Positions 1-64,000 of a stretch of 64,000 bases of DNA are shown here, one piece after another. Within the stretch, counting starts at the first letter, position 1; each line of letters opens with the position of its first letter. Below the pieces are notes generated by a model. The model was given only the letters and a program-made list of their open reading frames with translations, did not search any database and was not told where the DNA came from. Position numbers and translations under genes: made by a program. Origin of the DNA: a virus; IMG/VR virus record IMGVR_UViG_3300028844_005393, positions 1 to 64,000 of that record; one strand, 5' to 3'.

Positions 1-1229
1 GCAAGTGGATCAGGCCAGCAAAATCTTTTGACGTCTCCGTAACTAGCAAATATTTCATCTGCTCCTTCTCCACCAAATACAACTTTGTATCCTTTGTCAC
101 GGATTTCCCAAGATAAAAATAATTGAGCAACTGCCGGAGATACTTGTGTCCATTTGTGGGTTTCTGATGCCCATATGCTTTCTTTTAAATTATTCTGAAT
201 ATCTTCTTTGCTTACATTAACTTCGTGCAATCTAACACCCAATTCTTTTGATGCTATTTTAGCATAATACAAATCATCTTTCAAAGTTTGCTTACGATTA
301 GATGTCACATTCACAACAAATGCTTCAATGTTTGGATTTTTCTTTTTAAGTAGGTATGTGATTATGGTGCTATCTATACCACCACTTAAAATTGTACAAA
401 TTGGAGTATCACTTATTAGTTCATCATCAACTGCTTTTTCCAACCGTTTTCTAAACTCGGATGCGTAGTAATCAATTCCTTTATCTTCTTTCTCAAATAA
501 TTTTAAGTCTGTGTCTGATCGTGTATATAAAGTTGGATTCTCTGGATTAAACTCGGGTTTGAAATCATTCCATCGTTTAATCTCACAGTTTGTTACTCCG
601 ATTAAATTTTCGGAAACCGTTACAATTGTTCCAGGTTCTACTACTTTTATTTTTTCTTCTTCACCCTTTGGTGCTTTGCGATTTCTATCTACATTAAAAA
701 ACTTTAATTCTTTGTTTGCTGATTGTAAACCTTTGACTTCACTGGAAAACATTATTTTGTCATTCTCAAAAACATAATACAAAGGAAGTCTTCCGATGAA
801 ATCTCTTCCTAATGTAAGTTCATTTCTTTCAACATCATAAAACGCAAAACAAAACATTCCTTCAAGTTTTTTCATAGACTCTAATATATTGTCACGATTA
901 TCAATTAAATAATAAAGCAATAATTCCGAGTCACTTCGTTCTGTCTTAAAGTTGTACTTTTTTCTTAATTTTTTGTCGTACTTTTTGAAAAATGGTTTCC
1001 ACATTTCTCCGTTGAATGCTAATACAAACTTTTCGTCTTCTGATATAAGTGGTTGGTTTGCTGACTCGCTTAAATCTTGGATTGATAAACGATTATGGCA
1101 CAAAAAGAAATTGTTTTTCTTGAAGTGGAATATTACATTACCATCTGTTCCACGATGCATCAACGATGCAAGACCAGTTTTTACCTCTTGTATGTTGTTA
1201 AATGAATTACCTCCTAATATTCCGCACAT
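1..1229 (-). CDS. asnB: Asparagine synthase (glutamine-hydrolysing), 3' end outside window
   Basis: This enzyme class takes amide nitrogen from glutamine and transfers it to an adenylated carboxylate; in sugar clusters, relatives amidate sugar acids. The start is the ATG at 1227-1229, giving MCGILGG with the class II amidotransferase nucleophile Cys2. About 409 residues are visible. HRGTDG and NRLSIQDL (glutaminase domain) are followed by the ATP PP-loop SGGIDST near residue 280 and by GEGADEIFASYG near the window edge, which matches the family's GEGADE motif. No clear Shine-Dalgarno is seen in the 34 nt before the start. It is last in a minus-strand run of sugar-nucleotide genes, so I infer a role in modifying a surface glycan rather than bulk asparagine supply. 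The C-terminal part is missing only because the window ends. Confidence 0.93.
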   Translation of the reverse strand, partial: MCGILGGNSFNNIQEVKTGLASLMHRGTDGNVIFHFKKNNFFLCHNRLSIQDLSESANQPLISEDEKFVLAFNGEMWKPFFKKYDKKLRKKYNFKTERSDSELLLYYLIDNRDNILESMKKLEGMFCFAFYDVERNELTLGRDFIGRLPLYYVFENDKIMFSSEVKGLQSANKELKFFNVDRNRKAPKGEEEKIKVVEPGTIVTVSENLIGVTNCEIKRWNDFKPEFNPENPTLYTRSDTDLKLFEKEDKGIDYYASEFRKRLEKAVDDELISDTPICTILSGGIDSTIITYLLKKKNPNIEAFVVNVTSNRKQTLKDDLYYAKIASKELGVRLHEVNVSKEDIQNNLKESIWASETHKWTQVSPAVAQLFLSWEIRDKGYKVVFGGEGADEIFASYGDVKRFCWPDPL

Positions 1230-1263
1230 AATATAAAAATTATATTATATACTATGAGAATAT

Positions 1264-2175
1264 TCAAGACTTATTTTTTTTAACGATGTCGGCAATGTAA
1301 TCTTCTAGTTTGATATTTGCTTGCCAACCGAGGTGTTGATAAGTAAGTGATGGAATTGCTTTTCCGTAGAATCTTTCTCCACGTCTTTCTGGTATCATTA
1401 CATATTCTGTGTTAAACATCTTGGCAACATCAACTATTTTATGTGGAATTCCTGTTCCGAGTGGGTATTCATTCTGCTGACCCTTTTCTGAGGCTAAAAT
1501 AACACCACTAACAATATCGTCAATATGTGTAAAATCTCTTGACTGAATTCCAGGTTCTACAACTGTAAGTGGTTCTCCTTTTGAGTATTGCTCTTCAAAA
1601 ATTCCAATTACGGTTGCGTAGTCACCTGTTCTTACTTGACCCGGACCATAAGCATTATAGAAATATGTAATTTCAAATTTAAGATTAAACCAATCTGCAT
1701 AGTTGTTGATGAGTTCAACCATTTTTGCTTTCATCCACGCATACGGGGATAGATTTTCGTCTTTGCCATCATTACCAAACTTACTTGAACTTGCGGAATA
1801 AATTAACTTTGCGTTTTTTGCGACACAATAATCAAGAACCATTTTTGTTCCTTGCATATTATAGTCCCAACAATTATCAAATGAATCAAAACTCGTTACA
1901 ATTCGTGAGAACTCTCCGAAGTGAAACACAACATCAGGTTCAAATGTATCTGCAATATCTGGCTTGGTGTTATTGGTATCAAATTTTTGTGGAATCAATG
2001 TCTGGGTATCTTTATTCAAATAAGTAACTCGTTTGCTTTTAACATGATTACTTTCATAACCACTACTATAATTGTCAATGCTAACAATCTGTACATTTTT
2101 ATACTTTCTTAAAAGTTTTTTAATAAGTGCAGTTCCTACAAAACCCGCACCACCTGTTATTAGCACCCTTTCCAT
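1264..2175 (-). CDS. NAD-dependent nucleotide-sugar epimerase/dehydratase (extended SDR)
   Basis: A 303-aa extended short-chain dehydrogenase/reductase acting on nucleotide-activated sugars in the cytoplasm. The N-terminal Rossmann motif is TGGAGFVG (GxxGxxG, residues 7-14). A Ser-rich stretch (SASSSKFG) and the catalytic YxxxK (YAWMK, near residue 145) follow, and NAYGPGQ and RDFTHIDD match the substrate-binding region of GalE/RmlB/GMD-like enzymes. The start codon follows the stop of the upstream cytidylyltransferase directly (TAAATG), so the two are probably translationally coupled. The exact substrate (UDP-, GDP- or CDP-sugar, or ADP-heptose) cannot be read from the sequence. Neighbouring sugar genes support a role in making a sugar donor for the glycosyltransferases further upstream. 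Confidence 0.9.
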   Translation of the reverse strand: MERVLITGGAGFVGTALIKKLLRKYKNVQIVSIDNYSSGYESNHVKSKRVTYLNKDTQTLIPQKFDTNNTKPDIADTFEPDVVFHFGEFSRIVTSFDSFDNCWDYNMQGTKMVLDYCVAKNAKLIYSASSSKFGNDGKDENLSPYAWMKAKMVELINNYADWFNLKFEITYFYNAYGPGQVRTGDYATVIGIFEEQYSKGEPLTVVEPGIQSRDFTHIDDIVSGVILASEKGQQNEYPLGTGIPHKIVDVAKMFNTEYVMIPERRGERFYGKAIPSLTYQHLGWQANIKLEDYIADIVKKNKS

Positions 2176-2583
2176 TTACTTTTTTTCTTTAAGTCCAGTT
2201 AGATCACTTGAACTTCTAATTTTGTCTCCAAGTCCATCAATCATTTGTATATTATGTTTTTTGCATATTACACTTTCTGGAACTTCACCCGTACTTCTGT
2301 CTCCACCATTTGCAAAGATGTCGGGTTTAATTGCGTCTAAAGAAGCACATACACTTTTGTCTTGATCAATGCTGAGAAAAACCTCGTCAACGATTCCAAG
2401 TGCATCTACGATTTTTACTCTGTCTGCTTCATCCATAAATGGTTTGCCCTTTTTAAGAACACATTGATGATTGTTGTTTACAATAACAACAAGACGATCA
2501 CCAAGTTTTTTTGCCATTTCTAAATATTCTAAATGTCCTACGTGAATAGGATCAAAGTATCCACTAACTGCTACTGTTTTCAT
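2176..2583 (-). CDS. Cytidylyltransferase-like nucleotidyltransferase (RfaE/TagD type)
   Basis: A 135-aa single-domain nucleotidyltransferase that would transfer CMP or AMP onto a phosphorylated sugar or alcohol. The start is the ATG at 2581-2583, giving MKTVAVSGYFDPIHVGH, which carries the family HxGH signature (HVGH); a longer reading from 2655 would overlap the cupin gene by 68 nt and adds nothing family-like. A C-terminal RSSSDL segment matches the family's ISSTxI-like motif. Length fits the small cytidylyltransferase fold (glycerol-3-phosphate cytidylyltransferase, HldE C-terminal domain). It starts 5 nt after the cupin gene ends and abuts the epimerase. I infer that it activates a heptose- or polyol-like building block. 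Confidence 0.88.
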   Translation of the reverse strand: MKTVAVSGYFDPIHVGHLEYLEMAKKLGDRLVVIVNNNHQCVLKKGKPFMDEADRVKIVDALGIVDEVFLSIDQDKSVCASLDAIKPDIFANGGDRSTGEVPESVICKKHNIQMIDGLGDKIRSSSDLTGLKEKK

Positions 2584-2587
2584 AATG

Positions 2588-2959
2588 TTACTCTGATTTG
2601 TGTTTTTCTGGACGATCATAATCATCTTGAACTCGGACAATGTCATCTTCACCAAAATAAGTTCCAGTTTGAACTTCCACTAAAATCATATCTTCTGAAT
2701 CACTTGGATTTGCCATTCTATGCTTTGCTCCAAGTGGAATCAATACGGTTTCACCTGCTTTGTAATCTTCTGTGACATCATCTAAAGTTATTCTTGCCAC
2801 ACCACTAACAACCGTCCATGCTTCTTGTCGTTTGTGATGATATTGATAACTTAGTCTTTGTCCCGGTTTTACATATATGCGTTTAACTTTGCAGTATTCT
2901 GCGTCTAGTAGAATTTCGTAGTTTCCCCAAGGTCGTATACTATCATCTTTATTACTCAT
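2588..2959 (-). CDS. Mannose-6-phosphate isomerase-type cupin
   Basis: A 123-aa single-domain cupin resembling the C-terminal phosphomannose isomerase domain of bifunctional GDP-mannose enzymes. Visible family features are RPWGNYE at the N-terminus, LSYQYHHKRQEAWTVVSG (cupin motif 1 with the metal-binding His pair and Glu), and IPLGAKHRMANP (cupin motif 2 with the last metal His). These residues coordinate the divalent metal in this family. It lies just upstream of the cytidylyltransferase and would interconvert mannose-6-P and fructose-6-P or a related hexose phosphate. Small stand-alone versions are common in phage and LPS clusters, and their substrate is often unproven. Confidence 0.88.
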   Translation of the reverse strand: MSNKDDSIRPWGNYEILLDAEYCKVKRIYVKPGQRLSYQYHHKRQEAWTVVSGVARITLDDVTEDYKAGETVLIPLGAKHRMANPSDSEDMILVEVQTGTYFGEDDIVRVQDDYDRPEKHKSE

Positions 2960-2963
2960 AATT

Positions 2964-3095
2964 TTATCCCCACCTATCTGCTAAATCTTGTTCAGATATA
3001 TTAGATTTTTTTGGTTGTATATATTTTATTGGTTTATTTAAAATAATTATACTATGTTTTTTTAATTTAATAAATACTTTTTTTGATGTATCCAT
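2964..3095 (-). CDS. Small hypothetical protein, 43 aa
   Basis: A short reading frame starting at the ATG at 3093-3095, one base after the stop of the sulfotransferase gene and ending 4 nt before the cupin start. A weak purine-rich GGAAA lies about 10 nt upstream. The product is basic with an acidic C-terminal SEQDLADRWG. A longer in-frame reading from 3227 overlaps the sulfotransferase heavily and is disfavoured. I recognise no family. The tight fit between its neighbours is the main support for it being a gene. Confidence 0.4.
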   Translation of the reverse strand: MDTSKKVFIKLKKHSIIILNKPIKYIQPKKSNISEQDLADRWG

Positions 3096-3096
3096 T

Positions 3097-3711
3097 TTAT
3101 TTGTTTCCACATTTATATTTAAACATCTCAATAATTTTTTTGTGACGCTGTGCAACAACTGCTCCCGATTCATAATTGTAATATTCCCAATATTTTCTAT
3201 TTTTCTTCTTAAATGGAAATTTCCCAATTTGTTTCAAAGGTGTGTACGGAAGTTTTAATTTATTGCAAACTTTTTTATAGTCAGTTGCAAGACGTTCAAA
3301 TTGCATATAACAATCCATCGTTGCAGTTCCATCTTCGTCAAAATAAAAAGGTTCATTAAAATGAGTGTAGTTTCCTATCCACTTTGCAAATTGTTCTTTA
3401 AACTCATATCCATTAAATTTTAATTTAACAAGTTTTTCAATGTTTTCACGGTGATTTTCTCCAACTAAACCACCATCTTGCCACCAAAAATAAGAAACCA
3501 TTCTATCCCACGGATTTCTTGCAATTGTAAATTTGAAATATTCATTGAATATTTTCTCTCCAACGATGTCAAGAGTGTCTTTTGGGTTTCTATGTGTATT
3601 GTCTATGATGTCATCATCACCACACTGTGTAATTAAATTGTGTTCTACACTATTTCCACCCACCTTCCAAGGTTTAAAAAATATAAATTTATGTTTGTGT
3701 GAAACTATCAT
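3097..3711 (-). CDS. Sulfotransferase family protein
   Basis: A 204-aa protein with the two PAPS-binding elements of membrane-type carbohydrate sulfotransferases. The 5'-phosphosulfate loop is at the N-terminus (FFKPWKVGGNSVEHN, matching the family's K-x-GG-S/T-S/x) and the 3'-phosphate element is FTIARNPWDRMVSYF (RNPxxRxxS) near residue 62. It would move sulfate from PAPS to a hydroxyl of a glycan or small molecule. It overlaps the upstream DHH gene by 4 nt (ATGA). Within this glycan island the natural guess is sulfation of the phage-encoded or host surface sugar. No sulfate-activation genes are visible here, so PAPS would come from the host. Confidence 0.85.
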   Translation of the reverse strand: MIVSHKHKFIFFKPWKVGGNSVEHNLITQCGDDDIIDNTHRNPKDTLDIVGEKIFNEYFKFTIARNPWDRMVSYFWWQDGGLVGENHRENIEKLVKLKFNGYEFKEQFAKWIGNYTHFNEPFYFDEDGTATMDCYMQFERLATDYKKVCNKLKLPYTPLKQIGKFPFKKKNRKYWEYYNYESGAVVAQRHKKIIEMFKYKCGNK

Positions 3712-4658
3712 CCATAAACCTCTTCAAATTTTTCAATAAAGTTTTTAAGTTCAATTTTAGGAAGTTCATTTATGCCAGCTGCTTTCTCACGACCTCCTCC
3801 TGATGGAAATTGTAATGCAAGTTTACTTGCCCCTACTGGATTATCTTTTGGTGAACGAATACTTACACGATAATTGAATTGATTTATATTTGTTAAAATA
3901 GCAAATGCTTTACTTGGATTATTTGTTGTTTGTTTGTTGCTATAAATTCCTGAATATCTTATAGATGCTTTTGTGTTCGGTAGTAATATTACATCACCAA
4001 TGCTTGATGTATGTAAAACTTCCGATGAGTTTAACTCAAGTTCGTCTGATTTCATTTGTTGATTTATTTTTGCGTAAATCTTAGAATTTTTTCTGTATTG
4101 AAACGGAGAACGAAATCTTTCAAGGTCTAAATAAACATCTTTAGGGTGCACTACGAGATCAGATTCTTCGTTTCCATAACCATTGTAGTTTAAAGTTTCA
4201 CCGATTTCTCTTAAAATCAACATAGCATACTCGTTGAAACATGGATTTAATTTTTCTGCTTGTTCGTGTAAATTGTCTCCGTATGCTCCACATATTGTCC
4301 AAGGACGATGCAATCCGTCAGTTGCCTTGTCAACTATTATATTAGTACAACAATTAGGGTCGGTATCTACTTTGATTGAAAAGTTGTTACCAAATTCGGT
4401 GTCACCTGTTTCATGGTGATCAAACCATTTTATTTTATTTCCGTTTTTTAATATCGGTTCTACATATTCAGAATTTGATAATAAAGATATATCAAACACC
4501 GACAACGATGCATCGGTTATATCAACTAAGTGTCTTAGTAACTTTACATCACGCTTTACTCCTGTGATTAACTCACTTTTTCTAGGAAAGTGTAAACGAT
4601 ACTGGTGTAAACTTATTAGTCCGTCTGCGTCTCCGTTAAAGATGTCATAATTTTTCAT
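3708..4658 (-). CDS. DHH-family phosphoesterase
   Basis: A 316-aa protein of the DHH/DHHA1 superfamily, which includes RecJ, NrnA oligoribonucleases and cyclic-dinucleotide phosphodiesterases. The start is the ATG at 4656-4658, one base after the upstream dehydrogenase ends; a longer reading to 4727 would overlap that gene. Motif I is NGDADGL near residue 8, the DHH motif is WFDHHETG near residue 78, and the DHHA1 signature is SGGGREKAAGIN near the C-terminus. These supply the metal ligands of the family. It sits inside the sugar gene cluster, where nucleic-acid turnover is not an obvious need. The substrate (nanoRNA, ssDNA, cyclic dinucleotide) cannot be decided from sequence. Confidence 0.87.
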   Translation of the reverse strand: MKNYDIFNGDADGLISLHQYRLHFPRKSELITGVKRDVKLLRHLVDITDASLSVFDISLLSNSEYVEPILKNGNKIKWFDHHETGDTEFGNNFSIKVDTDPNCCTNIIVDKATDGLHRPWTICGAYGDNLHEQAEKLNPCFNEYAMLILREIGETLNYNGYGNEESDLVVHPKDVYLDLERFRSPFQYRKNSKIYAKINQQMKSDELELNSSEVLHTSSIGDVILLPNTKASIRYSGIYSNKQTTNNPSKAFAILTNINQFNYRVSIRSPKDNPVGASKLALQFPSGGGREKAAGINELPKIELKNFIEKFEEVYG

Positions 4659-4659
4659 A

Positions 4660-5502
4660 TTATTCTTCTGCCACAGCCCGTCCTTTATCTGATTTCCAGT
4701 CTTGTTCGGGTCTGTCAATTTCTTCATTTCTTTTAATTACCGCATCAAGTATCGGTGTTTCTATATCATTGTTTTTTGCGTAACTTGCAAGTGCATTGGT
4801 GTCTTTTGGAAAACAAGTTCCTCCAAATCCTCTGCGACCATCGTGTCCTGGTACTTTGGTGTGACCAATTCCGATTCTTTTATCTTGTGTTGCAATACAA
4901 CGAACATTTTCATAATCAATGTCAAGTTCTGTACAAATGCTTTCAAGTTCATTGAAGAATCCAACTTTTACACTTAGAAATACATTCTTTAAGTACTTTA
5001 TCATTTCTGCTTCTGCTGGTTTGCATTGAATTACATTTTTATTTACAACTGATCCGTTTCCGTTGTTATATGCAAGTTCAAACATTCTTTTCATTTTTTC
5101 ATATAAAAATAAATCACCAGAACCTAGAATCCATTGGTCGCAGTTTTTAAAGTCTTCTTTCCAGTTTTTCTCTGTAAGAAACTCTGGCATAAAGTTAACA
5201 TCAAGTTCTTCACAAGTTCCAGGTGGAACAGTTGAACGAAGAACTATATACTTTGTGTCGTCTATTTCTTGAATTTCTTCGCATACTGCACGAACAATGT
5301 CAAGGTTTGCGCTTCCATCTTTGTTCATTGGTGTAGGAACTGCAACGAAAATAATTTCGGACTCTTCTACAAATGTCTCTATATCCAGTTCTTTGGGTTC
5401 TCTTTTATCTTCTAGTACATCCCACACCAATACATCTACATATGGTCTTAACAAGGTCATCGCATGACCCACAAATCCGTTTCCAACAACTCCAACTTTC
5501 AT
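4660..5502 (-). CDS. UDP-glucose/GDP-mannose dehydrogenase family protein, short form
   Basis: A 280-aa NAD-dependent enzyme of the family that oxidises C6 of a nucleotide sugar to a uronate. I chose the ATG at 5500-5502 because GGAG at about 5514-5517 is well spaced from it; a TTG nine bases upstream is too close. The NAD-binding motif is VVGNGFVG (residues 4-11). The catalytic cysteine motif GFGGTCFPKD is near residue 230 and the conserved Lys lies in CKPAEAEMIKYLKN. Typical family members are about 390-430 aa; this one stops shortly after the catalytic motif and lacks most or all of the C-terminal nucleotide-sugar-binding domain. Short forms like this are seen in marine phages. It probably feeds a uronic acid donor into the cluster, although its activity is uncertain. 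Confidence 0.85.
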   Translation of the reverse strand: MKVGVVGNGFVGHAMTLLRPYVDVLVWDVLEDKREPKELDIETFVEESEIIFVAVPTPMNKDGSANLDIVRAVCEEIQEIDDTKYIVLRSTVPPGTCEELDVNFMPEFLTEKNWKEDFKNCDQWILGSGDLFLYEKMKRMFELAYNNGNGSVVNKNVIQCKPAEAEMIKYLKNVFLSVKVGFFNELESICTELDIDYENVRCIATQDKRIGIGHTKVPGHDGRRGFGGTCFPKDTNALASYAKNNDIETPILDAVIKRNEEIDRPEQDWKSDKGRAVAEE

Positions 5503-5570
5503 ATAACGCAATCTCCAGTTTTTTTTTTTGTGCTATATAACCCTTTTTATTATAAGTATTTCCTTTTGTG

Positions 5571-6182
5571 TTATTTAACTTGAAATCTTCTTAGTTTCCA
5601 GAATAACCAAACAAATAATCTTGGAACTTTAAGAATAATACCATTTCCTCTGACAATTGGTGTTTCTGCGTATAGTCGTCTTGATATTATTTTTTTGTAC
5701 CAACTTACATTTTCAAACTTACAATCAACGATGTATATATCTTTTGTTTTAGGTAAATCATCTATATCGTAGTCCGACCAATTTCCGAGGTCTACAAATG
5801 CTCCGTCTATAATTGTGCGGAAATCATTGACGAATGTACAATTCTTGATGGTGATGTTAGATGCCTGACATTTTATTGTAAAGTGTTGCTTGGTGTTTTT
5901 TGAAATGAATCTGCAATTTTCAAACAACATAAAACCACCACGAACAATATCAACTACATCTTCAAACCCACCGATTATAGTAGTATTGGTTACTACAACA
6001 TCACTACAATAAGATAATTTTAATCCTTCTGCAACTTCTCCTGCTTCAATGTGACAATTATCAATTCTTATTTTTTTGCTTGGCATACCAGGTCTCCACA
6101 TAAAACCCAAAGCATTGCTTTGTATGCCATTTTCAATATTACCTATAAACCTTTTATTTTTTATCGTGATTACATCAATCAC
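5571..6182 (-). CDS. Right-handed beta-helix repeat protein
   Basis: A 203-aa protein with no clear enzyme motif but a repeated pattern of short strands with N/D/C turns (IRIDNCHIE, VVVTNTTIIGG, FENCRFISK, ITIKNCTFVN, IYIVDCKFEN) spaced about 22-25 residues apart, as in parallel beta-helix folds. The C-terminus is basic and Trp-rich (LFVWLFWKLRR) and could contact a membrane. Its ATG overlaps the stop of the upstream lipoprotein gene by 4 nt. Beta-helix proteins in phages often handle or bind polysaccharide. No catalytic residues can be assigned, so binding rather than cleavage is equally possible. Confidence 0.7.
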   Translation of the reverse strand: MIDVITIKNKRFIGNIENGIQSNALGFMWRPGMPSKKIRIDNCHIEAGEVAEGLKLSYCSDVVVTNTTIIGGFEDVVDIVRGGFMLFENCRFISKNTKQHFTIKCQASNITIKNCTFVNDFRTIIDGAFVDLGNWSDYDIDDLPKTKDIYIVDCKFENVSWYKKIISRRLYAETPIVRGNGIILKVPRLFVWLFWKLRRFQVK

Positions 6183-6988
6183 TTAAACTTTCTCTTTATG
6201 CGGTCAATTGCATTTTTGTCTGTTACGTTTGTGGAGTTTCCCAAAGACGACCCGAATATATTTAATACCTCATTCTTGCTTAATTTTTTATCGTCATCAA
6301 GAGCACGGACTTTTTCTTTTGCGTCGTGTACACCTTTTATTATGTTGCTTGTCATTTGACTACTTGTAATTCCAAACCAGGTAATAAGTCCTGGTATTCT
6401 TGCCACCAACCAACCTATTAGTTGCGTAATTATAGGAAGAAGTGCAGGTCCTGCAACTATTAAAACTGCTACTGCCCCTATTAGTCCAAATGTTCCAGTT
6501 AACCATGCCCACATAGAACTGAAAAAACCATCCTTTTGTTCTTTTGCTTTAAGTTCACCTAAACTAATAAGTTTTTCCTCTGTATCTTTAAGGTCGTGTC
6601 CTAGAATTTGTTTGCGTCTGCTAAGTTCAATTACATCTTGTTCTCTGTCTGTTAGATTTTCTATTGCAACTTCGTTTTGTGCAATAAGGTCTTCTACATG
6701 AATTTTGTCACCAGGTTGTGGAAGGCCTACTATGGTTTGTGCTTCTTTTGCTAGTTGAAGTGCCACTAAGTCTTCTGATGATTTATTCTCTGATAAAGAT
6801 AGTGCTTCAACCGTACCCGTTACATAAGAACGTGTATGTCTTTCAAGTTCACTTTCTTTTCTTGTTATTTCTCCTGCAATTTCTTGTCTGTCTTGTTTTA
6901 GTCCCCAATTTGGTATTGTTATACATCCTGTAAAAAGGAAAGATACCAATAGAACTACTGATATATTCATAATTTTTTTAACTTTCAT
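6179..6988 (-). CDS. Predicted lipoprotein with coiled coil and membrane segments
   Basis: A 269-aa protein with a typical lipoprotein signal: basic MKVKK, a hydrophobic stretch, and the lipobox LFTGC with the acylated Cys at residue 22. A charged, helical, probably coiled-coil region follows (residues about 30-150). Next come hydrophobic segments between about 155 and 210 (WAWLTGTFGLIGAVAVLIVAG and a second one ending near ITWFG) and a basic C-terminus. A protein with both a lipid anchor and internal membrane segments would associate with the host envelope. It overlaps the upstream glycosyltransferase gene by 11 nt and the beta-helix gene by 4 nt. I recognise no family; superinfection exclusion or host envelope modification are guesses only. 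Confidence 0.65.
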   Translation of the reverse strand: MKVKKIMNISVVLLVSFLFTGCITIPNWGLKQDRQEIAGEITRKESELERHTRSYVTGTVEALSLSENKSSEDLVALQLAKEAQTIVGLPQPGDKIHVEDLIAQNEVAIENLTDREQDVIELSRRKQILGHDLKDTEEKLISLGELKAKEQKDGFFSSMWAWLTGTFGLIGAVAVLIVAGPALLPIITQLIGWLVARIPGLITWFGITSSQMTSNIIKGVHDAKEKVRALDDDKKLSKNEVLNIFGSSLGNSTNVTDKNAIDRIKRKFK

Positions 6989-7850
6989 TGTTTTTATATA
7001 TATCCTGATTTATTCTTTTTTTAAAATTATTATATTCCGAGGTTAAAAGCATTTCTGATTTTTTTCTAAAATTATTTATCTTAAAATTCTTTTTATTGTG
7101 TTTTATTAGTGTACGATCCTCGCACACAATATTGTTTTCAAGAATATACTGTTGAACAGGTATTCCGTTTTCTTTCATGTAGTCACAACAATACATCATA
7201 AATGTGTCATCTGGTCCATATCCTACAAATGATTTTGGAATTCCTATATATTTTGCAAGTCTAGCAGAAATACAAGTAAACCACCCACCTGCCCATTTGA
7301 ATTTAGGGCATTTTGTTATCCGTGAATCTCCGTGATTTGTTTTTAGTATTTTTTGAATATCTACATTTTCACACATACCAGTTGGGTTTTTTAAATATAA
7401 TTGATTCACCAAGCAATCCCAAGTTGTGTCCCACAATCTTACAAGTTGAGGAGTAATAATGTAATTGAAGTTATCTCTTTTTATGGTTTCACTTGCACCG
7501 AGCATATTTGTGATTGTGTTGTCGTTGAAATGTAAATCCACATCCAAGAAAATCAAAGAATCATGTGGGGATGCTCTTTCTATACACTCTCTGCGGTGCT
7601 CGTTAACTCCAAAGTATTCATTTGTGATAGAAGATGTAATACCTACACTCCTATTGTTTGTTTTGTTGTATTCTTTCATTACATTGATAATATTATCATT
7701 GTTTTTTATTACACCATCGTTGATGTTTAAAATACTATCAATTTTAATATCACGGATGTTATTTAAATCGCACACATTAAGAATTTGATTTACCACTCGT
7801 CTGTAGTTATCAATTTCATGTGGGAATATGTGAATTATTATCGTATTCAT
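6978..7850 (-). CDS. Glycosyltransferase, GT-A type
   Basis: A 290-aa putative glycosyltransferase. The GT-A metal motif is seen as FLDVDLHFND near residue 100, and the acceptor-side signature is AGGWFTCISARLAKYIGIP followed by GYGPDDTFMMYC near residue 215, typical of family 2-like enzymes in which a D/E-D pair provides the catalytic base. The N-terminal part is less canonical than in GT2. It overlaps the following large transferase gene by 4 nt and the lipoprotein gene by 11 nt, so all three are likely co-translated. The sugar and acceptor are unknown. Confidence 0.78.
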   Translation of the reverse strand: MNTIIIHIFPHEIDNYRRVVNQILNVCDLNNIRDIKIDSILNINDGVIKNNDNIINVMKEYNKTNNRSVGITSSITNEYFGVNEHRRECIERASPHDSLIFLDVDLHFNDNTITNMLGASETIKRDNFNYIITPQLVRLWDTTWDCLVNQLYLKNPTGMCENVDIQKILKTNHGDSRITKCPKFKWAGGWFTCISARLAKYIGIPKSFVGYGPDDTFMMYCCDYMKENGIPVQQYILENNIVCEDRTLIKHNKKNFKINNFRKKSEMLLTSEYNNFKKRINQDIYKNNES

Positions 7851-10096
7851 TTGAATAAATTGTAAAACGCAAGTCTTAGAAAGTGCTCTTCTTTATCTGG
7901 ATTTTTTTCATATTGCTTTAGTATTTTTGAGTAAAACATTTTAGGTTTTCGGTATACGCATTTACGTGGAACTGAAAAGCACGTTCCTGTATATTTGGTT
8001 GTATCTTCTGTATATATTTGATTTAGTGTTTGCTTATAATAGTTTCTTATTGTGTTATGATTTTTAATTTTAAGATGGGGGCTTATGTTCGTTTTTGATA
8101 AAACTCCATCGATAACACAAAAACTATTTGAATTTAAAATTGAAGACTTAGAAATCTTGCTTGCTATATTTTTTTGTTTCTCGTTGTTGGCAAATACTAA
8201 ATAATTTGGTAGGGAATTGTAGTGTGTAACAATAAATGATAAAAAAATACCAAATGAACTATATGTTGGTTTGTGTGTGAATGAGTTTAAGCAAACATCA
8301 ACACCACCGTCCACCAGTACGTTGCAAGAAATTCCAAAATTTTTGAGTGAGAACAATTCATTTTTGGTTCGTGCACCAACGAGTACAATATCACTATCTG
8401 TTATTTTGAATTTAGATAGACATTGCTTTGTTGTAAATTTTTCTAATGTTGTTATTTCTTTATTTATACTGAAGTTACAATTTACGTAGGAACTGTCTTT
8501 GTATATTTTTGTAACCTCTTCGTTATTTTTCTTTGAAAGTTTTTCGTCTTCTTTTCGGTTTATAAAATACTCTTTTAATTTTTGCTCTAGTGATTTATTT
8601 TTTATTAAATAAATTCCGTTATTAAGTTCAATATCTGTCGTTGGGGTGAACTCACATTGTTTTAATATTTTTTCTCGGTTGATGTATCTTCTGTTTACTT
8701 CGTTTCCGTGAAACATGACGTCTATGTCTAGATTTGCATAACCAACACCATTTTTAATTTTCTTGTTCCTCTTGCACCAGTTTATGAATTCTAGTTTAAA
8801 ATCATAAGTGGTATTTTTAAAAAACCTATCACGTAATATTATGTCATGGGTTTCTTTGTAATAATAAAAACCAATTAGATTTAGTAAATCACCACCACCA
8901 ACAACTGCTAAATCGAATAGCAGATTTTTTTCAAGAAAACTTCTGTGGTAACAACATCCATATCCAGGTTCTCCCTTTCTGTCTAGTAGTATTTGTGTAT
9001 CATTCTTTTTATTACAATGTGTTAGTTTATATGCAGATGAGTTTTTTTCTTTATTTTCACTTTTTACATTTTCTTTTTTTGAATTGGAAAATATTTGAGC
9101 AACCCCATAAAATTCAGTTGCAAGTATTATATCCTTCCACCAATCTATTTTGTTAAACTTAATATCAGCATCAATCCACATTATATATTTGTAATTCTTC
9201 ACCAATAATCTTTTTATTCCTACATTAAGAAGTTGCTCCTTCATCCAAAACACGGACTCGGTTTTAATTGATATGCAATTTTTTGTTAATTTGTTAACTC
9301 TGTATTTTGAGTTTTCGGTATACGACTCAACTACAAGTGGTTCTATATTTGTTGATCTTATTTCCGACAGAAATTTACTAAAATTTAAAAACTTACTTTT
9401 ATAGTCACATGGATTAAAATAGCAACAAACTACTCCTATATCAGATTGCGGTGGGTTGTAATTTGTTAATTCTTTATATAACCTATTGCTATTTGTTTGG
9501 TCGTCTATGCTTTTTATGTGTCTTAAATAATAATCATCGGTATATTTTAACTGAATCCGTGATGTTGCTCCTACTATCTGTTCGTGTAGTTTTTTGTTCC
9601 ATCTAAGTTTATTATTATTTTTATATATACGACCTTGATAATCTGGAAAGTTAATTGCATTGTTTTTATCTTTGTCAATTGACCACCCATAGTGTTTTGC
9701 CGTTTTTTCATCAATTCCGTCAAAATAGTTTAATCTAGGTATCCAAAATAAATCAGAATTATTTTTTAATATAATTGAGTGAACTTCTTTGATTAAGGTT
9801 TCTGATGGAAGTTCATCTGAATCTAAGTTGAATATATAATCTCCGTTGCATATAGAAAAGAAAATATTTTTATGAGAAGCAAAGTCATAAAGTAGTTTTC
9901 TGTAAATATATTTATCTACTTTAGTTTCAAGATACTCTTTAATTCGTTCACATTTACTGAAATCTGAAATTACTATTATTTCGTCTTTTTCTTTTTTGTG
10001 TATGTTGATGTAGTCTACTAATCCTATAAATGACTCGGTTTCCTCACTTACACATATAGCATAACTGATGCTAGGATTTGCTTGCGTCAAACTCAT
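7847..10096 (-). CDS. Multidomain glycosyltransferase (two GT-A-like domains plus a C-terminal DUF3431-like domain)
   Basis: A 749-aa protein that appears to carry three units. Residues 1 to about 200 form a GT2-like domain with the acidic motif FNLDSDELPS near residue 90. Residues about 215-480 form a second GT-A-like unit with MWIDADIKF (D-x-D) and a GEPGYGCCYHRSFL/GGGDLL acceptor region. Residues about 560-749 resemble DUF3431-type putative glycosyltransferases (LPNYLVFANNEKQ, and SVPRKCVYRKPKMFYSKIL near the end). The last assignment is from recollection of that family's pattern and is weaker. The start ATG at 10096 is preceded by GGATTCGG. It overlaps the upstream gene by 26 nt. A single polypeptide adding two or three sugars in sequence is an attractive reading. 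Confidence 0.75.
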   Translation of the reverse strand: MSLTQANPSISYAICVSEETESFIGLVDYINIHKKEKDEIIVISDFSKCERIKEYLETKVDKYIYRKLLYDFASHKNIFFSICNGDYIFNLDSDELPSETLIKEVHSIILKNNSDLFWIPRLNYFDGIDEKTAKHYGWSIDKDKNNAINFPDYQGRIYKNNNKLRWNKKLHEQIVGATSRIQLKYTDDYYLRHIKSIDDQTNSNRLYKELTNYNPPQSDIGVVCCYFNPCDYKSKFLNFSKFLSEIRSTNIEPLVVESYTENSKYRVNKLTKNCISIKTESVFWMKEQLLNVGIKRLLVKNYKYIMWIDADIKFNKIDWWKDIILATEFYGVAQIFSNSKKENVKSENKEKNSSAYKLTHCNKKNDTQILLDRKGEPGYGCCYHRSFLEKNLLFDLAVVGGGDLLNLIGFYYYKETHDIILRDRFFKNTTYDFKLEFINWCKRNKKIKNGVGYANLDIDVMFHGNEVNRRYINREKILKQCEFTPTTDIELNNGIYLIKNKSLEQKLKEYFINRKEDEKLSKKNNEEVTKIYKDSSYVNCNFSINKEITTLEKFTTKQCLSKFKITDSDIVLVGARTKNELFSLKNFGISCNVLVDGGVDVCLNSFTHKPTYSSFGIFLSFIVTHYNSLPNYLVFANNEKQKNIASKISKSSILNSNSFCVIDGVLSKTNISPHLKIKNHNTIRNYYKQTLNQIYTEDTTKYTGTCFSVPRKCVYRKPKMFYSKILKQYEKNPDKEEHFLRLAFYNLFK

Positions 10097-10766
10097 TTTC
10101 CGAATCCGCCCCCGGTTTGTCTACAAAGTTGCGTAGATCGTCTAACATTTCATAAAACGAATCTAAACTACCGAATCTATCTGTTATGAGTGTTTTAAAT
10201 CTACTGTTATTTAAATTGTCAATATCAGACTTCAATATTTTATTTAGTAACATTTTGCTTTGTTTTATTTCAGTCAAACTTTCGGTTTTATTAATAATGG
10301 CAGATGGGTGTGTGTTGTTATCAAATAATTTTAACTTCTTCCAATCCAACATATATAATTTTGGTCTTCTGATTTCACTCATTTTATATGTCCGATAGCA
10401 ATCATAACGAATTAAATTCTTTTTTACATAGTTCTGATAAAAAGAACGTGGTCTATCTATGAGTTCCGAAAACGGCCCTTTTAATTCAAGTTTTCTTTTT
10501 ATTTGTGAAATTGTATCTTTTAGTATTACTCGTTTTAAAAAAGCATATAACTTACTCTCGGGAATAAATTCAAGTGAAACTCCGTGTAAAAGAGGAGTTC
10601 CACCTTTATTAAATTTCCCCAGCACCAAGACGAGTCTATTTACACGTCTTCTAGTTACTTCTGTTCGGTAACGAAATGATATAATATGACCAGGTTGTAT
10701 TCTTGGTTTTGTTACTGAAACATCACCACCGATAAGTCTTTTTATATATTGGGCATAGAAACTCAT
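10071..10766 (-). CDS. Conserved T4-like phage hypothetical protein
   Basis: A 231-aa protein. The N-terminal third has the pattern PGHIISFRYRT, then NRLVLVLGKF, then LLHGVSLEFIPES followed by a hydrophobic helix. I associate this order (PGxLIxFxY, LVLVLG, GLNLxYxP) with a conserved T4-like phage protein of uncertain function. The C-terminal half is charged and helical. It has no sugar-enzyme motifs, so it is probably a phage core gene lying inside the glycan island. It starts 19 nt downstream of a glycosyltransferase and its end overlaps the next gene. Relatives have sometimes been labelled as virion or DNA-end proteins, but I cannot confirm that here. Confidence 0.6.
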   Translation of the reverse strand: MSFYAQYIKRLIGGDVSVTKPRIQPGHIISFRYRTEVTRRRVNRLVLVLGKFNKGGTPLLHGVSLEFIPESKLYAFLKRVILKDTISQIKRKLELKGPFSELIDRPRSFYQNYVKKNLIRYDCYRTYKMSEIRRPKLYMLDWKKLKLFDNNTHPSAIINKTESLTEIKQSKMLLNKILKSDIDNLNNSRFKTLITDRFGSLDSFYEMLDDLRNFVDKPGADSENEFDASKS

Positions 10767-10785
10767 ATTAATATACTAATGTATA

Positions 10786-11937
10786 TTATATATATGAATT
10801 TATTAACTCTTTATACCTATCTCCGATTGTTTTCTTGTTATGAGTAGTCTTGATTGAGTTTACTATACTTTCAACTTCAACTCTATACGATTCGTAGTTA
10901 GTCTGTACATCTTTCAACTTTTCTGAGAATTGTTCTATATCTACTTCAAATTTAGAATATTCTCCAACAGAATTATCACTTTCTGTTTTTTCTGTCTTAC
11001 CCGAGACTTTAAATTTATCTGATGTTAGAAACTCATTTGCGGATGAAGTCTCAGACACGATAACAGGTTTATTGTTTATCAATGACTCGAATATACTCCT
11101 TTCAAAAAACTTTCCACGTGACATACTGATTGTGGTTTTTATCTTTGAGTGACGATATAACTCACGAACTTCGTGTGATGTAAAATGGCCATGTAACACA
11201 TAAATACTTGGATTCTCTATATGTGAGTCTTTTAAAATCTCGGTAATATGTGATTGTATTTTATCGTAGTCGGTGCGACTATAATTAAGGTAGTTTGTAC
11301 GCAACAACAATGCTGGTTTATTTTTAATGTTTTGTGTTGAATGTATAAAAGAACGTATTAGTGCGTTGATATTATTAACCTCATTGCTTGGACTTACCTT
11401 TAAGTTCCAATTACCATCAAATAAAAAACAATATTCTTCTTTGATACTCTCAATGTATTTTACCAATTCACCTGACTTATCATACGATGTAGGTTTGTGG
11501 GTATGAATACACCTTTCAATGACTTGTAGATCAGTTTCTGTTTTATCTGAAAGATAATCACTTGCATATTTTGATGGAACTATTATTTTATCCATCTTAC
11601 TACACAACTCTGCTTCTGTTTTGGTAAAGAGTGTAGTTGATTGAGTAATAATTCCTATATTGTTTTTTCCTATTGTTTTAAAGTCTGATGGATTTCCCAT
11701 TTTTACATAAAGATCAACATACTCAACTCGTGATGTGTGTAGTTTGCGCTTTAATATCTTTGTTATGCTTTCGTTTTCAAATACAAAGGAACATTGATTA
11801 CCAGGTGTCGGTGTATCTATAAAAAATATATCATACTTTGAATCTAAGTTACAAATATAATCAGCAACTTCTCGTGCATAGTCACCATTTTCTGTTAAAG
11901 AAGTGATTGGTGAATCGTATATTAGTATTGGTTTCAT
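10786..11937 (-). CDS. Glycosyltransferase, GT-B fold (group 1-like)
   Basis: A 383-aa putative GT-B transferase. The N-terminal domain has an opening YDSPITSLTENGDYAREVA that would hold the acceptor side. The middle has KIIVPSKYASDYL, as in GT4 enzymes where a VPS(x)2 segment precedes the donor domain. The donor domain contains NWNLKVSPSNEV, VLHGHFTSHEVRELYRHSK and GKFFERSIFESLINNKPVIVSETSSANEFL, matching the E-x7-E region of GT4 in a divergent form. Its ATG overlaps the stop of the preceding glycosyltransferase gene by 4 nt. Donor and acceptor are unknown. Confidence 0.78.
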   Translation of the reverse strand: MKPILIYDSPITSLTENGDYAREVADYICNLDSKYDIFFIDTPTPGNQCSFVFENESITKILKRKLHTSRVEYVDLYVKMGNPSDFKTIGKNNIGIITQSTTLFTKTEAELCSKMDKIIVPSKYASDYLSDKTETDLQVIERCIHTHKPTSYDKSGELVKYIESIKEEYCFLFDGNWNLKVSPSNEVNNINALIRSFIHSTQNIKNKPALLLRTNYLNYSRTDYDKIQSHITEILKDSHIENPSIYVLHGHFTSHEVRELYRHSKIKTTISMSRGKFFERSIFESLINNKPVIVSETSSANEFLTSDKFKVSGKTEKTESDNSVGEYSKFEVDIEQFSEKLKDVQTNYESYRVEVESIVNSIKTTHNKKTIGDRYKELINSYI

Positions 11938-13175
11938 GTTATTTTGCTAAATCTAAATCGTTCGGGTTGTTTATAGTTGTATATTAGTTCGTCAATTTGA
12001 CTTGATATATTAGAACACATAGATTCTTCTGTAAAATTATTATCTCTCAAGAAGTCCAAATAAGAATCCATTTTAATATTTTTTCTTCTTTTATATAAAG
12101 TGTTTATAGATTTTCCAACCGACTTTGGGTCTACATAATCTGCATGAATATATGGAGTTTGTTGTGTTCCCCGTATACAAGTCACACTTGGTTCTACAAC
12201 TTCTGTCCAATCTTCATTAATTTGATCCTTTAGACCACCTGTGTTATTTACGATGATTGGAGTTTTGGTAGCAACTGCTTCAAGTGTACTAAGTCCAAAC
12301 CCCTCGTTGGATGCTATATTAATAACGCAACTTGATAGGTTGTACATATTATTTAAAATTGGTTCAAGTACCATTTCATCGGAAATCAATACAGGTAAAT
12401 CTGAATATAAATCATCCAGGATTGAATTGATGTTTACTCCGTTAGGTGCAGTTGGGTTGGTGTGAATCAATAAAACAACATCTTCTTTATTCTTTTTACT
12501 TAATTTATTATAGAATTCATTGAATCCTGACATTAATATTGAAAGTTCTTTTCTTTGAATATTTGTTGCATTGCAAAACAAAACAAATTCGTAATCTTTA
12601 CCTAAAAAGTCTTTTCTGTTTTGTGAAATCATTTTATCATCTTGTGGATAAAACTTTTTTGTATTGATTCCATGTGGTGTGTATTTTACACATGGGTGAT
12701 CTGTAACTACATTAGTAACGCACTCATGTGTTAATTTACTAATACAACCTATTGCATCACAACTATTATATATACTTGATAAAAATTTAGGATATGGGGT
12801 GTTGTCCCACACATGGTAGTAATATATTGGACATAAACTTCGTACCTCGTGCTCTGCTTCAAATAACCAATTAAATCTATGAGGATCGGTCATTATCAAG
12901 ATAGCAGATGCAGATTCTGTTCTAATTACACTTCGCAATAAGTCTAACGAACCATACTCGGATGTGCCATATAATTTAAAATATGCTTTAGGATTTTTTG
13001 TTGCTTTTGATACAGATTCTGAAATATCTATTACTTCACTTGAGTCTAGACCAGCTGCAATTTGAACAATGTCATACTTTTGTGAAAGTTCTAAGGATAT
13101 AGCACGTAGAATATTACCGACACCTGTTGGTTGTCGTATATCATCTCCTATTATTACTATTTTTTTATTTTGCAC
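11934..13175 (-). CDS. Glycosyltransferase family 4-like protein
   Basis: A 413-aa GT-B transferase. The N-terminal glycine loop is QPTGVGNILRAI (residues about 15-26). The linker has GCISKLTHECV. The donor-binding domain has FVLFCNATNIQRKELSILMSGF and the classical GT4 motif NEGFGLSTLEAVATKTPIIV with its two conserved Glu residues, then NNTGGLKDQI. It is followed by a 4-nt overlap into the next GT-B gene, so the two may act in sequence on one glycan. The first gene upstream is a small RHH-like protein on the same strand, 37 nt away. Confidence 0.88.
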   Translation of the reverse strand: MQNKKIVIIGDDIRQPTGVGNILRAISLELSQKYDIVQIAAGLDSSEVIDISESVSKATKNPKAYFKLYGTSEYGSLDLLRSVIRTESASAILIMTDPHRFNWLFEAEHEVRSLCPIYYYHVWDNTPYPKFLSSIYNSCDAIGCISKLTHECVTNVVTDHPCVKYTPHGINTKKFYPQDDKMISQNRKDFLGKDYEFVLFCNATNIQRKELSILMSGFNEFYNKLSKKNKEDVVLLIHTNPTAPNGVNINSILDDLYSDLPVLISDEMVLEPILNNMYNLSSCVINIASNEGFGLSTLEAVATKTPIIVNNTGGLKDQINEDWTEVVEPSVTCIRGTQQTPYIHADYVDPKSVGKSINTLYKRRKNIKMDSYLDFLRDNNFTEESMCSNISSQIDELIYNYKQPERFRFSKIT

Positions 13176-13212
13176 ACTTATATAGTATGCTTTTTATCAC
13201 CAATGTCAATAA

Positions 13213-13410
13213 TTAATACTTATTGTCATTATCAAAGATTTTTGCTTCGTCGAGTTTTTTTTCAAAGTCTCCATCTTTCAAATATTGCTCGATTGCACGA
13301 TTAACCAATTTTTGTAAAGTCATAGGTGAGTCAATCGTCTTCAATTTAAATTTTGAGTAATTGTCGGACAAAACCTTAACGGTTGTTAACTTGTAATTTG
13401 CATCATTCAT
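13213..13410 (-). CDS. Ribbon-helix-helix-like small protein
   Basis: A 65-aa protein with a beta-strand start (YKLTTVKVL) followed by two helices (YSKFKLKTIDS and LQKLVNRAIEQYLKD), the layout of CopG/Arc-type DNA-binding proteins. The LQKLVNRxxxxYLxD stretch is one I associate with a conserved small protein of marine T4-like phages. It would dimerise to bind DNA. A candidate late-promoter box lies 36 nt upstream of the start on the same strand. Its target is unknown. Confidence 0.68.
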   Translation of the reverse strand: MNDANYKLTTVKVLSDNYSKFKLKTIDSPMTLQKLVNRAIEQYLKDGDFEKKLDEAKIFDNDNKY

Positions 13411-13445
13411 TTATCATAAATATTAGGGTAATTAAAAAAAAATCA

Positions 13446-13453
13446 TATTTATT
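13446..13453 (-). promoter_or_regulatory. Candidate T4-type late promoter box upstream of the RHH gene
   Basis: Minus strand reads AATAAATA, fitting the NATAAATA late-promoter box of T4-like marine phages. It lies in the 50-nt gap and 36 nt before the ATG of the RHH gene. In such AT-rich sequence the match alone is weak; the position is the main support. Confidence 0.35.
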
Positions 13454-13460
13454 ATAAAAA

Positions 13461-13826
13461 TTAAAGTTCACTTCCCCACTTTGGTGGGTCTAGTGGACAT
13501 TTGCTGGTAGATAATAATAATTTACCACTACTACACCCACATTTTAAACATCGTGCAATTTTTGTCTGTTTAATTTCTTGCCAGTGCTGACAACCTCTAC
13601 ATATGTTTAACCTTTTATTCCATTGCTCACTACTAACAACTGGTCGACCTGCTCGTTGCCACTCTACTAATGCTTTAGATAAATTATTTGCTAGATCAAA
13701 AAAACCAACTTTACCTTCTGATTGTGATGAACTTACATTATCTGTATTTGCATTATTACTTTCCGATGAAGTGTTTGATTCTTCGTCTTCGAGTTTTTTG
13801 TATCGTTTAAAAAATCTTCTGCCCAT
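13461..13826 (-). CDS. Zinc-ribbon-like small protein
   Basis: A 121-aa protein. The first 45 residues are basic then rich in Ser, Asn and Glu (disordered). Residues about 75-115 carry cysteines as CRGCQHW, RCLKCGCSSG and KCPL, a CxxC...CxxCxC...C arrangement that suggests a treble-clef or ribbon binding Zn. The C-terminal CPLDPPKWG is a motif I have seen in phage hypothetical proteins. It is the first gene of the minus-strand block and is divergent from the plus-strand block. A nucleic-acid-binding or scaffold role is possible, but nothing catalytic is visible. Confidence 0.65.
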   Translation of the reverse strand: MGRRFFKRYKKLEDEESNTSSESNNANTDNVSSSQSEGKVGFFDLANNLSKALVEWQRAGRPVVSSEQWNKRLNICRGCQHWQEIKQTKIARCLKCGCSSGKLLLSTSKCPLDPPKWGSEL

Positions 13827-13866
13827 AATTCTTAATAATATTATTTAATCAAATATACTTATAGAT
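13827..13866. other. Divergent intergenic region between the two transcription blocks
   Basis: Forty bases separate the starts of genes running in opposite directions. The sequence is nearly all A/T. The minus strand contains CTATAAGTATA, which resembles a TATAAGTA late box, and the plus strand contains TATACT. Any promoters for both blocks must lie here or inside the first genes. I see no clear -35 element. Confidence 0.4.
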
Positions 13867-14181
13867 ATGGATAATAAAATTTTTAAAATTCCAAAAGACA
13901 ATAATTCTCTTAAAAAAGATATTAAAAAACGAAAAGACGAATACATGAGACACGTTTATGAATGTTTTAAACAATTAAACGAAGAACAAATTCCCGAAAG
14001 ACTTAATGTATTTTCTTTTAACGATACGAAACTTGAAGTAGTAATTAAAAAAGAAAGTTATGAAATTAACTTGAAAAATTTAATTAAATACTTTAGTGAT
14101 ATTGAAGAATATGAAATTTGTACTGTTTTAAATAGTAAGCTATATACATTAAATAAAAATAGTAATAATAAAGACTTATAA
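13867..14181 (+). CDS. Hypothetical protein, 104 aa
   Basis: A Lys-rich, acidic-basic mixed protein with predicted helix at residues 13-45 and short strands after (FSFNDTKLEVVIKKESYEINL). I recognise no family. The start ATG has no obvious ribosome-binding site in the A/T-rich gap before it, so initiation may be weak or leaderless. It is the first plus-strand gene and is followed 40 nt later by PhoH. Confidence 0.6.
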   Translation: MDNKIFKIPKDNNSLKKDIKKRKDEYMRHVYECFKQLNEEQIPERLNVFSFNDTKLEVVIKKESYEINLKNLIKYFSDIEEYEICTVLNSKLYTLNKNSNNKDL

Positions 14182-14221
14182 GTAATAAAGACAATAACTG
14201 TCATAACGTGGAGAAATAACG

Positions 14222-14977
14222 ATGTCAAGGAAAAAAACCAAAACTGTAAACAAAAACCTATTAGCAAATGCCCATATAGAAGAGGAGATGCAAGATAATC
14301 AACTTACTCCACTTAGAAAGCTTAAAATTAAATTAAATAAAAAATTTACTGAAAAGCAAACTTTGTTAAATAAAATAGCATTAGATAATGATACAAAACT
14401 AATTTTCATAGATGGACCCGCCGGAACTGCAAAAACTTGGTTAAGTGTTTATTGTGGTCTCCAATTATTTCAGGAGCAGAAAATAGAAGAGATGATATAT
14501 GTTAGAAGTGCTGTAGAAAGTTCTGATCAAAAACTTGGGTTTCTACCGGGAGCTCAAGATGATAAAATGGCTCCCTACTTAGAACCATTTAAAGATAAAC
14601 TAGAGGAACTACTTAACCCAATTGACATAAAATATTTACAAGAAGAAGAACGAATATATGGTATACCTGTTGGATTTCTCCGAGGGGCAAGTTGGGAAAA
14701 CAAATTTATCTTAGTAGATGAAGCACAAAATTTATCAGAAAAAGAGATGATTACCATAATGACACGTATAGGTGAAAACTGTAAAGTTTTTATCTGTGGA
14801 GACGCAATGCAGAGTGACATAGGCAACAGAAGTGGGTTTAATAACATACTCAACTTATTTGAAGATGAGGCCTCAAAAAATCACGGAATTCACACTTTTA
14901 AATTCACAGAAGAGGACATTGTTAGAAGTCAATTAGTAAAATTTATAATTACTAAGTTAAAAAGTTTATCAAAATAA
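14222..14977 (+). CDS. phoH: PhoH-like ATPase
   Basis: A 251-aa P-loop ATPase of the PhoH family, common in marine T4-like phages. After a charged N-terminal extension of about 55 residues, the Walker A motif is DGPAGTAKTWLS and the Walker B is ILVDEAQNL near residue 163. Family blocks YVRSAVESSDQKLGFLPG, GIPVGFLRGASWEN and FICGDAMQSDI are present. The start ATG has GGAG 9 nt upstream (TGGAGAAATAACG). PhoH proteins are linked to phosphate stress in bacteria and some act as RNA helicases with PIN partners; the role in phages is unresolved. The gene stands apart from a 62-nt A/T-rich gap leading to the tail fibre genes. Confidence 0.95.
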   Translation: MSRKKTKTVNKNLLANAHIEEEMQDNQLTPLRKLKIKLNKKFTEKQTLLNKIALDNDTKLIFIDGPAGTAKTWLSVYCGLQLFQEQKIEEMIYVRSAVESSDQKLGFLPGAQDDKMAPYLEPFKDKLEELLNPIDIKYLQEEERIYGIPVGFLRGASWENKFILVDEAQNLSEKEMITIMTRIGENCKVFICGDAMQSDIGNRSGFNNILNLFEDEASKNHGIHTFKFTEEDIVRSQLVKFIITKLKSLSK

Positions 14978-15039
14978 TATTTATATATCATAAAACAATA
15001 TATGTATATGTATAGATTCACGGAATTTTAGTATTTCAC

Positions 15040-16935
15040 ATGGCCAACCAAAAGATAACAGACCTAAATAGATTAAATAATCTTGACTCAGATGACTTGT
15101 TTATAGTCGTCGACGCGGATTCCAAATCTAACTCAGCATCCCCAACGGGTGAAACGAAAGGTATATCAGCGGGATCACTTGCAGCTGAGTTGAATAAAAT
15201 AGCAAACGGTGAAGTTGGTATTGATTTCAAAAACCTCAGAGATGTACCCGACTCATATTCAGAAAACAGGGGTGGTTACATTAAAATCAACAACGATGGA
15301 ACTGGTATAGAATTCACCGATTCACCTGGTGCGTCTGAACAAGTGTTTCCTGGGTCGTTTTTAGAAAGTCATGTAAACGGAGAATTGCAATCATATAAAA
15401 TAGGTGATATATTATATGTCAGTAGCAACAACAAATTTTCTAAAGCAGGATGTACAAGTTTAGATACTGCGGAAGCAATCGGTGTAATTAGAAAAATTAA
15501 ATACACCAAAGATTCTACTAATAGTAATAAAATAATTGAAAAAATTAGTGTAGTATTCAACGGATACATTGAGTTCGAATGGGATACCTCAGTCATAGGT
15601 GGTCCTGTTTCAATAGAAAAAAGACCTATTGATCCAGATGACAACGCAATCACTCGTGTATATGACAATCAATTATTAATACCAGGTAAAACATATTTTC
15701 TAGGTACAGGTGGATCACTTATGGATATTGATCCTGCGGAAATTGTTAGTTTAGATACAACAATATCCAAACCAATGGTAGTTGCTACATCAAAAACCAC
15801 AGGTATTTTAATGAACTATCGTGGCTTAGTATGTTCTTCTGATGAGCAGTCTAATAAGTTTGTTATATATGAACCATCTGCGTGTAATAGTATTAAAACA
15901 GGGGATGTTCTAAGAATTAAAAGAAGTAGTGTAAGAACATCGGTTGATAACTTTTTAATAAGATCAGAATATGATAAAGATGAATTATCTGAAGACGTAC
16001 TTCCTAGTTTTCTAGGTCGTGAAAGTGGAACAACAAATTATGCTTTATGTAACTCAGCATCGCAGAATAAAACTACAACAACCCAAAATAATAATAATCC
16101 ACCCGTTGAAGATGATAACTACGGGTGTGATATGTTGGGTGTTGTAATTAATTCAACGAGTGACTTTTTTGAAATACAAACAAGTGGAATGGTTCAGTTT
16201 GATCCACCCGAGTTTCAGTCTTCCGAAATTATTACTTTACCAAGTGGTGACACACAGGCCGTGAACAAAGATATCACATCAGGATTATTCAAAACAGGAT
16301 ACACTTATTATGTTGAATCGTTTCCAATCAACAATGATCAACTGGCTGCAACAAATCAAACAACGGAACTTAGAAATTGTATATACGATTATGCTCCTGA
16401 AGAATTAAGTGAATTTTATAATCTCAAAGAAGACGAAAAGTTATCAGTTCTTGGTGAAAAACTTAAATCTGTGTGCGATGGAACTTCTCCATTTAGAAAT
16501 ACAACAATAATTGATCCATTTGTGCGAGATCATACATCCGGTAAAGTATTATCATATTCAAAACCTGCATTTTATGCAGTTTCTCCTAATAAAATTTTAA
16601 TATTAAATCAACCACCGTATCCAAATCCAAAAGACAGGTGTAATGCAGTTGATCCCACGACATGGACTCCTTGTGCATACGAAAGTCGTGAAACTCAAAA
16701 TTACACCATCAACAGGACACGTGAGTTCACAGGACAAACTGAACTTGAAAAGTTTTCAAGTGATTTTCTGAAAGTAGCATGGCCTGATGCAGGAACTAAT
16801 GATAGAAGTGTAATTACATTTATTATAGAATACACACAGGATAACAAAGCAGTTACTAAATTTGAATCACACGAACTTGTGCGACTTGATTCGGTTGATG
16901 GATCAAACTGGAACTATGTAAGGAAATTATCATAA
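15040..16935 (+). CDS. Tail-fibre-like virion protein with shared modules
   Basis: A 631-aa protein beginning with ITDLNRLNNLDSDDLF, a pattern typical of the N-terminal anchoring part of phage fibre and baseplate-periphery proteins. Residues about 110-260 form a module with GDILYVS, VVFNGYIEF, LLIPGKTYFL and ISKPMVVAT that is also seen in the 744-aa protein encoded at 17345. Residues about 555-631 form a domain (FLKVAWPDAG ... VRLDSVDGSNWNYVRKL) that recurs as the free-standing 131-aa protein just downstream. No signal peptide or catalytic motif is seen. The stop overlaps the next start (TAATGG). I infer a structural, probably host-contact, protein. Confidence 0.72.
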   Translation: MANQKITDLNRLNNLDSDDLFIVVDADSKSNSASPTGETKGISAGSLAAELNKIANGEVGIDFKNLRDVPDSYSENRGGYIKINNDGTGIEFTDSPGASEQVFPGSFLESHVNGELQSYKIGDILYVSSNNKFSKAGCTSLDTAEAIGVIRKIKYTKDSTNSNKIIEKISVVFNGYIEFEWDTSVIGGPVSIEKRPIDPDDNAITRVYDNQLLIPGKTYFLGTGGSLMDIDPAEIVSLDTTISKPMVVATSKTTGILMNYRGLVCSSDEQSNKFVIYEPSACNSIKTGDVLRIKRSSVRTSVDNFLIRSEYDKDELSEDVLPSFLGRESGTTNYALCNSASQNKTTTTQNNNNPPVEDDNYGCDMLGVVINSTSDFFEIQTSGMVQFDPPEFQSSEIITLPSGDTQAVNKDITSGLFKTGYTYYVESFPINNDQLAATNQTTELRNCIYDYAPEELSEFYNLKEDEKLSVLGEKLKSVCDGTSPFRNTTIIDPFVRDHTSGKVLSYSKPAFYAVSPNKILILNQPPYPNPKDRCNAVDPTTWTPCAYESRETQNYTINRTREFTGQTELEKFSSDFLKVAWPDAGTNDRSVITFIIEYTQDNKAVTKFESHELVRLDSVDGSNWNYVRKLS

Positions 16936-17330
16936 TGGGATCATTATACGATATCGGAAACTTTAGATATAAGCACTTTACATTCTTTTCATGTAAAACA
17001 AGTGAAGACGATAAAACGTGTGACGCCGCACCACCCAACTCAGTAGATAAAAACGGAGACACCATTGATGAGGTTATAGAATTTCTTGATCGTGTATGGC
17101 CACACAAAGGTATTTTTATTGGGGACAGCTCTGAAGGTGATTATAGTTTCGTAACATATGTGCATCAAAATACACAGAAAATTGAAGTAAAACAAATTTA
17201 TGTATACAAACGTGTTCGTGCAATAAATGTATCTGAAAGTACCGCATCAGCAACTAAGTATGTATTAGTATGGGAACGTGTAATGGACCCAGTTAAGTCA
17301 CTTAAACCAGGAATTACACAGAATATTTAA
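16935..17330 (+). CDS. Free-standing copy of the fibre C-terminal domain
   Basis: A 131-aa protein whose centre (IEFLDRVWPHKG, YSFVTYVHQNTQKIEVKQ, then KYVLVWERV) aligns by eye with the last 75 residues of the preceding 631-aa protein (FLKVAWPDAG, VITFIIEYTQDNKAVTKFE, NWNYVRKL). It starts on the stop codon of that gene. The paralogy suggests that duplication released the domain as a separate subunit, perhaps a cap or heteromeric partner of the fibre. No function is known. Confidence 0.65.
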   Translation: MGSLYDIGNFRYKHFTFFSCKTSEDDKTCDAAPPNSVDKNGDTIDEVIEFLDRVWPHKGIFIGDSSEGDYSFVTYVHQNTQKIEVKQIYVYKRVRAINVSESTASATKYVLVWERVMDPVKSLKPGITQNI

Positions 17331-17344
17331 GGAAAGAAAAGGTT

Positions 17345-19579
17345 ATGTCAAACTCAGCATTCAATATGTCAAAGTGTGGTTCAAGTGGAGGACGAGGTGG
17401 TGCTTGTAATCCAAGTGGTTGGGCCAAAATACAAGACAAAGGTGGAAACGATTTAACAATCGTATCAGATGATAAATTACGATCAGCACTTAGAGAAATC
17501 CACACCGAATATTATGGAGATAATAAAGAAGTAGGCGGTTTGAGTGCGGTTAAAGATCACGTTGACCTTGTGTACGATTGCCCCAAAGTAGGTGATGCGA
17601 TCTTTTACAATCCTGATAAAAAGGGGTGGGACTTGGCATCGGCAGAACTAGATAACTCAAACTACTTTGACACAGAAAGATTAATTGAATCACTTGCAGT
17701 TGTAGAGAAAGTGTTAGTTGAATGTAAGCAAGGGGACACAAGTTCCACAAACCAAAGACATCCAGCACGCGTTGTGTTTTTTGGAAAAATAACATTTTCA
17801 AGCGAAACCACCAAACTACAACCTGGGATCGTATATTACCTGGCAGATACAATTGCTTTATTAAACGAAGCACAAGAAACAAGCAAACAATCCGCAACGG
17901 GTGGTTTAGTTGACACAGGAACCTGGAAACGAGTTGGGTCAAACGTAGTACATTCTAATTATGAACCAACTATAAGTAAACCTGTTTTCGTTGCAACAGG
18001 TGAGCACACCGCAATTGTAACAAATTACAGACCCCTAACAGGATCACCAACGGGAGGTCGTGAACTTTCCGAAGAATATAAAATCAAAGTTGACCCACAT
18101 CTATATACAGAATCGGGTACCGGTAAGATATTGTACACAGGATGGAAAATCAAGGTGGAAAACACAGGTACCGTTACAAGTAGAAATAATCTTGTTGTGG
18201 AAATTGCATACAATAAACTTGAAGGTACTCAAGAAAGAAGAGAGTATTCTGATAAAAATGTTCAACTTCCAACACTCATGGGTTCTGAAATTTATGTTTA
18301 TCATGTGGATATTGGTGTATTGCACAATGAAGCAGAAGCAAATGTAAAAGATGATGATACAATTGTCTCTCACAAAACCGTTGATTTCATTCCAAATCAA
18401 TTTCTCGAAAACACGGGTATCGGTGAAGTTACTGTAAAACTGAAAGTGATGACACAATCAACTGCAAATATTGACTTCAACGATAGATACAATTCACCCG
18501 AAGTTCTGCTTGCTAATCAAGATGAAATGAAAAAGAGTAGAATTGTACCAACCCTTTCGTGGACAGGTAGTTGTGCTGACAATCTTCAAAACGAAAACGA
18601 CATATACGTAAAAGGAAGTACTGTCCTTCCTGCTAACAATGTTAAATACGAAGAAGGTTCTGTATTTGAAATTAAATTGGCAGACTCCCAAATACCGGGA
18701 GTTGGAACAGATAATGTATATAAATTTAAAGTACCAATGCCATATAACATTGGATTTAAAATTGACGCACTCGTTGAAAGTAATGATGGTCAATACACAA
18801 ATGATAGTGAATGGTCACCTGTAACTGGAACATTTAAACTCTCACTTCCAAGCAAGGAAATGATAGAAATAATTCCAGTTACATCGGGTGGACAAACCGT
18901 AGTGGAGAAAACACTAAGAATTTCAGCTGTAACCCTAGACGGAAAATCACTACCATCTACACACTGGGCAAATGAATACTCGGTTGAACTTTTAAAGAAC
19001 AACAGAGTTGCTTGTCTGTCTAATTCATGTTGTATAGATGAATATGAACAATTTATACCAGAAAATTCTGCAAGTATATCAAAGAACATCACCCCAATTC
19101 TTACAAACGGTGACTCAGCACTTATTAACAATAAGAACGGAGCAAGATTTTATAGTAAATCGGTTAATGCTCAGTCATGGCAAGGTTCAAAATCAAGACT
19201 TGCTATATCGTGGAAGAACTTCAGAGAAAACACTGTATTCTGTTACCCACCAGTTGACACCGGAGATGAGGCTGCGTTTATGACAATATATGCTGACGAG
19301 GCACGTGTAATTGAGTCTATTGAGAATCACGAGAAGACAGACAACGAGTCGGCATTCTACGACCCAAGATACACACTCATGGAAATTGGTGCACAAAATA
19401 CATTAAATGGACAACTTGTAAGAGTTACTGTAAATTCCGGATCGAAAGTAGCAAACGCACCTGAAACTTGTTATGTATTCAAGTTCAAAGGTAGTTTACT
19501 TGGTACACACTTTACAATCAAGGAACTTAAACACCTTGACACATCCTTTTCGGGACGAACAATAGTTAAAAAGTCGTAA
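17345..19579 (+). CDS. Tail-fibre-like protein carrying one SWKNFRE module
   Basis: A 744-aa protein with GGAAAGAAAAGG before the ATG. Residues about 70-225 match the module of the 631-aa protein (VVFFGKITF, LQPGIVYYL, ISKPVFVAT, AIVTNYRPL). The middle (about 380-530) is beta-rich and unassigned. The last 170 residues are one copy of the SWKNFRE module: GARFYSKS, LAISWKNFREN, FMTIYADEA, EIGAQNTLNGQLVR and GSLLGTHFTIKEL. The same module occurs in both giant proteins further on. The gene ends exactly at the start of a glycosyltransferase gene. I infer a virion receptor-binding or decoration protein. Confidence 0.72.
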   Translation: MSNSAFNMSKCGSSGGRGGACNPSGWAKIQDKGGNDLTIVSDDKLRSALREIHTEYYGDNKEVGGLSAVKDHVDLVYDCPKVGDAIFYNPDKKGWDLASAELDNSNYFDTERLIESLAVVEKVLVECKQGDTSSTNQRHPARVVFFGKITFSSETTKLQPGIVYYLADTIALLNEAQETSKQSATGGLVDTGTWKRVGSNVVHSNYEPTISKPVFVATGEHTAIVTNYRPLTGSPTGGRELSEEYKIKVDPHLYTESGTGKILYTGWKIKVENTGTVTSRNNLVVEIAYNKLEGTQERREYSDKNVQLPTLMGSEIYVYHVDIGVLHNEAEANVKDDDTIVSHKTVDFIPNQFLENTGIGEVTVKLKVMTQSTANIDFNDRYNSPEVLLANQDEMKKSRIVPTLSWTGSCADNLQNENDIYVKGSTVLPANNVKYEEGSVFEIKLADSQIPGVGTDNVYKFKVPMPYNIGFKIDALVESNDGQYTNDSEWSPVTGTFKLSLPSKEMIEIIPVTSGGQTVVEKTLRISAVTLDGKSLPSTHWANEYSVELLKNNRVACLSNSCCIDEYEQFIPENSASISKNITPILTNGDSALINNKNGARFYSKSVNAQSWQGSKSRLAISWKNFRENTVFCYPPVDTGDEAAFMTIYADEARVIESIENHEKTDNESAFYDPRYTLMEIGAQNTLNGQLVRVTVNSGSKVANAPETCYVFKFKGSLLGTHFTIKELKHLDTSFSGRTIVKKS

Positions 19580-20305
19580 ATGGATATAGGGATTATAATT
19601 CCCATATATAACTTATGCGAATACAGACAACGAAGTCTCGCATTCAATTTACACCATTTGTCTAATTCTAAATTATACAGAAATGTAGTTATAGTTGAAC
19701 AACACAGTCCATCAACCAATTCCTACGACATAATCCAAAGATTTCCAGGTATAGAACACAAGATTTTTCATATAGAATCTGATGTATTTAATAAGTCTGT
19801 ATTATTAAATCGTTATATAAACGATTGTACCTTTTCATATATATGGATGTTAGATGTAGATGTTTATTTAGATGTAGATTATGTAACATCTCAAGTACCA
19901 AGTAATTCACATTTGATTAGACCTTATGAATTTATTCAAAATTTAAATGAAAAAGAATCCGATCATTTGCTAAAAACAACATACATAAAATTTGATGAAG
20001 TCCGAAGGGAAGTAAACAATGCGTTTGGTAAATATAGTTTCATAATCAACACAGATTTAATTAAAAGTATAGGTGGGTATGATGAAGCATACGAAGGGTG
20101 GGGATTTCAAGACCTAGACTTAATGAGCAGATTGCCCAAAGACATAGTGCACGGATACACTAAAAATATTGCATTTCATTTATACCACCCAACTGCTTCA
20201 AGAAAAAAATATAATAAAAACAAAGAATTATTTAACAAAAAAGGAAACTTTAAAAAACTTGTCCCTAGAAAAAAGAAAATACTTGATAAAAATAAAAATA
20301 TATAA
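19580..20305 (+). CDS. Glycosyltransferase, family 2/galactosyltransferase-like
   Basis: A 241-aa GT-A enzyme. It starts MDIGIIIPIYNL (family 2 N-terminus), has the metal-binding WMLDVDVYL (DxD near residue 93) and the acceptor signature GGYDEAYEGWGFQDLDL near residue 170, typical of the N-terminal galactosyltransferase group, with the catalytic ED/QD pair. The C-terminus is strongly basic. The ATG follows the stop of the fibre gene without a gap. Its place next to a fibre gene, far from the minus-strand glycan island, raises the possibility that it glycosylates a virion protein. Confidence 0.87.
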   Translation: MDIGIIIPIYNLCEYRQRSLAFNLHHLSNSKLYRNVVIVEQHSPSTNSYDIIQRFPGIEHKIFHIESDVFNKSVLLNRYINDCTFSYIWMLDVDVYLDVDYVTSQVPSNSHLIRPYEFIQNLNEKESDHLLKTTYIKFDEVRREVNNAFGKYSFIINTDLIKSIGGYDEAYEGWGFQDLDLMSRLPKDIVHGYTKNIAFHLYHPTASRKKYNKNKELFNKKGNFKKLVPRKKKILDKNKNI

Positions 20306-20319
20306 TATAATTTTATATT

Positions 20320-20991
20320 ATGAAAAAATATACCGAATCACAACTAGAAGACAACTACAAGCAATACTTAAAATTTATAGACGACACCTTTACTGGTGAA
20401 CGTAAAGAAAAAATGCTCCATATGTTTGGAACAGATGACGGATGTTTGGGACTACGTGCTTTAATATCTCCTGCGAGTAGCATTGATCGTTTTCACAATG
20501 CTTATGACGGAGGATACATTGACCATGTACTCGGTGTATGTAAAACCGTTCGTGGAGTTAAGGTACTCTTACAAAGCATTGGGGCAAATGTTGATTTTAC
20601 AGATGACGAAATGATGTTCTCTGCGTTTCACCACGATCTAGGAAAACTTGGTTCACTTGACGGAGAACAATATGTTCACAACGAAAGTGAGTGGCATAGA
20701 AAAAATCAAGGAAAACTATACAATATAAACCCAGATATACATTGGATGTCTGTTACGGATAGAAGTGTTTGGTTGCTACAACACTTTGATATTAAAATTA
20801 CCGAGAAAGAATTTTTAGCAATTAAACTTTCAGACGGAATGTACGATGAAGCAAACCCACAATACCTTAAAGCATTTTCAAAGGAGGTTGGACTTAAAAC
20901 AGAATTACCACGAGTGATTCATTGGGCTGACCACATGACCTGCCTTGCAGAAAAATCAAATATGGAAGACATAATGAAGTTTGATCCTTGA
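20320..20991 (+). CDS. HD-domain hydrolase
   Basis: A 223-aa protein with the HD metal-binding set: GGYIDHVLGVC near residue 67 (first His), FHHDLGKLG near residue 106 (the HD doublet) and the later Asp in HWADHM near residue 207. HD proteins hydrolyse phosphate esters of nucleotides or cyclic nucleotides. Residues between the motifs (HNESEWHRKNQGKLY) could set the substrate. Relatives are encoded in several marine phages. It may adjust nucleotide pools or host signalling; this is inference. Confidence 0.82.
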   Translation: MKKYTESQLEDNYKQYLKFIDDTFTGERKEKMLHMFGTDDGCLGLRALISPASSIDRFHNAYDGGYIDHVLGVCKTVRGVKVLLQSIGANVDFTDDEMMFSAFHHDLGKLGSLDGEQYVHNESEWHRKNQGKLYNINPDIHWMSVTDRSVWLLQHFDIKITEKEFLAIKLSDGMYDEANPQYLKAFSKEVGLKTELPRVIHWADHMTCLAEKSNMEDIMKFDP

Positions 20992-21092
20992 AAAATGAAA
21001 ATATAATAATATTTATCATTAGAATAATGCTCATCTGAGGTTATTCAACAAATGCTCAAAACGAGATTTGTAACTCAAAAAAGAAAAGTAAA
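20992..21092 (+). promoter_or_regulatory. Leader region of hsp20 with a possible 14-codon leader ORF
   Basis: The 101-nt leader contains an ATG at 21052 that opens a 14-codon frame (MLKTRFVTQKRKVK) preceded by GAGG at 21037-21040. Its TGA overlaps the hsp20 ATG as ATGA. The hsp20 start itself has only A-rich sequence upstream. Translational coupling through the short frame is therefore possible. The 5' part is A/T-rich and could hold a promoter. Confidence 0.35.
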
Positions 21093-21587
21093 ATGAAAAA
21101 GTATCAATATAAGTCCAATGGAACAGGACTAAATAAACACGTTCCAAATATGCGAGACGAATTCTTAACTCCATTTGATTCTCTGTTTGACAAAATGGTA
21201 AATCAAGCATTTCCAAATTTTGGTCAAGAATTTGGAGTTAATTTTTTTGGGAATAGTTCTTACCCACGAGTAAATGTAGCAGACCTAAGAGACGAAGTCT
21301 TGATAGAAGCAGAAATCGCAGGTCTAGGAAAAGATGATGTGTCTGTTGAATACGAAGATGGAATGCTTACCATTTCTGGAGAAAAAAAACCAGAATTAGA
21401 AAATCCTGAAATTAGGTATGTATACAAGGAACTAAAACGTTCATCTTTCAAACGTTCATTTAAAGTAGACGAGTCTACATTGAATGTAGAAAAAATATCT
21501 GCTAAGTTTGATAACGGTATACTAAATGTTAGAATTCCTAAGAAAGAGGTAGTTGAAACTAAAGCAAAAAAAGTAAAAATTTTGTAA
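21093..21587 (+). CDS. hsp20: Small heat shock protein Hsp20
   Basis: A 164-aa alpha-crystallin-type chaperone of the kind found in most marine T4-like phages. The N-terminal arm (residues 1-50) is followed by the crystallin domain: PRVNVADLRDEVLIEAEIAG, LTISGEKKP, RSSFKRSFKVDE and the family's closing block FDNGILNVRIPKK (A-x-x-x-N-G-x-L pattern). The C-terminal tail is Lys-rich with a final KVKIL that could serve as the I-x-I-type oligomer contact. Such chaperones hold unfolding proteins, and in phages may help virion assembly. A strong terminator follows directly. Confidence 0.95.
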   Translation: MKKYQYKSNGTGLNKHVPNMRDEFLTPFDSLFDKMVNQAFPNFGQEFGVNFFGNSSYPRVNVADLRDEVLIEAEIAGLGKDDVSVEYEDGMLTISGEKKPELENPEIRYVYKELKRSSFKRSFKVDESTLNVEKISAKFDNGILNVRIPKKEVVETKAKKVKIL

Positions 21588-21615
21588 AAAAACATTAAAA
21601 ACCCATTATAATTTG

Positions 21616-21645
21616 AGGAGGTAAAGAAATTTACCTCCTTTTTTT
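21616..21645 (+). terminator. Rho-independent terminator after hsp20
   Basis: A perfect 10-bp stem (AGGAGGTAAA, 21616-21625, paired with TTTACCTCCT, 21630-21639) around a GAAA tetraloop, followed by a run of seven T. It lies 28 nt after the hsp20 stop and before the next gene on the same strand. Confidence 0.92.
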
Positions 21646-21711
21646 ATAATTATATTATATTTATATTTGCTAGGGTTTGGAGAATATTTTAAAGAAAGCA
21701 TATATATTATT

Positions 21712-22806
21712 ATGAAGTTATTTACTGCTATAATCGGAGGACTTGCACTTGCAGTAGCAGGTACAGCTGCGTTCTTTTCCGTTAGAGGTATTGGGTTATT
21801 ATTTGCAGGTGCAGCCATTGCAGCCATGGTTATGGCAGGAGTCCTTGAGGCAGGGAAACTTGCAATGACTTCTTTTTTGTATCGTTATTGGGAAAGAATT
21901 CCAAGAATGTTAAAATGGTATTGCACACTTGCAGTTGTAGTTTTGATTGGAATTACCTCATTGGGTATTTATGGATTTTTAAGTGATGCATACGATGACA
22001 CACGATCAAGAGTTGAAATGCACGAAAATAACATAGAAACACTTAATAAAGAAATAGTAGTTATTGAAACCGAAATTGAAACACTTAAAAACACAGATGT
22101 AACGGTAGAAGATAAAAAGACTGAAACGATTGCAGGTTTTCAAAAAATTTATGATGATTTTGTAGCAGACGGAAGAAAAAGACAAGAAGCACTTGCCAAT
22201 AGAAACAAAACCGACACAGAATCAAGGGTACTGCGTAGACAACAACTAATGAATCGCCTTGCAGTATTAGATAAATCAAAAAGTGAATTGGAATCTAAAC
22301 CGGGTGGGTTGTTTAGTAACAACAAAAAGAAAATAGAAGAATTAAGGATAGCACAACAACCTGAAAGAGATTCTATTGCAAAATCACTATTAGCAATAAC
22401 AGAAGAAGAAACTTCCGCAACAAAATCATATAACGATGCTCTTACAAAGATTGATGATCAAATTTCAAGTGAATACGATAAATTTGTGGAAAAAGTAAAT
22501 GGTCTTCGTGATACAACAAACGATTTAGATAATGTAACTATCATAGAAGACAAGTATGATAAAATAAAAGAAAACCAAGCAGAGATATTAAAAGAAAAAG
22601 AAGGAATCCGTGCAACTGATATCGGTAGTTTTCGTTTTATTGCCGAATCATTTGGAATGCCAGTAGACCAAGTTGTAAAGTGGTTTATTATTGTAATTGT
22701 TTTGGTTTTTGATCCAGTTGCAGTTGCACTTGTACTTGCATATAATATCATGGTAGGTGGAAAACTGACTCGTAACGAAGAGTTACCGAAAAAAAAAATT
22801 GGGTAG
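21712..22806 (+). CDS. Coiled-coil membrane protein (zero-frame product of a candidate frameshift gene)
   Basis: A 364-aa protein with three hydrophobic segments in the first 92 residues (about 2-22, 26-46 and 69-91), a long charged coiled coil (about 100-300) and a last membrane segment (about 325-352, [22 protein letters not shown] in outline). I chose the ATG at 21712; a TTG at 21667 would add 15 residues before the hydrophobic start. Proteins with this layout, including the FDPxAxALxxAYN ending, are common conserved proteins of large marine phages, with no known function. The frame ends in TAG at 22804-22806, directly after a run of ten A. The -1 frame beyond the run is open for 246 more codons, giving a possible 608-aa product. 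Confidence 0.82.
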
Positions 22807-22816
22807 ATAACCTACC
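22789..22816 (+). promoter_or_regulatory. Candidate -1 ribosomal frameshift site: A10 slippery run plus hairpin
   Basis: Ten A (22789-22798) read in frame as AAA AAA AAA A, containing the A-AAA-AAA slippery heptamer. Downstream, GGTAG (22802-22806) can pair with CTACC (22812-22816) around a 5-nt loop, and the zero-frame stop TAG lies inside the stem. A -1 shift enters the Pro/Thr-rich frame. Slippage of RNA polymerase on the A run is an alternative mechanism. Confidence 0.62.
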
Positions 22817-23537
22817 ATTTGCCGAAAATTTCCAAGAAGACGGAGATTTTATAGAAGATACCCCAACCCCAACACCAACTCCAAGTCCAGTTGTTTTAGT
22901 ACCAACTCCTACTCCAACACCAACTCCGACGCCGACTCCAACTCCGTATCCAACTCCTACTGAAACACCAAATCCGACTCCAACTCCGTCTCCAACTCCT
23001 ACTGAAACACCCACCCAAACACCAACACCGTCTCCAACTCCTACTCCTACTGAAACACCAACTCCTACTCCAACACCGTCTCCAACTCCTACTCCTACTG
23101 AAACACCAACTCAAACACCAACTCCTACTCCAACGCCGTCTCCAACTCCTACTCCAACGCCGTCTCCAACTCCTACTCCAACGCCGTCTCCCACTGAAAC
23201 ACCTGCCCCAACTCCATCCCCAAATAAACCTAAATTCGTAAGACCAACACCAGTACCAAATCGTCAAAATTTTAATGAAAATGTAATATCAACTCCAATG
23301 TACAATACAGAAGAACCTGAATCAAAAGGACCTTACTATGTTCCTTGGAAAAAAACATCTATGGATTTTTACAATAAAATAAAAGAATCAGACAACGATT
23401 CTCATTACGCAAACACACGATACAAGTCTTTAAACGGGTATATAACAGGAAGTACAATTGGAAATGTTCCTGTAAAAGACACGAAATCTGAGGAAAAGAA
23501 AGATGATAATAGTGCAAATACTGAAGATAATAAATAA
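22797..23537 (+). CDS. -1 frame extension: Pro/Thr-rich tail of the coiled-coil membrane protein
   Basis: An open frame of 246 codons with no ATG until 23298 and no plausible alternative start; upstream in this frame stops occur at 22773-22775. It reads [18 protein letters not shown], then about 120 residues of [14 protein letters not shown] repeats, then a folded-looking end ([19 protein letters not shown]) and a charged tail. It overlaps the membrane protein gene at the A10 run, so the two are best read as one gene with a frameshift. The tail would follow the last membrane segment as an extended stalk ending in a small domain. If the A count is a sequencing error, the gene is simply one 608-residue frame. 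The opposite-strand Trp/Arg/Ser-rich frames here are shadows of the repeats. Confidence 0.7.
22861..23226 (+). repeat. Short tandem repeats encoding Pro-Thr
   Basis: Imperfect 6-nt periodicity (CCAACT/CCTACT/CCGTCT) with higher-order units; one 24-bp unit, CCAACGCCGTCT followed by CCAACTCCTACT, recurs with little change three times between about 23131 and 23205. The repeat keeps the -1 frame open throughout. Confidence 0.85.
23529..23536 (+). promoter_or_regulatory. Candidate late promoter box upstream of the small membrane protein
   Basis: AATAAATA overlaps the last codons of the Pro/Thr-rich frame and is 43 nt before the ATG at 23579. It fits NATAAATA, but chance matches are expected in this base composition. 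Confidence 0.28.
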
Positions 23538-23578
23538 TTTAGTTGACAATTATACTATTAACTGAGATATTTAGTCGG

Positions 23579-23863
23579 ATGAATATTGTTCTAAGTCCTT
23601 TAATAGTAGCAACTATCGCACTGATTGGTTTTATAATTATACTATTGTATATAATATATAATTTATATAAAAAAAATACCATATATGAGAACTGGACAGA
23701 GAATACGGTTGACAAGATAAATAATCTACAATCTGATATTAAAAACATAGACGACCGTGGCATTTTTGAAAAAGATGATGAAGTTGGGTCTATATTCGAA
23801 GAAATATCTAATTTGATAAAAGATTTTGATCATGATGTAAAATCAAATAACAAGGAACTATGA
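23579..23863 (+). CDS. Small membrane-anchored conserved phage protein
   Basis: A 94-aa protein with one N-terminal membrane helix (residues about 6-28) followed by a charged helical part. The stretch YENWTENTVDKINNLQSDIKN, then DDRGIFEKDDEVGSIFEEI, matches the pattern (EW...F, D-x-x-G-x-FE-x-DDEVG-x-IF) of a conserved small protein of marine T4-like phages. The ATG at 23579 is preferred to a TTG at 23543 because the longer form only adds residues before the helix. Its stop (TGA) overlaps the start region of the sigma factor gene. Function unknown. Confidence 0.7.
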   Translation: MNIVLSPLIVATIALIGFIIILLYIIYNLYKKNTIYENWTENTVDKINNLQSDIKNIDDRGIFEKDDEVGSIFEEISNLIKDFDHDVKSNNKEL

Positions 23864-24580
23864 GTGGAAACTGGTAAACGTAAACGAAAAAAGAAATCCA
23901 AAATATATTTTGGAAAAGATGCTGAAAACGCAATTATTAAATATAATCAAACTGAATGTGAGGTTGAACGGAATAAAATTTACAACGAGGGTATCTCGTA
24001 TCCATTCGATAAACTTGCAGAAAATATATTAAATACATTTAAATTTTCATATTTTCAATGCAGTCACATCGAAGTTCAACAAGAGGTAGTCAGCAATCTT
24101 GTCAGTAATATCCACAAATATAAACCTGATAACGGAAAGGCCTTTTCATATTTTAGTATAATTGCTAAAAACTTTTTGATTCTATATAACAACGGAAATT
24201 ACAGAAAATTCAAAAAACACGTAAGTGTAGATGATGACGAAACAACAAATGTTGACTTGGAATTGAGTTCTGTACCAACAAACCCCACCAATAAAAAAGA
24301 AATAACAGAGTTTTTTGGTCTAATGATTGATTTTTGGGATAATCATATAGAAAAGATATTTAAGAAAAAGAACGAACTCCAAATTGCGTATGCAGTTCTT
24401 GAGATATTCAGAAACTCAGATAGAATTGAAAACTTTAATAAAAAAGCACTGTATCTTTACATAAGAGAAATGACTAATTGTAAAACTCAAAATATTACAA
24501 AGGTTGTAAATAAAATGAAAGATATGCAAAAAAAGATACAAGTTGAATATAAAGAAACTGGATATGTAAAAAACGATTAG
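23864..24580 (+). CDS. 55: Late-transcription sigma factor, gp55-like
   Basis: A 238-aa divergent sigma factor. The basic N-terminus is followed by a helical region with HIEVQQEVVSNLVSNIHKYKP and GKAFSYFSIIAKNFLI, matching the gp55 equivalent of sigma region 2 where RNA polymerase and the late promoter box are contacted. T4 gp55 is about 185 aa; this one is longer at both ends. The start is GTG at 23864 with AAGGA about 8 nt upstream; the overlapping ATG at 23860 hits a stop after five codons. It would direct host RNA polymerase to TATAAATA-type promoters of the structural genes that follow. Confidence 0.82.
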   Translation: METGKRKRKKKSKIYFGKDAENAIIKYNQTECEVERNKIYNEGISYPFDKLAENILNTFKFSYFQCSHIEVQQEVVSNLVSNIHKYKPDNGKAFSYFSIIAKNFLILYNNGNYRKFKKHVSVDDDETTNVDLELSSVPTNPTNKKEITEFFGLMIDFWDNHIEKIFKKKNELQIAYAVLEIFRNSDRIENFNKKALYLYIREMTNCKTQNITKVVNKMKDMQKKIQVEYKETGYVKND

Positions 24581-24622
24581 TAGGAAATAATATAAAAAAT
24601 ATGTATATTCATATTTATATTT

Positions 24623-25030
24623 ATGGATACTGATAAAGAAATTTTTGACGGAAAAACATTTGCATCACTTGCAAAGGACATTTATTTTAATTCAACTCGT
24701 AAATCCGCACAAATAGATCAGTTAATCAAGGATTTAAGAACCATGATTAAAGATGCAGGTAGTGCAACGGTAATTGCACCGATGATAAAAGACTATATTG
24801 ATGTATCTGTAAAGAATGACGATCAACTTGTTAAGTTGTCCGCAGTTTTACAAAGATTTCTAGGTGGTTCTTCGTCATCTGAAGATGAAGGAGTTGGTTC
24901 GGGACTTACTGATAGTGAGAAAGAAGAACTTTTGAAAAGTGTAAAAAAAGAGGTGGGTGAGATAACTAAGATTGATACATCCTTAGACACCGATATTACA
25001 AAAATCAAGAAAGAGTCCGATTCACTATAA
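24623..25030 (+). CDS. Conserved marine T4-like structural-region protein
   Basis: A 135-aa protein: FDGKTFASLAKDIYFNS, then DLRTMIKDAGSATVIAPMIKDY and VKNDDQLVKLSAVLQRF, a pattern I associate with a conserved protein located just before the baseplate hub gene in marine T4-like phages. A Ser/Glu-rich linker (residues about 80-95) leads to a helical C-terminus with TEI-TKI repeats. Its stop overlaps the start of the hub gene by one base (TAATGG). The role is unknown; the position suggests a baseplate assembly factor. Confidence 0.7.
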   Translation: MDTDKEIFDGKTFASLAKDIYFNSTRKSAQIDQLIKDLRTMIKDAGSATVIAPMIKDYIDVSVKNDDQLVKLSAVLQRFLGGSSSSEDEGVGSGLTDSEKEELLKSVKKEVGEITKIDTSLDTDITKIKKESDSL

Positions 25031-26079
25031 TGGCACACACCCAAACAAAACTAAATTCAAAGATTCAGAATCTAGAGAAAAAACAAGTATCTACGGTTCG
25101 TGGAGCTGAGTTATCGGGATCAGATTCATCTTTTTTTTATGAACTGGAGGCCGCAATAGTAATTGATGTAATACGAGACGAAACACATCCAATATTTTCA
25201 TCATTAAATCCAGAAGTACCTGTTGTTGAACGTTCAACTTGGCCGGATACATACAACGACCCCAAGATAAAAGATTATTCATGGATAGGTCGTGTAAGAG
25301 TCAGACTTATTAATAGTCAACAAACCACACCTGTAAGCAAACTTGACTGGGTTACTCCACTTGAAAGTGGTGTTTATGAATATCCCCTTGTAAACGAAAT
25401 AGTAATTGTTTCAACATACATGGGCAGACAATATTACACACGACGATTGAACTCAAGAAATTTTATTAATAATTGTGCTGATTTTGCACACGAACATAGA
25501 TACGGTGGACCTGGTGGTATAAATGAAACAAAAAGTCCTGGATCATTAAAAGGTGCAAGAAATTTATCTGATTTATGGCCAGCAACAAATAGATATGCTG
25601 ATCCTGTTGGTAAAACATATTTGGGAAAATACTTTAAAGCAAACAATAAAATAAGACCACTTCGTCACTTCGAGGGTGATACCATAATACAAAGTAGATT
25701 TGGAAGTAGTGTAAGATTTGGTGCTTATGAAAACAATCCATCTGTTGATGTGGGAACTGCAAATGGATACGGAGAATCATATGCAGATAATTTAGGCAAC
25801 CCAATGATTCTAATAAGAAACCGACAAAAAGTCACAAAGAAAGACGAAAAGTGGTTTCAATATAATATTTTAGAAGATGTAAATGAAGACGGTAGTTCTA
25901 TACAAATAACTTCAGGACGAACTGTTTCAAAGTTTGTTCCAACACTTACACACAAATATGACAATGTTCCATACAGAAGACGTGGGTGTGTTCACAAAAC
26001 ATACAACGGTATGGACGGAATCGCAAATAGCAACATAGGAAAACGTAGAGATATAATAGATACACGTTTTAGAAACTAA
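25030..26079 (+). CDS. Baseplate hub/spike protein with gp5-like OB region
   Basis: A 349-aa protein. After a helical start, residues about 40-135 have an OB-like beta pattern (IGRVRVRLINSQ, PLESGVYEYPLVNEIVIVSTYMG) similar to the N-terminal OB domain of T4 gp5 and the VgrG family, which seat the spike in the hub. The remainder includes IRPLRHFEGDTIIQSRFGSSVRFG, a block found in marine phage spike proteins. There is no lysozyme domain as in T4 gp5. The following 903-aa gene is one base away and probably supplies the needle part. Confidence 0.75.
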   Translation: MAHTQTKLNSKIQNLEKKQVSTVRGAELSGSDSSFFYELEAAIVIDVIRDETHPIFSSLNPEVPVVERSTWPDTYNDPKIKDYSWIGRVRVRLINSQQTTPVSKLDWVTPLESGVYEYPLVNEIVIVSTYMGRQYYTRRLNSRNFINNCADFAHEHRYGGPGGINETKSPGSLKGARNLSDLWPATNRYADPVGKTYLGKYFKANNKIRPLRHFEGDTIIQSRFGSSVRFGAYENNPSVDVGTANGYGESYADNLGNPMILIRNRQKVTKKDEKWFQYNILEDVNEDGSSIQITSGRTVSKFVPTLTHKYDNVPYRRRGCVHKTYNGMDGIANSNIGKRRDIIDTRFRN

Positions 26080-26080
26080 G

Positions 26081-28792
26081 ATGGCAAGTAAAGATTCAAA
26101 TTGTAAGGCCTGTGAAAAGAACTCCGGGAGTTCATCGCAATCTCAAATTGCTGGATTTGCATCAAACAATAACATGACAGGTGCACTTACCGCATCATTC
26201 GGAATGGCAGTTGACGGTGGAACTGCGGGAAAACTTGGTTCTCACTTTGGAGGAAAGTCTTCGGGTGACTTAATGAAGTTCATAGAAACACCTGGGAGCA
26301 ATAAACAAAAAAGAGGAATGTCATCTGGACAAAAAAGCAAACACCTCATAAACTCTGTGGGACTTGGTAACTTTGGATTAAACTCTACACTAGAAAAGGG
26401 TATAATCGGATCTGTGGGGTCTGCTCGTGGTAACTCTTCATCGTTTTTAAAAGGAGACGCAACGGGTGCCTCAATGATAGCTGCATCTGCATTGGGTGTG
26501 GATATACCAAACGCAGATATGTTAGGAATAGGACCAAACGACACCCCAATGTTTAAATTATTCAAACTTGCCGGTTTTGGACTAAAGATGTTGTGTGGTC
26601 AATTAAAGGGAAAACAAAAAGGGGGTCCTGGGGGTTACACATCCGACACAGAATCCGCACTGGGTTTACTTCTATCCATTGGAATTAATTTAGATTTATT
26701 ATTTAGACTAAAAGCAATCTTCGATAAATTGATGAACTTAAAACCAAACTTTGGAATGTTTGGAATTCAAGATTTAAACATTGCAGATGGATTATTTAAT
26801 TTATGTGATTGGGTTGAAAATATGGAATACGGTTCGGATACAGTTGATAGTTTCCGAAAAACTTTTTCTAATATGATGACCAACAAGGGTTTGACTGAAG
26901 CAGTAGGAAAAAATCTAATTTCAAACGGAACATACGACACATACGCCGCAAATGATTTTGGGTTTGATCAACAATTCAAATCAATTGCAGGTGATATTGA
27001 TATGTTAAAATGCGATGCTTGTAACTTTGGTAAAACCGACATACAACTATCTCAAGGAAATGAAGCAATTGCTCAATTAGAATTTGATCCAAGAACAGGA
27101 TTAAATAGAGACAAGGGATACAATATAACACCAACCGAGGAACTTGGAAAAACAATGAACACGGGTGGTGGTTCATCAAATGATGTAACGGGTTCCATAA
27201 GTGCCTCCGCATCAGGGGGGGTTCAGTCATCAATTAGTAAAACAGGTATAACAGGACCAACTGGAAGTGCGGGTGTTTCTGGATCAACAGGATCGTCTAT
27301 TAAAGGAAGAAGTACGACTAATATAACAGAAAAATCAGCAAGTCGTGGATACGATGGGTTTACGGGTTCTACTGAAAATCAATCTAACAACCAAGATGTA
27401 TCAAATTTAAATAAATCATTGGGTGGTGGTAACACCGCATCTCAAACAAAATCTGGTATAAGTTATACATCAATTAATCCTTCAATTGAATTTGTTGATG
27501 ATAAAAAAACGCAGAAAACTTTAAGTGATCAACAATCTCAACAAACTACGTCAACTGATAATATTAAAAAAGAAATTTCGGTTGAGGAAACTAAATACTC
27601 ACAAAAATCAATTTCAACCCAGATTGGTGAATCTAATCAAAAAACAAAACCAACACAATCTTCGGAAAATAAAACGGATTCAAACAAACCAAAATCAATC
27701 AAAGAACAACTCGGTGAAGATTCTGATGAAGATGAAGAGGAAAGAATATCCACTTCAATAGATGAAACAAAAGTAAAATCAGACTCAAGTAAAATTGATA
27801 AAAGTTCAAATAAAACTTCATCGCAAAATGAAGACGAACTGGAGAGGGAAATTAAACAAGATAAAACAAGGTCACACCAAGTCAGAAAAGAAGAAAAAGA
27901 AACAGATGCAAGTGACGAAGATAAAAGTGATCCAAAAAACGCAAAGAAAAATGCCGGAGTAACTTATGAATCAGAAAACAAAAGTGTAGTATATGATACA
28001 TACACAGATGATAGTGGTGACATCAAAGAAGATAAATATGAGAAAAAAGATGGAGATAAAAACTTTAAGAAAACTGAAAGCAAAACAATACAGAAAAAAC
28101 CAGCAGGTGGTCCTCCTGCCGATGCAGATGCCGATGAAGTAACCTCGTTTCACACGGGAGAAACAATTAAACGAGAAGAACTCAAAGGAACCGTTTTGGA
28201 AAATGCAGACATGAATGCGGTTGGTTTGATACACCCAAACGATTTAAAAAATCTAAAAGACACAGAGAAAGTGCAAAAAACTCTAGCAGATGCGGAAAAG
28301 GTGTATGATAAAACATTTGCAACTGAAATTGAAAAAACAGAAAATCTGGTTTTATCGGAACAATCTGACGGAATTATATTCGGTGCTCAACTTCCAACAC
28401 TAAACGGAAACCAAATAGTGATAAACTCAGAACGAGTTTTAATTTCCGCAAAAACACAAGAGTGTGGTATCTTTTCTAAAAGAAAGTTTTTTGTATCAAC
28501 GGATGATGAAATTACAATGAATGCAAAGCAACGAATTGTTTTGAAAACTGATATGCACACATCAATAGAATCACCAACAATTCACTTGGGTGTTTATACA
28601 ACAAGAAACCACCCGTCACTTAAAGGTGATTGCACAGTTTGGTGGTTGCAAGATTTGTGCGATTGGTTAGCAGGTCATACACATAGTGACCCGTGGGTGA
28701 CCACAGGAACACCAACTCAACAAGGTTCGCTGGCAGCTTTAAGAGCAAGAGCACCAACTTTATTGAGTGAACGAATATTTATATCTGGATAG
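26081..28792 (+). CDS. Baseplate spike/hub component with disordered centre
   Basis: A 903-aa protein in three parts. Residues 1-370 are Gly-rich with helical segments (LGLLLSIGINLDLLFRLKAIF) and a CDACNFG cysteine pair. Residues about 370-740 are Ser/Thr/Lys/Glu-rich and probably disordered, starting with a short collagen-like run of G-x-y triplets (GITGPTGSAGVSGSTGSS). The last 130 residues match a spike-type beta structure (GIIFGAQLPTLNGNQIVINS, then RIVLKTDMHTSIESPTIHLG) and end with GHTHSDPW, where histidines could bind a metal as in other spike tips. It follows the OB-domain gene by one base. I infer that it forms the central spike with that protein. Confidence 0.68.
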   Translation: MASKDSNCKACEKNSGSSSQSQIAGFASNNNMTGALTASFGMAVDGGTAGKLGSHFGGKSSGDLMKFIETPGSNKQKRGMSSGQKSKHLINSVGLGNFGLNSTLEKGIIGSVGSARGNSSSFLKGDATGASMIAASALGVDIPNADMLGIGPNDTPMFKLFKLAGFGLKMLCGQLKGKQKGGPGGYTSDTESALGLLLSIGINLDLLFRLKAIFDKLMNLKPNFGMFGIQDLNIADGLFNLCDWVENMEYGSDTVDSFRKTFSNMMTNKGLTEAVGKNLISNGTYDTYAANDFGFDQQFKSIAGDIDMLKCDACNFGKTDIQLSQGNEAIAQLEFDPRTGLNRDKGYNITPTEELGKTMNTGGGSSNDVTGSISASASGGVQSSISKTGITGPTGSAGVSGSTGSSIKGRSTTNITEKSASRGYDGFTGSTENQSNNQDVSNLNKSLGGGNTASQTKSGISYTSINPSIEFVDDKKTQKTLSDQQSQQTTSTDNIKKEISVEETKYSQKSISTQIGESNQKTKPTQSSENKTDSNKPKSIKEQLGEDSDEDEEERISTSIDETKVKSDSSKIDKSSNKTSSQNEDELEREIKQDKTRSHQVRKEEKETDASDEDKSDPKNAKKNAGVTYESENKSVVYDTYTDDSGDIKEDKYEKKDGDKNFKKTESKTIQKKPAGGPPADADADEVTSFHTGETIKREELKGTVLENADMNAVGLIHPNDLKNLKDTEKVQKTLADAEKVYDKTFATEIEKTENLVLSEQSDGIIFGAQLPTLNGNQIVINSERVLISAKTQECGIFSKRKFFVSTDDEITMNAKQRIVLKTDMHTSIESPTIHLGVYTTRNHPSLKGDCTVWWLQDLCDWLAGHTHSDPWVTTGTPTQQGSLAALRARAPTLLSERIFISG

Positions 28793-28805
28793 AAAGGTTA
28801 CAAAA

Positions 28806-29219
28806 ATGAAAAAAAACGATCTAATAAAATTAATAAGAAGTGCAGTAAGAGCAGAACTCAACGAGTGCTTACCAAAAATGTTATCTGAAATAGTAGGCAC
28901 ACAAGCACCTGCCAAGAAAACTAAAGATGACCCACTTGAACTCACAAAAAGTGTTTTAAAGAATGTACAAACTGAAGAAGTTAAAGCAACTAAACCACAA
29001 AAAATCTTCAGTAAAAACGAAGCACTAAATCGTGTTTTAAATGAAACGGTGGGTGGGATACCAGCAGAGGGTTCTAAGGTTGGAAACGGAAATGGCATGA
29101 CTGACCTGCAAGGAAACCAAGTAGATGTAAATGAACTACCTGATCATTTATCCAATGCATTAACTAGAAATTATAGTGATGTATTAAAACTGGTTGATAA
29201 AAAACGAGGTAAAGTTTAA
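28806..29219 (+). CDS. Conserved small baseplate-region protein
   Basis: A 137-aa protein. The start at 28806 (MKKNDLIKLIRSAVRAEL) is favoured over the upstream ATG at 28767, which lies inside the previous gene; GAAAGG precedes it. The N-terminal helix and EIVG region are followed by a Lys-rich linker and a conserved-looking LNRVLNETVGGIP block. The stop overlaps the gp25 start (TAATGA). Proteins with this N-terminus occur at the same place in marine T4-like genomes; their role is unknown. Confidence 0.68.
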   Translation: MKKNDLIKLIRSAVRAELNECLPKMLSEIVGTQAPAKKTKDDPLELTKSVLKNVQTEEVKATKPQKIFSKNEALNRVLNETVGGIPAEGSKVGNGNGMTDLQGNQVDVNELPDHLSNALTRNYSDVLKLVDKKRGKV

Positions 29220-29605
29220 TGAATAGTGATGTTCCATTGGGTATTAAAATTCCTTATGCAAGAGGTCAACGGGGTTTCTTTGATCAAACTTATTCTGATA
29301 TAGAAAGAGCACACACTAATTTAAAAATGTTGCTAATGACTGCAAAGGGAGAAAGACCAATGATGCCAACATACGGAAGTGATTTAAGAAGTTTGTTGTT
29401 TAATCCTGCGGAAACTGAATATGATGAACTTTTAAAAGAAGCAGTATATGATGCAACCGAAAAGTGGATGCCAGAGGTAGTTATAAGAGATGTAGATGTG
29501 GAACGGGACTTATCCAGTGCACCAAACACCGCAATTCTTAAAATTAAATTTTCAATAAACTCAATACCAGACTCATACGAAATAATGGAACTAGAGGTAG
29601 CATAA
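29219..29605 (+). CDS. 25: Baseplate wedge protein gp25-like
   Basis: A 128-aa protein of the gp25/W family, the inner baseplate wedge piece that nucleates the sheath. The family block is NLKMLLMTAKGERPMMPTYG followed by SDLRSLLFNP, where the E-R pair and F/Y-G-S are conserved; in T4 the equivalent reads GERVM..P.FGS. The C-terminal strand pattern (AILKIKFSINSIPD) fits the fold. Its ends overlap the neighbouring genes by one base each, and the next gene is gp6, its direct structural partner. Confidence 0.93.
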   Translation: MNSDVPLGIKIPYARGQRGFFDQTYSDIERAHTNLKMLLMTAKGERPMMPTYGSDLRSLLFNPAETEYDELLKEAVYDATEKWMPEVVIRDVDVERDLSSAPNTAILKIKFSINSIPDSYEIMELEVA

Positions 29606-31575
29606 TGGCAAGTGAACTATACAAATCAGCATCGGCTGGAAAAAAAGATATTAAGTATACAGGAAAGGATTTTAATTCTTTTAGAAAAAACTTAGTTGAA
29701 TATGCAAAATCATACTATTCTTCTAGTTATCGTGATTTTAGTGAAAATTCTACTGGTATGATGTTCATAGAACTTGCTAGTTATGTCGGTGATGTTTTAT
29801 CTTATTATATTGACCATCAATTCAAGGAAGGTTTTTTACAATATGCGTCCGAGAGAAAAAACATTATAAGTTTAGCAAATTATTTAGGATACAAAATAAG
29901 AACATCTGTATCAGCAACAACAGAATTAGAAGTGTTTCAACTCGTTCCTTCTAAAATAGGGTTTAGTGGAAAAATGGAACCTGATTTTAGATATGCTCTA
30001 AATATTCAAGAGGGAATGGAAATTTCCTCAAGTGATGGAACTTCCCCATCATTTAGAACATTAAGTCAAATAAACTTTAACGAAGATAAAAAAGACTCAA
30101 TGCGTGAGGTAAGTGTATATGAACGAGATTCAATTGGCCAACCGACCTTTTATTTATTAAAGAAACGATGCTTGGCAAGTGCTGGAACTCTGATGACAAA
30201 AACAATAAGTGTAGGTGAACCAACTGAGTTTTTTGAAGTATTACTATCCGAAACAAATGTAATAGAAATTCTTTCAGTGGAAGATTCTACCGGAAACAAA
30301 TATTATGAAGTTCCATATTTGGCACAAGATACAATTCCGATAGAAGAATCGAATGATTACAAAAATAACCCTTTGTATGCAAAATATTCCGACTCCATTC
30401 CTTATATCCTCAAATACATAAAAACTTCAAGAAGATTTACAACAATAGTAAATTCTGATAATACAACTACTTTAGAGTTTGGTGCTGGTAGTGATAAATT
30501 TGACGATGAAATTATAATTCCAAATTTAAATAATTTAGGTAAAACTGTGAATTCTGCAAAAAGTTTAGAACGTGGAATTGATCCTAGTAATTTCCTTAAA
30601 TCAAATAGTTATGGAACTGCACCTGCGAATACAAGATTGACTATTAAGTATTACATTGGTGGTGGGGTTTCCTCTAATGTAGGAGCAAATACTCTTAATA
30701 CAATTCAAAGTATAAAGTTTCAAGAAACAACAGAATATTTAGATCTATCTGAACAAGCATCGGTTGACACAATTAAATCAAGTGTACAAGTAAACAACCC
30801 ACTTCCTGCAACCGGAGGAAAGTCGGCCGAGACTGATGAAGAAATACGACAAAATGGTTTAGCATCATTTTCCTCACAGCATCGTGCGGTTACACGAGAT
30901 GATTATGTAATTCGTGCTATGTCCATGCCACCAAAGTTTGGAAGCATCGCAAAAGCATATGTTTCCAAAGACGGAATATTAGATACAAAGAGTCAAACAA
31001 ACATATTCAAGGACGCATTTAATGACGAAGTAAAGGTATCACCCAATGGAATGAACATTGTTTATGGAGAATTAAACAATCCACTTGCAATAAATCTTTA
31101 TGTTTTGTCATATAATAAAAACAATCATCTAATAAGACCCAACGAACTAATTTTAAAAAATTTAAAAACTTATTTAGGTAAATATAGAATATTGACAGAT
31201 GGAATTAATATAACAAATGCGTTTATAATAAATTTCGGAATAAACTTTGAAGTATCTGTTTTTGAGAATTTTAATAAAAAAGAAATTTTAATAAATTGTA
31301 TTAACGAATTATCAGATATGTTTACAACTGACAAAGTTTCAATAATGCAACCAATAGAAATGGGTGAGATAGAACTAAAACTATCTAAAGTGTCTGGAGT
31401 TAGATCGGTACTAGATGTACAAGTAAAAAACCTTACAACAGAAGATGGAGATTACTCCGAAAATGAATATGATATAGAAGCAGCCACCGTTGGTAAAACC
31501 ATATATCCATCAATGGACCCTTCTATATTTGAATTAAAATTTCCAGAAAAGGATATAGTTGGAAGGATAATGTAA
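29605..31575 (+). CDS. 6: Baseplate wedge protein gp6-like
   Basis: A 656-aa protein of the gp6/gpJ family that forms the ring joining baseplate wedges. The N-terminal region has DFNSFRKNLVEYAKSYY and GMMFIELASYVGDVLSYYID, the classical block for gp6-like proteins. The centre has TLEFGAGS and the C-terminal half has the gpJ-type signature TDEEIRQNGLASFSSQHRAVTRDDY. The order gp25, gp6 is the standard T4-like order. Length matches T4 gp6 (about 660 aa). Confidence 0.93.
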   Translation: MASELYKSASAGKKDIKYTGKDFNSFRKNLVEYAKSYYSSSYRDFSENSTGMMFIELASYVGDVLSYYIDHQFKEGFLQYASERKNIISLANYLGYKIRTSVSATTELEVFQLVPSKIGFSGKMEPDFRYALNIQEGMEISSSDGTSPSFRTLSQINFNEDKKDSMREVSVYERDSIGQPTFYLLKKRCLASAGTLMTKTISVGEPTEFFEVLLSETNVIEILSVEDSTGNKYYEVPYLAQDTIPIEESNDYKNNPLYAKYSDSIPYILKYIKTSRRFTTIVNSDNTTTLEFGAGSDKFDDEIIIPNLNNLGKTVNSAKSLERGIDPSNFLKSNSYGTAPANTRLTIKYYIGGGVSSNVGANTLNTIQSIKFQETTEYLDLSEQASVDTIKSSVQVNNPLPATGGKSAETDEEIRQNGLASFSSQHRAVTRDDYVIRAMSMPPKFGSIAKAYVSKDGILDTKSQTNIFKDAFNDEVKVSPNGMNIVYGELNNPLAINLYVLSYNKNNHLIRPNELILKNLKTYLGKYRILTDGINITNAFIINFGINFEVSVFENFNKKEILINCINELSDMFTTDKVSIMQPIEMGEIELKLSKVSGVRSVLDVQVKNLTTEDGDYSENEYDIEAATVGKTIYPSMDPSIFELKFPEKDIVGRIM

Positions 31576-32813
31576 TGATAAAATTTATTTACCCAGTCGC
31601 AAATTGCACAATGTATAGTAACTACGAAATATTAAATACAGGTGCAGACGAAATTATTGAAATTTCATCCGAGTTCACCCCGAGTTCAGGACCTATGGTA
31701 GCAAGAACTTTGATAAAATTTTCTGATGAAGATATTTTTACAAACTATAAAGAAACAAATTCATATATTCTTAATTTAAAGGTTGTAAAAAGTATAGAAC
31801 TATCAGAAACATCAGAACTAGAAATATTTCCTGTAACACAAGAATGGGATGCCGGTGTTGGTAGATTTGCTGACAAGGAAACAACTTATCCTGGTGCATC
31901 TTGGTTATACAGAAATGAAAAAAATGAACCTTGGGATGGTGGTCAAAATCAAGCCGAGTTTGATCAAGGTGGTGGTTCTTGGTTCTATAAATACTATGAC
32001 ACAGAACTTGAAATAGAGTCTGAATTAAACATGACATACTCTTTCAATAAAGTATCATCTGATGTAAAGGTTAATATCACTAAACTTGTAGATTTTTGGA
32101 ATGCAAATGCAATTGAAAATAATGGAATGTTATTAAAATTTAAAGATGACAAGAGTAAAAGAAACGGAAATGTTAAATTTTTCTCACAAAATACAAACAC
32201 AATATATCGTCCTTACATAGAGATTGGAGTTGATGACTATAAGTTTAGTCCTTTTGTATATAAAACAAAAAATGTGTCGGGTTCTTCGAACACAGGATCA
32301 CTAGAAACAGGATCACTAGAAACAGGATCACTAGAAACAGGATCACTAGAAACAGGATCACTAGAAACAGGATCACTAGAATCTAGTTCATTGGACTCTG
32401 GTTCTGTAAAAATAAAATCACTACCAACTGATATAGAAGAAGTGGAAACCAATGACATAAATGTATTTGTAGAAAATGTAAATGAAACTTATTCTAAATC
32501 TGATATACATAAAATAGTGGTGGGTGTCCGTGAAAAGTATCCAAAGAAAAAATTTACAAACAGAATGAGGTACACAAGTAAAAATATAACTACAAAAAAC
32601 ATTTCTTTTTCAGTATTAGATGCTGAAACGCAAGAAGTAATTATAGATCACTCTGAATATACAAAAATTTCATGCGACAAAAACGGACATTATTTTAAAT
32701 TTAATTTTGATTGCTTATCAAGAGGTCGTATGTATAAGTTTGTTTTACAACTAAATGATGAGGGATTTAGAGTAAAATATGATGACACTAGAACATTTAT
32801 GGTAATAAGTTAA
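31575..32813 (+). CDS. Baseplate-associated protein with DNRLRE-like domain and TGSLE repeats
   Basis: A 412-aa protein. Residues 1-215 have a jelly-roll-like pattern seen in DNRLRE-type carbohydrate-binding domains (RTLIKFS, LEIFPVTQEWDAGVGRFAD, GASWLYR, KVNITKLVDFW, GMLLKF). Residues about 240-270 are six exact TGSLE repeats encoded by a 15-bp tandem repeat and then degenerate copies. Residues about 290-412 form a second beta domain. Overlaps gp6 by one base. Marine relatives of the first domain sit in the same position. It may link the wedge to the giant proteins. Confidence 0.65.
   Translation: MIKFIYPVANCTMYSNYEILNTGADEIIEISSEFTPSSGPMVARTLIKFSDEDIFTNYKETNSYILNLKVVKSIELSETSELEIFPVTQEWDAGVGRFADKETTYPGASWLYRNEKNEPWDGGQNQAEFDQGGGSWFYKYYDTELEIESELNMTYSFNKVSSDVKVNITKLVDFWNANAIENNGMLLKFKDDKSKRNGNVKFFSQNTNTIYRPYIEIGVDDYKFSPFVYKTKNVSGSSNTGSLETGSLETGSLETGSLETGSLETGSLESSSLDSGSVKIKSLPTDIEEVETNDINVFVENVNETYSKSDIHKIVVGVREKYPKKKFTNRMRYTSKNITTKNISFSVLDAETQEVIIDHSEYTKISCDKNGHYFKFNFDCLSRGRMYKFVLQLNDEGFRVKYDDTRTFMVIS
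32292..32381 (+). repeat. 15-bp tandem repeat, six copies
   Basis: The unit ACAGGATCACTAGAA is repeated six times without change and then decays into related triplets. It encodes Thr-Gly-Ser-Leu-Glu. Exact copies imply recent expansion or ongoing slippage. Confidence 0.95.
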
Positions 32814-32814
32814 T

Positions 32815-33393
32815 ATGAGTGACGCAAGAAACATACCAGAGTATTTAAAAAACGAAGAATTTAATCAAGAAGAATTGATTAGAGTGTTTAAAGGTGACAT
32901 CCAAATAAACGAAAATACAGATGACACCGGAAATCAAATTATTGACATGAACACAGATGACCTGGTTAATAATGTTTCAATTATATCTCAAAGTAGAACC
33001 GAATACTCAAGTGATAAGATAGAACAATCATATGAAACAAATTTTAGTGAACTTTTAAACGAAAGTGAAATAAAAGAAAATATTATGATTGAGGATGACA
33101 TTAAGCAACTTAGTGAGGATCAACTAAAACGAGAAGCAGTTCTCGAAAATCAATTAGACGAACTTTCTAAGGTACTTGAAAGAGAGTCACAGAAAAACAT
33201 AAAGATGCAGGAAGACGCAGAACAAAACTATAAATCAATGAAGTCTGTAATCGTAGAACAACGAATAAAAAACGGAGAAGGAAAGTCCGAGTCAGACTTT
33301 AAAGACTCATTTCCGTTTCTTCCCAAAAATTCATCCAACGCAAAAGACGATACTTCGTTCAATCCATCACCGTATGCAATAGATACTACATAA
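32815..33393 (+). CDS. Conserved coiled-coil baseplate-region protein
   Basis: A 192-aa acidic protein. Residues about 95-150 form a coiled coil (LSEDQLKREAVLENQLDELS and onward). The C-terminal block IVEQRIKNGEGKSESDFKDSFPFLP is a pattern (QRIxNGEGxxxxDFxxxFPFLP) that I associate with conserved proteins preceding the giant tail gene in marine T4-like phages. It starts two bases after the previous stop. No enzyme motifs. Probably a structural or chaperone-like factor for the next gene product. Confidence 0.65.
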   Translation: MSDARNIPEYLKNEEFNQEELIRVFKGDIQINENTDDTGNQIIDMNTDDLVNNVSIISQSRTEYSSDKIEQSYETNFSELLNESEIKENIMIEDDIKQLSEDQLKREAVLENQLDELSKVLERESQKNIKMQEDAEQNYKSMKSVIVEQRIKNGEGKSESDFKDSFPFLPKNSSNAKDDTSFNPSPYAIDTT

Positions 33394-33410
33394 TATAAAA
33401 ACAAAGGGTT

Positions 33411-36400
33411 ATGACAAAGATTTTACAACATACATTTGCTTCATCGGCAGATAATGAAAATAATATACTAAGACATATTAGTTTAAGTTCGGATGACTTT
33501 AATAAAATTAAAGAATCCGAATCAAGTGGCGAGTTGTTTGGGGTAAACTCAAAAGATGTTATAGAGTTTTCTGCATTTACCCAATCAAATGAACTTGTTG
33601 GTTGGAAAACCATTGAACAGGCACCGAGTTATTCAACCAAAAATATTACGCATCTAAATACATCAGGTGAACTAGAAAATAAAACAATTTCTTACTTACA
33701 ATCTTTGTATCCAAAAACAAAAAACGGAGAAGTAATAATTTCTCCTAAACACGAACTCGGTCTGCTTGGAATAGAACAGGGTGAGTATAAAATACGAATT
33801 TCGTACAAAAATGATATAGTTGGTTCGTTTGATAATCCATATAAATTTGAAATAAAAGAAATATCCAGTTCAAGAACAGAGATAAAAGCAGTAGCACAAT
33901 CTTTTAAAAATTCAGTAAATCCGAACCAAGTTTCTTTGAATTTTGAATACTCAAACTTTATTAATAGACGAATTGTAGTAGCACATATACTTGAAAAAAC
34001 TAAAGATTTACTTTTAACAAAATCATTCAAAGACGAACTTGAAACAAAAGAATTTTCAGCAAAAACATCTGACTATGAATTGTATATTGAAAAAACCAAA
34101 AAAGCATTTTCTTTAAGTGAACTTGAGATTCTAACAGAGCTTGATTCAATTTATACAAATCTAAAAGATACATACACTAATTTTTTATACGGAAGTTATA
34201 ATGAGGTATTTACCGAAGGTAGATTTTATACCGAGTTCGTAAATTTAGTTGATTATACACTCAGCACCTTTTCTAGATTTGTACAAGAAGACAACAAAGA
34301 TATTCGTCTTTTTTACAAGTTTATGTTGTTACAAATGTACGATGAAAGTGTAATAACTAATGTATACAAAAAAAGATTTGATACATATCTCAACAATGGA
34401 ATGAACTTTGGAAATGGTTTATATATTCCATTTTTAAGATATACGAGTTACACAGATGATTCTCTTGCGGAAAATTCAAATGATGTATTACTAATAAAAT
34501 TATTAACGCCCTTGGAGGACAATATAGAAGAGGGTGTAAACTTTTATATATCACAAACTCCGTATTCTGATGATATAATAAAAAGTTTGGTATTAAGAAC
34601 AATAGCAGAAAAAAGTTCAAATACATTTAAACTAAGAGGACCGAATATATCCACAAAACTTACATCAAACTCAACAAAGAAATATTCACTCAGTGACGAA
34701 GAAAAAACCGAATCGTTAGGTAGAGATGAAACAAGTGCAGAAAACTTTTTTAAGACCACAAATACCGAAATAGAAAATCTTAATATTGATTATTCTGATT
34801 TTAAAAATTTTGTAAAATACTCATCTGCTCGTTCTAGGTTGGATAACTTTATATTAAAATTAACAAATATTTCTAAGTTAAAGTTTAAAATAAACGAAAC
34901 AATTAGAAATATAAATAAATTAGACAGAGATGTTGCCGAGGGGTTGGTGGGTGCAAATGAAGCAGAGCGTTCCAAAGAAGTATTAAAAAACGAAGACATT
35001 AAAAAATATAATGAATCTATAATAGAAATATTTAAGTCATTTACTCCATACGATAAGTTTTTATACTTTGATGATAATGAAGCAGCCTGGCCACGAGAAA
35101 CTTCATTTCAAATAAGTGGTTTTGTTGGTAAAAATAATTACTTAATTAAAAGTGCAAATGGTTTCTATAAACTTCATGCGTCAAGAAAATATGATATAGA
35201 CAAAGTGTTTATAAACGAAGACAACCATTCGTGGCAAATACGATGGGACGCAATTGTATCCAAATGGAGATTATTCAACGAGGATTCGGATGACTACATT
35301 TACTCAAATAACTCAAACTTAAATTCAGGATTCACGGCATCAGAAACAAATCAAAGTGGATTTGATTCAGAATCTTCATTGTTTAAACTTGGAACACTTG
35401 AAGATGACTACACACAAGGAAAGGCGGTGTTTCCACCCGAATTAATACCGACTACGGTAATTGATTTTCAAAAAACAGAAGGATACAACTGGTATCAAAT
35501 AAAAGCAAAAGAAGCAGATTTATACGATAGATATAACGATGATTCACTTAGAAATAGTATTCCTGAATTTTTGGTAAGAACAAATGAAAATGATGAATTT
35601 ACTTTGTTTTTAGATATGATAGGTGAGCAGTTTGATATATTGTCGGTGTATGCAGAAAATATGCGAGAAGTTTCATATGCAAGAAATTCATTAAACAAGG
35701 GAATTCCTAATCAGTTAGTATGGTTTGTTATGAACTCATTTGGAGTTCGTTTGTCGGGAAGAACCACCGACGACTCTACAATAGGAAAGCAATTTGAAGA
35801 AAATCGTGATATAGTATGGAGACGTATATTAAACAACCTTCCTTATATATTAAAAACAACAGGTACAGAAAACTCAATAAGAGCATTATTTAGATGCTAT
35901 GGTATACCCGATCACCTTTTCAAAATAAGAGAATATGGAGGAATAAACTATAATACAGACACAGAAGACTCAGATGCAAATTTTAAAATAAGTACATTTG
36001 ATTATTCACTCCAAGTTGACGAACCTGATCAGTATTTGCACATTCCAATTGACCTTGGTGAGACGAATACCAACTCGTGTGCATTTGAAATGAAACTAAC
36101 AACACACGCAGAGTTTTTTGAACAAATTCAGGATACAGAAACATTTGACGAACTAAACTCAGGTACATTACCTGCAAATACAGGAACATCAGTAAGTATT
36201 TCTAATTTAATAAACTCGGAAGATGATTACATAATAAACTCTACTTCACCTACATTTTATAGCAAACATAAAGATGAGGTTTCGTTTGTACCTGAAAAAT
36301 GGAAACATACAAAAAGCACAATGGCAATTTCTTGGAAAAACTTCCGAGAAGGTGTTTCGTTTTCATACCCACAAGTAACCGCAGGTAAAGAAGCATCTTT

Positions 36401-39400
36401 CGTAACAATTTATTCTGATAGTGCAAAGAAAATAAGAAAAAACAAAGATGGTAAGGACGAATATTATTATGATCCATTATATACTCTTGCTGAAATTGGA
36501 GCACATGATACTCTCAACGGAGAAATTGTACGACTTTCGTTTGGATTATCTCATCAATCGGTTATTGATGATAGTCAATCTGATAAATTTAGAAATGATT
36601 TACATTCTGTTGATTTTAGATATGAAGGAAGTGTTGAAGGAGAACACTATACAATAAGTGAACTTAGAACAAGGCGATTTAGTAAAAACAATGGATTCTA
36701 TCCAATTATACAATCAGACCGTTCGTGGGATTTTGGAATATATAAGAATGAAAATTTTCGTGATAACTATGGAAAGTTTTATATAAATTTTTACAACACA
36801 GATGGTGTAATTTTATGTCCAGAGAAAAACTCAAATCCTATATACTTTGATAAAGATATTGAGTATGACATCTTGATTAATTGTCGGACATCTAACATTG
36901 AAACGGACAGTAAAATATCAATTCATGTAAAAAGAGTATATGATTCTGAAGAAATATTTACAACAGAGATTGATATATTAGTATCAGAGTTTACTTCTTT
37001 ACGTGTTTTTAAAACCAAAAACTTATATTTCGGAAACTATGAATCAGTTAATAAGTTCCGTGGAACACTTGACAAACTTAGAATATATTCGGATGAAGTT
37101 TCCGAAAGGCGATTTTTAAGTCACATAAATAACAACCAAGGATACGACTTGGATGATTATTTAAAACTAGAAAATTCATTACACGTAAAGGTAAATTTTG
37201 ATCACCCATATTCATTGGTAAATGATACAAAACATACTACTTTCAAATCTGCATTAATTGGTTCGGGTGTAGATAAAACTGGTAAAGGAGAATATTCAGG
37301 ACAAATAGACTCCGAGGGTTTACGAGATTATACAGAAGGTTCTCGTGTAATAATAACATTTGAAAAAGACAATAAAGAAGAAGCAATAGAAACTGTAATA
37401 AACTCAAATACAGGAGTATTGCGTTTTAATTTACAAAAAGACTACAACATTGAGTTAATAAATAAACCAAGCATACGGTTATCATCAACCACTAATTCAA
37501 TAAAGAACTATGCACTTGCTGATAATGCCCAAGATATAACGGCATATAACTTTAACAAAACAGAGTATCCATATAACTTTGTTGGAAAAAATAGAACAGA
37601 AATAAGCAATTTACCCTCAATGGGGGCAAAGTCTTTTAACAACAATAAAATAAGAATTGAAACTCAAACAAAAGTGTCTCAATTAAGTCCTATTGCAAGG
37701 GCAACTAAAAAGTCTAAAGATAGGCATCCTGTTGATTCAAATAATTTAGGTGTGTACTTTAGTCCAACTGATATTGTAAATCAAGAAATAATAAGATTTT
37801 TTGGACAAATAAATATGGGTGATTTTATCGGAGACCCACAAGAAACATACTCACATTATTACAAAAAGTTTGAAGGTTTGCGGCGTGTATTTTTTAAACA
37901 CGGATTTGGAAAACTTGATATACAAAACTACTTTAATCTAATTAAGTCTTATATAGATCCTTCCTTGTTTGAAAACTTGGAAAAAATAGTTCCAGCAAGA
38001 GCAAATTTAATTTCTGGATTATTGGTAGAACCATCTTTACTTGAAAGAAACAAAATAATTCCACCACGGATACAGTCGGGAACATGGATTGATTTGGAAG
38101 AAAATGATGTTTCTGATAAAAAGAAAATACAAGAAATACTAAATATAGATTTTAAGATTGGCAACGGCCGAAACAACATATCTACATTTGGAAACGAACG
38201 GTTGTATATCAAAAACAAAAATACAGATTACAAACTCACACATGAATCTAAAATAAAAGTATTTGATAATGAATCGGATTCTACATACAACTACAACTAT
38301 AGTGGAAGTTTAATCGGAGAGGACATTAAAGATTATACTCGTGATTTATTTACAATAAATGGATTAACTGAGTATAAAGGAAAGTTGTGTCGTGTTGAAG
38401 AACTAAACGAAGAAAAAGAAATCGGAATTCAATACAGTGGCAAGTTAGTGAACTATGATATTTTCTTAAATGATGGAATTCAACTCATGGGACTCAAGTT
38501 TGGACTTGAATCAGCAAATGGGGTTTATGAATTTATATTTAAAGGAAACTCGGGTTTACCTGTATTTGCAAACCAAAACAGAAAGTGGTGGGTATTTTAT
38601 TCATCACATAAAAATAGATGGATACTTGCATCAGACAATACGGTGGATGGAGGAAAGTATTTAGCACTGAATCGTAATAAAAAGTTTGAAAACTATACTT
38701 GGTTGGGTGGTAACAGAATAATAGACAGTAATACAAACTCACCCGAGTGGTTTAGCACCGGGTTCAATAATTCAATAGAGTCGGATAATTTACCAAATGA
38801 AAAAGCAGATTATTTTGGAAGAGTAAACTTTGTATCAAAGTATAATAGATTTATAGATTGCGATGCTTATTTACAAGGTTGGGTAAACGCGGAATTGTAT
38901 GGAATATATGATGGAGAGTTAATAGAAAGAGTTTTTGTTGACTCCAATACATTTGAAAATATTAAGAAACCAAAACAAGAATATATATTCTCGGGTGAAA
39001 AGAAGTATGTCTATTTCAACGGAAACTTCAGAGGAAAACTTCAAAACGGATGGGTGGGAAGTAAACAAATACAACAAGAAAATTCAAATAAGATAATAAG
39101 AATAATAGGATTTTTTGATGGAAAAAATCACGACTCATGTGAAAAACCATATTATACATCGGGTGAAATCAACTCACTTGTCAGTTTTGATAACCGTGAC
39201 AAGTTGGTATTTGATTATAGAAATTTTGATAGCAATAATGTTAGGTATACTAAAAAGAATTTCAAGAACTTTAATTTAGTAAAAGTTCCCAATAAAATAA
39301 ACTTTGATAACAAATTTGATTTCAAATTCGTATCTGATTTTAATATTAAGAACCAAGGAATTTCAGATTTAGTTGATCTAGCAAGTGGTGAGTTAAATAA

Positions 39401-42400
39401 AGATTACACAATAGAAACAACTGATATTTTTTATTCACCTTCATTATACAAGATTTCCACAAAATATAATTTAAATCTGAGAACAAATTCTATATTAGAT
39501 GTAAAATTTATAGCAAAGAAAATAAGTTATAGAATCAAAAACTCTGATGTTATTTTAAAGTTAAAAAATTCTACCTTAAAATTTAATTTTACAAATAATG
39601 AATTTAACGGAAATGAAATAATAAGTCGTGGAGAAGACTTTCAAGTAGGATCAATCTACAACCAAGCAGGAGAAAAACTTAGAGGAAATGCAAAAGAACT
39701 TATTGCAGATGTAAAGAAAAGCATCAATTACAAAGTGCACACAGAAACCGCAACTCAGGCAGATAAAGTAATTGAAAATGAAAACGATTTTTGCTTGGTA
39801 GTTGCAGGTGATTCTCTTGACAATTTTAATTTCATATTCATGGTTGTGCTTGGAAAGAAAGTAGAATTCCAAACAAGCATGGATAATCAAAACTTTTTTA
39901 ATAACACTTATATCAAAAAAGTTGAAAAGCAAACGTCACATGAACCAACTCCAATGCACATAAATAAAATACCGCAGTTCGTTAGAAAAATAGAATTCAT
40001 AGAAAGTGGGTTGGGTTATATAGGTGATGAAATTGTAGAAGTATATGGTAAACGACCATTGAATTGGAAATCTTCATGGCCACAAAAGTTAAAAGCAGAT
40101 AGTTTATTTAATATAGACAGAGATACGGGAGAAATTAAAGGAGTTAAATTTGATAACTTCTTAATATCTGGACTTAACTGGATTACAGATGAAACTATAT
40201 CATATATTGATACACCTTTAATTAAAATAGAAAAACCAATTAAATCAGAACGTTTTACGAAAAGAGAACCTGCTGAACTTAGAATTGTGACAGGCGAACC
40301 AACACCACAAGTTTCTGCAAAAGTAACATTACAAAATTTTGTTAATTTAGAACTTGGTGATACAATAGGTAAGTCATTAAGATCAGCAAATATGTTCTTT
40401 GAAGGAAGTGAATTGATAAGATACGACACAGGACTAATTCATACTAAGAAAACAAACATCCAAACATCGGAGAAACGTTCTAGTAGAAGATTGAATTCCA
40501 CAGAAGTTATTGTATTTTCAAACGAATCAATTTTGAATTTTGAAATGTATTTAGATAGCAAGATACGAGATATTATGCGGATGGATATATGTGGAAATGA
40601 AACACCAATTACATCCGACACATATGATATTCAAATTAACAACTATATAAATGAAGATGATGACGAAGTAGATTATGATATTTCATATGTAAAAAATCGT
40701 GAGGTAGTAAATAATTTCTTTGTTATATTAAATGAGCTGGAAGCAAAAGACCACGAGAAACAAATTGATGATGAACAATATATCAACAAAATATCTAAAA
40801 TAAATGAAAATAGATTTTCAAGTGGCTACATAAGAATAAATGGTTTTAATACAAACCAATCAACTGCAAACGGAATTTATAGATTTAGAAATGATATATC
40901 GTATTGCGATAAGTTTGGTAGTAATAATGTACCAATTCCAACTTACACAAACGAAAATAAAGAGTGGATTATTACTTATGATGAAGATATTAAAAAGTGG
41001 AAATTAAGAAACATAAAAACATTTGACTTTATTGTATCTAAAACAAAATTTATTGAAGACGGATTTCTTGCAAGTGAAAGTAACAACCAAGGTTTTTATA
41101 CAGGTCGGGAAGTTATATTAAAACCAGAGTTTAAAGTTGATCGCAATGGAATAGTTTTTGATGAAGATGAAAATATCATTGGAAACACATTCCAAGAAGC
41201 AAATGTAAATGTAAGCAATAGGTTCAAGATAGTTCCAAACAAATTATTATTTAAACTCAATAAAGAAAACTTTAATAATTTTTTAATGTGGAAAGTTCAA
41301 ATTACATCCAAGACAAATAAAAAATTTGTGTTTGAGATGCCAATTGTGTACATAAACTCAGATTCAAACGATGAGTTATTTTTAACAAAGTATAATAATT
41401 TAGAGGATAAATTAAAACAACTCAGTGTTACACAATTTCAAGAAACGAGTGAGTGTAGTTTAAATTTTCAAAATGCTATATCATGGAAAATAAAGTTATA
41501 TAATGAAAATAAAGGTGAGTTCTCTGCTACAAAGAAAATAAAAACACAAGGAGTCACTTATTTAAACTCAACTTGCTTTTCAAAGATAATAGATACTGAT
41601 GCGGAAGGAAGGTATTCGTATGTTGCTGATAAAATTATTAATGACAAAAGTACATTACTGGAATATTCAGAGTATCACAAACAATGGAAACTAAAAACCA
41701 TAGACAGAAGTGTTACGTTGTCTATGAATAAAAAATACCCAAAATGTGGTGTTTACAAAACAACTACCAAAAACATATACGGAATTTGTGAATACGAAAA
41801 AGCAGATGATTCAGGAAACCTAGCAATAAGATTTAGAAACTTTGATGAAGAATATGAAAACGCAAATGGTTTATATTTTTCATATGGTTATCTTGAGACT
41901 GGTGAACATTTATTTAGAAATGAAAACTCAAATTGGTTATTTTATACAACAGATGGTGGAAATACTTGGGATGTTAGGGATGATAGAAACTATCCATCAT
42001 TTAAGATTGAAATGTATAGTGAAATTGAACAAGTGGGTGTGTACACAGATAGTACAGAAAATATTAAAGTATTTCTTAACTTTGAAGTTGATTTTGAGTT
42101 TGAAAATAAAAGAGATTTTCTAGATGTAGACAAAGATACATTGGCACTAAAAAGTAATTTAAATAAAATATTAGTGTACAATAAAACAGGATATGAAAAA
42201 GATGTTTCTAATGACATGAACCTTGATGTAAGAATTGATATAGTTAATGCAAAAAAGAAATCAGAATATTGGTCATCAATTCCGTGTAAAAATCAAAAAA
42301 ACATAAATGATCTTTATATGCACAATAATCTGTTTCTAAAAACTACAAATGAAATTTTTGTTGATGAAGATGGAAACGATAACTTCCAAATAGAATTAAA

Positions 42401-44768
42401 TGTAAATAAGACCAAGAATGTGTTAGATGAATATAAACATTTTAAAACTAATTTATCAAACATAGAAGAAACAAAAACAATAGATGTGGGTGAACTTTAT
42501 TCAAATAAATTCAGTACATCCATAAAATACAAAGTTGGTGATATAGTATTTTTAAATGAAATGATGTGGGAATGTAAAAAAGATATTCCTGAAAACAGAA
42601 GTGTAATTCCTGGAATAGATTTTGATACGGGTAATCATTGGAAAATTATTAGTAAAAATTTCACAGAGTTACACATCACCACTGAAATCCAAATAGAAAA
42701 GAAAAAGTATCGTGATATAACTAAAATTAACAACCATGATTTTCATTATACAAAAGAATTTGTTAAATTATTTAAATCAAAAAATCAGTTGGAAAGTGGT
42801 ATAGATGAAGATTTTGAATCAAGTATATTTAAAAGATACAAAACTGATAAGAAGTATATGCCTTTTGATTTGGGCAATATAGGAAAGCACAAAGATATAA
42901 TACCTCATGGTAGGGTAAAAACACACACATACAATACCTATACAAGAAATATGGGTGTGTCTGATAACACAACCGATACAACAATTGATAAAAGTGGATA
43001 TTTGTGTGGAAAACCAACTATTGTAAGAACATACAAAAAGAACGAAGATAGGAAAGAGGAATATAGAAAAGATTCTTTTTGGTTTAACCAAGACAAAAAA
43101 CACACACGAACAAGTGAACCTCAAAACTTGTACGAAAAACCAGAACAAGAACCAATTATTTCTTTTAGATTTGAGAAGTTTGATGTACTGAAAAATATAT
43201 CACTTGTGGTAAGTGGGTTTACAACCGACCAAACCAAAGATTCAAATGGAAAATACGAGCAAATAAATAGTTCGTACAATGATACAAATGTATATAAAAA
43301 CGATAAAGGATACATCATATACAAAACAAATCAATGTTGGATTTTGATAAAATCAAATAAACCAATGGAACTTTCTGAACTTATAGATTCAAATTCAGAT
43401 TACACTACAAGTGAATCAAAGAAAATAGACGGTGAGTTGAATGGAAATTTTGGAAGTAGTGCAAATTTCACAAATCAGGTTGGGTTTGTAGAAATCTTAA
43501 CGGATGAAATAATAGAAAAAACCCCAACTCCAACACCGGAAGTAACACCCACCCCAACTCAAACTCCGACTCCGAGTTTATTGGATGATGAATCACCCGA
43601 TGATCCAATTGCAAAGACAACACCTACACCCACACAAACAACCACACCTACACAAACTCCAAAAGAAAAAACACCGACACCTGTGAGTAAAGAAGAAGAA
43701 AAATTATTTTTATATGAATTTAATGACCTTGCAATAACTTCAAAAAAATATGATTTATCCAAAAATCCAGAAGAAGTGGAAAAAGAAATAAAAGAAGATT
43801 TAGATAATAACAAAATAATTGTATCTGGTATAATGACAGTTGAAGAACTGTCGGAACGGGAAAGTGTTCTTACAAAAATACCAACTTCAATAGAAAACTT
43901 TGGGGTAACGGTTGCGAGTTATTCAAAAATGATAGATAATGACTTAATAACAACAGATAATGTTACAAAGTATGGTTGGACATCAACTGGTACGGTTTTA
44001 AAAGGAAAATTTAGATCATTTTATGTTTCAAGGAATAAAGCAGGAAGAACCCATAAATACGATAATCAAAATATATTTGCAGAATATGGTTATTATATAA
44101 AAAGTTGGTTTGGCCCACGCCCTGTTGTGGTAAAGTTGTTAAACCAAACAGCCGCAGTAACTGACCTAGAAGCAACAAGTGGGTTATCTGAAGGTGTTAA
44201 GCTAACATGGAAACCATCCTATAATGCCGTATACATTAGAATAGAATATAAAAATAAAAGTTCAAGTGAATGGAAAGTGTTAGAGGATAAAATTTCTCAA
44301 ATCAGAGCAACGGGTGGATACGTTGACTCAGATATAAACTTAGATGAAGAACGAACATATCGTGTAATTTCCGTGGGGTTGTCCGGTAAAGAGACTATAT
44401 CAGAAGAAGTTACTGGTTGGAAATTGGGAATACCAGCTTCTCCTGAATACGTAAATGCTTCTTATGATAAATTCGCAGATAAAATTGAATTATCATGGGA
44501 TGCGTCTGGATTAAACTCTCAGTTTAATAAGACAGATAATTATACAATTTTAAGATCAGAAACAAATGAATTTGAAGACTTCTCTACATATCAAGTTATA
44601 GCAACAGAGGTAACCAACTCAAATTATGTAGATGTTTTTAGTTTTACACCAAATAAAATCTTTTGGTATGTAGTTGTAGCAAACAACGAAAAAACAAAAA
44701 TGATGACGTCAGAAGAATACAATAAAAAGAAGAACTGGTCAAAGTCAGCTGCCGGAAAAACAAAATAA
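33411..44768 (+). CDS. Giant modular baseplate/tail protein, 3785 aa
   Basis: A very large virion protein with AAAGGG before the ATG. Near residue 800-855 it has LPYILKTTGTENSIRALFRCYGIPDHLFKIREYGG in outline (only the start and end are conserved), which marks a family of large marine phage tail proteins. Residues about 915-1085 are one SWKNFRE module, then a LamG-like domain (about 1105-1240). A different module with NG-x-Y and W-x-x-x-Y...W signatures recurs near residues 575-660, 1690-1770, 2475-2565, 2720-2785, 2815-2880 and 3265-3365. KVGDIVFLNEMMWECKKDIP and TGNHWKI (about 3040-3080) resemble a chitin-binding type 3 domain. A Pro/Thr-rich linker (about 3370-3430) and two FN3-like domains (about 3580-3680, 3680-3777) close the protein. 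Position after gp25/gp6 is where gp7 would be; I infer a wedge protein expanded with adhesion modules. Confidence 0.72.
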   Translation: MTKILQHTFASSADNENNILRHISLSSDDFNKIKESESSGELFGVNSKDVIEFSAFTQSNELVGWKTIEQAPSYSTKNITHLNTSGELENKTISYLQSLYPKTKNGEVIISPKHELGLLGIEQGEYKIRISYKNDIVGSFDNPYKFEIKEISSSRTEIKAVAQSFKNSVNPNQVSLNFEYSNFINRRIVVAHILEKTKDLLLTKSFKDELETKEFSAKTSDYELYIEKTKKAFSLSELEILTELDSIYTNLKDTYTNFLYGSYNEVFTEGRFYTEFVNLVDYTLSTFSRFVQEDNKDIRLFYKFMLLQMYDESVITNVYKKRFDTYLNNGMNFGNGLYIPFLRYTSYTDDSLAENSNDVLLIKLLTPLEDNIEEGVNFYISQTPYSDDIIKSLVLRTIAEKSSNTFKLRGPNISTKLTSNSTKKYSLSDEEKTESLGRDETSAENFFKTTNTEIENLNIDYSDFKNFVKYSSARSRLDNFILKLTNISKLKFKINETIRNINKLDRDVAEGLVGANEAERSKEVLKNEDIKKYNESIIEIFKSFTPYDKFLYFDDNEAAWPRETSFQISGFVGKNNYLIKSANGFYKLHASRKYDIDKVFINEDNHSWQIRWDAIVSKWRLFNEDSDDYIYSNNSNLNSGFTASETNQSGFDSESSLFKLGTLEDDYTQGKAVFPPELIPTTVIDFQKTEGYNWYQIKAKEADLYDRYNDDSLRNSIPEFLVRTNENDEFTLFLDMIGEQFDILSVYAENMREVSYARNSLNKGIPNQLVWFVMNSFGVRLSGRTTDDSTIGKQFEENRDIVWRRILNNLPYILKTTGTENSIRALFRCYGIPDHLFKIREYGGINYNTDTEDSDANFKISTFDYSLQVDEPDQYLHIPIDLGETNTNSCAFEMKLTTHAEFFEQIQDTETFDELNSGTLPANTGTSVSISNLINSEDDYIINSTSPTFYSKHKDEVSFVPEKWKHTKSTMAISWKNFREGVSFSYPQVTAGKEASFVTIYSDSAKKIRKNKDGKDEYYYDPLYTLAEIGAHDTLNGEIVRLSFGLSHQSVIDDSQSDKFRNDLHSVDFRYEGSVEGEHYTISELRTRRFSKNNGFYPIIQSDRSWDFGIYKNENFRDNYGKFYINFYNTDGVILCPEKNSNPIYFDKDIEYDILINCRTSNIETDSKISIHVKRVYDSEEIFTTEIDILVSEFTSLRVFKTKNLYFGNYESVNKFRGTLDKLRIYSDEVSERRFLSHINNNQGYDLDDYLKLENSLHVKVNFDHPYSLVNDTKHTTFKSALIGSGVDKTGKGEYSGQIDSEGLRDYTEGSRVIITFEKDNKEEAIETVINSNTGVLRFNLQKDYNIELINKPSIRLSSTTNSIKNYALADNAQDITAYNFNKTEYPYNFVGKNRTEISNLPSMGAKSFNNNKIRIETQTKVSQLSPIARATKKSKDRHPVDSNNLGVYFSPTDIVNQEIIRFFGQINMGDFIGDPQETYSHYYKKFEGLRRVFFKHGFGKLDIQNYFNLIKSYIDPSLFENLEKIVPARANLISGLLVEPSLLERNKIIPPRIQSGTWIDLEENDVSDKKKIQEILNIDFKIGNGRNNISTFGNERLYIKNKNTDYKLTHESKIKVFDNESDSTYNYNYSGSLIGEDIKDYTRDLFTINGLTEYKGKLCRVEELNEEKEIGIQYSGKLVNYDIFLNDGIQLMGLKFGLESANGVYEFIFKGNSGLPVFANQNRKWWVFYSSHKNRWILASDNTVDGGKYLALNRNKKFENYTWLGGNRIIDSNTNSPEWFSTGFNNSIESDNLPNEKADYFGRVNFVSKYNRFIDCDAYLQGWVNAELYGIYDGELIERVFVDSNTFENIKKPKQEYIFSGEKKYVYFNGNFRGKLQNGWVGSKQIQQENSNKIIRIIGFFDGKNHDSCEKPYYTSGEINSLVSFDNRDKLVFDYRNFDSNNVRYTKKNFKNFNLVKVPNKINFDNKFDFKFVSDFNIKNQGISDLVDLASGELNKDYTIETTDIFYSPSLYKISTKYNLNLRTNSILDVKFIAKKISYRIKNSDVILKLKNSTLKFNFTNNEFNGNEIISRGEDFQVGSIYNQAGEKLRGNAKELIADVKKSINYKVHTETATQADKVIENENDFCLVVAGDSLDNFNFIFMVVLGKKVEFQTSMDNQNFFNNTYIKKVEKQTSHEPTPMHINKIPQFVRKIEFIESGLGYIGDEIVEVYGKRPLNWKSSWPQKLKADSLFNIDRDTGEIKGVKFDNFLISGLNWITDETISYIDTPLIKIEKPIKSERFTKREPAELRIVTGEPTPQVSAKVTLQNFVNLELGDTIGKSLRSANMFFEGSELIRYDTGLIHTKKTNIQTSEKRSSRRLNSTEVIVFSNESILNFEMYLDSKIRDIMRMDICGNETPITSDTYDIQINNYINEDDDEVDYDISYVKNREVVNNFFVILNELEAKDHEKQIDDEQYINKISKINENRFSSGYIRINGFNTNQSTANGIYRFRNDISYCDKFGSNNVPIPTYTNENKEWIITYDEDIKKWKLRNIKTFDFIVSKTKFIEDGFLASESNNQGFYTGREVILKPEFKVDRNGIVFDEDENIIGNTFQEANVNVSNRFKIVPNKLLFKLNKENFNNFLMWKVQITSKTNKKFVFEMPIVYINSDSNDELFLTKYNNLEDKLKQLSVTQFQETSECSLNFQNAISWKIKLYNENKGEFSATKKIKTQGVTYLNSTCFSKIIDTDAEGRYSYVADKIINDKSTLLEYSEYHKQWKLKTIDRSVTLSMNKKYPKCGVYKTTTKNIYGICEYEKADDSGNLAIRFRNFDEEYENANGLYFSYGYLETGEHLFRNENSNWLFYTTDGGNTWDVRDDRNYPSFKIEMYSEIEQVGVYTDSTENIKVFLNFEVDFEFENKRDFLDVDKDTLALKSNLNKILVYNKTGYEKDVSNDMNLDVRIDIVNAKKKSEYWSSIPCKNQKNINDLYMHNNLFLKTTNEIFVDEDGNDNFQIELNVNKTKNVLDEYKHFKTNLSNIEETKTIDVGELYSNKFSTSIKYKVGDIVFLNEMMWECKKDIPENRSVIPGIDFDTGNHWKIISKNFTELHITTEIQIEKKKYRDITKINNHDFHYTKEFVKLFKSKNQLESGIDEDFESSIFKRYKTDKKYMPFDLGNIGKHKDIIPHGRVKTHTYNTYTRNMGVSDNTTDTTIDKSGYLCGKPTIVRTYKKNEDRKEEYRKDSFWFNQDKKHTRTSEPQNLYEKPEQEPIISFRFEKFDVLKNISLVVSGFTTDQTKDSNGKYEQINSSYNDTNVYKNDKGYIIYKTNQCWILIKSNKPMELSELIDSNSDYTTSESKKIDGELNGNFGSSANFTNQVGFVEILTDEIIEKTPTPTPEVTPTPTQTPTPSLLDDESPDDPIAKTTPTPTQTTTPTQTPKEKTPTPVSKEEEKLFLYEFNDLAITSKKYDLSKNPEEVEKEIKEDLDNNKIIVSGIMTVEELSERESVLTKIPTSIENFGVTVASYSKMIDNDLITTDNVTKYGWTSTGTVLKGKFRSFYVSRNKAGRTHKYDNQNIFAEYGYYIKSWFGPRPVVVKLLNQTAAVTDLEATSGLSEGVKLTWKPSYNAVYIRIEYKNKSSSEWKVLEDKISQIRATGGYVDSDINLDEERTYRVISVGLSGKETISEEVTGWKLGIPASPEYVNASYDKFADKIELSWDASGLNSQFNKTDNYTILRSETNEFEDFSTYQVIATEVTNSNYVDVFSFTPNKIFWYVVVANNEKTKMMTSEEYNKKKNWSKSAAGKTK

Positions 44769-45665
44769 ATGAATTCATTACACAAATTATATTCAGAAGA
44801 TACAACTAAAGTAAATGCAGTTTTGTATAATGGCAAGTTGATAAGTGCGGGTCCTGGTCGTGGATTCAAAACTGCAATTGAATTTAGTAACGATTCCTAT
44901 TCATCTGATAGTTCAAAATCATTTGCTGATATTAATTGTGACTCATTCACAACAAACGAATTATCAATTGCATTTTGGATACACCCCAAAAATGAAAGTT
45001 ATCGTGATGCACCCATTTTTATGAATGAGCATAACGATAAAACAACTGGAATATTTTACAATTGCGGATCAACCTCCGAAGGTCATCTTGGAATATGTTG
45101 GGATGACGATAAAAACACCACTCCACAGAAATTAGGAATAAATATAACCGATGTGGGGTGGGTTCATTTTGCTTTTATATTTGAAAAAACTGGTATGGTA
45201 AAAGTATTCGGAAATGGTAAATATCTGCAAAAAGTTGATATGGGTCGTGGTTTTGAAAAAGTAAATTTTTCTAATATGAGAATTGGTGGATTTACGGGGT
45301 GGTTAGATGACTTTAAAGTATATCATTATCCACTAAAATACGGAAATGTTAATTTGAATGAAAATGCAACTCAAAACATTGCTTATATTTTTAATACAAG
45401 CAGAAAAACAGGAGAATTTTCTATTCCGGTTGACATTGATGCAAAAGAAAAAAATGAACCTTTTTATTATCTACAAGACGAAGAATATGTAAAATCACAT
45501 CAAAGTTACAATCTAGAAACTCAAAATAATCAAGATTACTATAACGATGAATCACGGCATCCAATCATAGGTGGAGTAAATGATGGTAAGTTACAACTTG
45601 CTGATGGTGATTTTAGAACTTTTTTGGGAAAGATTTATGCCGAACCACTTGAAGAAGATAAATAA
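44769..45665 (+). CDS. LamG/concanavalin-like virion protein
   Basis: A 298-aa protein starting on the base after the giant gene ends. Residues about 35-205 show the LamG jelly-roll pattern: ELSIAFWIHPK, GIFYNCGS, GWVHFAFIFEKTGMVKVFGNGKYLQKV in outline and IGGFTGWLDDFKVYHYPL, which matches the typical closing strand of the fold (G-x-L-D-D-x-x-x-Y). Such domains bind glycans or pack within fibres. The C-terminal 90 residues are charged and unassigned. No catalytic residues. Confidence 0.75.
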   Translation: MNSLHKLYSEDTTKVNAVLYNGKLISAGPGRGFKTAIEFSNDSYSSDSSKSFADINCDSFTTNELSIAFWIHPKNESYRDAPIFMNEHNDKTTGIFYNCGSTSEGHLGICWDDDKNTTPQKLGINITDVGWVHFAFIFEKTGMVKVFGNGKYLQKVDMGRGFEKVNFSNMRIGGFTGWLDDFKVYHYPLKYGNVNLNENATQNIAYIFNTSRKTGEFSIPVDIDAKEKNEPFYYLQDEEYVKSHQSYNLETQNNQDYYNDESRHPIIGGVNDGKLQLADGDFRTFLGKIYAEPLEEDK

Positions 45666-45676
45666 AAAATCTTATA

Positions 45677-45684
45677 TATAAATA
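45677..45684 (+). promoter_or_regulatory. T4-type late promoter box TATAAATA
   Basis: An exact TATAAATA, 37 nt before the ATG at 45722 and inside a 56-nt gap, matching the T4 late box read by gp55. It is the left half of a perfect palindrome TATAAATATTTATA (45677-45690). No -35 element is expected for this class. Confidence 0.5.
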
Positions 45685-45721
45685 TTTATATGAAATAATT
45701 TTAAATTAAATATATATTAGT

Positions 45722-46393
45722 ATGGGTTATTTAAATAATGAGACTATTACCGTTCATGCGGTACTCACTCGCAAAGGAAGAGAACTTCTTGCGTCGGAGA
45801 ATGGATTGAATATAACAAGTTTTGCACTGGCAGATGATGAAGTTGATTATACATTGTATGATCCAAACCATCCCGAGGGATCACAATACTATGATTCTGC
45901 ATTAAGAAACATACCAGTTTTTGAACCACTTACAGACGAAACCCAATGTTTGAAATATAAATTAGTAACACTTCCACCTGGAACCGAGTACATTCCAACT
46001 ATAAAACTTGGTCAGCAAAATATAATTGTTGATAAAACATACAATGGTGTTATTAACATCACACCTACCACAGAACCTGTGTATAATACAACACTTGGTT
46101 ATACCGCAGTGTTATCAAATAGAAATGTTGGAACATTGACCGGAACTGGATTAGATGTAGAGTCATCACAAACTGCTTCTATATTTTTAGGTGACACTTC
46201 AAGTGAAATGGCAACTACTGAAGTTGGATTTTCATTTACATTTAAACCAAACAAAAGCATCACCGCAGATCAAAGAGCAACACTTACAATCATTGGAAAT
46301 GAAAGTGGTGGTTCTACATCAATACCTGTGGTAGTCACCGTGGTTTCGTCAACAGAAACTTCGGAACAGGGAACTATTAATACTTTCTTATGA
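45722..46393 (+). CDS. Conserved marine phage virion protein with an Ig-like C-terminus
   Basis: A 223-aa protein. The N-terminal block (VHAVLTRKGRELLA, then ITSFALADDEVDYTLYDPNHPEGS) is a pattern of conserved virion proteins in marine T4-like phages (LTxKGRExLA, LxDDEIDYxLxxPN). The remainder is beta-rich with LTIIGNESGGSTSIPVVVTVV at the end, resembling a bacterial Ig-like strand pair. It overlaps the next gene by 4 nt (ATGA). It is the first gene behind an exact late box. It probably works with the next two products. Confidence 0.68.
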   Translation: MGYLNNETITVHAVLTRKGRELLASENGLNITSFALADDEVDYTLYDPNHPEGSQYYDSALRNIPVFEPLTDETQCLKYKLVTLPPGTEYIPTIKLGQQNIIVDKTYNGVINITPTTEPVYNTTLGYTAVLSNRNVGTLTGTGLDVESSQTASIFLGDTSSEMATTEVGFSFTFKPNKSITADQRATLTIIGNESGGSTSIPVVVTVVSSTETSEQGTINTFL

Positions 46394-47790
46394 GCATATA
46401 CAGAGAAATAGAACAAACTGATAAAGTGTTTGGTCGTGTAAGAAAAGTATCTTCTGGATTGTTTTCTTCCGGATTCGAGTGTACTGAATTTTTTATAGAC
46501 CACTCTGAATTAAAAAGTAATATAAGTGGGTGGAAGCAACTAAACGCAGAAACTAAAAATTACGATTTAACAGAAACAAATTTTGACGACTTTGGTAACT
46601 TAACAAATAAACCAATTGAAGAAGAATCGGGTGATGAATTTACTACAAACACTTTGAGTGAAAATAAAAAAAAATGGAATGAAGTTGTTTTTGGTGACTA
46701 CTATGTAAATATATATAATGAACCAACTTACATTGACGGAATTCCAAACGATAACTCAATTGCACAATTCTCAATTTCATACGGAAACAAACACGGATAC
46801 GGATCACTAAATTCTGATTTGTCAACTTCTGTAACAAAAGCAGTATATAATCAATACAAAAATATTTTATTAGGACCCGGAGATTCTAGTTGGACATTTT
46901 CACTGGATTCAAATACAACTGCATTTAAAGATAGAGATTCTATTTATGTAATAAACTTTTCTTCATCTCAATTAAAAGAAAAATTTGATCCTGGTAATTT
47001 AGAATTTAGATTGACCGTTCAACACGAAGATATAACCGTGACCGAAACATTTCGTGATGATAGTCGTTTTGTTTCAAGTGCAAATAAAAACTCATCTACT
47101 GGTAAAGTATATCAAATTGTTACTGGTGCTATTGTTGATGAAATGACTGACGAAAAACGATATGCAAGTGGTTCAGGTGAGGGGTCTGGGGAAAGTTTTG
47201 GATTTGCTTATCCTGACTTGGGAATTCTTGTATTAAATCCGTATGCTTTATCTTGTCACTTTGGAAGTAAAATCGAAGAGGAATTGATAAGTCGTGGGGA
47301 TTCCGAACAAGCATCGAGAAAAGACAATAAAGGAAGACAATTAAGTTGGTATGGATTTAGTGATCCAAATGAACTCAATGAATCAAACGATCAGTTATTT
47401 GGTACAGAAAGAAACCATCAAAACTTTATGAAAATATTCAACGCAATAAAGTTGGGTGGGTCTTTCAAAGCAAGAAGTACCGAATTTGTTCCATCTAAAC
47501 ACTATTTTATACGAGTAAAAAATACCGACTTTAATTATAGTAACAACCCATCGTTTGTTTATTCCGGAAAAGAAGCAACCCAAATACATGAAGAAGGATC
47601 AGGACCAAACAGAGATTATTGGGTGGGTAGACTGCGACATGAAGATTTCATAGATGATCCAAAGTCTTATATAACAACTATAGGTTTATATAATGAAAAC
47701 AATGAATTGGTCGCAGTTGCAAAGTGTAGTGTACCTATACTAAAAAGTTTTGATACAGAGACATTGATAAAAGTAAAATTAGACTTCTAA
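46390..47790 (+). CDS. Large-marine-phage virion protein with IGLYN C-terminal module
   Basis: A 466-aa beta-rich protein. N-terminal VFGRVRKVSSGLFSSGFEC; the middle has NKHGYGS and DLGILVLNPYALS. The C-terminal 75 residues include FIRVKNTDFNYSNNPSFVYSG and the ending YITTIGLYNENNELVAVAKC followed by SVPILKSF and a final IKVKLDF. This ending is conserved in virion proteins of large marine phages and recurs at the end of the 3147-aa protein (TTIGLYSGLDLVMVAKLGKPV, IKFD). I take it to be a shared assembly or attachment module. No enzyme motif seen. Confidence 0.68.
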   Translation: MSIYREIEQTDKVFGRVRKVSSGLFSSGFECTEFFIDHSELKSNISGWKQLNAETKNYDLTETNFDDFGNLTNKPIEEESGDEFTTNTLSENKKKWNEVVFGDYYVNIYNEPTYIDGIPNDNSIAQFSISYGNKHGYGSLNSDLSTSVTKAVYNQYKNILLGPGDSSWTFSLDSNTTAFKDRDSIYVINFSSSQLKEKFDPGNLEFRLTVQHEDITVTETFRDDSRFVSSANKNSSTGKVYQIVTGAIVDEMTDEKRYASGSGEGSGESFGFAYPDLGILVLNPYALSCHFGSKIEEELISRGDSEQASRKDNKGRQLSWYGFSDPNELNESNDQLFGTERNHQNFMKIFNAIKLGGSFKARSTEFVPSKHYFIRVKNTDFNYSNNPSFVYSGKEATQIHEEGSGPNRDYWVGRLRHEDFIDDPKSYITTIGLYNENNELVAVAKCSVPILKSFDTETLIKVKLDF

Positions 47791-47798
47791 AGAATACG

Positions 47799-47806
47799 TA
47801 TAAATA
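47799..47806 (+). promoter_or_regulatory. T4-type late promoter box TATAAATA
   Basis: An exact TATAAATA in the 42-nt gap, 26 nt before the GTG start of the 3147-aa gene. Its position and the presence of a gp55 gene support a late promoter. Confidence 0.48.
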
Positions 47807-47832
47807 TTTTAAAATAAATATATTTATATATT

Positions 47833-50800
47833 GTGATAAAAGTATTGAAATTATCAAATAAGTCGGTCACACGATTTAGCACAAATAAAAAATGGAATTA
47901 TAGTACACTTGATTCGGGAAGTAATATAATACTAGAACAGGGTGATAATGTTCCTTTATTCTCTTCGTCTGTAAATAAATTATCAACCGAACAAAATTCT
48001 TCTGAATTTCAATTAAACATGAGATTTGGAAAAAAGATTTCTGGTACATTTTTTAGCAAAAATAGTAAACACTTTGATGAAACCAAAGAACCATTAAATT
48101 ACGATGGCTCTTATCAAAGAGTTGTGTTTAATAGTATAAAGCATTTATTTTACAACGATTATGGTACCGTGGGTGGTAATGATGAATTAAACAGTTTTTA
48201 CAAAAACCCATTAAATTTATTTGGAAGTGAAACTGGAATTTACTCATCATCAAGTTTTAACTCCAAAACACTTGAAGAAGACCCACGAAGTGAAAGAAGA
48301 GTTTTAAAAGACGAAGTAACTGTCCTTGAAGTACCGTCTAATGTATTTGGTGAAAAAATAAAACCAGGTACATTAAAAATAACAGATAATAGTTCGGATT
48401 ATGATTCTATTGAAATTGTTGACGATGGAAACACTAACTTAATAATAGGTAGTGGTAACTTTAATAATGTAAATGAAATGAACTTGAATAATAATTTATT
48501 TAGTTCAATTTCAGAAACATCATCTTCGGATAACAAGATAAATATAGATTATACAGATTTAAGTTATGGATATACAATAGATACTCATGGAGATTTTTTA
48601 TTATCAGGAGCACCTATTTTATCAGACTCGGTTTCTGAAAATCAATCTGGTCGTGCGTGTTTACACAAATATAATCCAAAAACTAAAAAGCACGAAATAA
48701 TCAAAAACTTTTATTGTCCATTTACACAAAATGGAATTGCACACGAAAATAGAAATGATAATTGTGAATTCATCTTAACTGAACTCGGTGGTATTGTATC
48801 AAGTGAAGATTTTTTGGTAAATGACGACTTCGGAAAATCGGTTTCAATTAATGATACCATATGTGCGATTGGTTCTCCTGGTTCTCATATAAACGGAAGA
48901 CATACTGAGCAAGCAACGGGTCATATTTTTGTTTATCACAAAGATAAGGGTGGTAAAGAAAATTGGGGAATTGTAAATGTATTTGAGGGTACACCCAATT
49001 CTGAATTTGGTCATTCGGTATCAATAAACGAAGAGTTTATAGCAGTTGGTTCTCCAAACTTTGAAGATGGAATTGGTTGTGTTTACTTGTTCAAGAAAAC
49101 AAAACGAACAAAAGAACATCCTTGGATAAAAACATCATCTGTATATGATTCGTATAAGTGGAACGATCTACTGGAAAAGTATGAAGGAATTCCTAAACAG
49201 GATGATACAAAATACAAAGAGTATATTAAAATACGAGATAGTATTGTATCTCGCAGAATAGAAAAAATCAGAACAGAACTTAAAAAAATAAAAGAATCAG
49301 GGGTCATTTCCGAACTCGAATATTTAGATAGACTACCAACCAAGGATGATTTTAGTGAGATTTTTCCATTTGAGTATTTATACACAACATCAAACGAATG
49401 TAATGATTCCGACACTCCTTGGTTTAAAGAAAAAATCTGGAATAAAAATACTCATCCTGCAACAAGATGTAATTCTAAAAATTCTGACAAACATTTTAAT
49501 AAATCAATGTGGCCTGGATACATGACCGATGAAAAAACTGATTTGTACATCCCCAACCCAGAACATGAACAAAACAAGGATAACAAATGGGCATATAGAT
49601 GGAAACTGCAAAATGTAGAGGGTGGTTCTGAGTCTATACATTTGTTCGGAGAGGATATAGAGTGTGAGTTAGATATATTTACTACATTTGAAGACTCAAC
49701 TCTGGGGTCGTTCGGAGACTCAAAACTACCATTAGTAGAATACTCAGAATCTCCAAAATATGCAATTGGTGATGTAACATTTGATTTAGTTGGAGTAATA
49801 AAATCTCCTGATAAAGAAATCAGAAGATTTGGTGAAAAGGTAGTTTTAAATAAAAATAAATTATACATTTCATCTCATTCCACAACTAACCCAAAATGCT
49901 TTATGTTTCAAAAAACAACAAATGAGTTTGGTTGTGAAGTGTGGAACTTAAAAAATACAATTTCAGAAACTCAGTTATTGGGTCACGCTTCAAACTCTAA
50001 AATTGACGATTCATTGAATTATGCTCAAATCAATCATTATGATTCTTTTTTTGAAATTGAAATATGCCCAAAACACGACAACTACGATAAGTGGATATAT
50101 AGTTTTGATAAACCAATATTAAATTCAGAAAAGGTTGTAGTAAGTGGAACTCGGATTGATAAGTGTGATTCAAAATGCATAGACACGGGATCATATAATT
50201 ATTATTCAAGATTTAGGCATATAGGATTAAAAGAAGCAGGACACCTAAAACACAATTATGGAGAATCCACAGAAGTGATTTCAGGAGAAACTGGTAAGTT
50301 CTATAAACGTCCGAGTAATTATGATCCATATACACAACCATTGTTAATGTCCCAAAACGAAACAATGGAGTTATCCTGGAAACGTTTTCGTGAAAATGTT
50401 TCATTTGCTTATACAAATGTTCCACCTGGGAAGCATAAGTCAAAAATGACAATATACTCAAATAAAGCAAAATTAAAAGATGGAACTTATGATGAAAAAG
50501 AAACACTTGCTGAAATTGAAGCAAATGAAACATTAAATAATAAAAAAGTTAGATTGATTTTAAATAGTGGGTTGGGAGAGTCTGAATACTTTTACGAGTT
50601 TTTATTTCGTGGATCGCTAGACGGAACACATTATACACTAAATGAACTTGTAGATAAAATTGATTATGCGTGTACACTACCACCCAACATTGGTTCGTTT
50701 GTAGATATAAGTGACAAATTAGATGATACTTTACATAATCATGGAAATTGTAAATTTTTCTCAAAAGAAAAATCAGCAAGTTCGTATATTGAACCTTGGA

Positions 50801-53800
50801 GTGCAGACGATACAATTGCTATTTCATGGAAGAACTTTCGTGAGAATGTATCTTTTTCATATCCAGCAGTAAAAAGTGGAAGTCAACCATCGTTTATGAC
50901 AATTTATGCAAACGAAGCAAAACTAAAAGATGGAACATATGATCCAATTCACACACTTGCTGAAATTGGAGCACACGAAACATTAAATGGAGAAATTGTG
51001 CGTTTGACATTTAATAGTGGTTTTGTGAACGGAGATGAATATTATTATGAATTTCTATATTGTGGGTCAATAGAAGGAACTCATTTTACATTAAACGAAT
51101 TAAAACAATCATTAGATTACGAATGTACATTGCCACCAAATCAAGGTGAGTCTATATCAATCGCAGAAGAACACTTTGACGATCCTTTAAAAAATAAGCA
51201 ATATGCAAGATTCTTTTCTAAAGGATTGGATTCATTGTCATATGTAGAGCCGTGGAGTGCAGATGATACAATTGCATTGTCATGGAAAAATGTTCGTGAG
51301 AATGTATCTTTTTCATATCCAGCAGTTAAAAGTGGAAAGCAACCATCATTTATGACGATTTATGCTAACGAGGCAAAACAAGACGATGGAACATACAACC
51401 CACTTTATACAATTGCCGAGATAGGAGCACATGAAACTTTAAATGGTAAAAAAGTAAGACTCACATTTAATACCGGATTTGCGGGTGGAGACGAATACTA
51501 TTACGAATTTATATATCGTGGGTCAATAGAAGGAACACATTTTACACTAAATGAACTTAGAACTAAATTAGATGACGGTTATGCAGAAACGCAGATAAAC
51601 TCGGGTGATATTCGTTATATCAAAAATTATGATAAGTTAAATATCCACAAACGTTGTAGGTTACCAAAGTTTTATACCAAGTTTGAAAGTCAATTATCAT
51701 ATGTTGAACCTTATTCAAGTGATGATCACATAGCAATATCTTGGAAAAACTTCCGTGAAAATATTTCATTTTCATATCCAAACATAAAGACCGGTTCTGA
51801 ACCAAGTTTCATGACGATTTATTCTAACGAAGCAAAACAAGTTGACGGAACATACGATCCGATTTACACTCTTGCAGAGATTGGTGCAGATAACGCATTG
51901 AATGGTCAAAACGTAAAATTATATATAAATGCCGATAATTGTGAACATGATAACACATATTATTATGAATTTATTTATAATGGTTCGGTAAATGGAACTC
52001 ACTATACACTAAACGAATTAAAACCAAAATTTGATTATGAGTGCAATTTTCCACCAAATTTAGGAAAGTCAGTTGAATTAAAAACACTGGATGGTAGATT
52101 TAAGGAAAACAACGGTGCTAGGTTTTTTAGTAAATCCGAAGATTCGTTGTCATTTCTAGGCACACACTCCACCGAAGATACAATGGGTTTATCTTGGAAG
52201 AATTTCCGAGAGAATGTATCTTTTTCTTACCCAAGAGTAAAACAGGGAACTAAACCTTCGTTTATGGCAATTTATTCCAACGATGCAAAGAGGTCAGACG
52301 GAACATACGACCCAATGTATATGTTAGCAGAAATTGGTGCACATGAAACCCTTAACAATAAAATGGTTAGATTAACACTAAATAGTGGGTTTGTAAATGG
52401 AGACGAGCACTACTATGAATTTCTATATCGTGGGTCAGTACAAGGAACTCACTTTACTTTAAATGAACTAAAAACATCACACGAATATGATTGTACACTT
52501 CCACCAAACCAAGGTGGGTATGTGTCAATCTCAGATAAAAACTTCAAAGACGCACTTAACAATAAATCTAGGGCAAAATTCTACTCAAAGAGTGAAGATG
52601 GATTATCATATGTTGAACCTTGGAGTGATGATAAAACAATTGCAATATCTTGGAAGAACTTTCGTGAGAATGTATCTTTTTCATATCCAGCAGTTAAAAG
52701 TGGAAGTCAACCATCGTTTATGACAATTTATTCAAACGAAGCAAAGAGTGTAGATGGAACATATGACCCAATCCATACACTTGCTGAGATTGGAGCACAT
52801 GATACTTTAAATGGCAAGAAAGTAAGACTCACATTCAACACAGGATTTGTTGGTGGGTCCGAGTATTATTATGAATTTATATATACAGGCAGTGTACACG
52901 GAACTCACTATACATTAAATGAACTAAAAGAATCTTTTGATTACGAATGCACACTACCACCTAATATGGGAAAGTATGTATCTTTGTCAAAAATAGAATT
53001 TGATGATTATTTAGATAATAACGACAAAGCAAAGTTTTATACAAAGAGTGTTGAACAATCCGCATACATACAGAACCCAACATCTAAAGATGAAATTGCT
53101 ATTAGTTGGAAAAATTTCAGAGAAAATGTTTCTTTTTCATATCCTAACGTAAAATCTGGAAACGAACCAAGTTTTATGTCAATTTATTCAAATGACGCAA
53201 AGGATAAAAAGGGAAGATATGATCCCATCAAAGCACTTGCGGAGATAGGTGCAGATGTGGGTTTAAATGGCAAAATAGTTAGATTAACATTTAATACAGG
53301 TTCAACTAATGATGACGAGTTTTATTATGAATTTAAATATGACGGATCGTTGACTGGTAAAAATTATACATTAAATGAATTAGCTGAAAACGATTTACTA
53401 CATAAAGTTGAGTCTGGAAATCACATACAAAGAAAAAACAATTCTGTAATTGAATTTAAGGTGTCGGAAAAAATACATAGAATAAAAGTTGAGAAGGTAC
53501 AAAAAGAAAAATCAAATAAAATAACTACAACAAAAAATAAAAAGTTAAATACAATTAAGTCGTTTGGTTTGTTAGAAAAAAACAAGGGAAAATTAGAAGT
53601 AATTGATATTAAATTACGAGATGATATATTACAGTCATCCGAATCATTAAACTTTTATAGTCGTGATGATGATGATGAATTATATACAGAGAATACCAAA
53701 TTAAAAAACGAAGTTCAAATTGATTGGAGGAATTTTAGAGACGGTGTTAGTTTTTATTATCCTATTGTTTTAAAAGAAGATAACAATACACCTGTAAAAA

Positions 53801-56800
53801 TGACAATTTATAGTGACCACGAGAATGTAGATGGGTATGATAAACATAGAAAACTTGCAGAGATTATTACAAATTCTGGATTAAACGGTGAGGTTGTTCG
53901 TCTTAGTTTAGAACCAAAGGAGACGAATTCTATATTCTATGAGTTTATGTTCGATGGTCAACCCGAAGAAGGTTCGCATTATACATTAGCAGAATTAAGT
54001 ACAAAAATACCAAATAATCGTTTATTCAAAAGTAATGATACAACACCAACGACAGAGGGTGGGACTATAAAAAATCAAGCAAGAGAAAGCTTTATTCCAC
54101 CGATTGTATACTCAAGTGACTTAGAAAGTTGTAAGGTAAAACTTGATAAAAGTAAAATTACAAGTGGACGACATAATTTATATATTTTATTGGTTGATTC
54201 TAAATTAAAACCACTTGGAGAAGAAACGAAAATAGAAATGTACAACAATCCAAGTTTTTACAATTTAGAAGATAGAAGAAATTTGGTAAAAAAATCATAC
54301 GGTTACTCTGATAATATAAAATCTGAGTTTGGACGGGGTATTGATGCTTCCGACAAATATGTGGTAATAGGAAATCCTTCGGATAGAGTATATTACCTAA
54401 ATTCAACAAAGTCATGTGTTGCTGGAAGTGCTTTTGTATATAGAGTAAATGATGATGATTTGAATTTCATTGAAAAGATATATGGTGAAGATGACTACGA
54501 AAACAATTTTAGTTCTGGATTTGGAAATGATGTTTCTATTTTAGGAAGTAACTTTTTAGTGGGAAGTTATTCACATGAAATATCAGATATGACTCTTACG
54601 GAAACTAATTCTGCAAAACGACTAGATATTGAAGACTTAGAGTTTGGTGTATCCAAGTTTACAGATGAAGTATATACTACAACCGATGCACTTATTACCG
54701 ACTATGAAGTGGATTTAAGCAGTGAGTTTGGTGACGCATTAATAAAAGTAAAACTGGATGGTTTAAATATAGACAAATCATTAATTTCAGAGTCCACATT
54801 AAGAGCAAATTTTATAGATACAGGAAACGAGACGATTCGTATTACACAGGTAGAAGGAGAAAGTACAGAGTCAATAAACGGAACATATCGTTTAGTTAAA
54901 TCTCCTATACAAATAAAATCTGGATGTGAAATTGATTTTAATGAAAATTATCGTGTTTACATTAACAAAAACAATTGGTCAATATTTTTTGACAAACTAA
55001 GAGGTGCGTGGATTCTCACCGATACTCCAAATGTCTCTGTTGAATATGAAATTCCAAGTGAATGGACCGATGTATTAAAACACTTTGAAAGAATAAACTT
55101 ACTAGATAAGTTTAATATATTGACAGAAGAAATGATAAATACTGCATTAAGTTTATATAATATAATAGATGAAGATATAACAACAACTTGGAGATCACGA
55201 AAGCAAAAACAAATTCCAAAAAATAACATAAGATACGCAGATTTATTTAGAGAGTTGGAATCTGTAACTAAACTAAAATTAAATCCTACTATAATTGAAA
55301 GATTATTTTATTTGTATAGTTCTAATTCACGAAAAAAAATTGATATATCTATTTTAAACAGATGGAAAAACTCAAACCAAAATATAGGGGTTCTTCCTTT
55401 TATATATGAACTAGATTCTGTCAATCCTATATCTCTTAATTTTGATTTATTGATAAAGACACTTGAGGTATATAATTTAAAAGATTATGAAATCGCAAAA
55501 ACATGGTCAGTTAAATTGGGATATGAATATTTGCTCGGTGACTTGATAGATGATATTCGTCCTAAATACCATGATAATTTATCATTATACAACCTAAGAC
55601 TTATTAGCAAAATTGCATTTGATTTTATTAATGACCGAAACTATTCTGATTCTGATATTAGTAAAAATTATTTTAGAAATTTAGTAAAACAAGACATTGC
55701 AATATATCTTGATAAATGGAAATCCCAGGTGGAAAACGGATTTTTATTAAGTGATGCGTTTAAGGATATAAATGAAAATATAAATATAAACTTTTCAATA
55801 TCAGACGAAGCATCAGAAGATGACCTACCAACAAAATTTAGCTATGGGGTTGGTACATTAAGCAATATGGAAATAAAAGTATTTTCAAATAACGACACAT
55901 CTGGTAACAATTCATCACTTACATGGGGAGTTTATCGTGATGCCACAAAGATAGTTGGTAATCAAATATATTTTTATGTAAATTTACTACCAGATACACA
56001 GTTAGATGACACCGTTGTGTTCGTTTACAACTCTGTAAAATCAGCAATAAATGGATATACCTATTATTACTCAATTGAGAATGAAACTGGTAAGTGTAAG
56101 CAAATGAAGAGAATGAAAACAAATAAAAAGAAATACTCTTGCAAAAAGCAATATGGATTTGCAGTAAGTTTGAGTAACAATTTTATATGTGTGGGTTCTC
56201 CTGTTCTTGGTAATTTTAATATAGACGAACTAATTACATTCGGAGGAAGTTCGGTAGTATCATTCGGAACATCCGAGAAAATGTACATTGAGTATAATGC
56301 AATACATCCCTCTTATATAAATGAACTTGGTAAAAATATTGTAGGAACAATTATAACATACGATCACTCTGCGATAAAAGATAACAAAAAACATTATATA
56401 GGAAATGTATTTTACAAAAATGGTGTCATTACACTTACAGACAGAGCAGGATATTTTACAAATGTATTAAGCAACAGTGGAGTTTCTGGATTTGAATTAG
56501 AATTTAAATCAATGCACACTTTATATGAAAATGAAATTTTATGCAAAATTGAACCACATGAATTTAATTTTAGTACCAACCCAACCGCAGTCGTAGCTGG
56601 TGGAATCAACTATGATATAAACAACGATGGAAGATTTGATATAATAGATGCTTCCTACATTTACAAATATATAATGGGAGAAATTGGTCCAATTGAAAAA
56701 TCCGATGAAGAAATAATAGAAGAACACAACGCAATTAAATTAGGTTCTAATGATAATTGGCCAAAACAAGATTTATTAATGACCGAGTCAGAAGATGCTT

Positions 56801-57276
56801 TATTAATGGATTTATTCGTAAACTCAGAAATACTAGAAAAACGACCTGATTATGAAAAGGTTCTTATTAATTTAAAAGAAAAGTACGATAATGGAGATTT
56901 TGACATAAACGGAGATGGTAAAACAGATGAAGTTGATGCGAATTTACTGCTAAGATACTTCTTGGGAAGACGGGGAAACTATCTTACACGAAATTTAATA
57001 AGTAAATATGATGACTCAACAAGAAAAGATTCTAGTAGTATAATTAAATACCTAGACGAACAAACTGGAAAAAATCTAGGAAAAAAAATATTAAAAGATT
57101 TCCAAGATTTTTCTGAGAATGATAAAAAAGATTCGGTGGGAAGTTATTTAGCACCATATGCCACAACCATAGGTCTTTATAGTGGTTTAGATTTAGTAAT
57201 GGTTGCAAAATTAGGCAAACCCGTAAAGATATTACCCAACTACCCAATAAACTTTTTAATAAAATTTGATAATTAA
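47833..57276 (+). CDS. Giant modular adhesin-like virion protein, 3147 aa
   Basis: A GTG start at 47833 opens a 3147-residue frame. Seven FG-GAP-type blades are visible: four between residues about 245 and 690 (GYTIDTHGDFLLSGAP; FGKSVSINDTICAIGSPGS; FGHSVSINEEFIAVGSPNF; FGEKVVLNKNKLYISSHS), two near 2165 and 2230 (FGRGIDASDKYVVIGNPS; FGNDVSILGSNFLVGSY) and one near 2775 (YGFAVSLSNNFICVGSPV). Between blades 4 and 5 lie eight SWKNFRE modules (about 820-2065). Between 6 and 7 lie an NG-x-Y-type module (about 2340-2410) and a long helical region (about 2420-2660). Near 2929 and 3024 two dockerin-like loops occur (DINNDGRFDIIDASYI, DINGDGKTDEVDANLL). The end carries the IGLY module. I infer a receptor-binding fibre or large tail adhesin; there is no visible enzyme domain. 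Confidence 0.75.
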   Translation: MIKVLKLSNKSVTRFSTNKKWNYSTLDSGSNIILEQGDNVPLFSSSVNKLSTEQNSSEFQLNMRFGKKISGTFFSKNSKHFDETKEPLNYDGSYQRVVFNSIKHLFYNDYGTVGGNDELNSFYKNPLNLFGSETGIYSSSSFNSKTLEEDPRSERRVLKDEVTVLEVPSNVFGEKIKPGTLKITDNSSDYDSIEIVDDGNTNLIIGSGNFNNVNEMNLNNNLFSSISETSSSDNKINIDYTDLSYGYTIDTHGDFLLSGAPILSDSVSENQSGRACLHKYNPKTKKHEIIKNFYCPFTQNGIAHENRNDNCEFILTELGGIVSSEDFLVNDDFGKSVSINDTICAIGSPGSHINGRHTEQATGHIFVYHKDKGGKENWGIVNVFEGTPNSEFGHSVSINEEFIAVGSPNFEDGIGCVYLFKKTKRTKEHPWIKTSSVYDSYKWNDLLEKYEGIPKQDDTKYKEYIKIRDSIVSRRIEKIRTELKKIKESGVISELEYLDRLPTKDDFSEIFPFEYLYTTSNECNDSDTPWFKEKIWNKNTHPATRCNSKNSDKHFNKSMWPGYMTDEKTDLYIPNPEHEQNKDNKWAYRWKLQNVEGGSESIHLFGEDIECELDIFTTFEDSTLGSFGDSKLPLVEYSESPKYAIGDVTFDLVGVIKSPDKEIRRFGEKVVLNKNKLYISSHSTTNPKCFMFQKTTNEFGCEVWNLKNTISETQLLGHASNSKIDDSLNYAQINHYDSFFEIEICPKHDNYDKWIYSFDKPILNSEKVVVSGTRIDKCDSKCIDTGSYNYYSRFRHIGLKEAGHLKHNYGESTEVISGETGKFYKRPSNYDPYTQPLLMSQNETMELSWKRFRENVSFAYTNVPPGKHKSKMTIYSNKAKLKDGTYDEKETLAEIEANETLNNKKVRLILNSGLGESEYFYEFLFRGSLDGTHYTLNELVDKIDYACTLPPNIGSFVDISDKLDDTLHNHGNCKFFSKEKSASSYIEPWSADDTIAISWKNFRENVSFSYPAVKSGSQPSFMTIYANEAKLKDGTYDPIHTLAEIGAHETLNGEIVRLTFNSGFVNGDEYYYEFLYCGSIEGTHFTLNELKQSLDYECTLPPNQGESISIAEEHFDDPLKNKQYARFFSKGLDSLSYVEPWSADDTIALSWKNVRENVSFSYPAVKSGKQPSFMTIYANEAKQDDGTYNPLYTIAEIGAHETLNGKKVRLTFNTGFAGGDEYYYEFIYRGSIEGTHFTLNELRTKLDDGYAETQINSGDIRYIKNYDKLNIHKRCRLPKFYTKFESQLSYVEPYSSDDHIAISWKNFRENISFSYPNIKTGSEPSFMTIYSNEAKQVDGTYDPIYTLAEIGADNALNGQNVKLYINADNCEHDNTYYYEFIYNGSVNGTHYTLNELKPKFDYECNFPPNLGKSVELKTLDGRFKENNGARFFSKSEDSLSFLGTHSTEDTMGLSWKNFRENVSFSYPRVKQGTKPSFMAIYSNDAKRSDGTYDPMYMLAEIGAHETLNNKMVRLTLNSGFVNGDEHYYEFLYRGSVQGTHFTLNELKTSHEYDCTLPPNQGGYVSISDKNFKDALNNKSRAKFYSKSEDGLSYVEPWSDDKTIAISWKNFRENVSFSYPAVKSGSQPSFMTIYSNEAKSVDGTYDPIHTLAEIGAHDTLNGKKVRLTFNTGFVGGSEYYYEFIYTGSVHGTHYTLNELKESFDYECTLPPNMGKYVSLSKIEFDDYLDNNDKAKFYTKSVEQSAYIQNPTSKDEIAISWKNFRENVSFSYPNVKSGNEPSFMSIYSNDAKDKKGRYDPIKALAEIGADVGLNGKIVRLTFNTGSTNDDEFYYEFKYDGSLTGKNYTLNELAENDLLHKVESGNHIQRKNNSVIEFKVSEKIHRIKVEKVQKEKSNKITTTKNKKLNTIKSFGLLEKNKGKLEVIDIKLRDDILQSSESLNFYSRDDDDELYTENTKLKNEVQIDWRNFRDGVSFYYPIVLKEDNNTPVKMTIYSDHENVDGYDKHRKLAEIITNSGLNGEVVRLSLEPKETNSIFYEFMFDGQPEEGSHYTLAELSTKIPNNRLFKSNDTTPTTEGGTIKNQARESFIPPIVYSSDLESCKVKLDKSKITSGRHNLYILLVDSKLKPLGEETKIEMYNNPSFYNLEDRRNLVKKSYGYSDNIKSEFGRGIDASDKYVVIGNPSDRVYYLNSTKSCVAGSAFVYRVNDDDLNFIEKIYGEDDYENNFSSGFGNDVSILGSNFLVGSYSHEISDMTLTETNSAKRLDIEDLEFGVSKFTDEVYTTTDALITDYEVDLSSEFGDALIKVKLDGLNIDKSLISESTLRANFIDTGNETIRITQVEGESTESINGTYRLVKSPIQIKSGCEIDFNENYRVYINKNNWSIFFDKLRGAWILTDTPNVSVEYEIPSEWTDVLKHFERINLLDKFNILTEEMINTALSLYNIIDEDITTTWRSRKQKQIPKNNIRYADLFRELESVTKLKLNPTIIERLFYLYSSNSRKKIDISILNRWKNSNQNIGVLPFIYELDSVNPISLNFDLLIKTLEVYNLKDYEIAKTWSVKLGYEYLLGDLIDDIRPKYHDNLSLYNLRLISKIAFDFINDRNYSDSDISKNYFRNLVKQDIAIYLDKWKSQVENGFLLSDAFKDINENININFSISDEASEDDLPTKFSYGVGTLSNMEIKVFSNNDTSGNNSSLTWGVYRDATKIVGNQIYFYVNLLPDTQLDDTVVFVYNSVKSAINGYTYYYSIENETGKCKQMKRMKTNKKKYSCKKQYGFAVSLSNNFICVGSPVLGNFNIDELITFGGSSVVSFGTSEKMYIEYNAIHPSYINELGKNIVGTIITYDHSAIKDNKKHYIGNVFYKNGVITLTDRAGYFTNVLSNSGVSGFELEFKSMHTLYENEILCKIEPHEFNFSTNPTAVVAGGINYDINNDGRFDIIDASYIYKYIMGEIGPIEKSDEEIIEEHNAIKLGSNDNWPKQDLLMTESEDALLMDLFVNSEILEKRPDYEKVLINLKEKYDNGDFDINGDGKTDEVDANLLLRYFLGRRGNYLTRNLISKYDDSTRKDSSSIIKYLDEQTGKNLGKKILKDFQDFSENDKKDSVGSYLAPYATTIGLYSGLDLVMVAKLGKPVKILPNYPINFLIKFDN
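50290..54020 (+). repeat. Tandem array of eight SWKNFRE modules
   Basis: Protein-coding repeats of about 455 nt. SWK/RNFRE-type cores start near 50371, 50827, 51280, 51738, 52192, 52649, 53107 and 53725; the last is degenerate. Each unit reads in order: L-P-P-N-x-G, a K/RFYSKS strand, SWKNFREN-VSFSYP, SFMTIYANEAK, GTYDP, LAEIGAHETLNG-x-x-VRLTFN, YYYEF-x-Y-x-GS-x-x-GTHFTLNEL. Copies two and six share about 80 bp with one mismatch. Confidence 0.92.
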
Positions 57277-57329
57277 GGAAAACTACTTAATATTTATGAA
57301 TAACAACCAAATAACTGGAGAAACTTAAA

Positions 57330-57875
57330 ATGGATATAGATCAAGCAAGAACAGCATCACAACAAACAGGAGCTCATAGATGGACTCTCACGACAAATTT
57401 AAACAAATTGTATAAAAACGGCGAAGGAAGTGTTTATACAGGTAGAAAAGCTCCAAACGTTCCCACATCATCCAAAGCACCACCTTTGAACAAGCAGATT
57501 TCTGAAGGTGTTAAGTTTTTTGGTTATGGTCGTGGTAATGTATCAAAGCGTCTTGGGGAAATGGGCAAAGATAAAGATTTAGGTACAATGGCCGTAGGAG
57601 GTGGAGCAGAAGGTGCATTCAGACAGGGTGATACATCATTCCTCGGTGGATTTAATACTTTCAGAGCACCACGTTCAGGTGAAAGTGATTTCGGTACAAA
57701 CTTAATCACGTCTCGTGACGCAAGTTGGTACACCCAAGGTCTCACGGGTATCAAGAAGTACGGAAATGAGATTGCCGGAATGGTAGGCAAGAACTTTGGA
57801 GCACGTGGTGGGGCATCTGAATCCCGTGGTGCTGATGGTTCTGGTGCAGGTGGTGTCGCTGGCAATCGCGCATAA
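57330..57875 (+). CDS. Gly-rich hypothetical virion-region protein
   Basis: A 181-aa protein with CTGGAG 11 nt before the ATG. It is rich in Gly, Ala, Arg and Ser, visibly less A/T-biased than its neighbours, and has a central GGFNTFRAPRSGESDFGTN block and a Gly/Ala-rich end. No membrane segment, no catalytic motif, and I recognise no family. It lies between the tail block and the replication block, separated from both by 50-nt gaps, so it may be an independently transcribed late gene such as a small structural or decoration protein. Confidence 0.7.
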   Translation: MDIDQARTASQQTGAHRWTLTTNLNKLYKNGEGSVYTGRKAPNVPTSSKAPPLNKQISEGVKFFGYGRGNVSKRLGEMGKDKDLGTMAVGGGAEGAFRQGDTSFLGGFNTFRAPRSGESDFGTNLITSRDASWYTQGLTGIKKYGNEIAGMVGKNFGARGGASESRGADGSGAGGVAGNRA

Positions 57876-57925
57876 CTCCCATTAAATACTTGCTTTTTTT
57901 CTTTAGAACGCATAACATATAGGTT

Positions 57926-58456
57926 ATGCAAAATAAATCCTATTGTTTGGGGTTGGATATTAGTTCTACGGTGGTTGGTTATTGTGTATCTACTTCTAAA
58001 GAAAAAGTAACCAATGCCGGTTATATAGATGTTCGCAAAGAAACGAGCATCAAAGAAAAAGCACATAAAGTTGCGAACGAACTTGATAAATTAAATCTAG
58101 AACCCTCTGAGATTATCGTAGAAGATACATTAAGTGGGTTCGGTGGTGGACGAACAAGTCAACAGACCATTGTAAAGCTATCAAAGTGCAATGCGGTAAT
58201 TAGTTATGTCATCGAAGCACTGTATGAACTAGACGTGGAACACGTTAATGTGTCGTCTCTGCGTAAAGTAGTATTCGGTAAAAGTCGTGAACAAGGAGTT
58301 GATAGTAAAACTTTTGTACGTGAACAACTTGAGAAAAAGATTGATTTAAATCAATTTATTGTCTATAATAGTAGAAAAAATTATGATAAAAGGAACTATG
58401 ATATGTTAGACGCAACCGTGGCATCCTTGTATCATTGGTATACTATTGACAATTAA
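57926..58456 (+). CDS. RuvC-like Holliday junction resolvase
   Basis: A 176-aa RNase H-fold nuclease. The acidic catalytic set is seen as GLDISSTVVGYCV (first Asp, residue 10), IIVEDTLSGFGGGRT (Glu near 63) and YDMLDATVASLYHW (Asp near 162). The length and order fit the RuvC family found in marine T4-like phages, where it takes the role that endonuclease VII plays in T4, resolving branched DNA before packaging. Its stop overlaps the primase start by one base. Confidence 0.85.
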   Translation: MQNKSYCLGLDISSTVVGYCVSTSKEKVTNAGYIDVRKETSIKEKAHKVANELDKLNLEPSEIIVEDTLSGFGGGRTSQQTIVKLSKCNAVISYVIEALYELDVEHVNVSSLRKVVFGKSREQGVDSKTFVREQLEKKIDLNQFIVYNSRKNYDKRNYDMLDATVASLYHWYTIDN

Positions 58457-59382
58457 TGGGGATTTCGGAGCAAAAACTACTTGCCTTGTTGCAGAAGGTA
58501 TTAGGTGAAGGTAAAATCGTCTCTAAAGACGAAGCTATGTTTGTGTGTCCGTTTTCTCATCACAGAAAACCAAAGTTAGCAGTAAATCTATCTACACAAC
58601 GATGGCAAAGTTGGATTGACACAAATGCTAAAGGTCGTAGTATCTTTTCGTTATTCAAAAGATTACAAGTTCCAAGCAACTATTTTGATGAATTATCTCG
58701 TATTGTAAAACTTCCCAAAAGTTCACAAACACAAGAAACAAAAGAAGAATATGTTTCATTGCCTTATGAGTATAAAAAATTAACCGAAACGCATACGGAT
58801 TTTTCATATTCAAAAGCAATGAAGTATTTAAAAAATCGTGGAATTGAATCTTATGATATAGAACGATACGATATTGGATATTGTGACAAAGGAGATTATG
58901 TTGGAAGAATTATTGTTCCATCGTATGATGCAGATAATAAATTAAATTATTTTCTAGCAAGAGATTTTACAGGTAATGCTTATTTGAAATACAAAAATCC
59001 TCCTGTTAGTAAAGATGTGGTTGTATTTGAAAATCAAATTGATTTCTCTGAACCACTTATTTTATGTGAGGGTGTATTTGATGCGATTGCAATTCGTAGA
59101 AATGCTATTGCTTTACTTGGAAAGAATATTCCAAACAAATTAAAAATGCGACTTGTTCAACATGGTGTAAAAGAAGTCAGTATTGTTTTGGATAATGATG
59201 CGTTTAAAAATGCGTTGTATTTATCAGAATCACTTATGAATGATAACATCAAAGTGAGATTAGTCAGAATGGGATCAGAAGATGCCGCTGACTTGGGTTT
59301 TAAAAAGGTTATAGAAAGAATCAACTCAACCGACATTTTAGATTTTGGTCAGTTGATGCAACAGAAGTTATGCTTGAATTAA
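58456..59382 (+). CDS. 61: DNA primase, gp61/DnaG type
   Basis: A 308-aa primase. The N-terminal zinc-like region has a CPFSHHRKPKLAVN motif near residue 30 (one Cys and two His visible) and WQSWID. The TOPRIM motifs are LILCEGVFDAIAI near residue 200 (E-G-x-x-D) and SIVLDNDAFKNAL near residue 250 (D-x-D). T4 gp61 is about 340 aa. It makes RNA primers for lagging-strand synthesis with the gp41 helicase, which is not in this window. It overlaps the next gene by 13 nt. Confidence 0.9.
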   Translation: MGISEQKLLALLQKVLGEGKIVSKDEAMFVCPFSHHRKPKLAVNLSTQRWQSWIDTNAKGRSIFSLFKRLQVPSNYFDELSRIVKLPKSSQTQETKEEYVSLPYEYKKLTETHTDFSYSKAMKYLKNRGIESYDIERYDIGYCDKGDYVGRIIVPSYDADNKLNYFLARDFTGNAYLKYKNPPVSKDVVVFENQIDFSEPLILCEGVFDAIAIRRNAIALLGKNIPNKLKMRLVQHGVKEVSIVLDNDAFKNALYLSESLMNDNIKVRLVRMGSEDAADLGFKKVIERINSTDILDFGQLMQQKLCLN

Positions 59383-60074
59383 AAAATAAGTTAAAGAATG
59401 TAGAAAAAATATATCATCTAGCAGACATTCATATTCGCAATGTAAAACGTCACACCGAATATACAACCGTGTTTGACAATTTCTATGAACAAGTAAAATC
59501 TGACAACTACGAAAATGCTATTATTTTCATTGGTGGGGATATTGCTCATGCAAAAACAGAAATGTCTCCTGAACTTATTAAGCAAATATCAAACTTTCTA
59601 CGAAAGTGTGCCACGTTACACCCTACGGTTGTAATTGCAGGTAATCACGATTGTAATTTAAATAACCCTGACCGACTTGATGTATTATCTCCTATTATGG
59701 ATATGATGGACGATGATAATTTATATTATTTAAAAGATACAGGTGTATATAAAATCGGTGATGTTGCAATAAGTGTATTTGGTATATTTGAAGAACCAAC
59801 CGAATATATACATGGAAATAAAATTGATGATCCGTCAATTAACACAAAGATTGCAGTTTATCACGGAGCAATACGAAGAAGCACAACCGATATTGGGTAT
59901 ATTGTGGTTGGAGGTGATTTAACTCTTCCTCAGTTTGATGGATATGATATTGTTATGCTTGGTGATATTCACAAGTACCAAGTGTTACAAGAATATAAAA
60001 CTGAACATAGATTTATACCGGAAAGTAAACTTGATAAGTATAAACTTGATGGGTGGGACATTTGCAATGACTAA
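59370..60074 (+). CDS. 47: gp47/SbcD/Mre11-like nuclease, N-terminal half only
   Basis: A 234-aa calcineurin-like phosphoesterase. All metal motifs are present: LADIHI (D19, H21), FIGGDIAH, IAGNHDCN, VYHGAIR and MLGDIHKYQ near residue 198. T4 gp47 is about 339 aa; here the frame ends about 30 residues after the last catalytic motif. The missing continuation (YSGSMIQQNHGE and the capping domain) is found 0.9 kb downstream at the start of the gp46 gene. The last residues (RFIPESKLDKYKLDGWDI) do not look like gp47. It overlaps the inserted glycosyltransferase by 8 nt. The half is likely still able to cut DNA if it can associate with the other product. Confidence 0.88.
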   Translation: MLELKNKLKNVEKIYHLADIHIRNVKRHTEYTTVFDNFYEQVKSDNYENAIIFIGGDIAHAKTEMSPELIKQISNFLRKCATLHPTVVIAGNHDCNLNNPDRLDVLSPIMDMMDDDNLYYLKDTGVYKIGDVAISVFGIFEEPTEYIHGNKIDDPSINTKIAVYHGAIRRSTTDIGYIVVGGDLTLPQFDGYDIVMLGDIHKYQVLQEYKTEHRFIPESKLDKYKLDGWDICND

Positions 60075-60966
60075 GTTTTTAATAAGATGTAGAGATATTG
60101 ACATCGGAGATGTTTTGTTTGCAAGTAGTATTGCAAAAAAACTTAAAGATGAAACTCCGTGGGAAACACCATGTCATATTGATTTTGATTCTAATTATTT
60201 ACAAACTCTTGAACTATTAGATAACAATCCTTACATTGACAATGTTTTCTACAAAGATAGTGATGATGATTATACCAAAATTTTTGATATAAATAAAAGT
60301 AGTCATGTCTTGGATGTATCTACTTCTGTTGTATCACAATATCAACAAATGTGTGGAATAAAAAGTTTCGACGATACCTTTGAAGTTTTTACAAATTCAA
60401 TAAGTGACTACTCAATTAAATCTAGTATGAAAGAATTAATTGAGATAGATTATTGGACTAATGATTTAATAAAAATTTGTTATGTAATGGATTGGGACAG
60501 AAAAGGTTATCTATTAGACGAGCACGATTCAATTGTTATTGGAAATGAAATAAACAAAAGAGATACGCATTCAATAGTTGATCCACTAAAAGAAACTAAT
60601 AATATAATGTTATTTGCCATTGGAATTGAATCCCGTGAATCAAAAAACTTTCCTAGTATAAACTCGGCAAGTAAATTTAGTTTTACTGCTAGTTTAATTA
60701 AAAACTCTGATTATGTAATAGGTCCCGAGGGGTGTCTTACTAATATATCATCTGCACTGGGAACTCCTACAATAATCACCACTGATTATATTCACCACAC
60801 TTATGGTCCAAACGGAGTTAGAACAGATAAATCTAAAAAATACACTCCTCCGTTTTTAGGTCCTTGTAAGTATTTTCCAAATGGAAATCATACACATTTA
60901 GATCCATATCTTAGTGATCGTGAAGTTGGAAACGAAATTTTAAAAATTGTGACAAATGGAAGATAA
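60067..60966 (+). CDS. GT9-like glycosyltransferase inserted within gp47
   Basis: A 299-aa protein. The start ATG at 60067 overlaps the end of the gp47 N-terminal half; a longer reading from 59935 lies inside gp47 and is disfavoured. It opens MTKFLIRCRDIDIGDVLFAS, as in ADP-heptose:LPS heptosyltransferases (the G-D-x-L block), and has SDYVIGPEGCLTNISSALGTPTI in outline near residue 220, matching the GT9 donor motif (D-x-x-x-x-H/N-x-A-x-A-L-G-x-P). Its end overlaps the next start by 11 nt. Its neighbours on both sides are two parts of one recombination nuclease, so it is a recent or tolerated insertion. The acceptor is unknown. Confidence 0.75.
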   Translation: MTKFLIRCRDIDIGDVLFASSIAKKLKDETPWETPCHIDFDSNYLQTLELLDNNPYIDNVFYKDSDDDYTKIFDINKSSHVLDVSTSVVSQYQQMCGIKSFDDTFEVFTNSISDYSIKSSMKELIEIDYWTNDLIKICYVMDWDRKGYLLDEHDSIVIGNEINKRDTHSIVDPLKETNNIMLFAIGIESRESKNFPSINSASKFSFTASLIKNSDYVIGPEGCLTNISSALGTPTIITTDYIHHTYGPNGVRTDKSKKYTPPFLGPCKYFPNGNHTHLDPYLSDREVGNEILKIVTNGR

Positions 60967-63556
60967 CGAAAAGTACATAAAAGTAAAAAGACACAATACC
61001 AATAAACCTGTCGTGGTTTATTCCGGTAGCATGATTCAACAAAACCACGGAGAAAAACCACATGGACATGGGTATGTATTATGGGATGTGGCAAATCGTA
61101 CACACGTGCACCACGAAGTTGTAAATGATTACGGATATTATACAATAGAAGTACGTGACGGAACGTGTGTTAGTGATTTAAGTAAACTTCCAAAAAAAGC
61201 AAGACTTCGTGTAAAGGTGTTTAACACAACTGCAACAGAAACAAAAGAAATTATTGCGGAAATCCGAAAACAAACAAGTATAACAGATTTAAATGTAACA
61301 CGATGTGATGCTATATCTGAAGCAAAAAAGTTTGATCGTGATAATAAATTTGATTTTGGTGATATATCTTCTATACAAATACAAAATGATTTAATAGAAG
61401 ATTATCTTCGTAGGAATTTTGTTGTTGATGATGAACAAGTAAAAACTGCTCTTGATATTAACAAAGAAACAAACGACAAACTTATTGTAAAAGAAGTTCT
61501 TCGTAATTGTATTTGGAAACCAAAGAAGTTTGAGTTTGGAAATATGTTCAGTTACGGAGATGGAAATGTAATAGACTTTTCAAATATGAAAAGTGTTATG
61601 GGATTATTTGCATCTAACGCAAGTGGTAAAAGCAGTGTTATGAGTGCATTAAGTTTTTGTTTGTTTGATAAATGTGATCGTGCGTTTAAGGCTGCTCATG
61701 TACTGAATACACAAACAGAATCTTTTTATTGTAAATTAAACTTTGAAATATCGGGAGTAAACTATTTCATAGACAGAACTGCAACTACCAAAAAGAATGG
61801 TGATGTAACTGTTGTAGTTGACTTTTGGAAGTTAGATGAAGATGGTCAACAACTATCATTAAACGGAGAACAACGAGCAGGAACTAATGCAATTATCCGT
61901 GACCATGTTGGTTCTTATGATGACTTTGTTTTAACAACATTAAGTTTACAAAACAACAATGCTATTTTTATTGATAAAAGTCAAAGTGAACGAAAAGACT
62001 TACTTGCTCAATTTATGGGCATTGATACATTTGATCAATTGCATACAACTGCATCTGAAGATGTTAAAGAAATTAATGCTTTATTAAAACGATTTAATCG
62101 TGAAGATTTTGATGAAACATTAGCAGATGTAAAAGAAAAACTTGAAAAAATAAATGAACAATATAATAAGCAAGATAGTAAAACAAATATAGCACTACTT
62201 GAGCAAAAAAGATTAAACAAAGAACTTGCTGATAAAAATTCTTTATTTAAAACTTGTTCATTTGATGAAACTGCGGTTGATATAGATAAACTTGAATTTA
62301 CAAAAAATAATTTAAAAGAACGACTGAATACCGCCGAGGAAAACAGAGAATCTGAATCTGAACGAAAAAAACAACTTGCAAACGAAAAGAAAATGTGTGT
62401 ACGCAAAATGTCTGATCTTGAGGGGGTCAGTGATAGTTATGTTTATGTTTTAAAAGTTCGTGAAGAAATAACAAAAGTAGATAAAGACCTTGCGGTTTTA
62501 CGCACTTCTGTAAATGCAAAGTTAGATAAATTAAAGCAATATGATAGTCACGAATATGATCCAAAATGTAAGTTTTGCGTAAACAATTCAAAGAACTTAA
62601 TTGAAAGTGCAGAGCAAACAAAAACTGAATTGGATAAAGACAAAGCAGCTGCAGATGATCTTGTTGATCAAAAAACTGATTTAGCAAATATACTCGATGA
62701 TAATAAAGATGTAGAAAAAAACTACGAATTATTAAATGAATTAAAAAACAAATCAAGTCAACTTGTATACGAAATAAACGAAGCAGATTCCAAAGTTTTG
62801 GCACTATCTAGCATGATTCAATCACTTGGAAAAGATATAGTAATAAATGATAAAAATATAAAAGAATTTTACGAGTGTAAAGATATAATTGAATACAATC
62901 AAAAACTTCAAATAGAAGTAGATGAATTACAAGCAAAATTATTAAAAGTAAACTCAATAGCAAATACAGAAAGTACTAAATTACAAACTTTGTTTGGTGA
63001 AGTAAAAATTATAGAAAAAGAACACGAAGATGTTCTTGTGTCAATTGAAGAAGCAAAAAATTATGAAAGAAAGAAACGAGGATACGAATTATACCTTGAT
63101 GCAGTAAAACGGGATGGTATTTCATATGAATTAATTTCCAAAACAATTCCGAGTATTGAAAGTGAAGTTAATAACATTCTTTCTCAAATTGTTGACTTTG
63201 GTATGAATCTTGAAATGGATGGAAAGCACATTTACTCAAAGATTACATACGAAGATCGTCATTGGCCACTTGAAATGTGTAGTGGTATGGAACGGTTCAT
63301 AAGTAGTATTGCTATGCGTGTAGCACTTATCAATGTAAGCAGTCTTCCTCGTTCTAATTTCCTCGTTATTGACGAGGGTTGGGGTTCACTTGACGGTGAT
63401 AATATCAGTAGTGTATTTAATCTCTTTACATACCTCAAAGGTCAGTTTGAGTTTATATTAGTTATCAGTCATTTGGATGTTATGCGTGATATGGTAGATG
63501 AAATTATAGAAATTCAAAAGGACGGATCATTTAGTAAGATAAAATACGGAGCATAA
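60956..63556 (+). CDS. 46: Fusion of the gp47 C-terminal domain with gp46 (SbcC/Rad50-like)
   Basis: An 866-aa protein. Residues about 18-175 are the missing part of gp47: VVYSGSMIQQNHGEKPHGHG, YVLWDV and the capping domain. From about 180 the protein is gp46: the Walker A is LFASNASGKSSV near 219, a coiled coil with a CKFC zinc hook near 537-540 divides it, the ABC signature is EMCSGMERFISS near 767 and the Walker B is FLVIDEGWGSLD near 800. T4 gp46 is about 560 aa and separate from gp47. The start at 60956 follows a TGA by one codon, so no longer frame exists; the ribosome-binding site is weak, which suggests coupling to the GT9 gene. With the nuclease half it would process DNA ends for recombination-dependent replication. 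Confidence 0.88.
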   Translation: MEDNEKYIKVKRHNTNKPVVVYSGSMIQQNHGEKPHGHGYVLWDVANRTHVHHEVVNDYGYYTIEVRDGTCVSDLSKLPKKARLRVKVFNTTATETKEIIAEIRKQTSITDLNVTRCDAISEAKKFDRDNKFDFGDISSIQIQNDLIEDYLRRNFVVDDEQVKTALDINKETNDKLIVKEVLRNCIWKPKKFEFGNMFSYGDGNVIDFSNMKSVMGLFASNASGKSSVMSALSFCLFDKCDRAFKAAHVLNTQTESFYCKLNFEISGVNYFIDRTATTKKNGDVTVVVDFWKLDEDGQQLSLNGEQRAGTNAIIRDHVGSYDDFVLTTLSLQNNNAIFIDKSQSERKDLLAQFMGIDTFDQLHTTASEDVKEINALLKRFNREDFDETLADVKEKLEKINEQYNKQDSKTNIALLEQKRLNKELADKNSLFKTCSFDETAVDIDKLEFTKNNLKERLNTAEENRESESERKKQLANEKKMCVRKMSDLEGVSDSYVYVLKVREEITKVDKDLAVLRTSVNAKLDKLKQYDSHEYDPKCKFCVNNSKNLIESAEQTKTELDKDKAAADDLVDQKTDLANILDDNKDVEKNYELLNELKNKSSQLVYEINEADSKVLALSSMIQSLGKDIVINDKNIKEFYECKDIIEYNQKLQIEVDELQAKLLKVNSIANTESTKLQTLFGEVKIIEKEHEDVLVSIEEAKNYERKKRGYELYLDAVKRDGISYELISKTIPSIESEVNNILSQIVDFGMNLEMDGKHIYSKITYEDRHWPLEMCSGMERFISSIAMRVALINVSSLPRSNFLVIDEGWGSLDGDNISSVFNLFTYLKGQFEFILVISHLDVMRDMVDEIIEIQKDGSFSKIKYGA

Positions 63557-63599
63557 AACATATTTAGATATATATTTATTATATACCTGAAATGTATTT

Positions 63600-64000
63600 A
63601 TGAAAAATTCCGAAGAAAGACAAACACAAGAAGAAACCCTTATTAAAGCAGGATTGCGTAAAGGGTATTTTACACTCGTAGAAGGAGTATACGATCCTGG
63701 TATTTTAAAAGCAGTATTTTTAGCAGGTGGTCCGGGTTCTGGTAAATCTGCTACGGTTGATACAATATTTGATTTTCCACCCGAGACAACCAATTTGTCT
63801 CCAAGTGGATTAAAAATAGTTAATAGTGATCCTGCGTTTGAAATACTCCTAAAGAAAGCAGGACACGATTTAAATTTATCTAAAATGGATGATGAAACTT
63901 TTAGTAAAGTAACGAGTGATGATCCAAATAGTATTCGTTCTCGTGCAAAGAAAATTATGTTAAAGCAATTTGAGATGTTTAAATACAATCGTCTTGGTGT
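63600..64000 (+). CDS. P-loop kinase/zeta-toxin-like protein, 5' part
   Basis: The first 133 residues of a protein that continues beyond the window. The Walker A is LAGGPGSGKSATV near residue 42, followed by KIVNSDPAFEILLKKAG, a block seen in zeta-toxin-like or polynucleotide-kinase-like phage proteins, and RSRAKKIMLKQ. It would transfer phosphate from ATP to a small molecule or nucleic acid. The start ATG lies 43 nt after the gp46 stop in an A/T-rich gap. The rest is needed for a closer call. Confidence 0.75.
   Translation, partial: MKNSEERQTQEETLIKAGLRKGYFTLVEGVYDPGILKAVFLAGGPGSGKSATVDTIFDFPPETTNLSPSGLKIVNSDPAFEILLKKAGHDLNLSKMDDETFSKVTSDDPNSIRSRAKKIMLKQFEMFKYNRLG

Follow-up and report, generated by a model that had tools for sequence, protein, structure and literature searches.

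Gene content and organization of the locus

The window, a stretch of 64,000 nucleotides that opens at base 1 of an 80,180-base IMG/VR record, comes from an uncultured marine virus of bacteria. From position 13826 to the end of the record (base 1), the minus strand carries a run of 16 densely packed ORFs, including donor-sugar enzymes, four glycosyltransferases (GTs), a sulfotransferase and an AsnB-type gene. All the genes named in an earlier note on this DNA were found on that strand, between 3 and 13175, by Pfam and PHROG profiles and a structure model; a DHH phosphoesterase, a right-handed beta-helix protein, a lipoprotein and a 231-aa protein had been left out. Its description of one overlapping block holds for the strand and the tight packing, but strict overlap is only nearly right: once the probable start codons of cytT and DHH are used, the intergenic gaps range from -26 to +59 bp with a single exception of 137 bp (2960-3096). 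Two small conserved ORFs of 65 and 121 aa (13213..13826, minus strand) form the head of the run. Beyond them phoH (14222..14977, plus strand; PF02562, 4.5e-53) is the divergent flank, and it is so in every relative whose contig extends that far. T4-type virion and replication genes are present (baseplate wedge phrog_219/6, SbcC-like phrog_77 and a primase), and a further GT2-type glycosyltransferase lies among the plus-strand genes (19580..20305; PF10111, 1.8e-7; phrog_1721). The closest isolates are distant (about 43%), and a megablast search of cultured phages with the block as query gave zero matches. Promoter and terminator scans of the block returned counts close to shuffle expectation; a promoter-like match of 10/12 ahead of asnB (1267-1239) may be due to chance, and the T4 late-promoter motif TATAAATA was not found at the head of the block.

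Sugar, transfer and accessory genes

The genes described in this section all lie on the minus strand. Among the donor-sugar enzymes, epi (1264..2175) is an NAD-dependent sugar epimerase/dehydratase (Pfam Epimerase, 8e-34), whose nearest cellular relatives belong to SAR11 surface-polysaccharide loci (44-46%). The product of cytT (2176..2583; the listed ORF begins at 2655, and the ATG at 2583 is the likely start) is cytidylyltransferase-like (1.1e-14) and closest to the adenylyltransferase domain of HldE/RfaE. The adjacent cupin (2588..2959) is of the mannose-6-phosphate isomerase (type II C-terminal) family (PF01050, 3.1e-32; GMP_PMI domain). UGDH (4660..5511) is a short nucleotide-sugar dehydrogenase of 283 aa (UDP-glucose/GDP-mannose dehydrogenase, 2.2e-25) that retains the active-site motif GGxCFPKD as an invariant GFGGTCFPKD and lacks the C-terminal UDP-binding domain, its alignment to PDB UGDHs stopping ahead of that domain. 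In L083 and in the UGDH-wcaG pair of Vibrio phage Kuja, UGDH is followed directly by an epimerase of the same family as epi; unlike the short form described here, however, the Kuja UGDH is full-length (413 aa), and no annotated GT block adjoins it.

Two of the four GTs pass Pfam cut-offs. These are GTd (11934..13175), of the GT4/group-1 type (PF00534, 5.1e-8; GT4-conflict, 1.3e-7), and GTb (7847..10096), in which a GT2 domain (PF00535, 7.6e-12) is fused to a second, GT-A-like half with a D-x-D motif, seen by alignment and encoded by its own separate gene in several relatives. GTc (10786..11937) is assigned to the GT-B glycosyltransferases by phrog_2170 (1.4e-11) and by profile matches to GT-B structures (GT4 in PDB, 2e-4). 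GTa (6978..7850) is a glycosyltransferase of GT-A fold as judged from a confident AlphaFold model (pLDDT 87), with Foldseek matches to the GT-A enzymes GalNAc-T, chondroitin synthase and GtrB. The 231-aa protein (10071..10766), conserved across relatives, diverges in alignments as much as the GTs do; it had neither a family nor a PDB match.

The sulfotransferase (3097..3711; Pfam, 3.4e-6; phrog_3347, 1.4e-11) is of the PAPS-dependent type, and its 5'-PSB and 3'-PB motifs, K-x-G (K16/G18) and RNPWxRxxS (R65/S73), are invariant. Next to it lies a DHH/DHHA1 phosphoesterase gene of the NrnA/pAp-phosphatase-like type (3708..4658 from its likely start; listed ORF 3708-4727), identified by Pfam and PHROG profiles, with invariant motifs FNGDADG, FDHHE and GGGREKAAG; no relatives were found among cultured phages, nor in the PDB by sequence. 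An accessory right-handed beta-helix protein (5571..6182; PF13229, 1.5e-8) is variably present among relatives, and a lipoprotein (6179..6988; lipobox FTGC), without a family match, is present in all of them.

Conservation among relatives

The earlier note had proposed a search for the same gene order in related phages, and this order recurs in about 20 uncultured IMG/VR contigs; it is therefore not a product of chance. Across these relatives, identity to the window proteins is mostly 82-96% for the donor enzymes but only 29-65% for the GTs, while the sulfotransferase and beta-helix genes are gained and lost. The module offers a natural experiment within one phage clade, in which donor synthesis is conserved, GTs change fast and sulfation is optional. 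Glycosyltransferase, rfaE and UGDH clusters have been reported from pelagimyophages, and LPS clusters near phoH from P-SSM2 (PMC3037559, PMC7029224). The glycan module adds a new example to these clusters of marine T4-like phages (P-SSM2, S-SSM7, S-SM2 and pelagimyophages). In common with them, it unites rfaE-type, UDP-glucose dehydrogenase and epimerase genes with several GTs in a single variable cluster; some of the known clusters adjoin phoH, as does the one described here. It differs from them in its fixed order within one uncultured clade, in its DHH, lipoprotein, beta-helix and optional sulfotransferase genes, and in the separate asnB cassette that adjoins it.

The glycan module and its acceptor

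Donor-sugar enzymes, four GTs and an order kept in relatives support the claim that these genes make and transfer activated sugars. Starting from a UDP-hexose, UGDH and epi would probably produce a donor that is either a pentose or derived from a uronate; a second activated sugar would come from cytT and the cupin. The sugars would then be attached, presumably in the cytoplasm, by the four fast-evolving GTs, one of which appears to contain two GT domains. The likeliest candidate acceptor is a SAR11-type glycan precursor of the host outer membrane.

Virion proteins (capsid or tail) appear a less likely destination for the glycan than the host surface. The block does adjoin virion genes and phoH, the plus-strand genes include a further GT2, and the GTs diverge fast; moreover, a lipid-carrier sugar-1-phosphate transferase (PF02397), a trait of stand-alone O-antigen or capsule loci, was found in none of seven related records. 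On the other hand, the acceptor could come from Und-P or lipid A-core enzymes of the host, and the closest cellular kin of epi are the SAR11 surface-polysaccharide genes.

The sulfotransferase would modify the glycan product. Sulfation, as claimed in the earlier note, agrees with the conserved PAPS-binding motifs, but it can only be an optional step, as the accessory gene is missing in about half of the relatives. Enzymes of the DHH/NrnA type are known to have pAp-phosphatase activity (PMC8268124), and the DHH protein, with its motifs intact and its gene overlapping that of the sulfotransferase by 4 bp, might serve the latter by clearing its by-product pAp. Such a service is rather improbable, because DHH is retained in all relatives whose contigs span the site, with or without the sulfotransferase; it must then have at least another role, for example nanoRNA degradation.

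The asnB gene and its cassette

The gene asnB (3..1229, minus strand) encodes a glutamine-dependent AsnB-type amidotransferase (Pfam Asn_synthase, 6.7e-33) and is incomplete, as the end of the record falls inside it; 409 aa are visible, compared with 548 aa in L049. Like E. coli asparagine synthetase B (1CT9), the protein has glutaminase and synthetase domains, a Cys at position 2 and an SGGxDS motif, and the glutaminase site (Cys1, R49, N74, D98) is kept. Unlike true asparagine synthetases, it lacks T-x-x-R, the VTTIRAS segment of the E. coli enzyme being replaced in phage AsnB by WTQVSPA or TVQMEV; THKWTQ(V/I)SP is invariant among the phage orthologues. In asparagine synthetase B, the T322/R325 (TTIR) segment is for beta-aspartyl-AMP.

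AsnB amidotransferases of the WbpS/WbtH type amidate uronates in O-antigen loci. The earlier note had proposed that the gene set, AsnB included, could build an amidated, sulfated oligosaccharide. In such a single pathway UGDH would make a uronate, AsnB would turn it into a uronamide and the sulfotransferase would add sulfate. In its favour, asnB follows epi in the same orientation at a distance of only 34 bp, which makes a shared transcript with the sugar genes likely; the block also contains UGDH. Even so, this pathway is improbable, and amidation as a part of glycan synthesis was not borne out. Three relatives of 151-170 kb lack asnB and retain the whole glycan block, including UGDH and all GTs; elsewhere asnB is located in replication regions free of sugar genes, and none of 17 more distant contigs had sugar genes near it. 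Its recurrent neighbours are instead genes for a 2-hydroxyacid dehydrogenase, a PLP enzyme, an AspH-type oxygenase, a thymidylate-synthase (TS)-family protein and an amino-DNA-methyltransferase. At 69 PLP-enzyme (PALP) loci outside the island, asnB and the amino-DNA-methyltransferase were each present in 49 and the TS-family gene in 39 (immediately upstream of asnB in 35), and the sugar genes of the glycan block in none. Judged from gene context, asnB is the first gene of a separate cassette outside the glycan module and is probably unrelated to sugars.

On balance, then, the locus is best described as two head-to-tail minus-strand modules, a glycan module from GTd to epi and a putative DNA-base cassette that starts with asnB. 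The partners of asnB are absent from this record, which stops inside the gene, and are seen in relatives, where the cassette is swappable and located between epi and a methyltransferase gene. As proposed, the cassette would comprise asnB, the 2-hydroxyacid dehydrogenase, an AspH-like oxygenase, the PLP enzyme and the amino-DNA-methyltransferase, and would most likely yield a hypermodified DNA base, AsnB amidating a carboxylate carried by the base or by its precursor. The methyltransferase has the motif TSPPYFN of the amino-MTase type (its structure model, at pLDDT 58.7, is too poor for use), and in Erythrobacter phage ZS04 the PLP domain is fused to N6_N4_Mtase; Erythrobacter phage R6L is likewise a cultured carrier of the PLP-MTase fusion. 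A search for Tet/JBP oxygenases was uninformative, as the controls were silent too. The TS-family gene was not found in island phages, and a base handle made by TS would thus be unavailable there.

That the block's GTs glycosylate phage DNA, as in RB69-like phages, which carry arabinosyl-hydroxymethylcytosine, is very improbable: UGDH and the epimerase resemble a UDP-pentose route, epi has many matches in E. coli phages and a base-modification cassette adjoins the block, yet thymidylate synthase/dCMP hydroxymethylase (PF00303) was found in none of eight island records (the largest of 170 kb; controls positive), nor was a TS-like relative, and the cassette occurs elsewhere without these GTs.

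Precedent and significance of the asnB cassette

The CmoA-CmoX-CmoY pathway of Synechococcus phage S-B43 makes 5-carboxymethylcytosine, and its AsnB homologue CmoY acts on phage DNA (PMC12783734). By analogy, CmoY is the closest precedent for the asnB cassette. In both systems an AsnB homologue lies beside a DNA methyltransferase (here in relatives), and a second CmoY cluster has a glutaminase domain (PMC12783734), as does the AsnB described here. The methyltransferase, however, has the TSPPY amino-MTase motif and not the C5 motif SPPC, and the PLP enzyme, 2-hydroxyacid dehydrogenase, AspH-like oxygenase and TS-family partners are additional. The Cx-SAM synthase CmoA (TIGR00740) had no credible match in 28 records, the single match being of 12 bits with internal stops, and identity of the cassette with the CmoA/X/Y system was dropped on that account.

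We tentatively suggest, at somewhat less than even confidence, that asnB marks a widespread, undescribed pathway of phage DNA hypermodification. It would combine an amino-DNA-methyltransferase whose architecture is non-standard, a PLP enzyme of fold type II and a glutamine-dependent AsnB with, depending on the lineage, either a TS-family enzyme or an AspH-type oxygenase and a 2-hydroxyacid dehydrogenase, giving an amide-ended side chain on the base without the CmoA/Cx-SAM route. If the cassette does modify DNA, it would bring a chemistry new to the hypermodification of phage bases, and viral genes of the AsnB type that are annotated as part of glycan or amino-acid metabolism may have DNA as their target. 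The asnB cassette was found in dozens of viral contigs.

Content of the glycan block

The record, an IMG/VR virus of 80,180 bases covered from 1 to 64000 by the window, carries 16 closely spaced ORFs on the minus strand between the record end (base 1) and 13826. The gene list that the earlier note gave for this block is borne out by Pfam, PHROGs and NCBIfam, and the following minus-strand genes can be added to it: a DHH/DHHA1 phosphoesterase (DHH, 3708-4727; same databases), a right-handed beta-helix protein (5571-6182), a lipoprotein (6179-6988) and a 231-aa protein without a family match (10071-10766). Among the four glycosyltransferases (GTa to GTd), GTa gives a poor sequence signal, but its structure model is confident (pLDDT 87) and its top Foldseek matches are GT-A glycosyltransferases; GTb is a GT2 domain fused to a second half that bears a GT-A-like D-x-D motif and is a stand-alone gene in several relatives. 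An extra GT2/galactosyltransferase-like gene (19580-20305, plus strand) lies beyond the block. The sole larger gap (2960-3096) holds a small minus-strand ORF (2964-3227) that looks like an altered or decaying small gene; its C-terminal end (ISEQDLADRWG) is matched by an ORF of 83 aa in the corresponding place of contig L006.

The nucleotide-sugar dehydrogenase (UGDH) retains GFGGTCFPKD and the K/N residues and ends short of the C-terminal domain of solved UGDHs. This short form, found also in other marine phages at 76% identity, is a marine-phage type (window 4660-5511; contigs L037, L040, L041, L045); in L041 and L045 it stands alone, with DNA polymerase on one side and RecA on the other. UGDH is directly followed by the sugar epimerase gene (epi) in Vibrio phage Kuja and in an Oceanospirillaceae locus (L083), and the pair is reversed in marine contigs L037 and L040; on the strength of this adjacency, the epimerase probably acts on the UGDH product. 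The sulfotransferase retains its PAPS motifs. Since DHH is kept where the sulfotransferase is absent, it is not just the pAp phosphatase of that enzyme.

Conservation and possible acceptor

Scanning IMG/VR with the DHH and UGDH proteins gathered about 20 contigs (island phages) that share the block order, beside a divergent phoH. Median identities against the window are, for the donor enzymes, 93% (cupin), 92% (cytidylyltransferase-like protein), 88% (UGDH) and 86% (epimerase), falling to 32 to 41% for the four glycosyltransferases and 36% for the 231-aa protein (flanking phoH, 68%). Three genes are patchy: that of the sulfotransferase occurs in 8 contigs, that of the beta-helix protein in 9 and asnB in 7. 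Numerous relatives are fragments, so absences are not proof. From identity and presence together, the donor set is fixed whereas the transfer set is quick to vary, as it would if phages differed in acceptors or immune pressures.

The best comparison is with the cyanophage and pelagimyophage LPS/glycosyltransferase clusters (PMC3037559, PMC7029224), some of which also lie near phoH. The closest cellular relatives of the epimerase (Pelagibacteraceae, 44-46%; three other genomes, 41-43%; the rest, at most 31%) sit in surface-polysaccharide loci of Pelagibacteraceae (SAR11). For this reason a host surface glycan is tentatively favoured over the virion as acceptor. Glycosylation of DNA by these enzymes, of the T4/RB69 kind, is unlikely, since no thymidylate synthase (TS)/dCMP-hydroxymethylase was found in 8 island records.

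A separate asnB cassette

The earlier note had counted amidation as part of the glycan block; this is not supported, for asnB is swappable, missing from some island phages and present elsewhere without sugar genes. Since the record stops inside the window's asnB, the cassette that belongs to it is inferred from relatives of 88-95% identity. In island phages whose contigs run on past asnB, the genes that come next encode a 2-hydroxyacid dehydrogenase, an AspH-family 2OG-Fe(II) oxygenase, a PLP enzyme of threonine-synthase/dehydratase type and a protein of 528 aa that carries amino-methyltransferase (MTase) motifs (DPSAGWGGR, TSPPYFN). A TSPPY methyltransferase-like protein occurs in two tandem copies, about 71% alike, in contigs L004 (15416-18588), L006 (16191-19384) and L051. 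Other island phages, without asnB and its dehydrogenase, have there a different AspH-like, YunG-like and PLP set that fits exactly between epi and the MTase gene; three of them, of 151-170 kb, have no asnB anywhere. No sugar genes lie near asnB in 17 contigs carrying it at 58-64% identity (one fragment, 75%); in the longer of these, asnB stands among genes for ribonucleotide reductase, RecA, DNA polymerase or the clamp, and the genes after it encode the dehydrogenase, the PLP enzyme and an MTase. When six such records were checked whole, epi was absent from five, and the sixth held only paralogues (28-38%).

With the PLP enzyme as query, 69 non-island loci of at least 6 kb were recovered; near-duplicate contigs may be among them, so the counts are not of independent events. 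AsnB and amino-MTase genes each occur in 49/69, a TS-family gene (PF00303 above cut-off) in 39, the dehydrogenase in 17, an AspH-like gene in 16 and the window's sugar genes in none. asnB immediately follows the TS-family gene in 35 loci and adjoins the PLP gene in 36; the order MTase, TS-like, asnB, PLP enzyme is seen with the TS-family gene at L293:5820-6506, L281:5790-6488 and L253:5820-6506. Two Erythrobacter phages, ZS04 and R6L, have the PLP domain inside a protein annotated as a DNA methyltransferase: the ZS04 protein (812 aa, L077:2326-4764) is by Pfam a fusion of an N6_N4_Mtase domain with a PLP domain after it, and in R6L (L079) the PLP match falls under a DNA modification methylase gene. 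In Microcystis phage Mae-JY30 the PLP and methyltransferase genes are adjacent.

AsnB orthologues retain Cys2, R49, N74, D98 and SGGxDS, and the T-x-x-R segment, needed by true asparagine synthetases, is replaced; a likely reading of this motif pattern is a glutamine-dependent amidase whose carboxylate substrate is not aspartate. A precedent comes from Yang et al. 2025 (PMC12783734), who showed for phage S-B43 that the AsnB homologue CmoY joins glycine to 5-carboxymethylcytosine within DNA. The same authors describe another cluster, which includes a glutaminase domain, and state that N4/N6 carboxymethyltransferases were not found. The present cassette differs: CmoA has no credible match in 28 records, the MTase motif is of amino type and a PLP enzyme is included. 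On these grounds it is placed near the CmoY system but outside it. The MTase structure model was too poor to use, and all of the evidence comes from comparing sequences. The cassette is most likely a base-hypermodification pathway, where both the chemistry and DNA as the target are inferred.

Other genes of the window

Two giant plus-strand ORFs, of 3785 aa (33411-44768; no Pfam match) and 3147 aa (47833-57276), probably encode virion or tail proteins. An Hsp20-type small heat shock protein is encoded at 21093-21587 on the plus strand (phrog_432, 1e-20).
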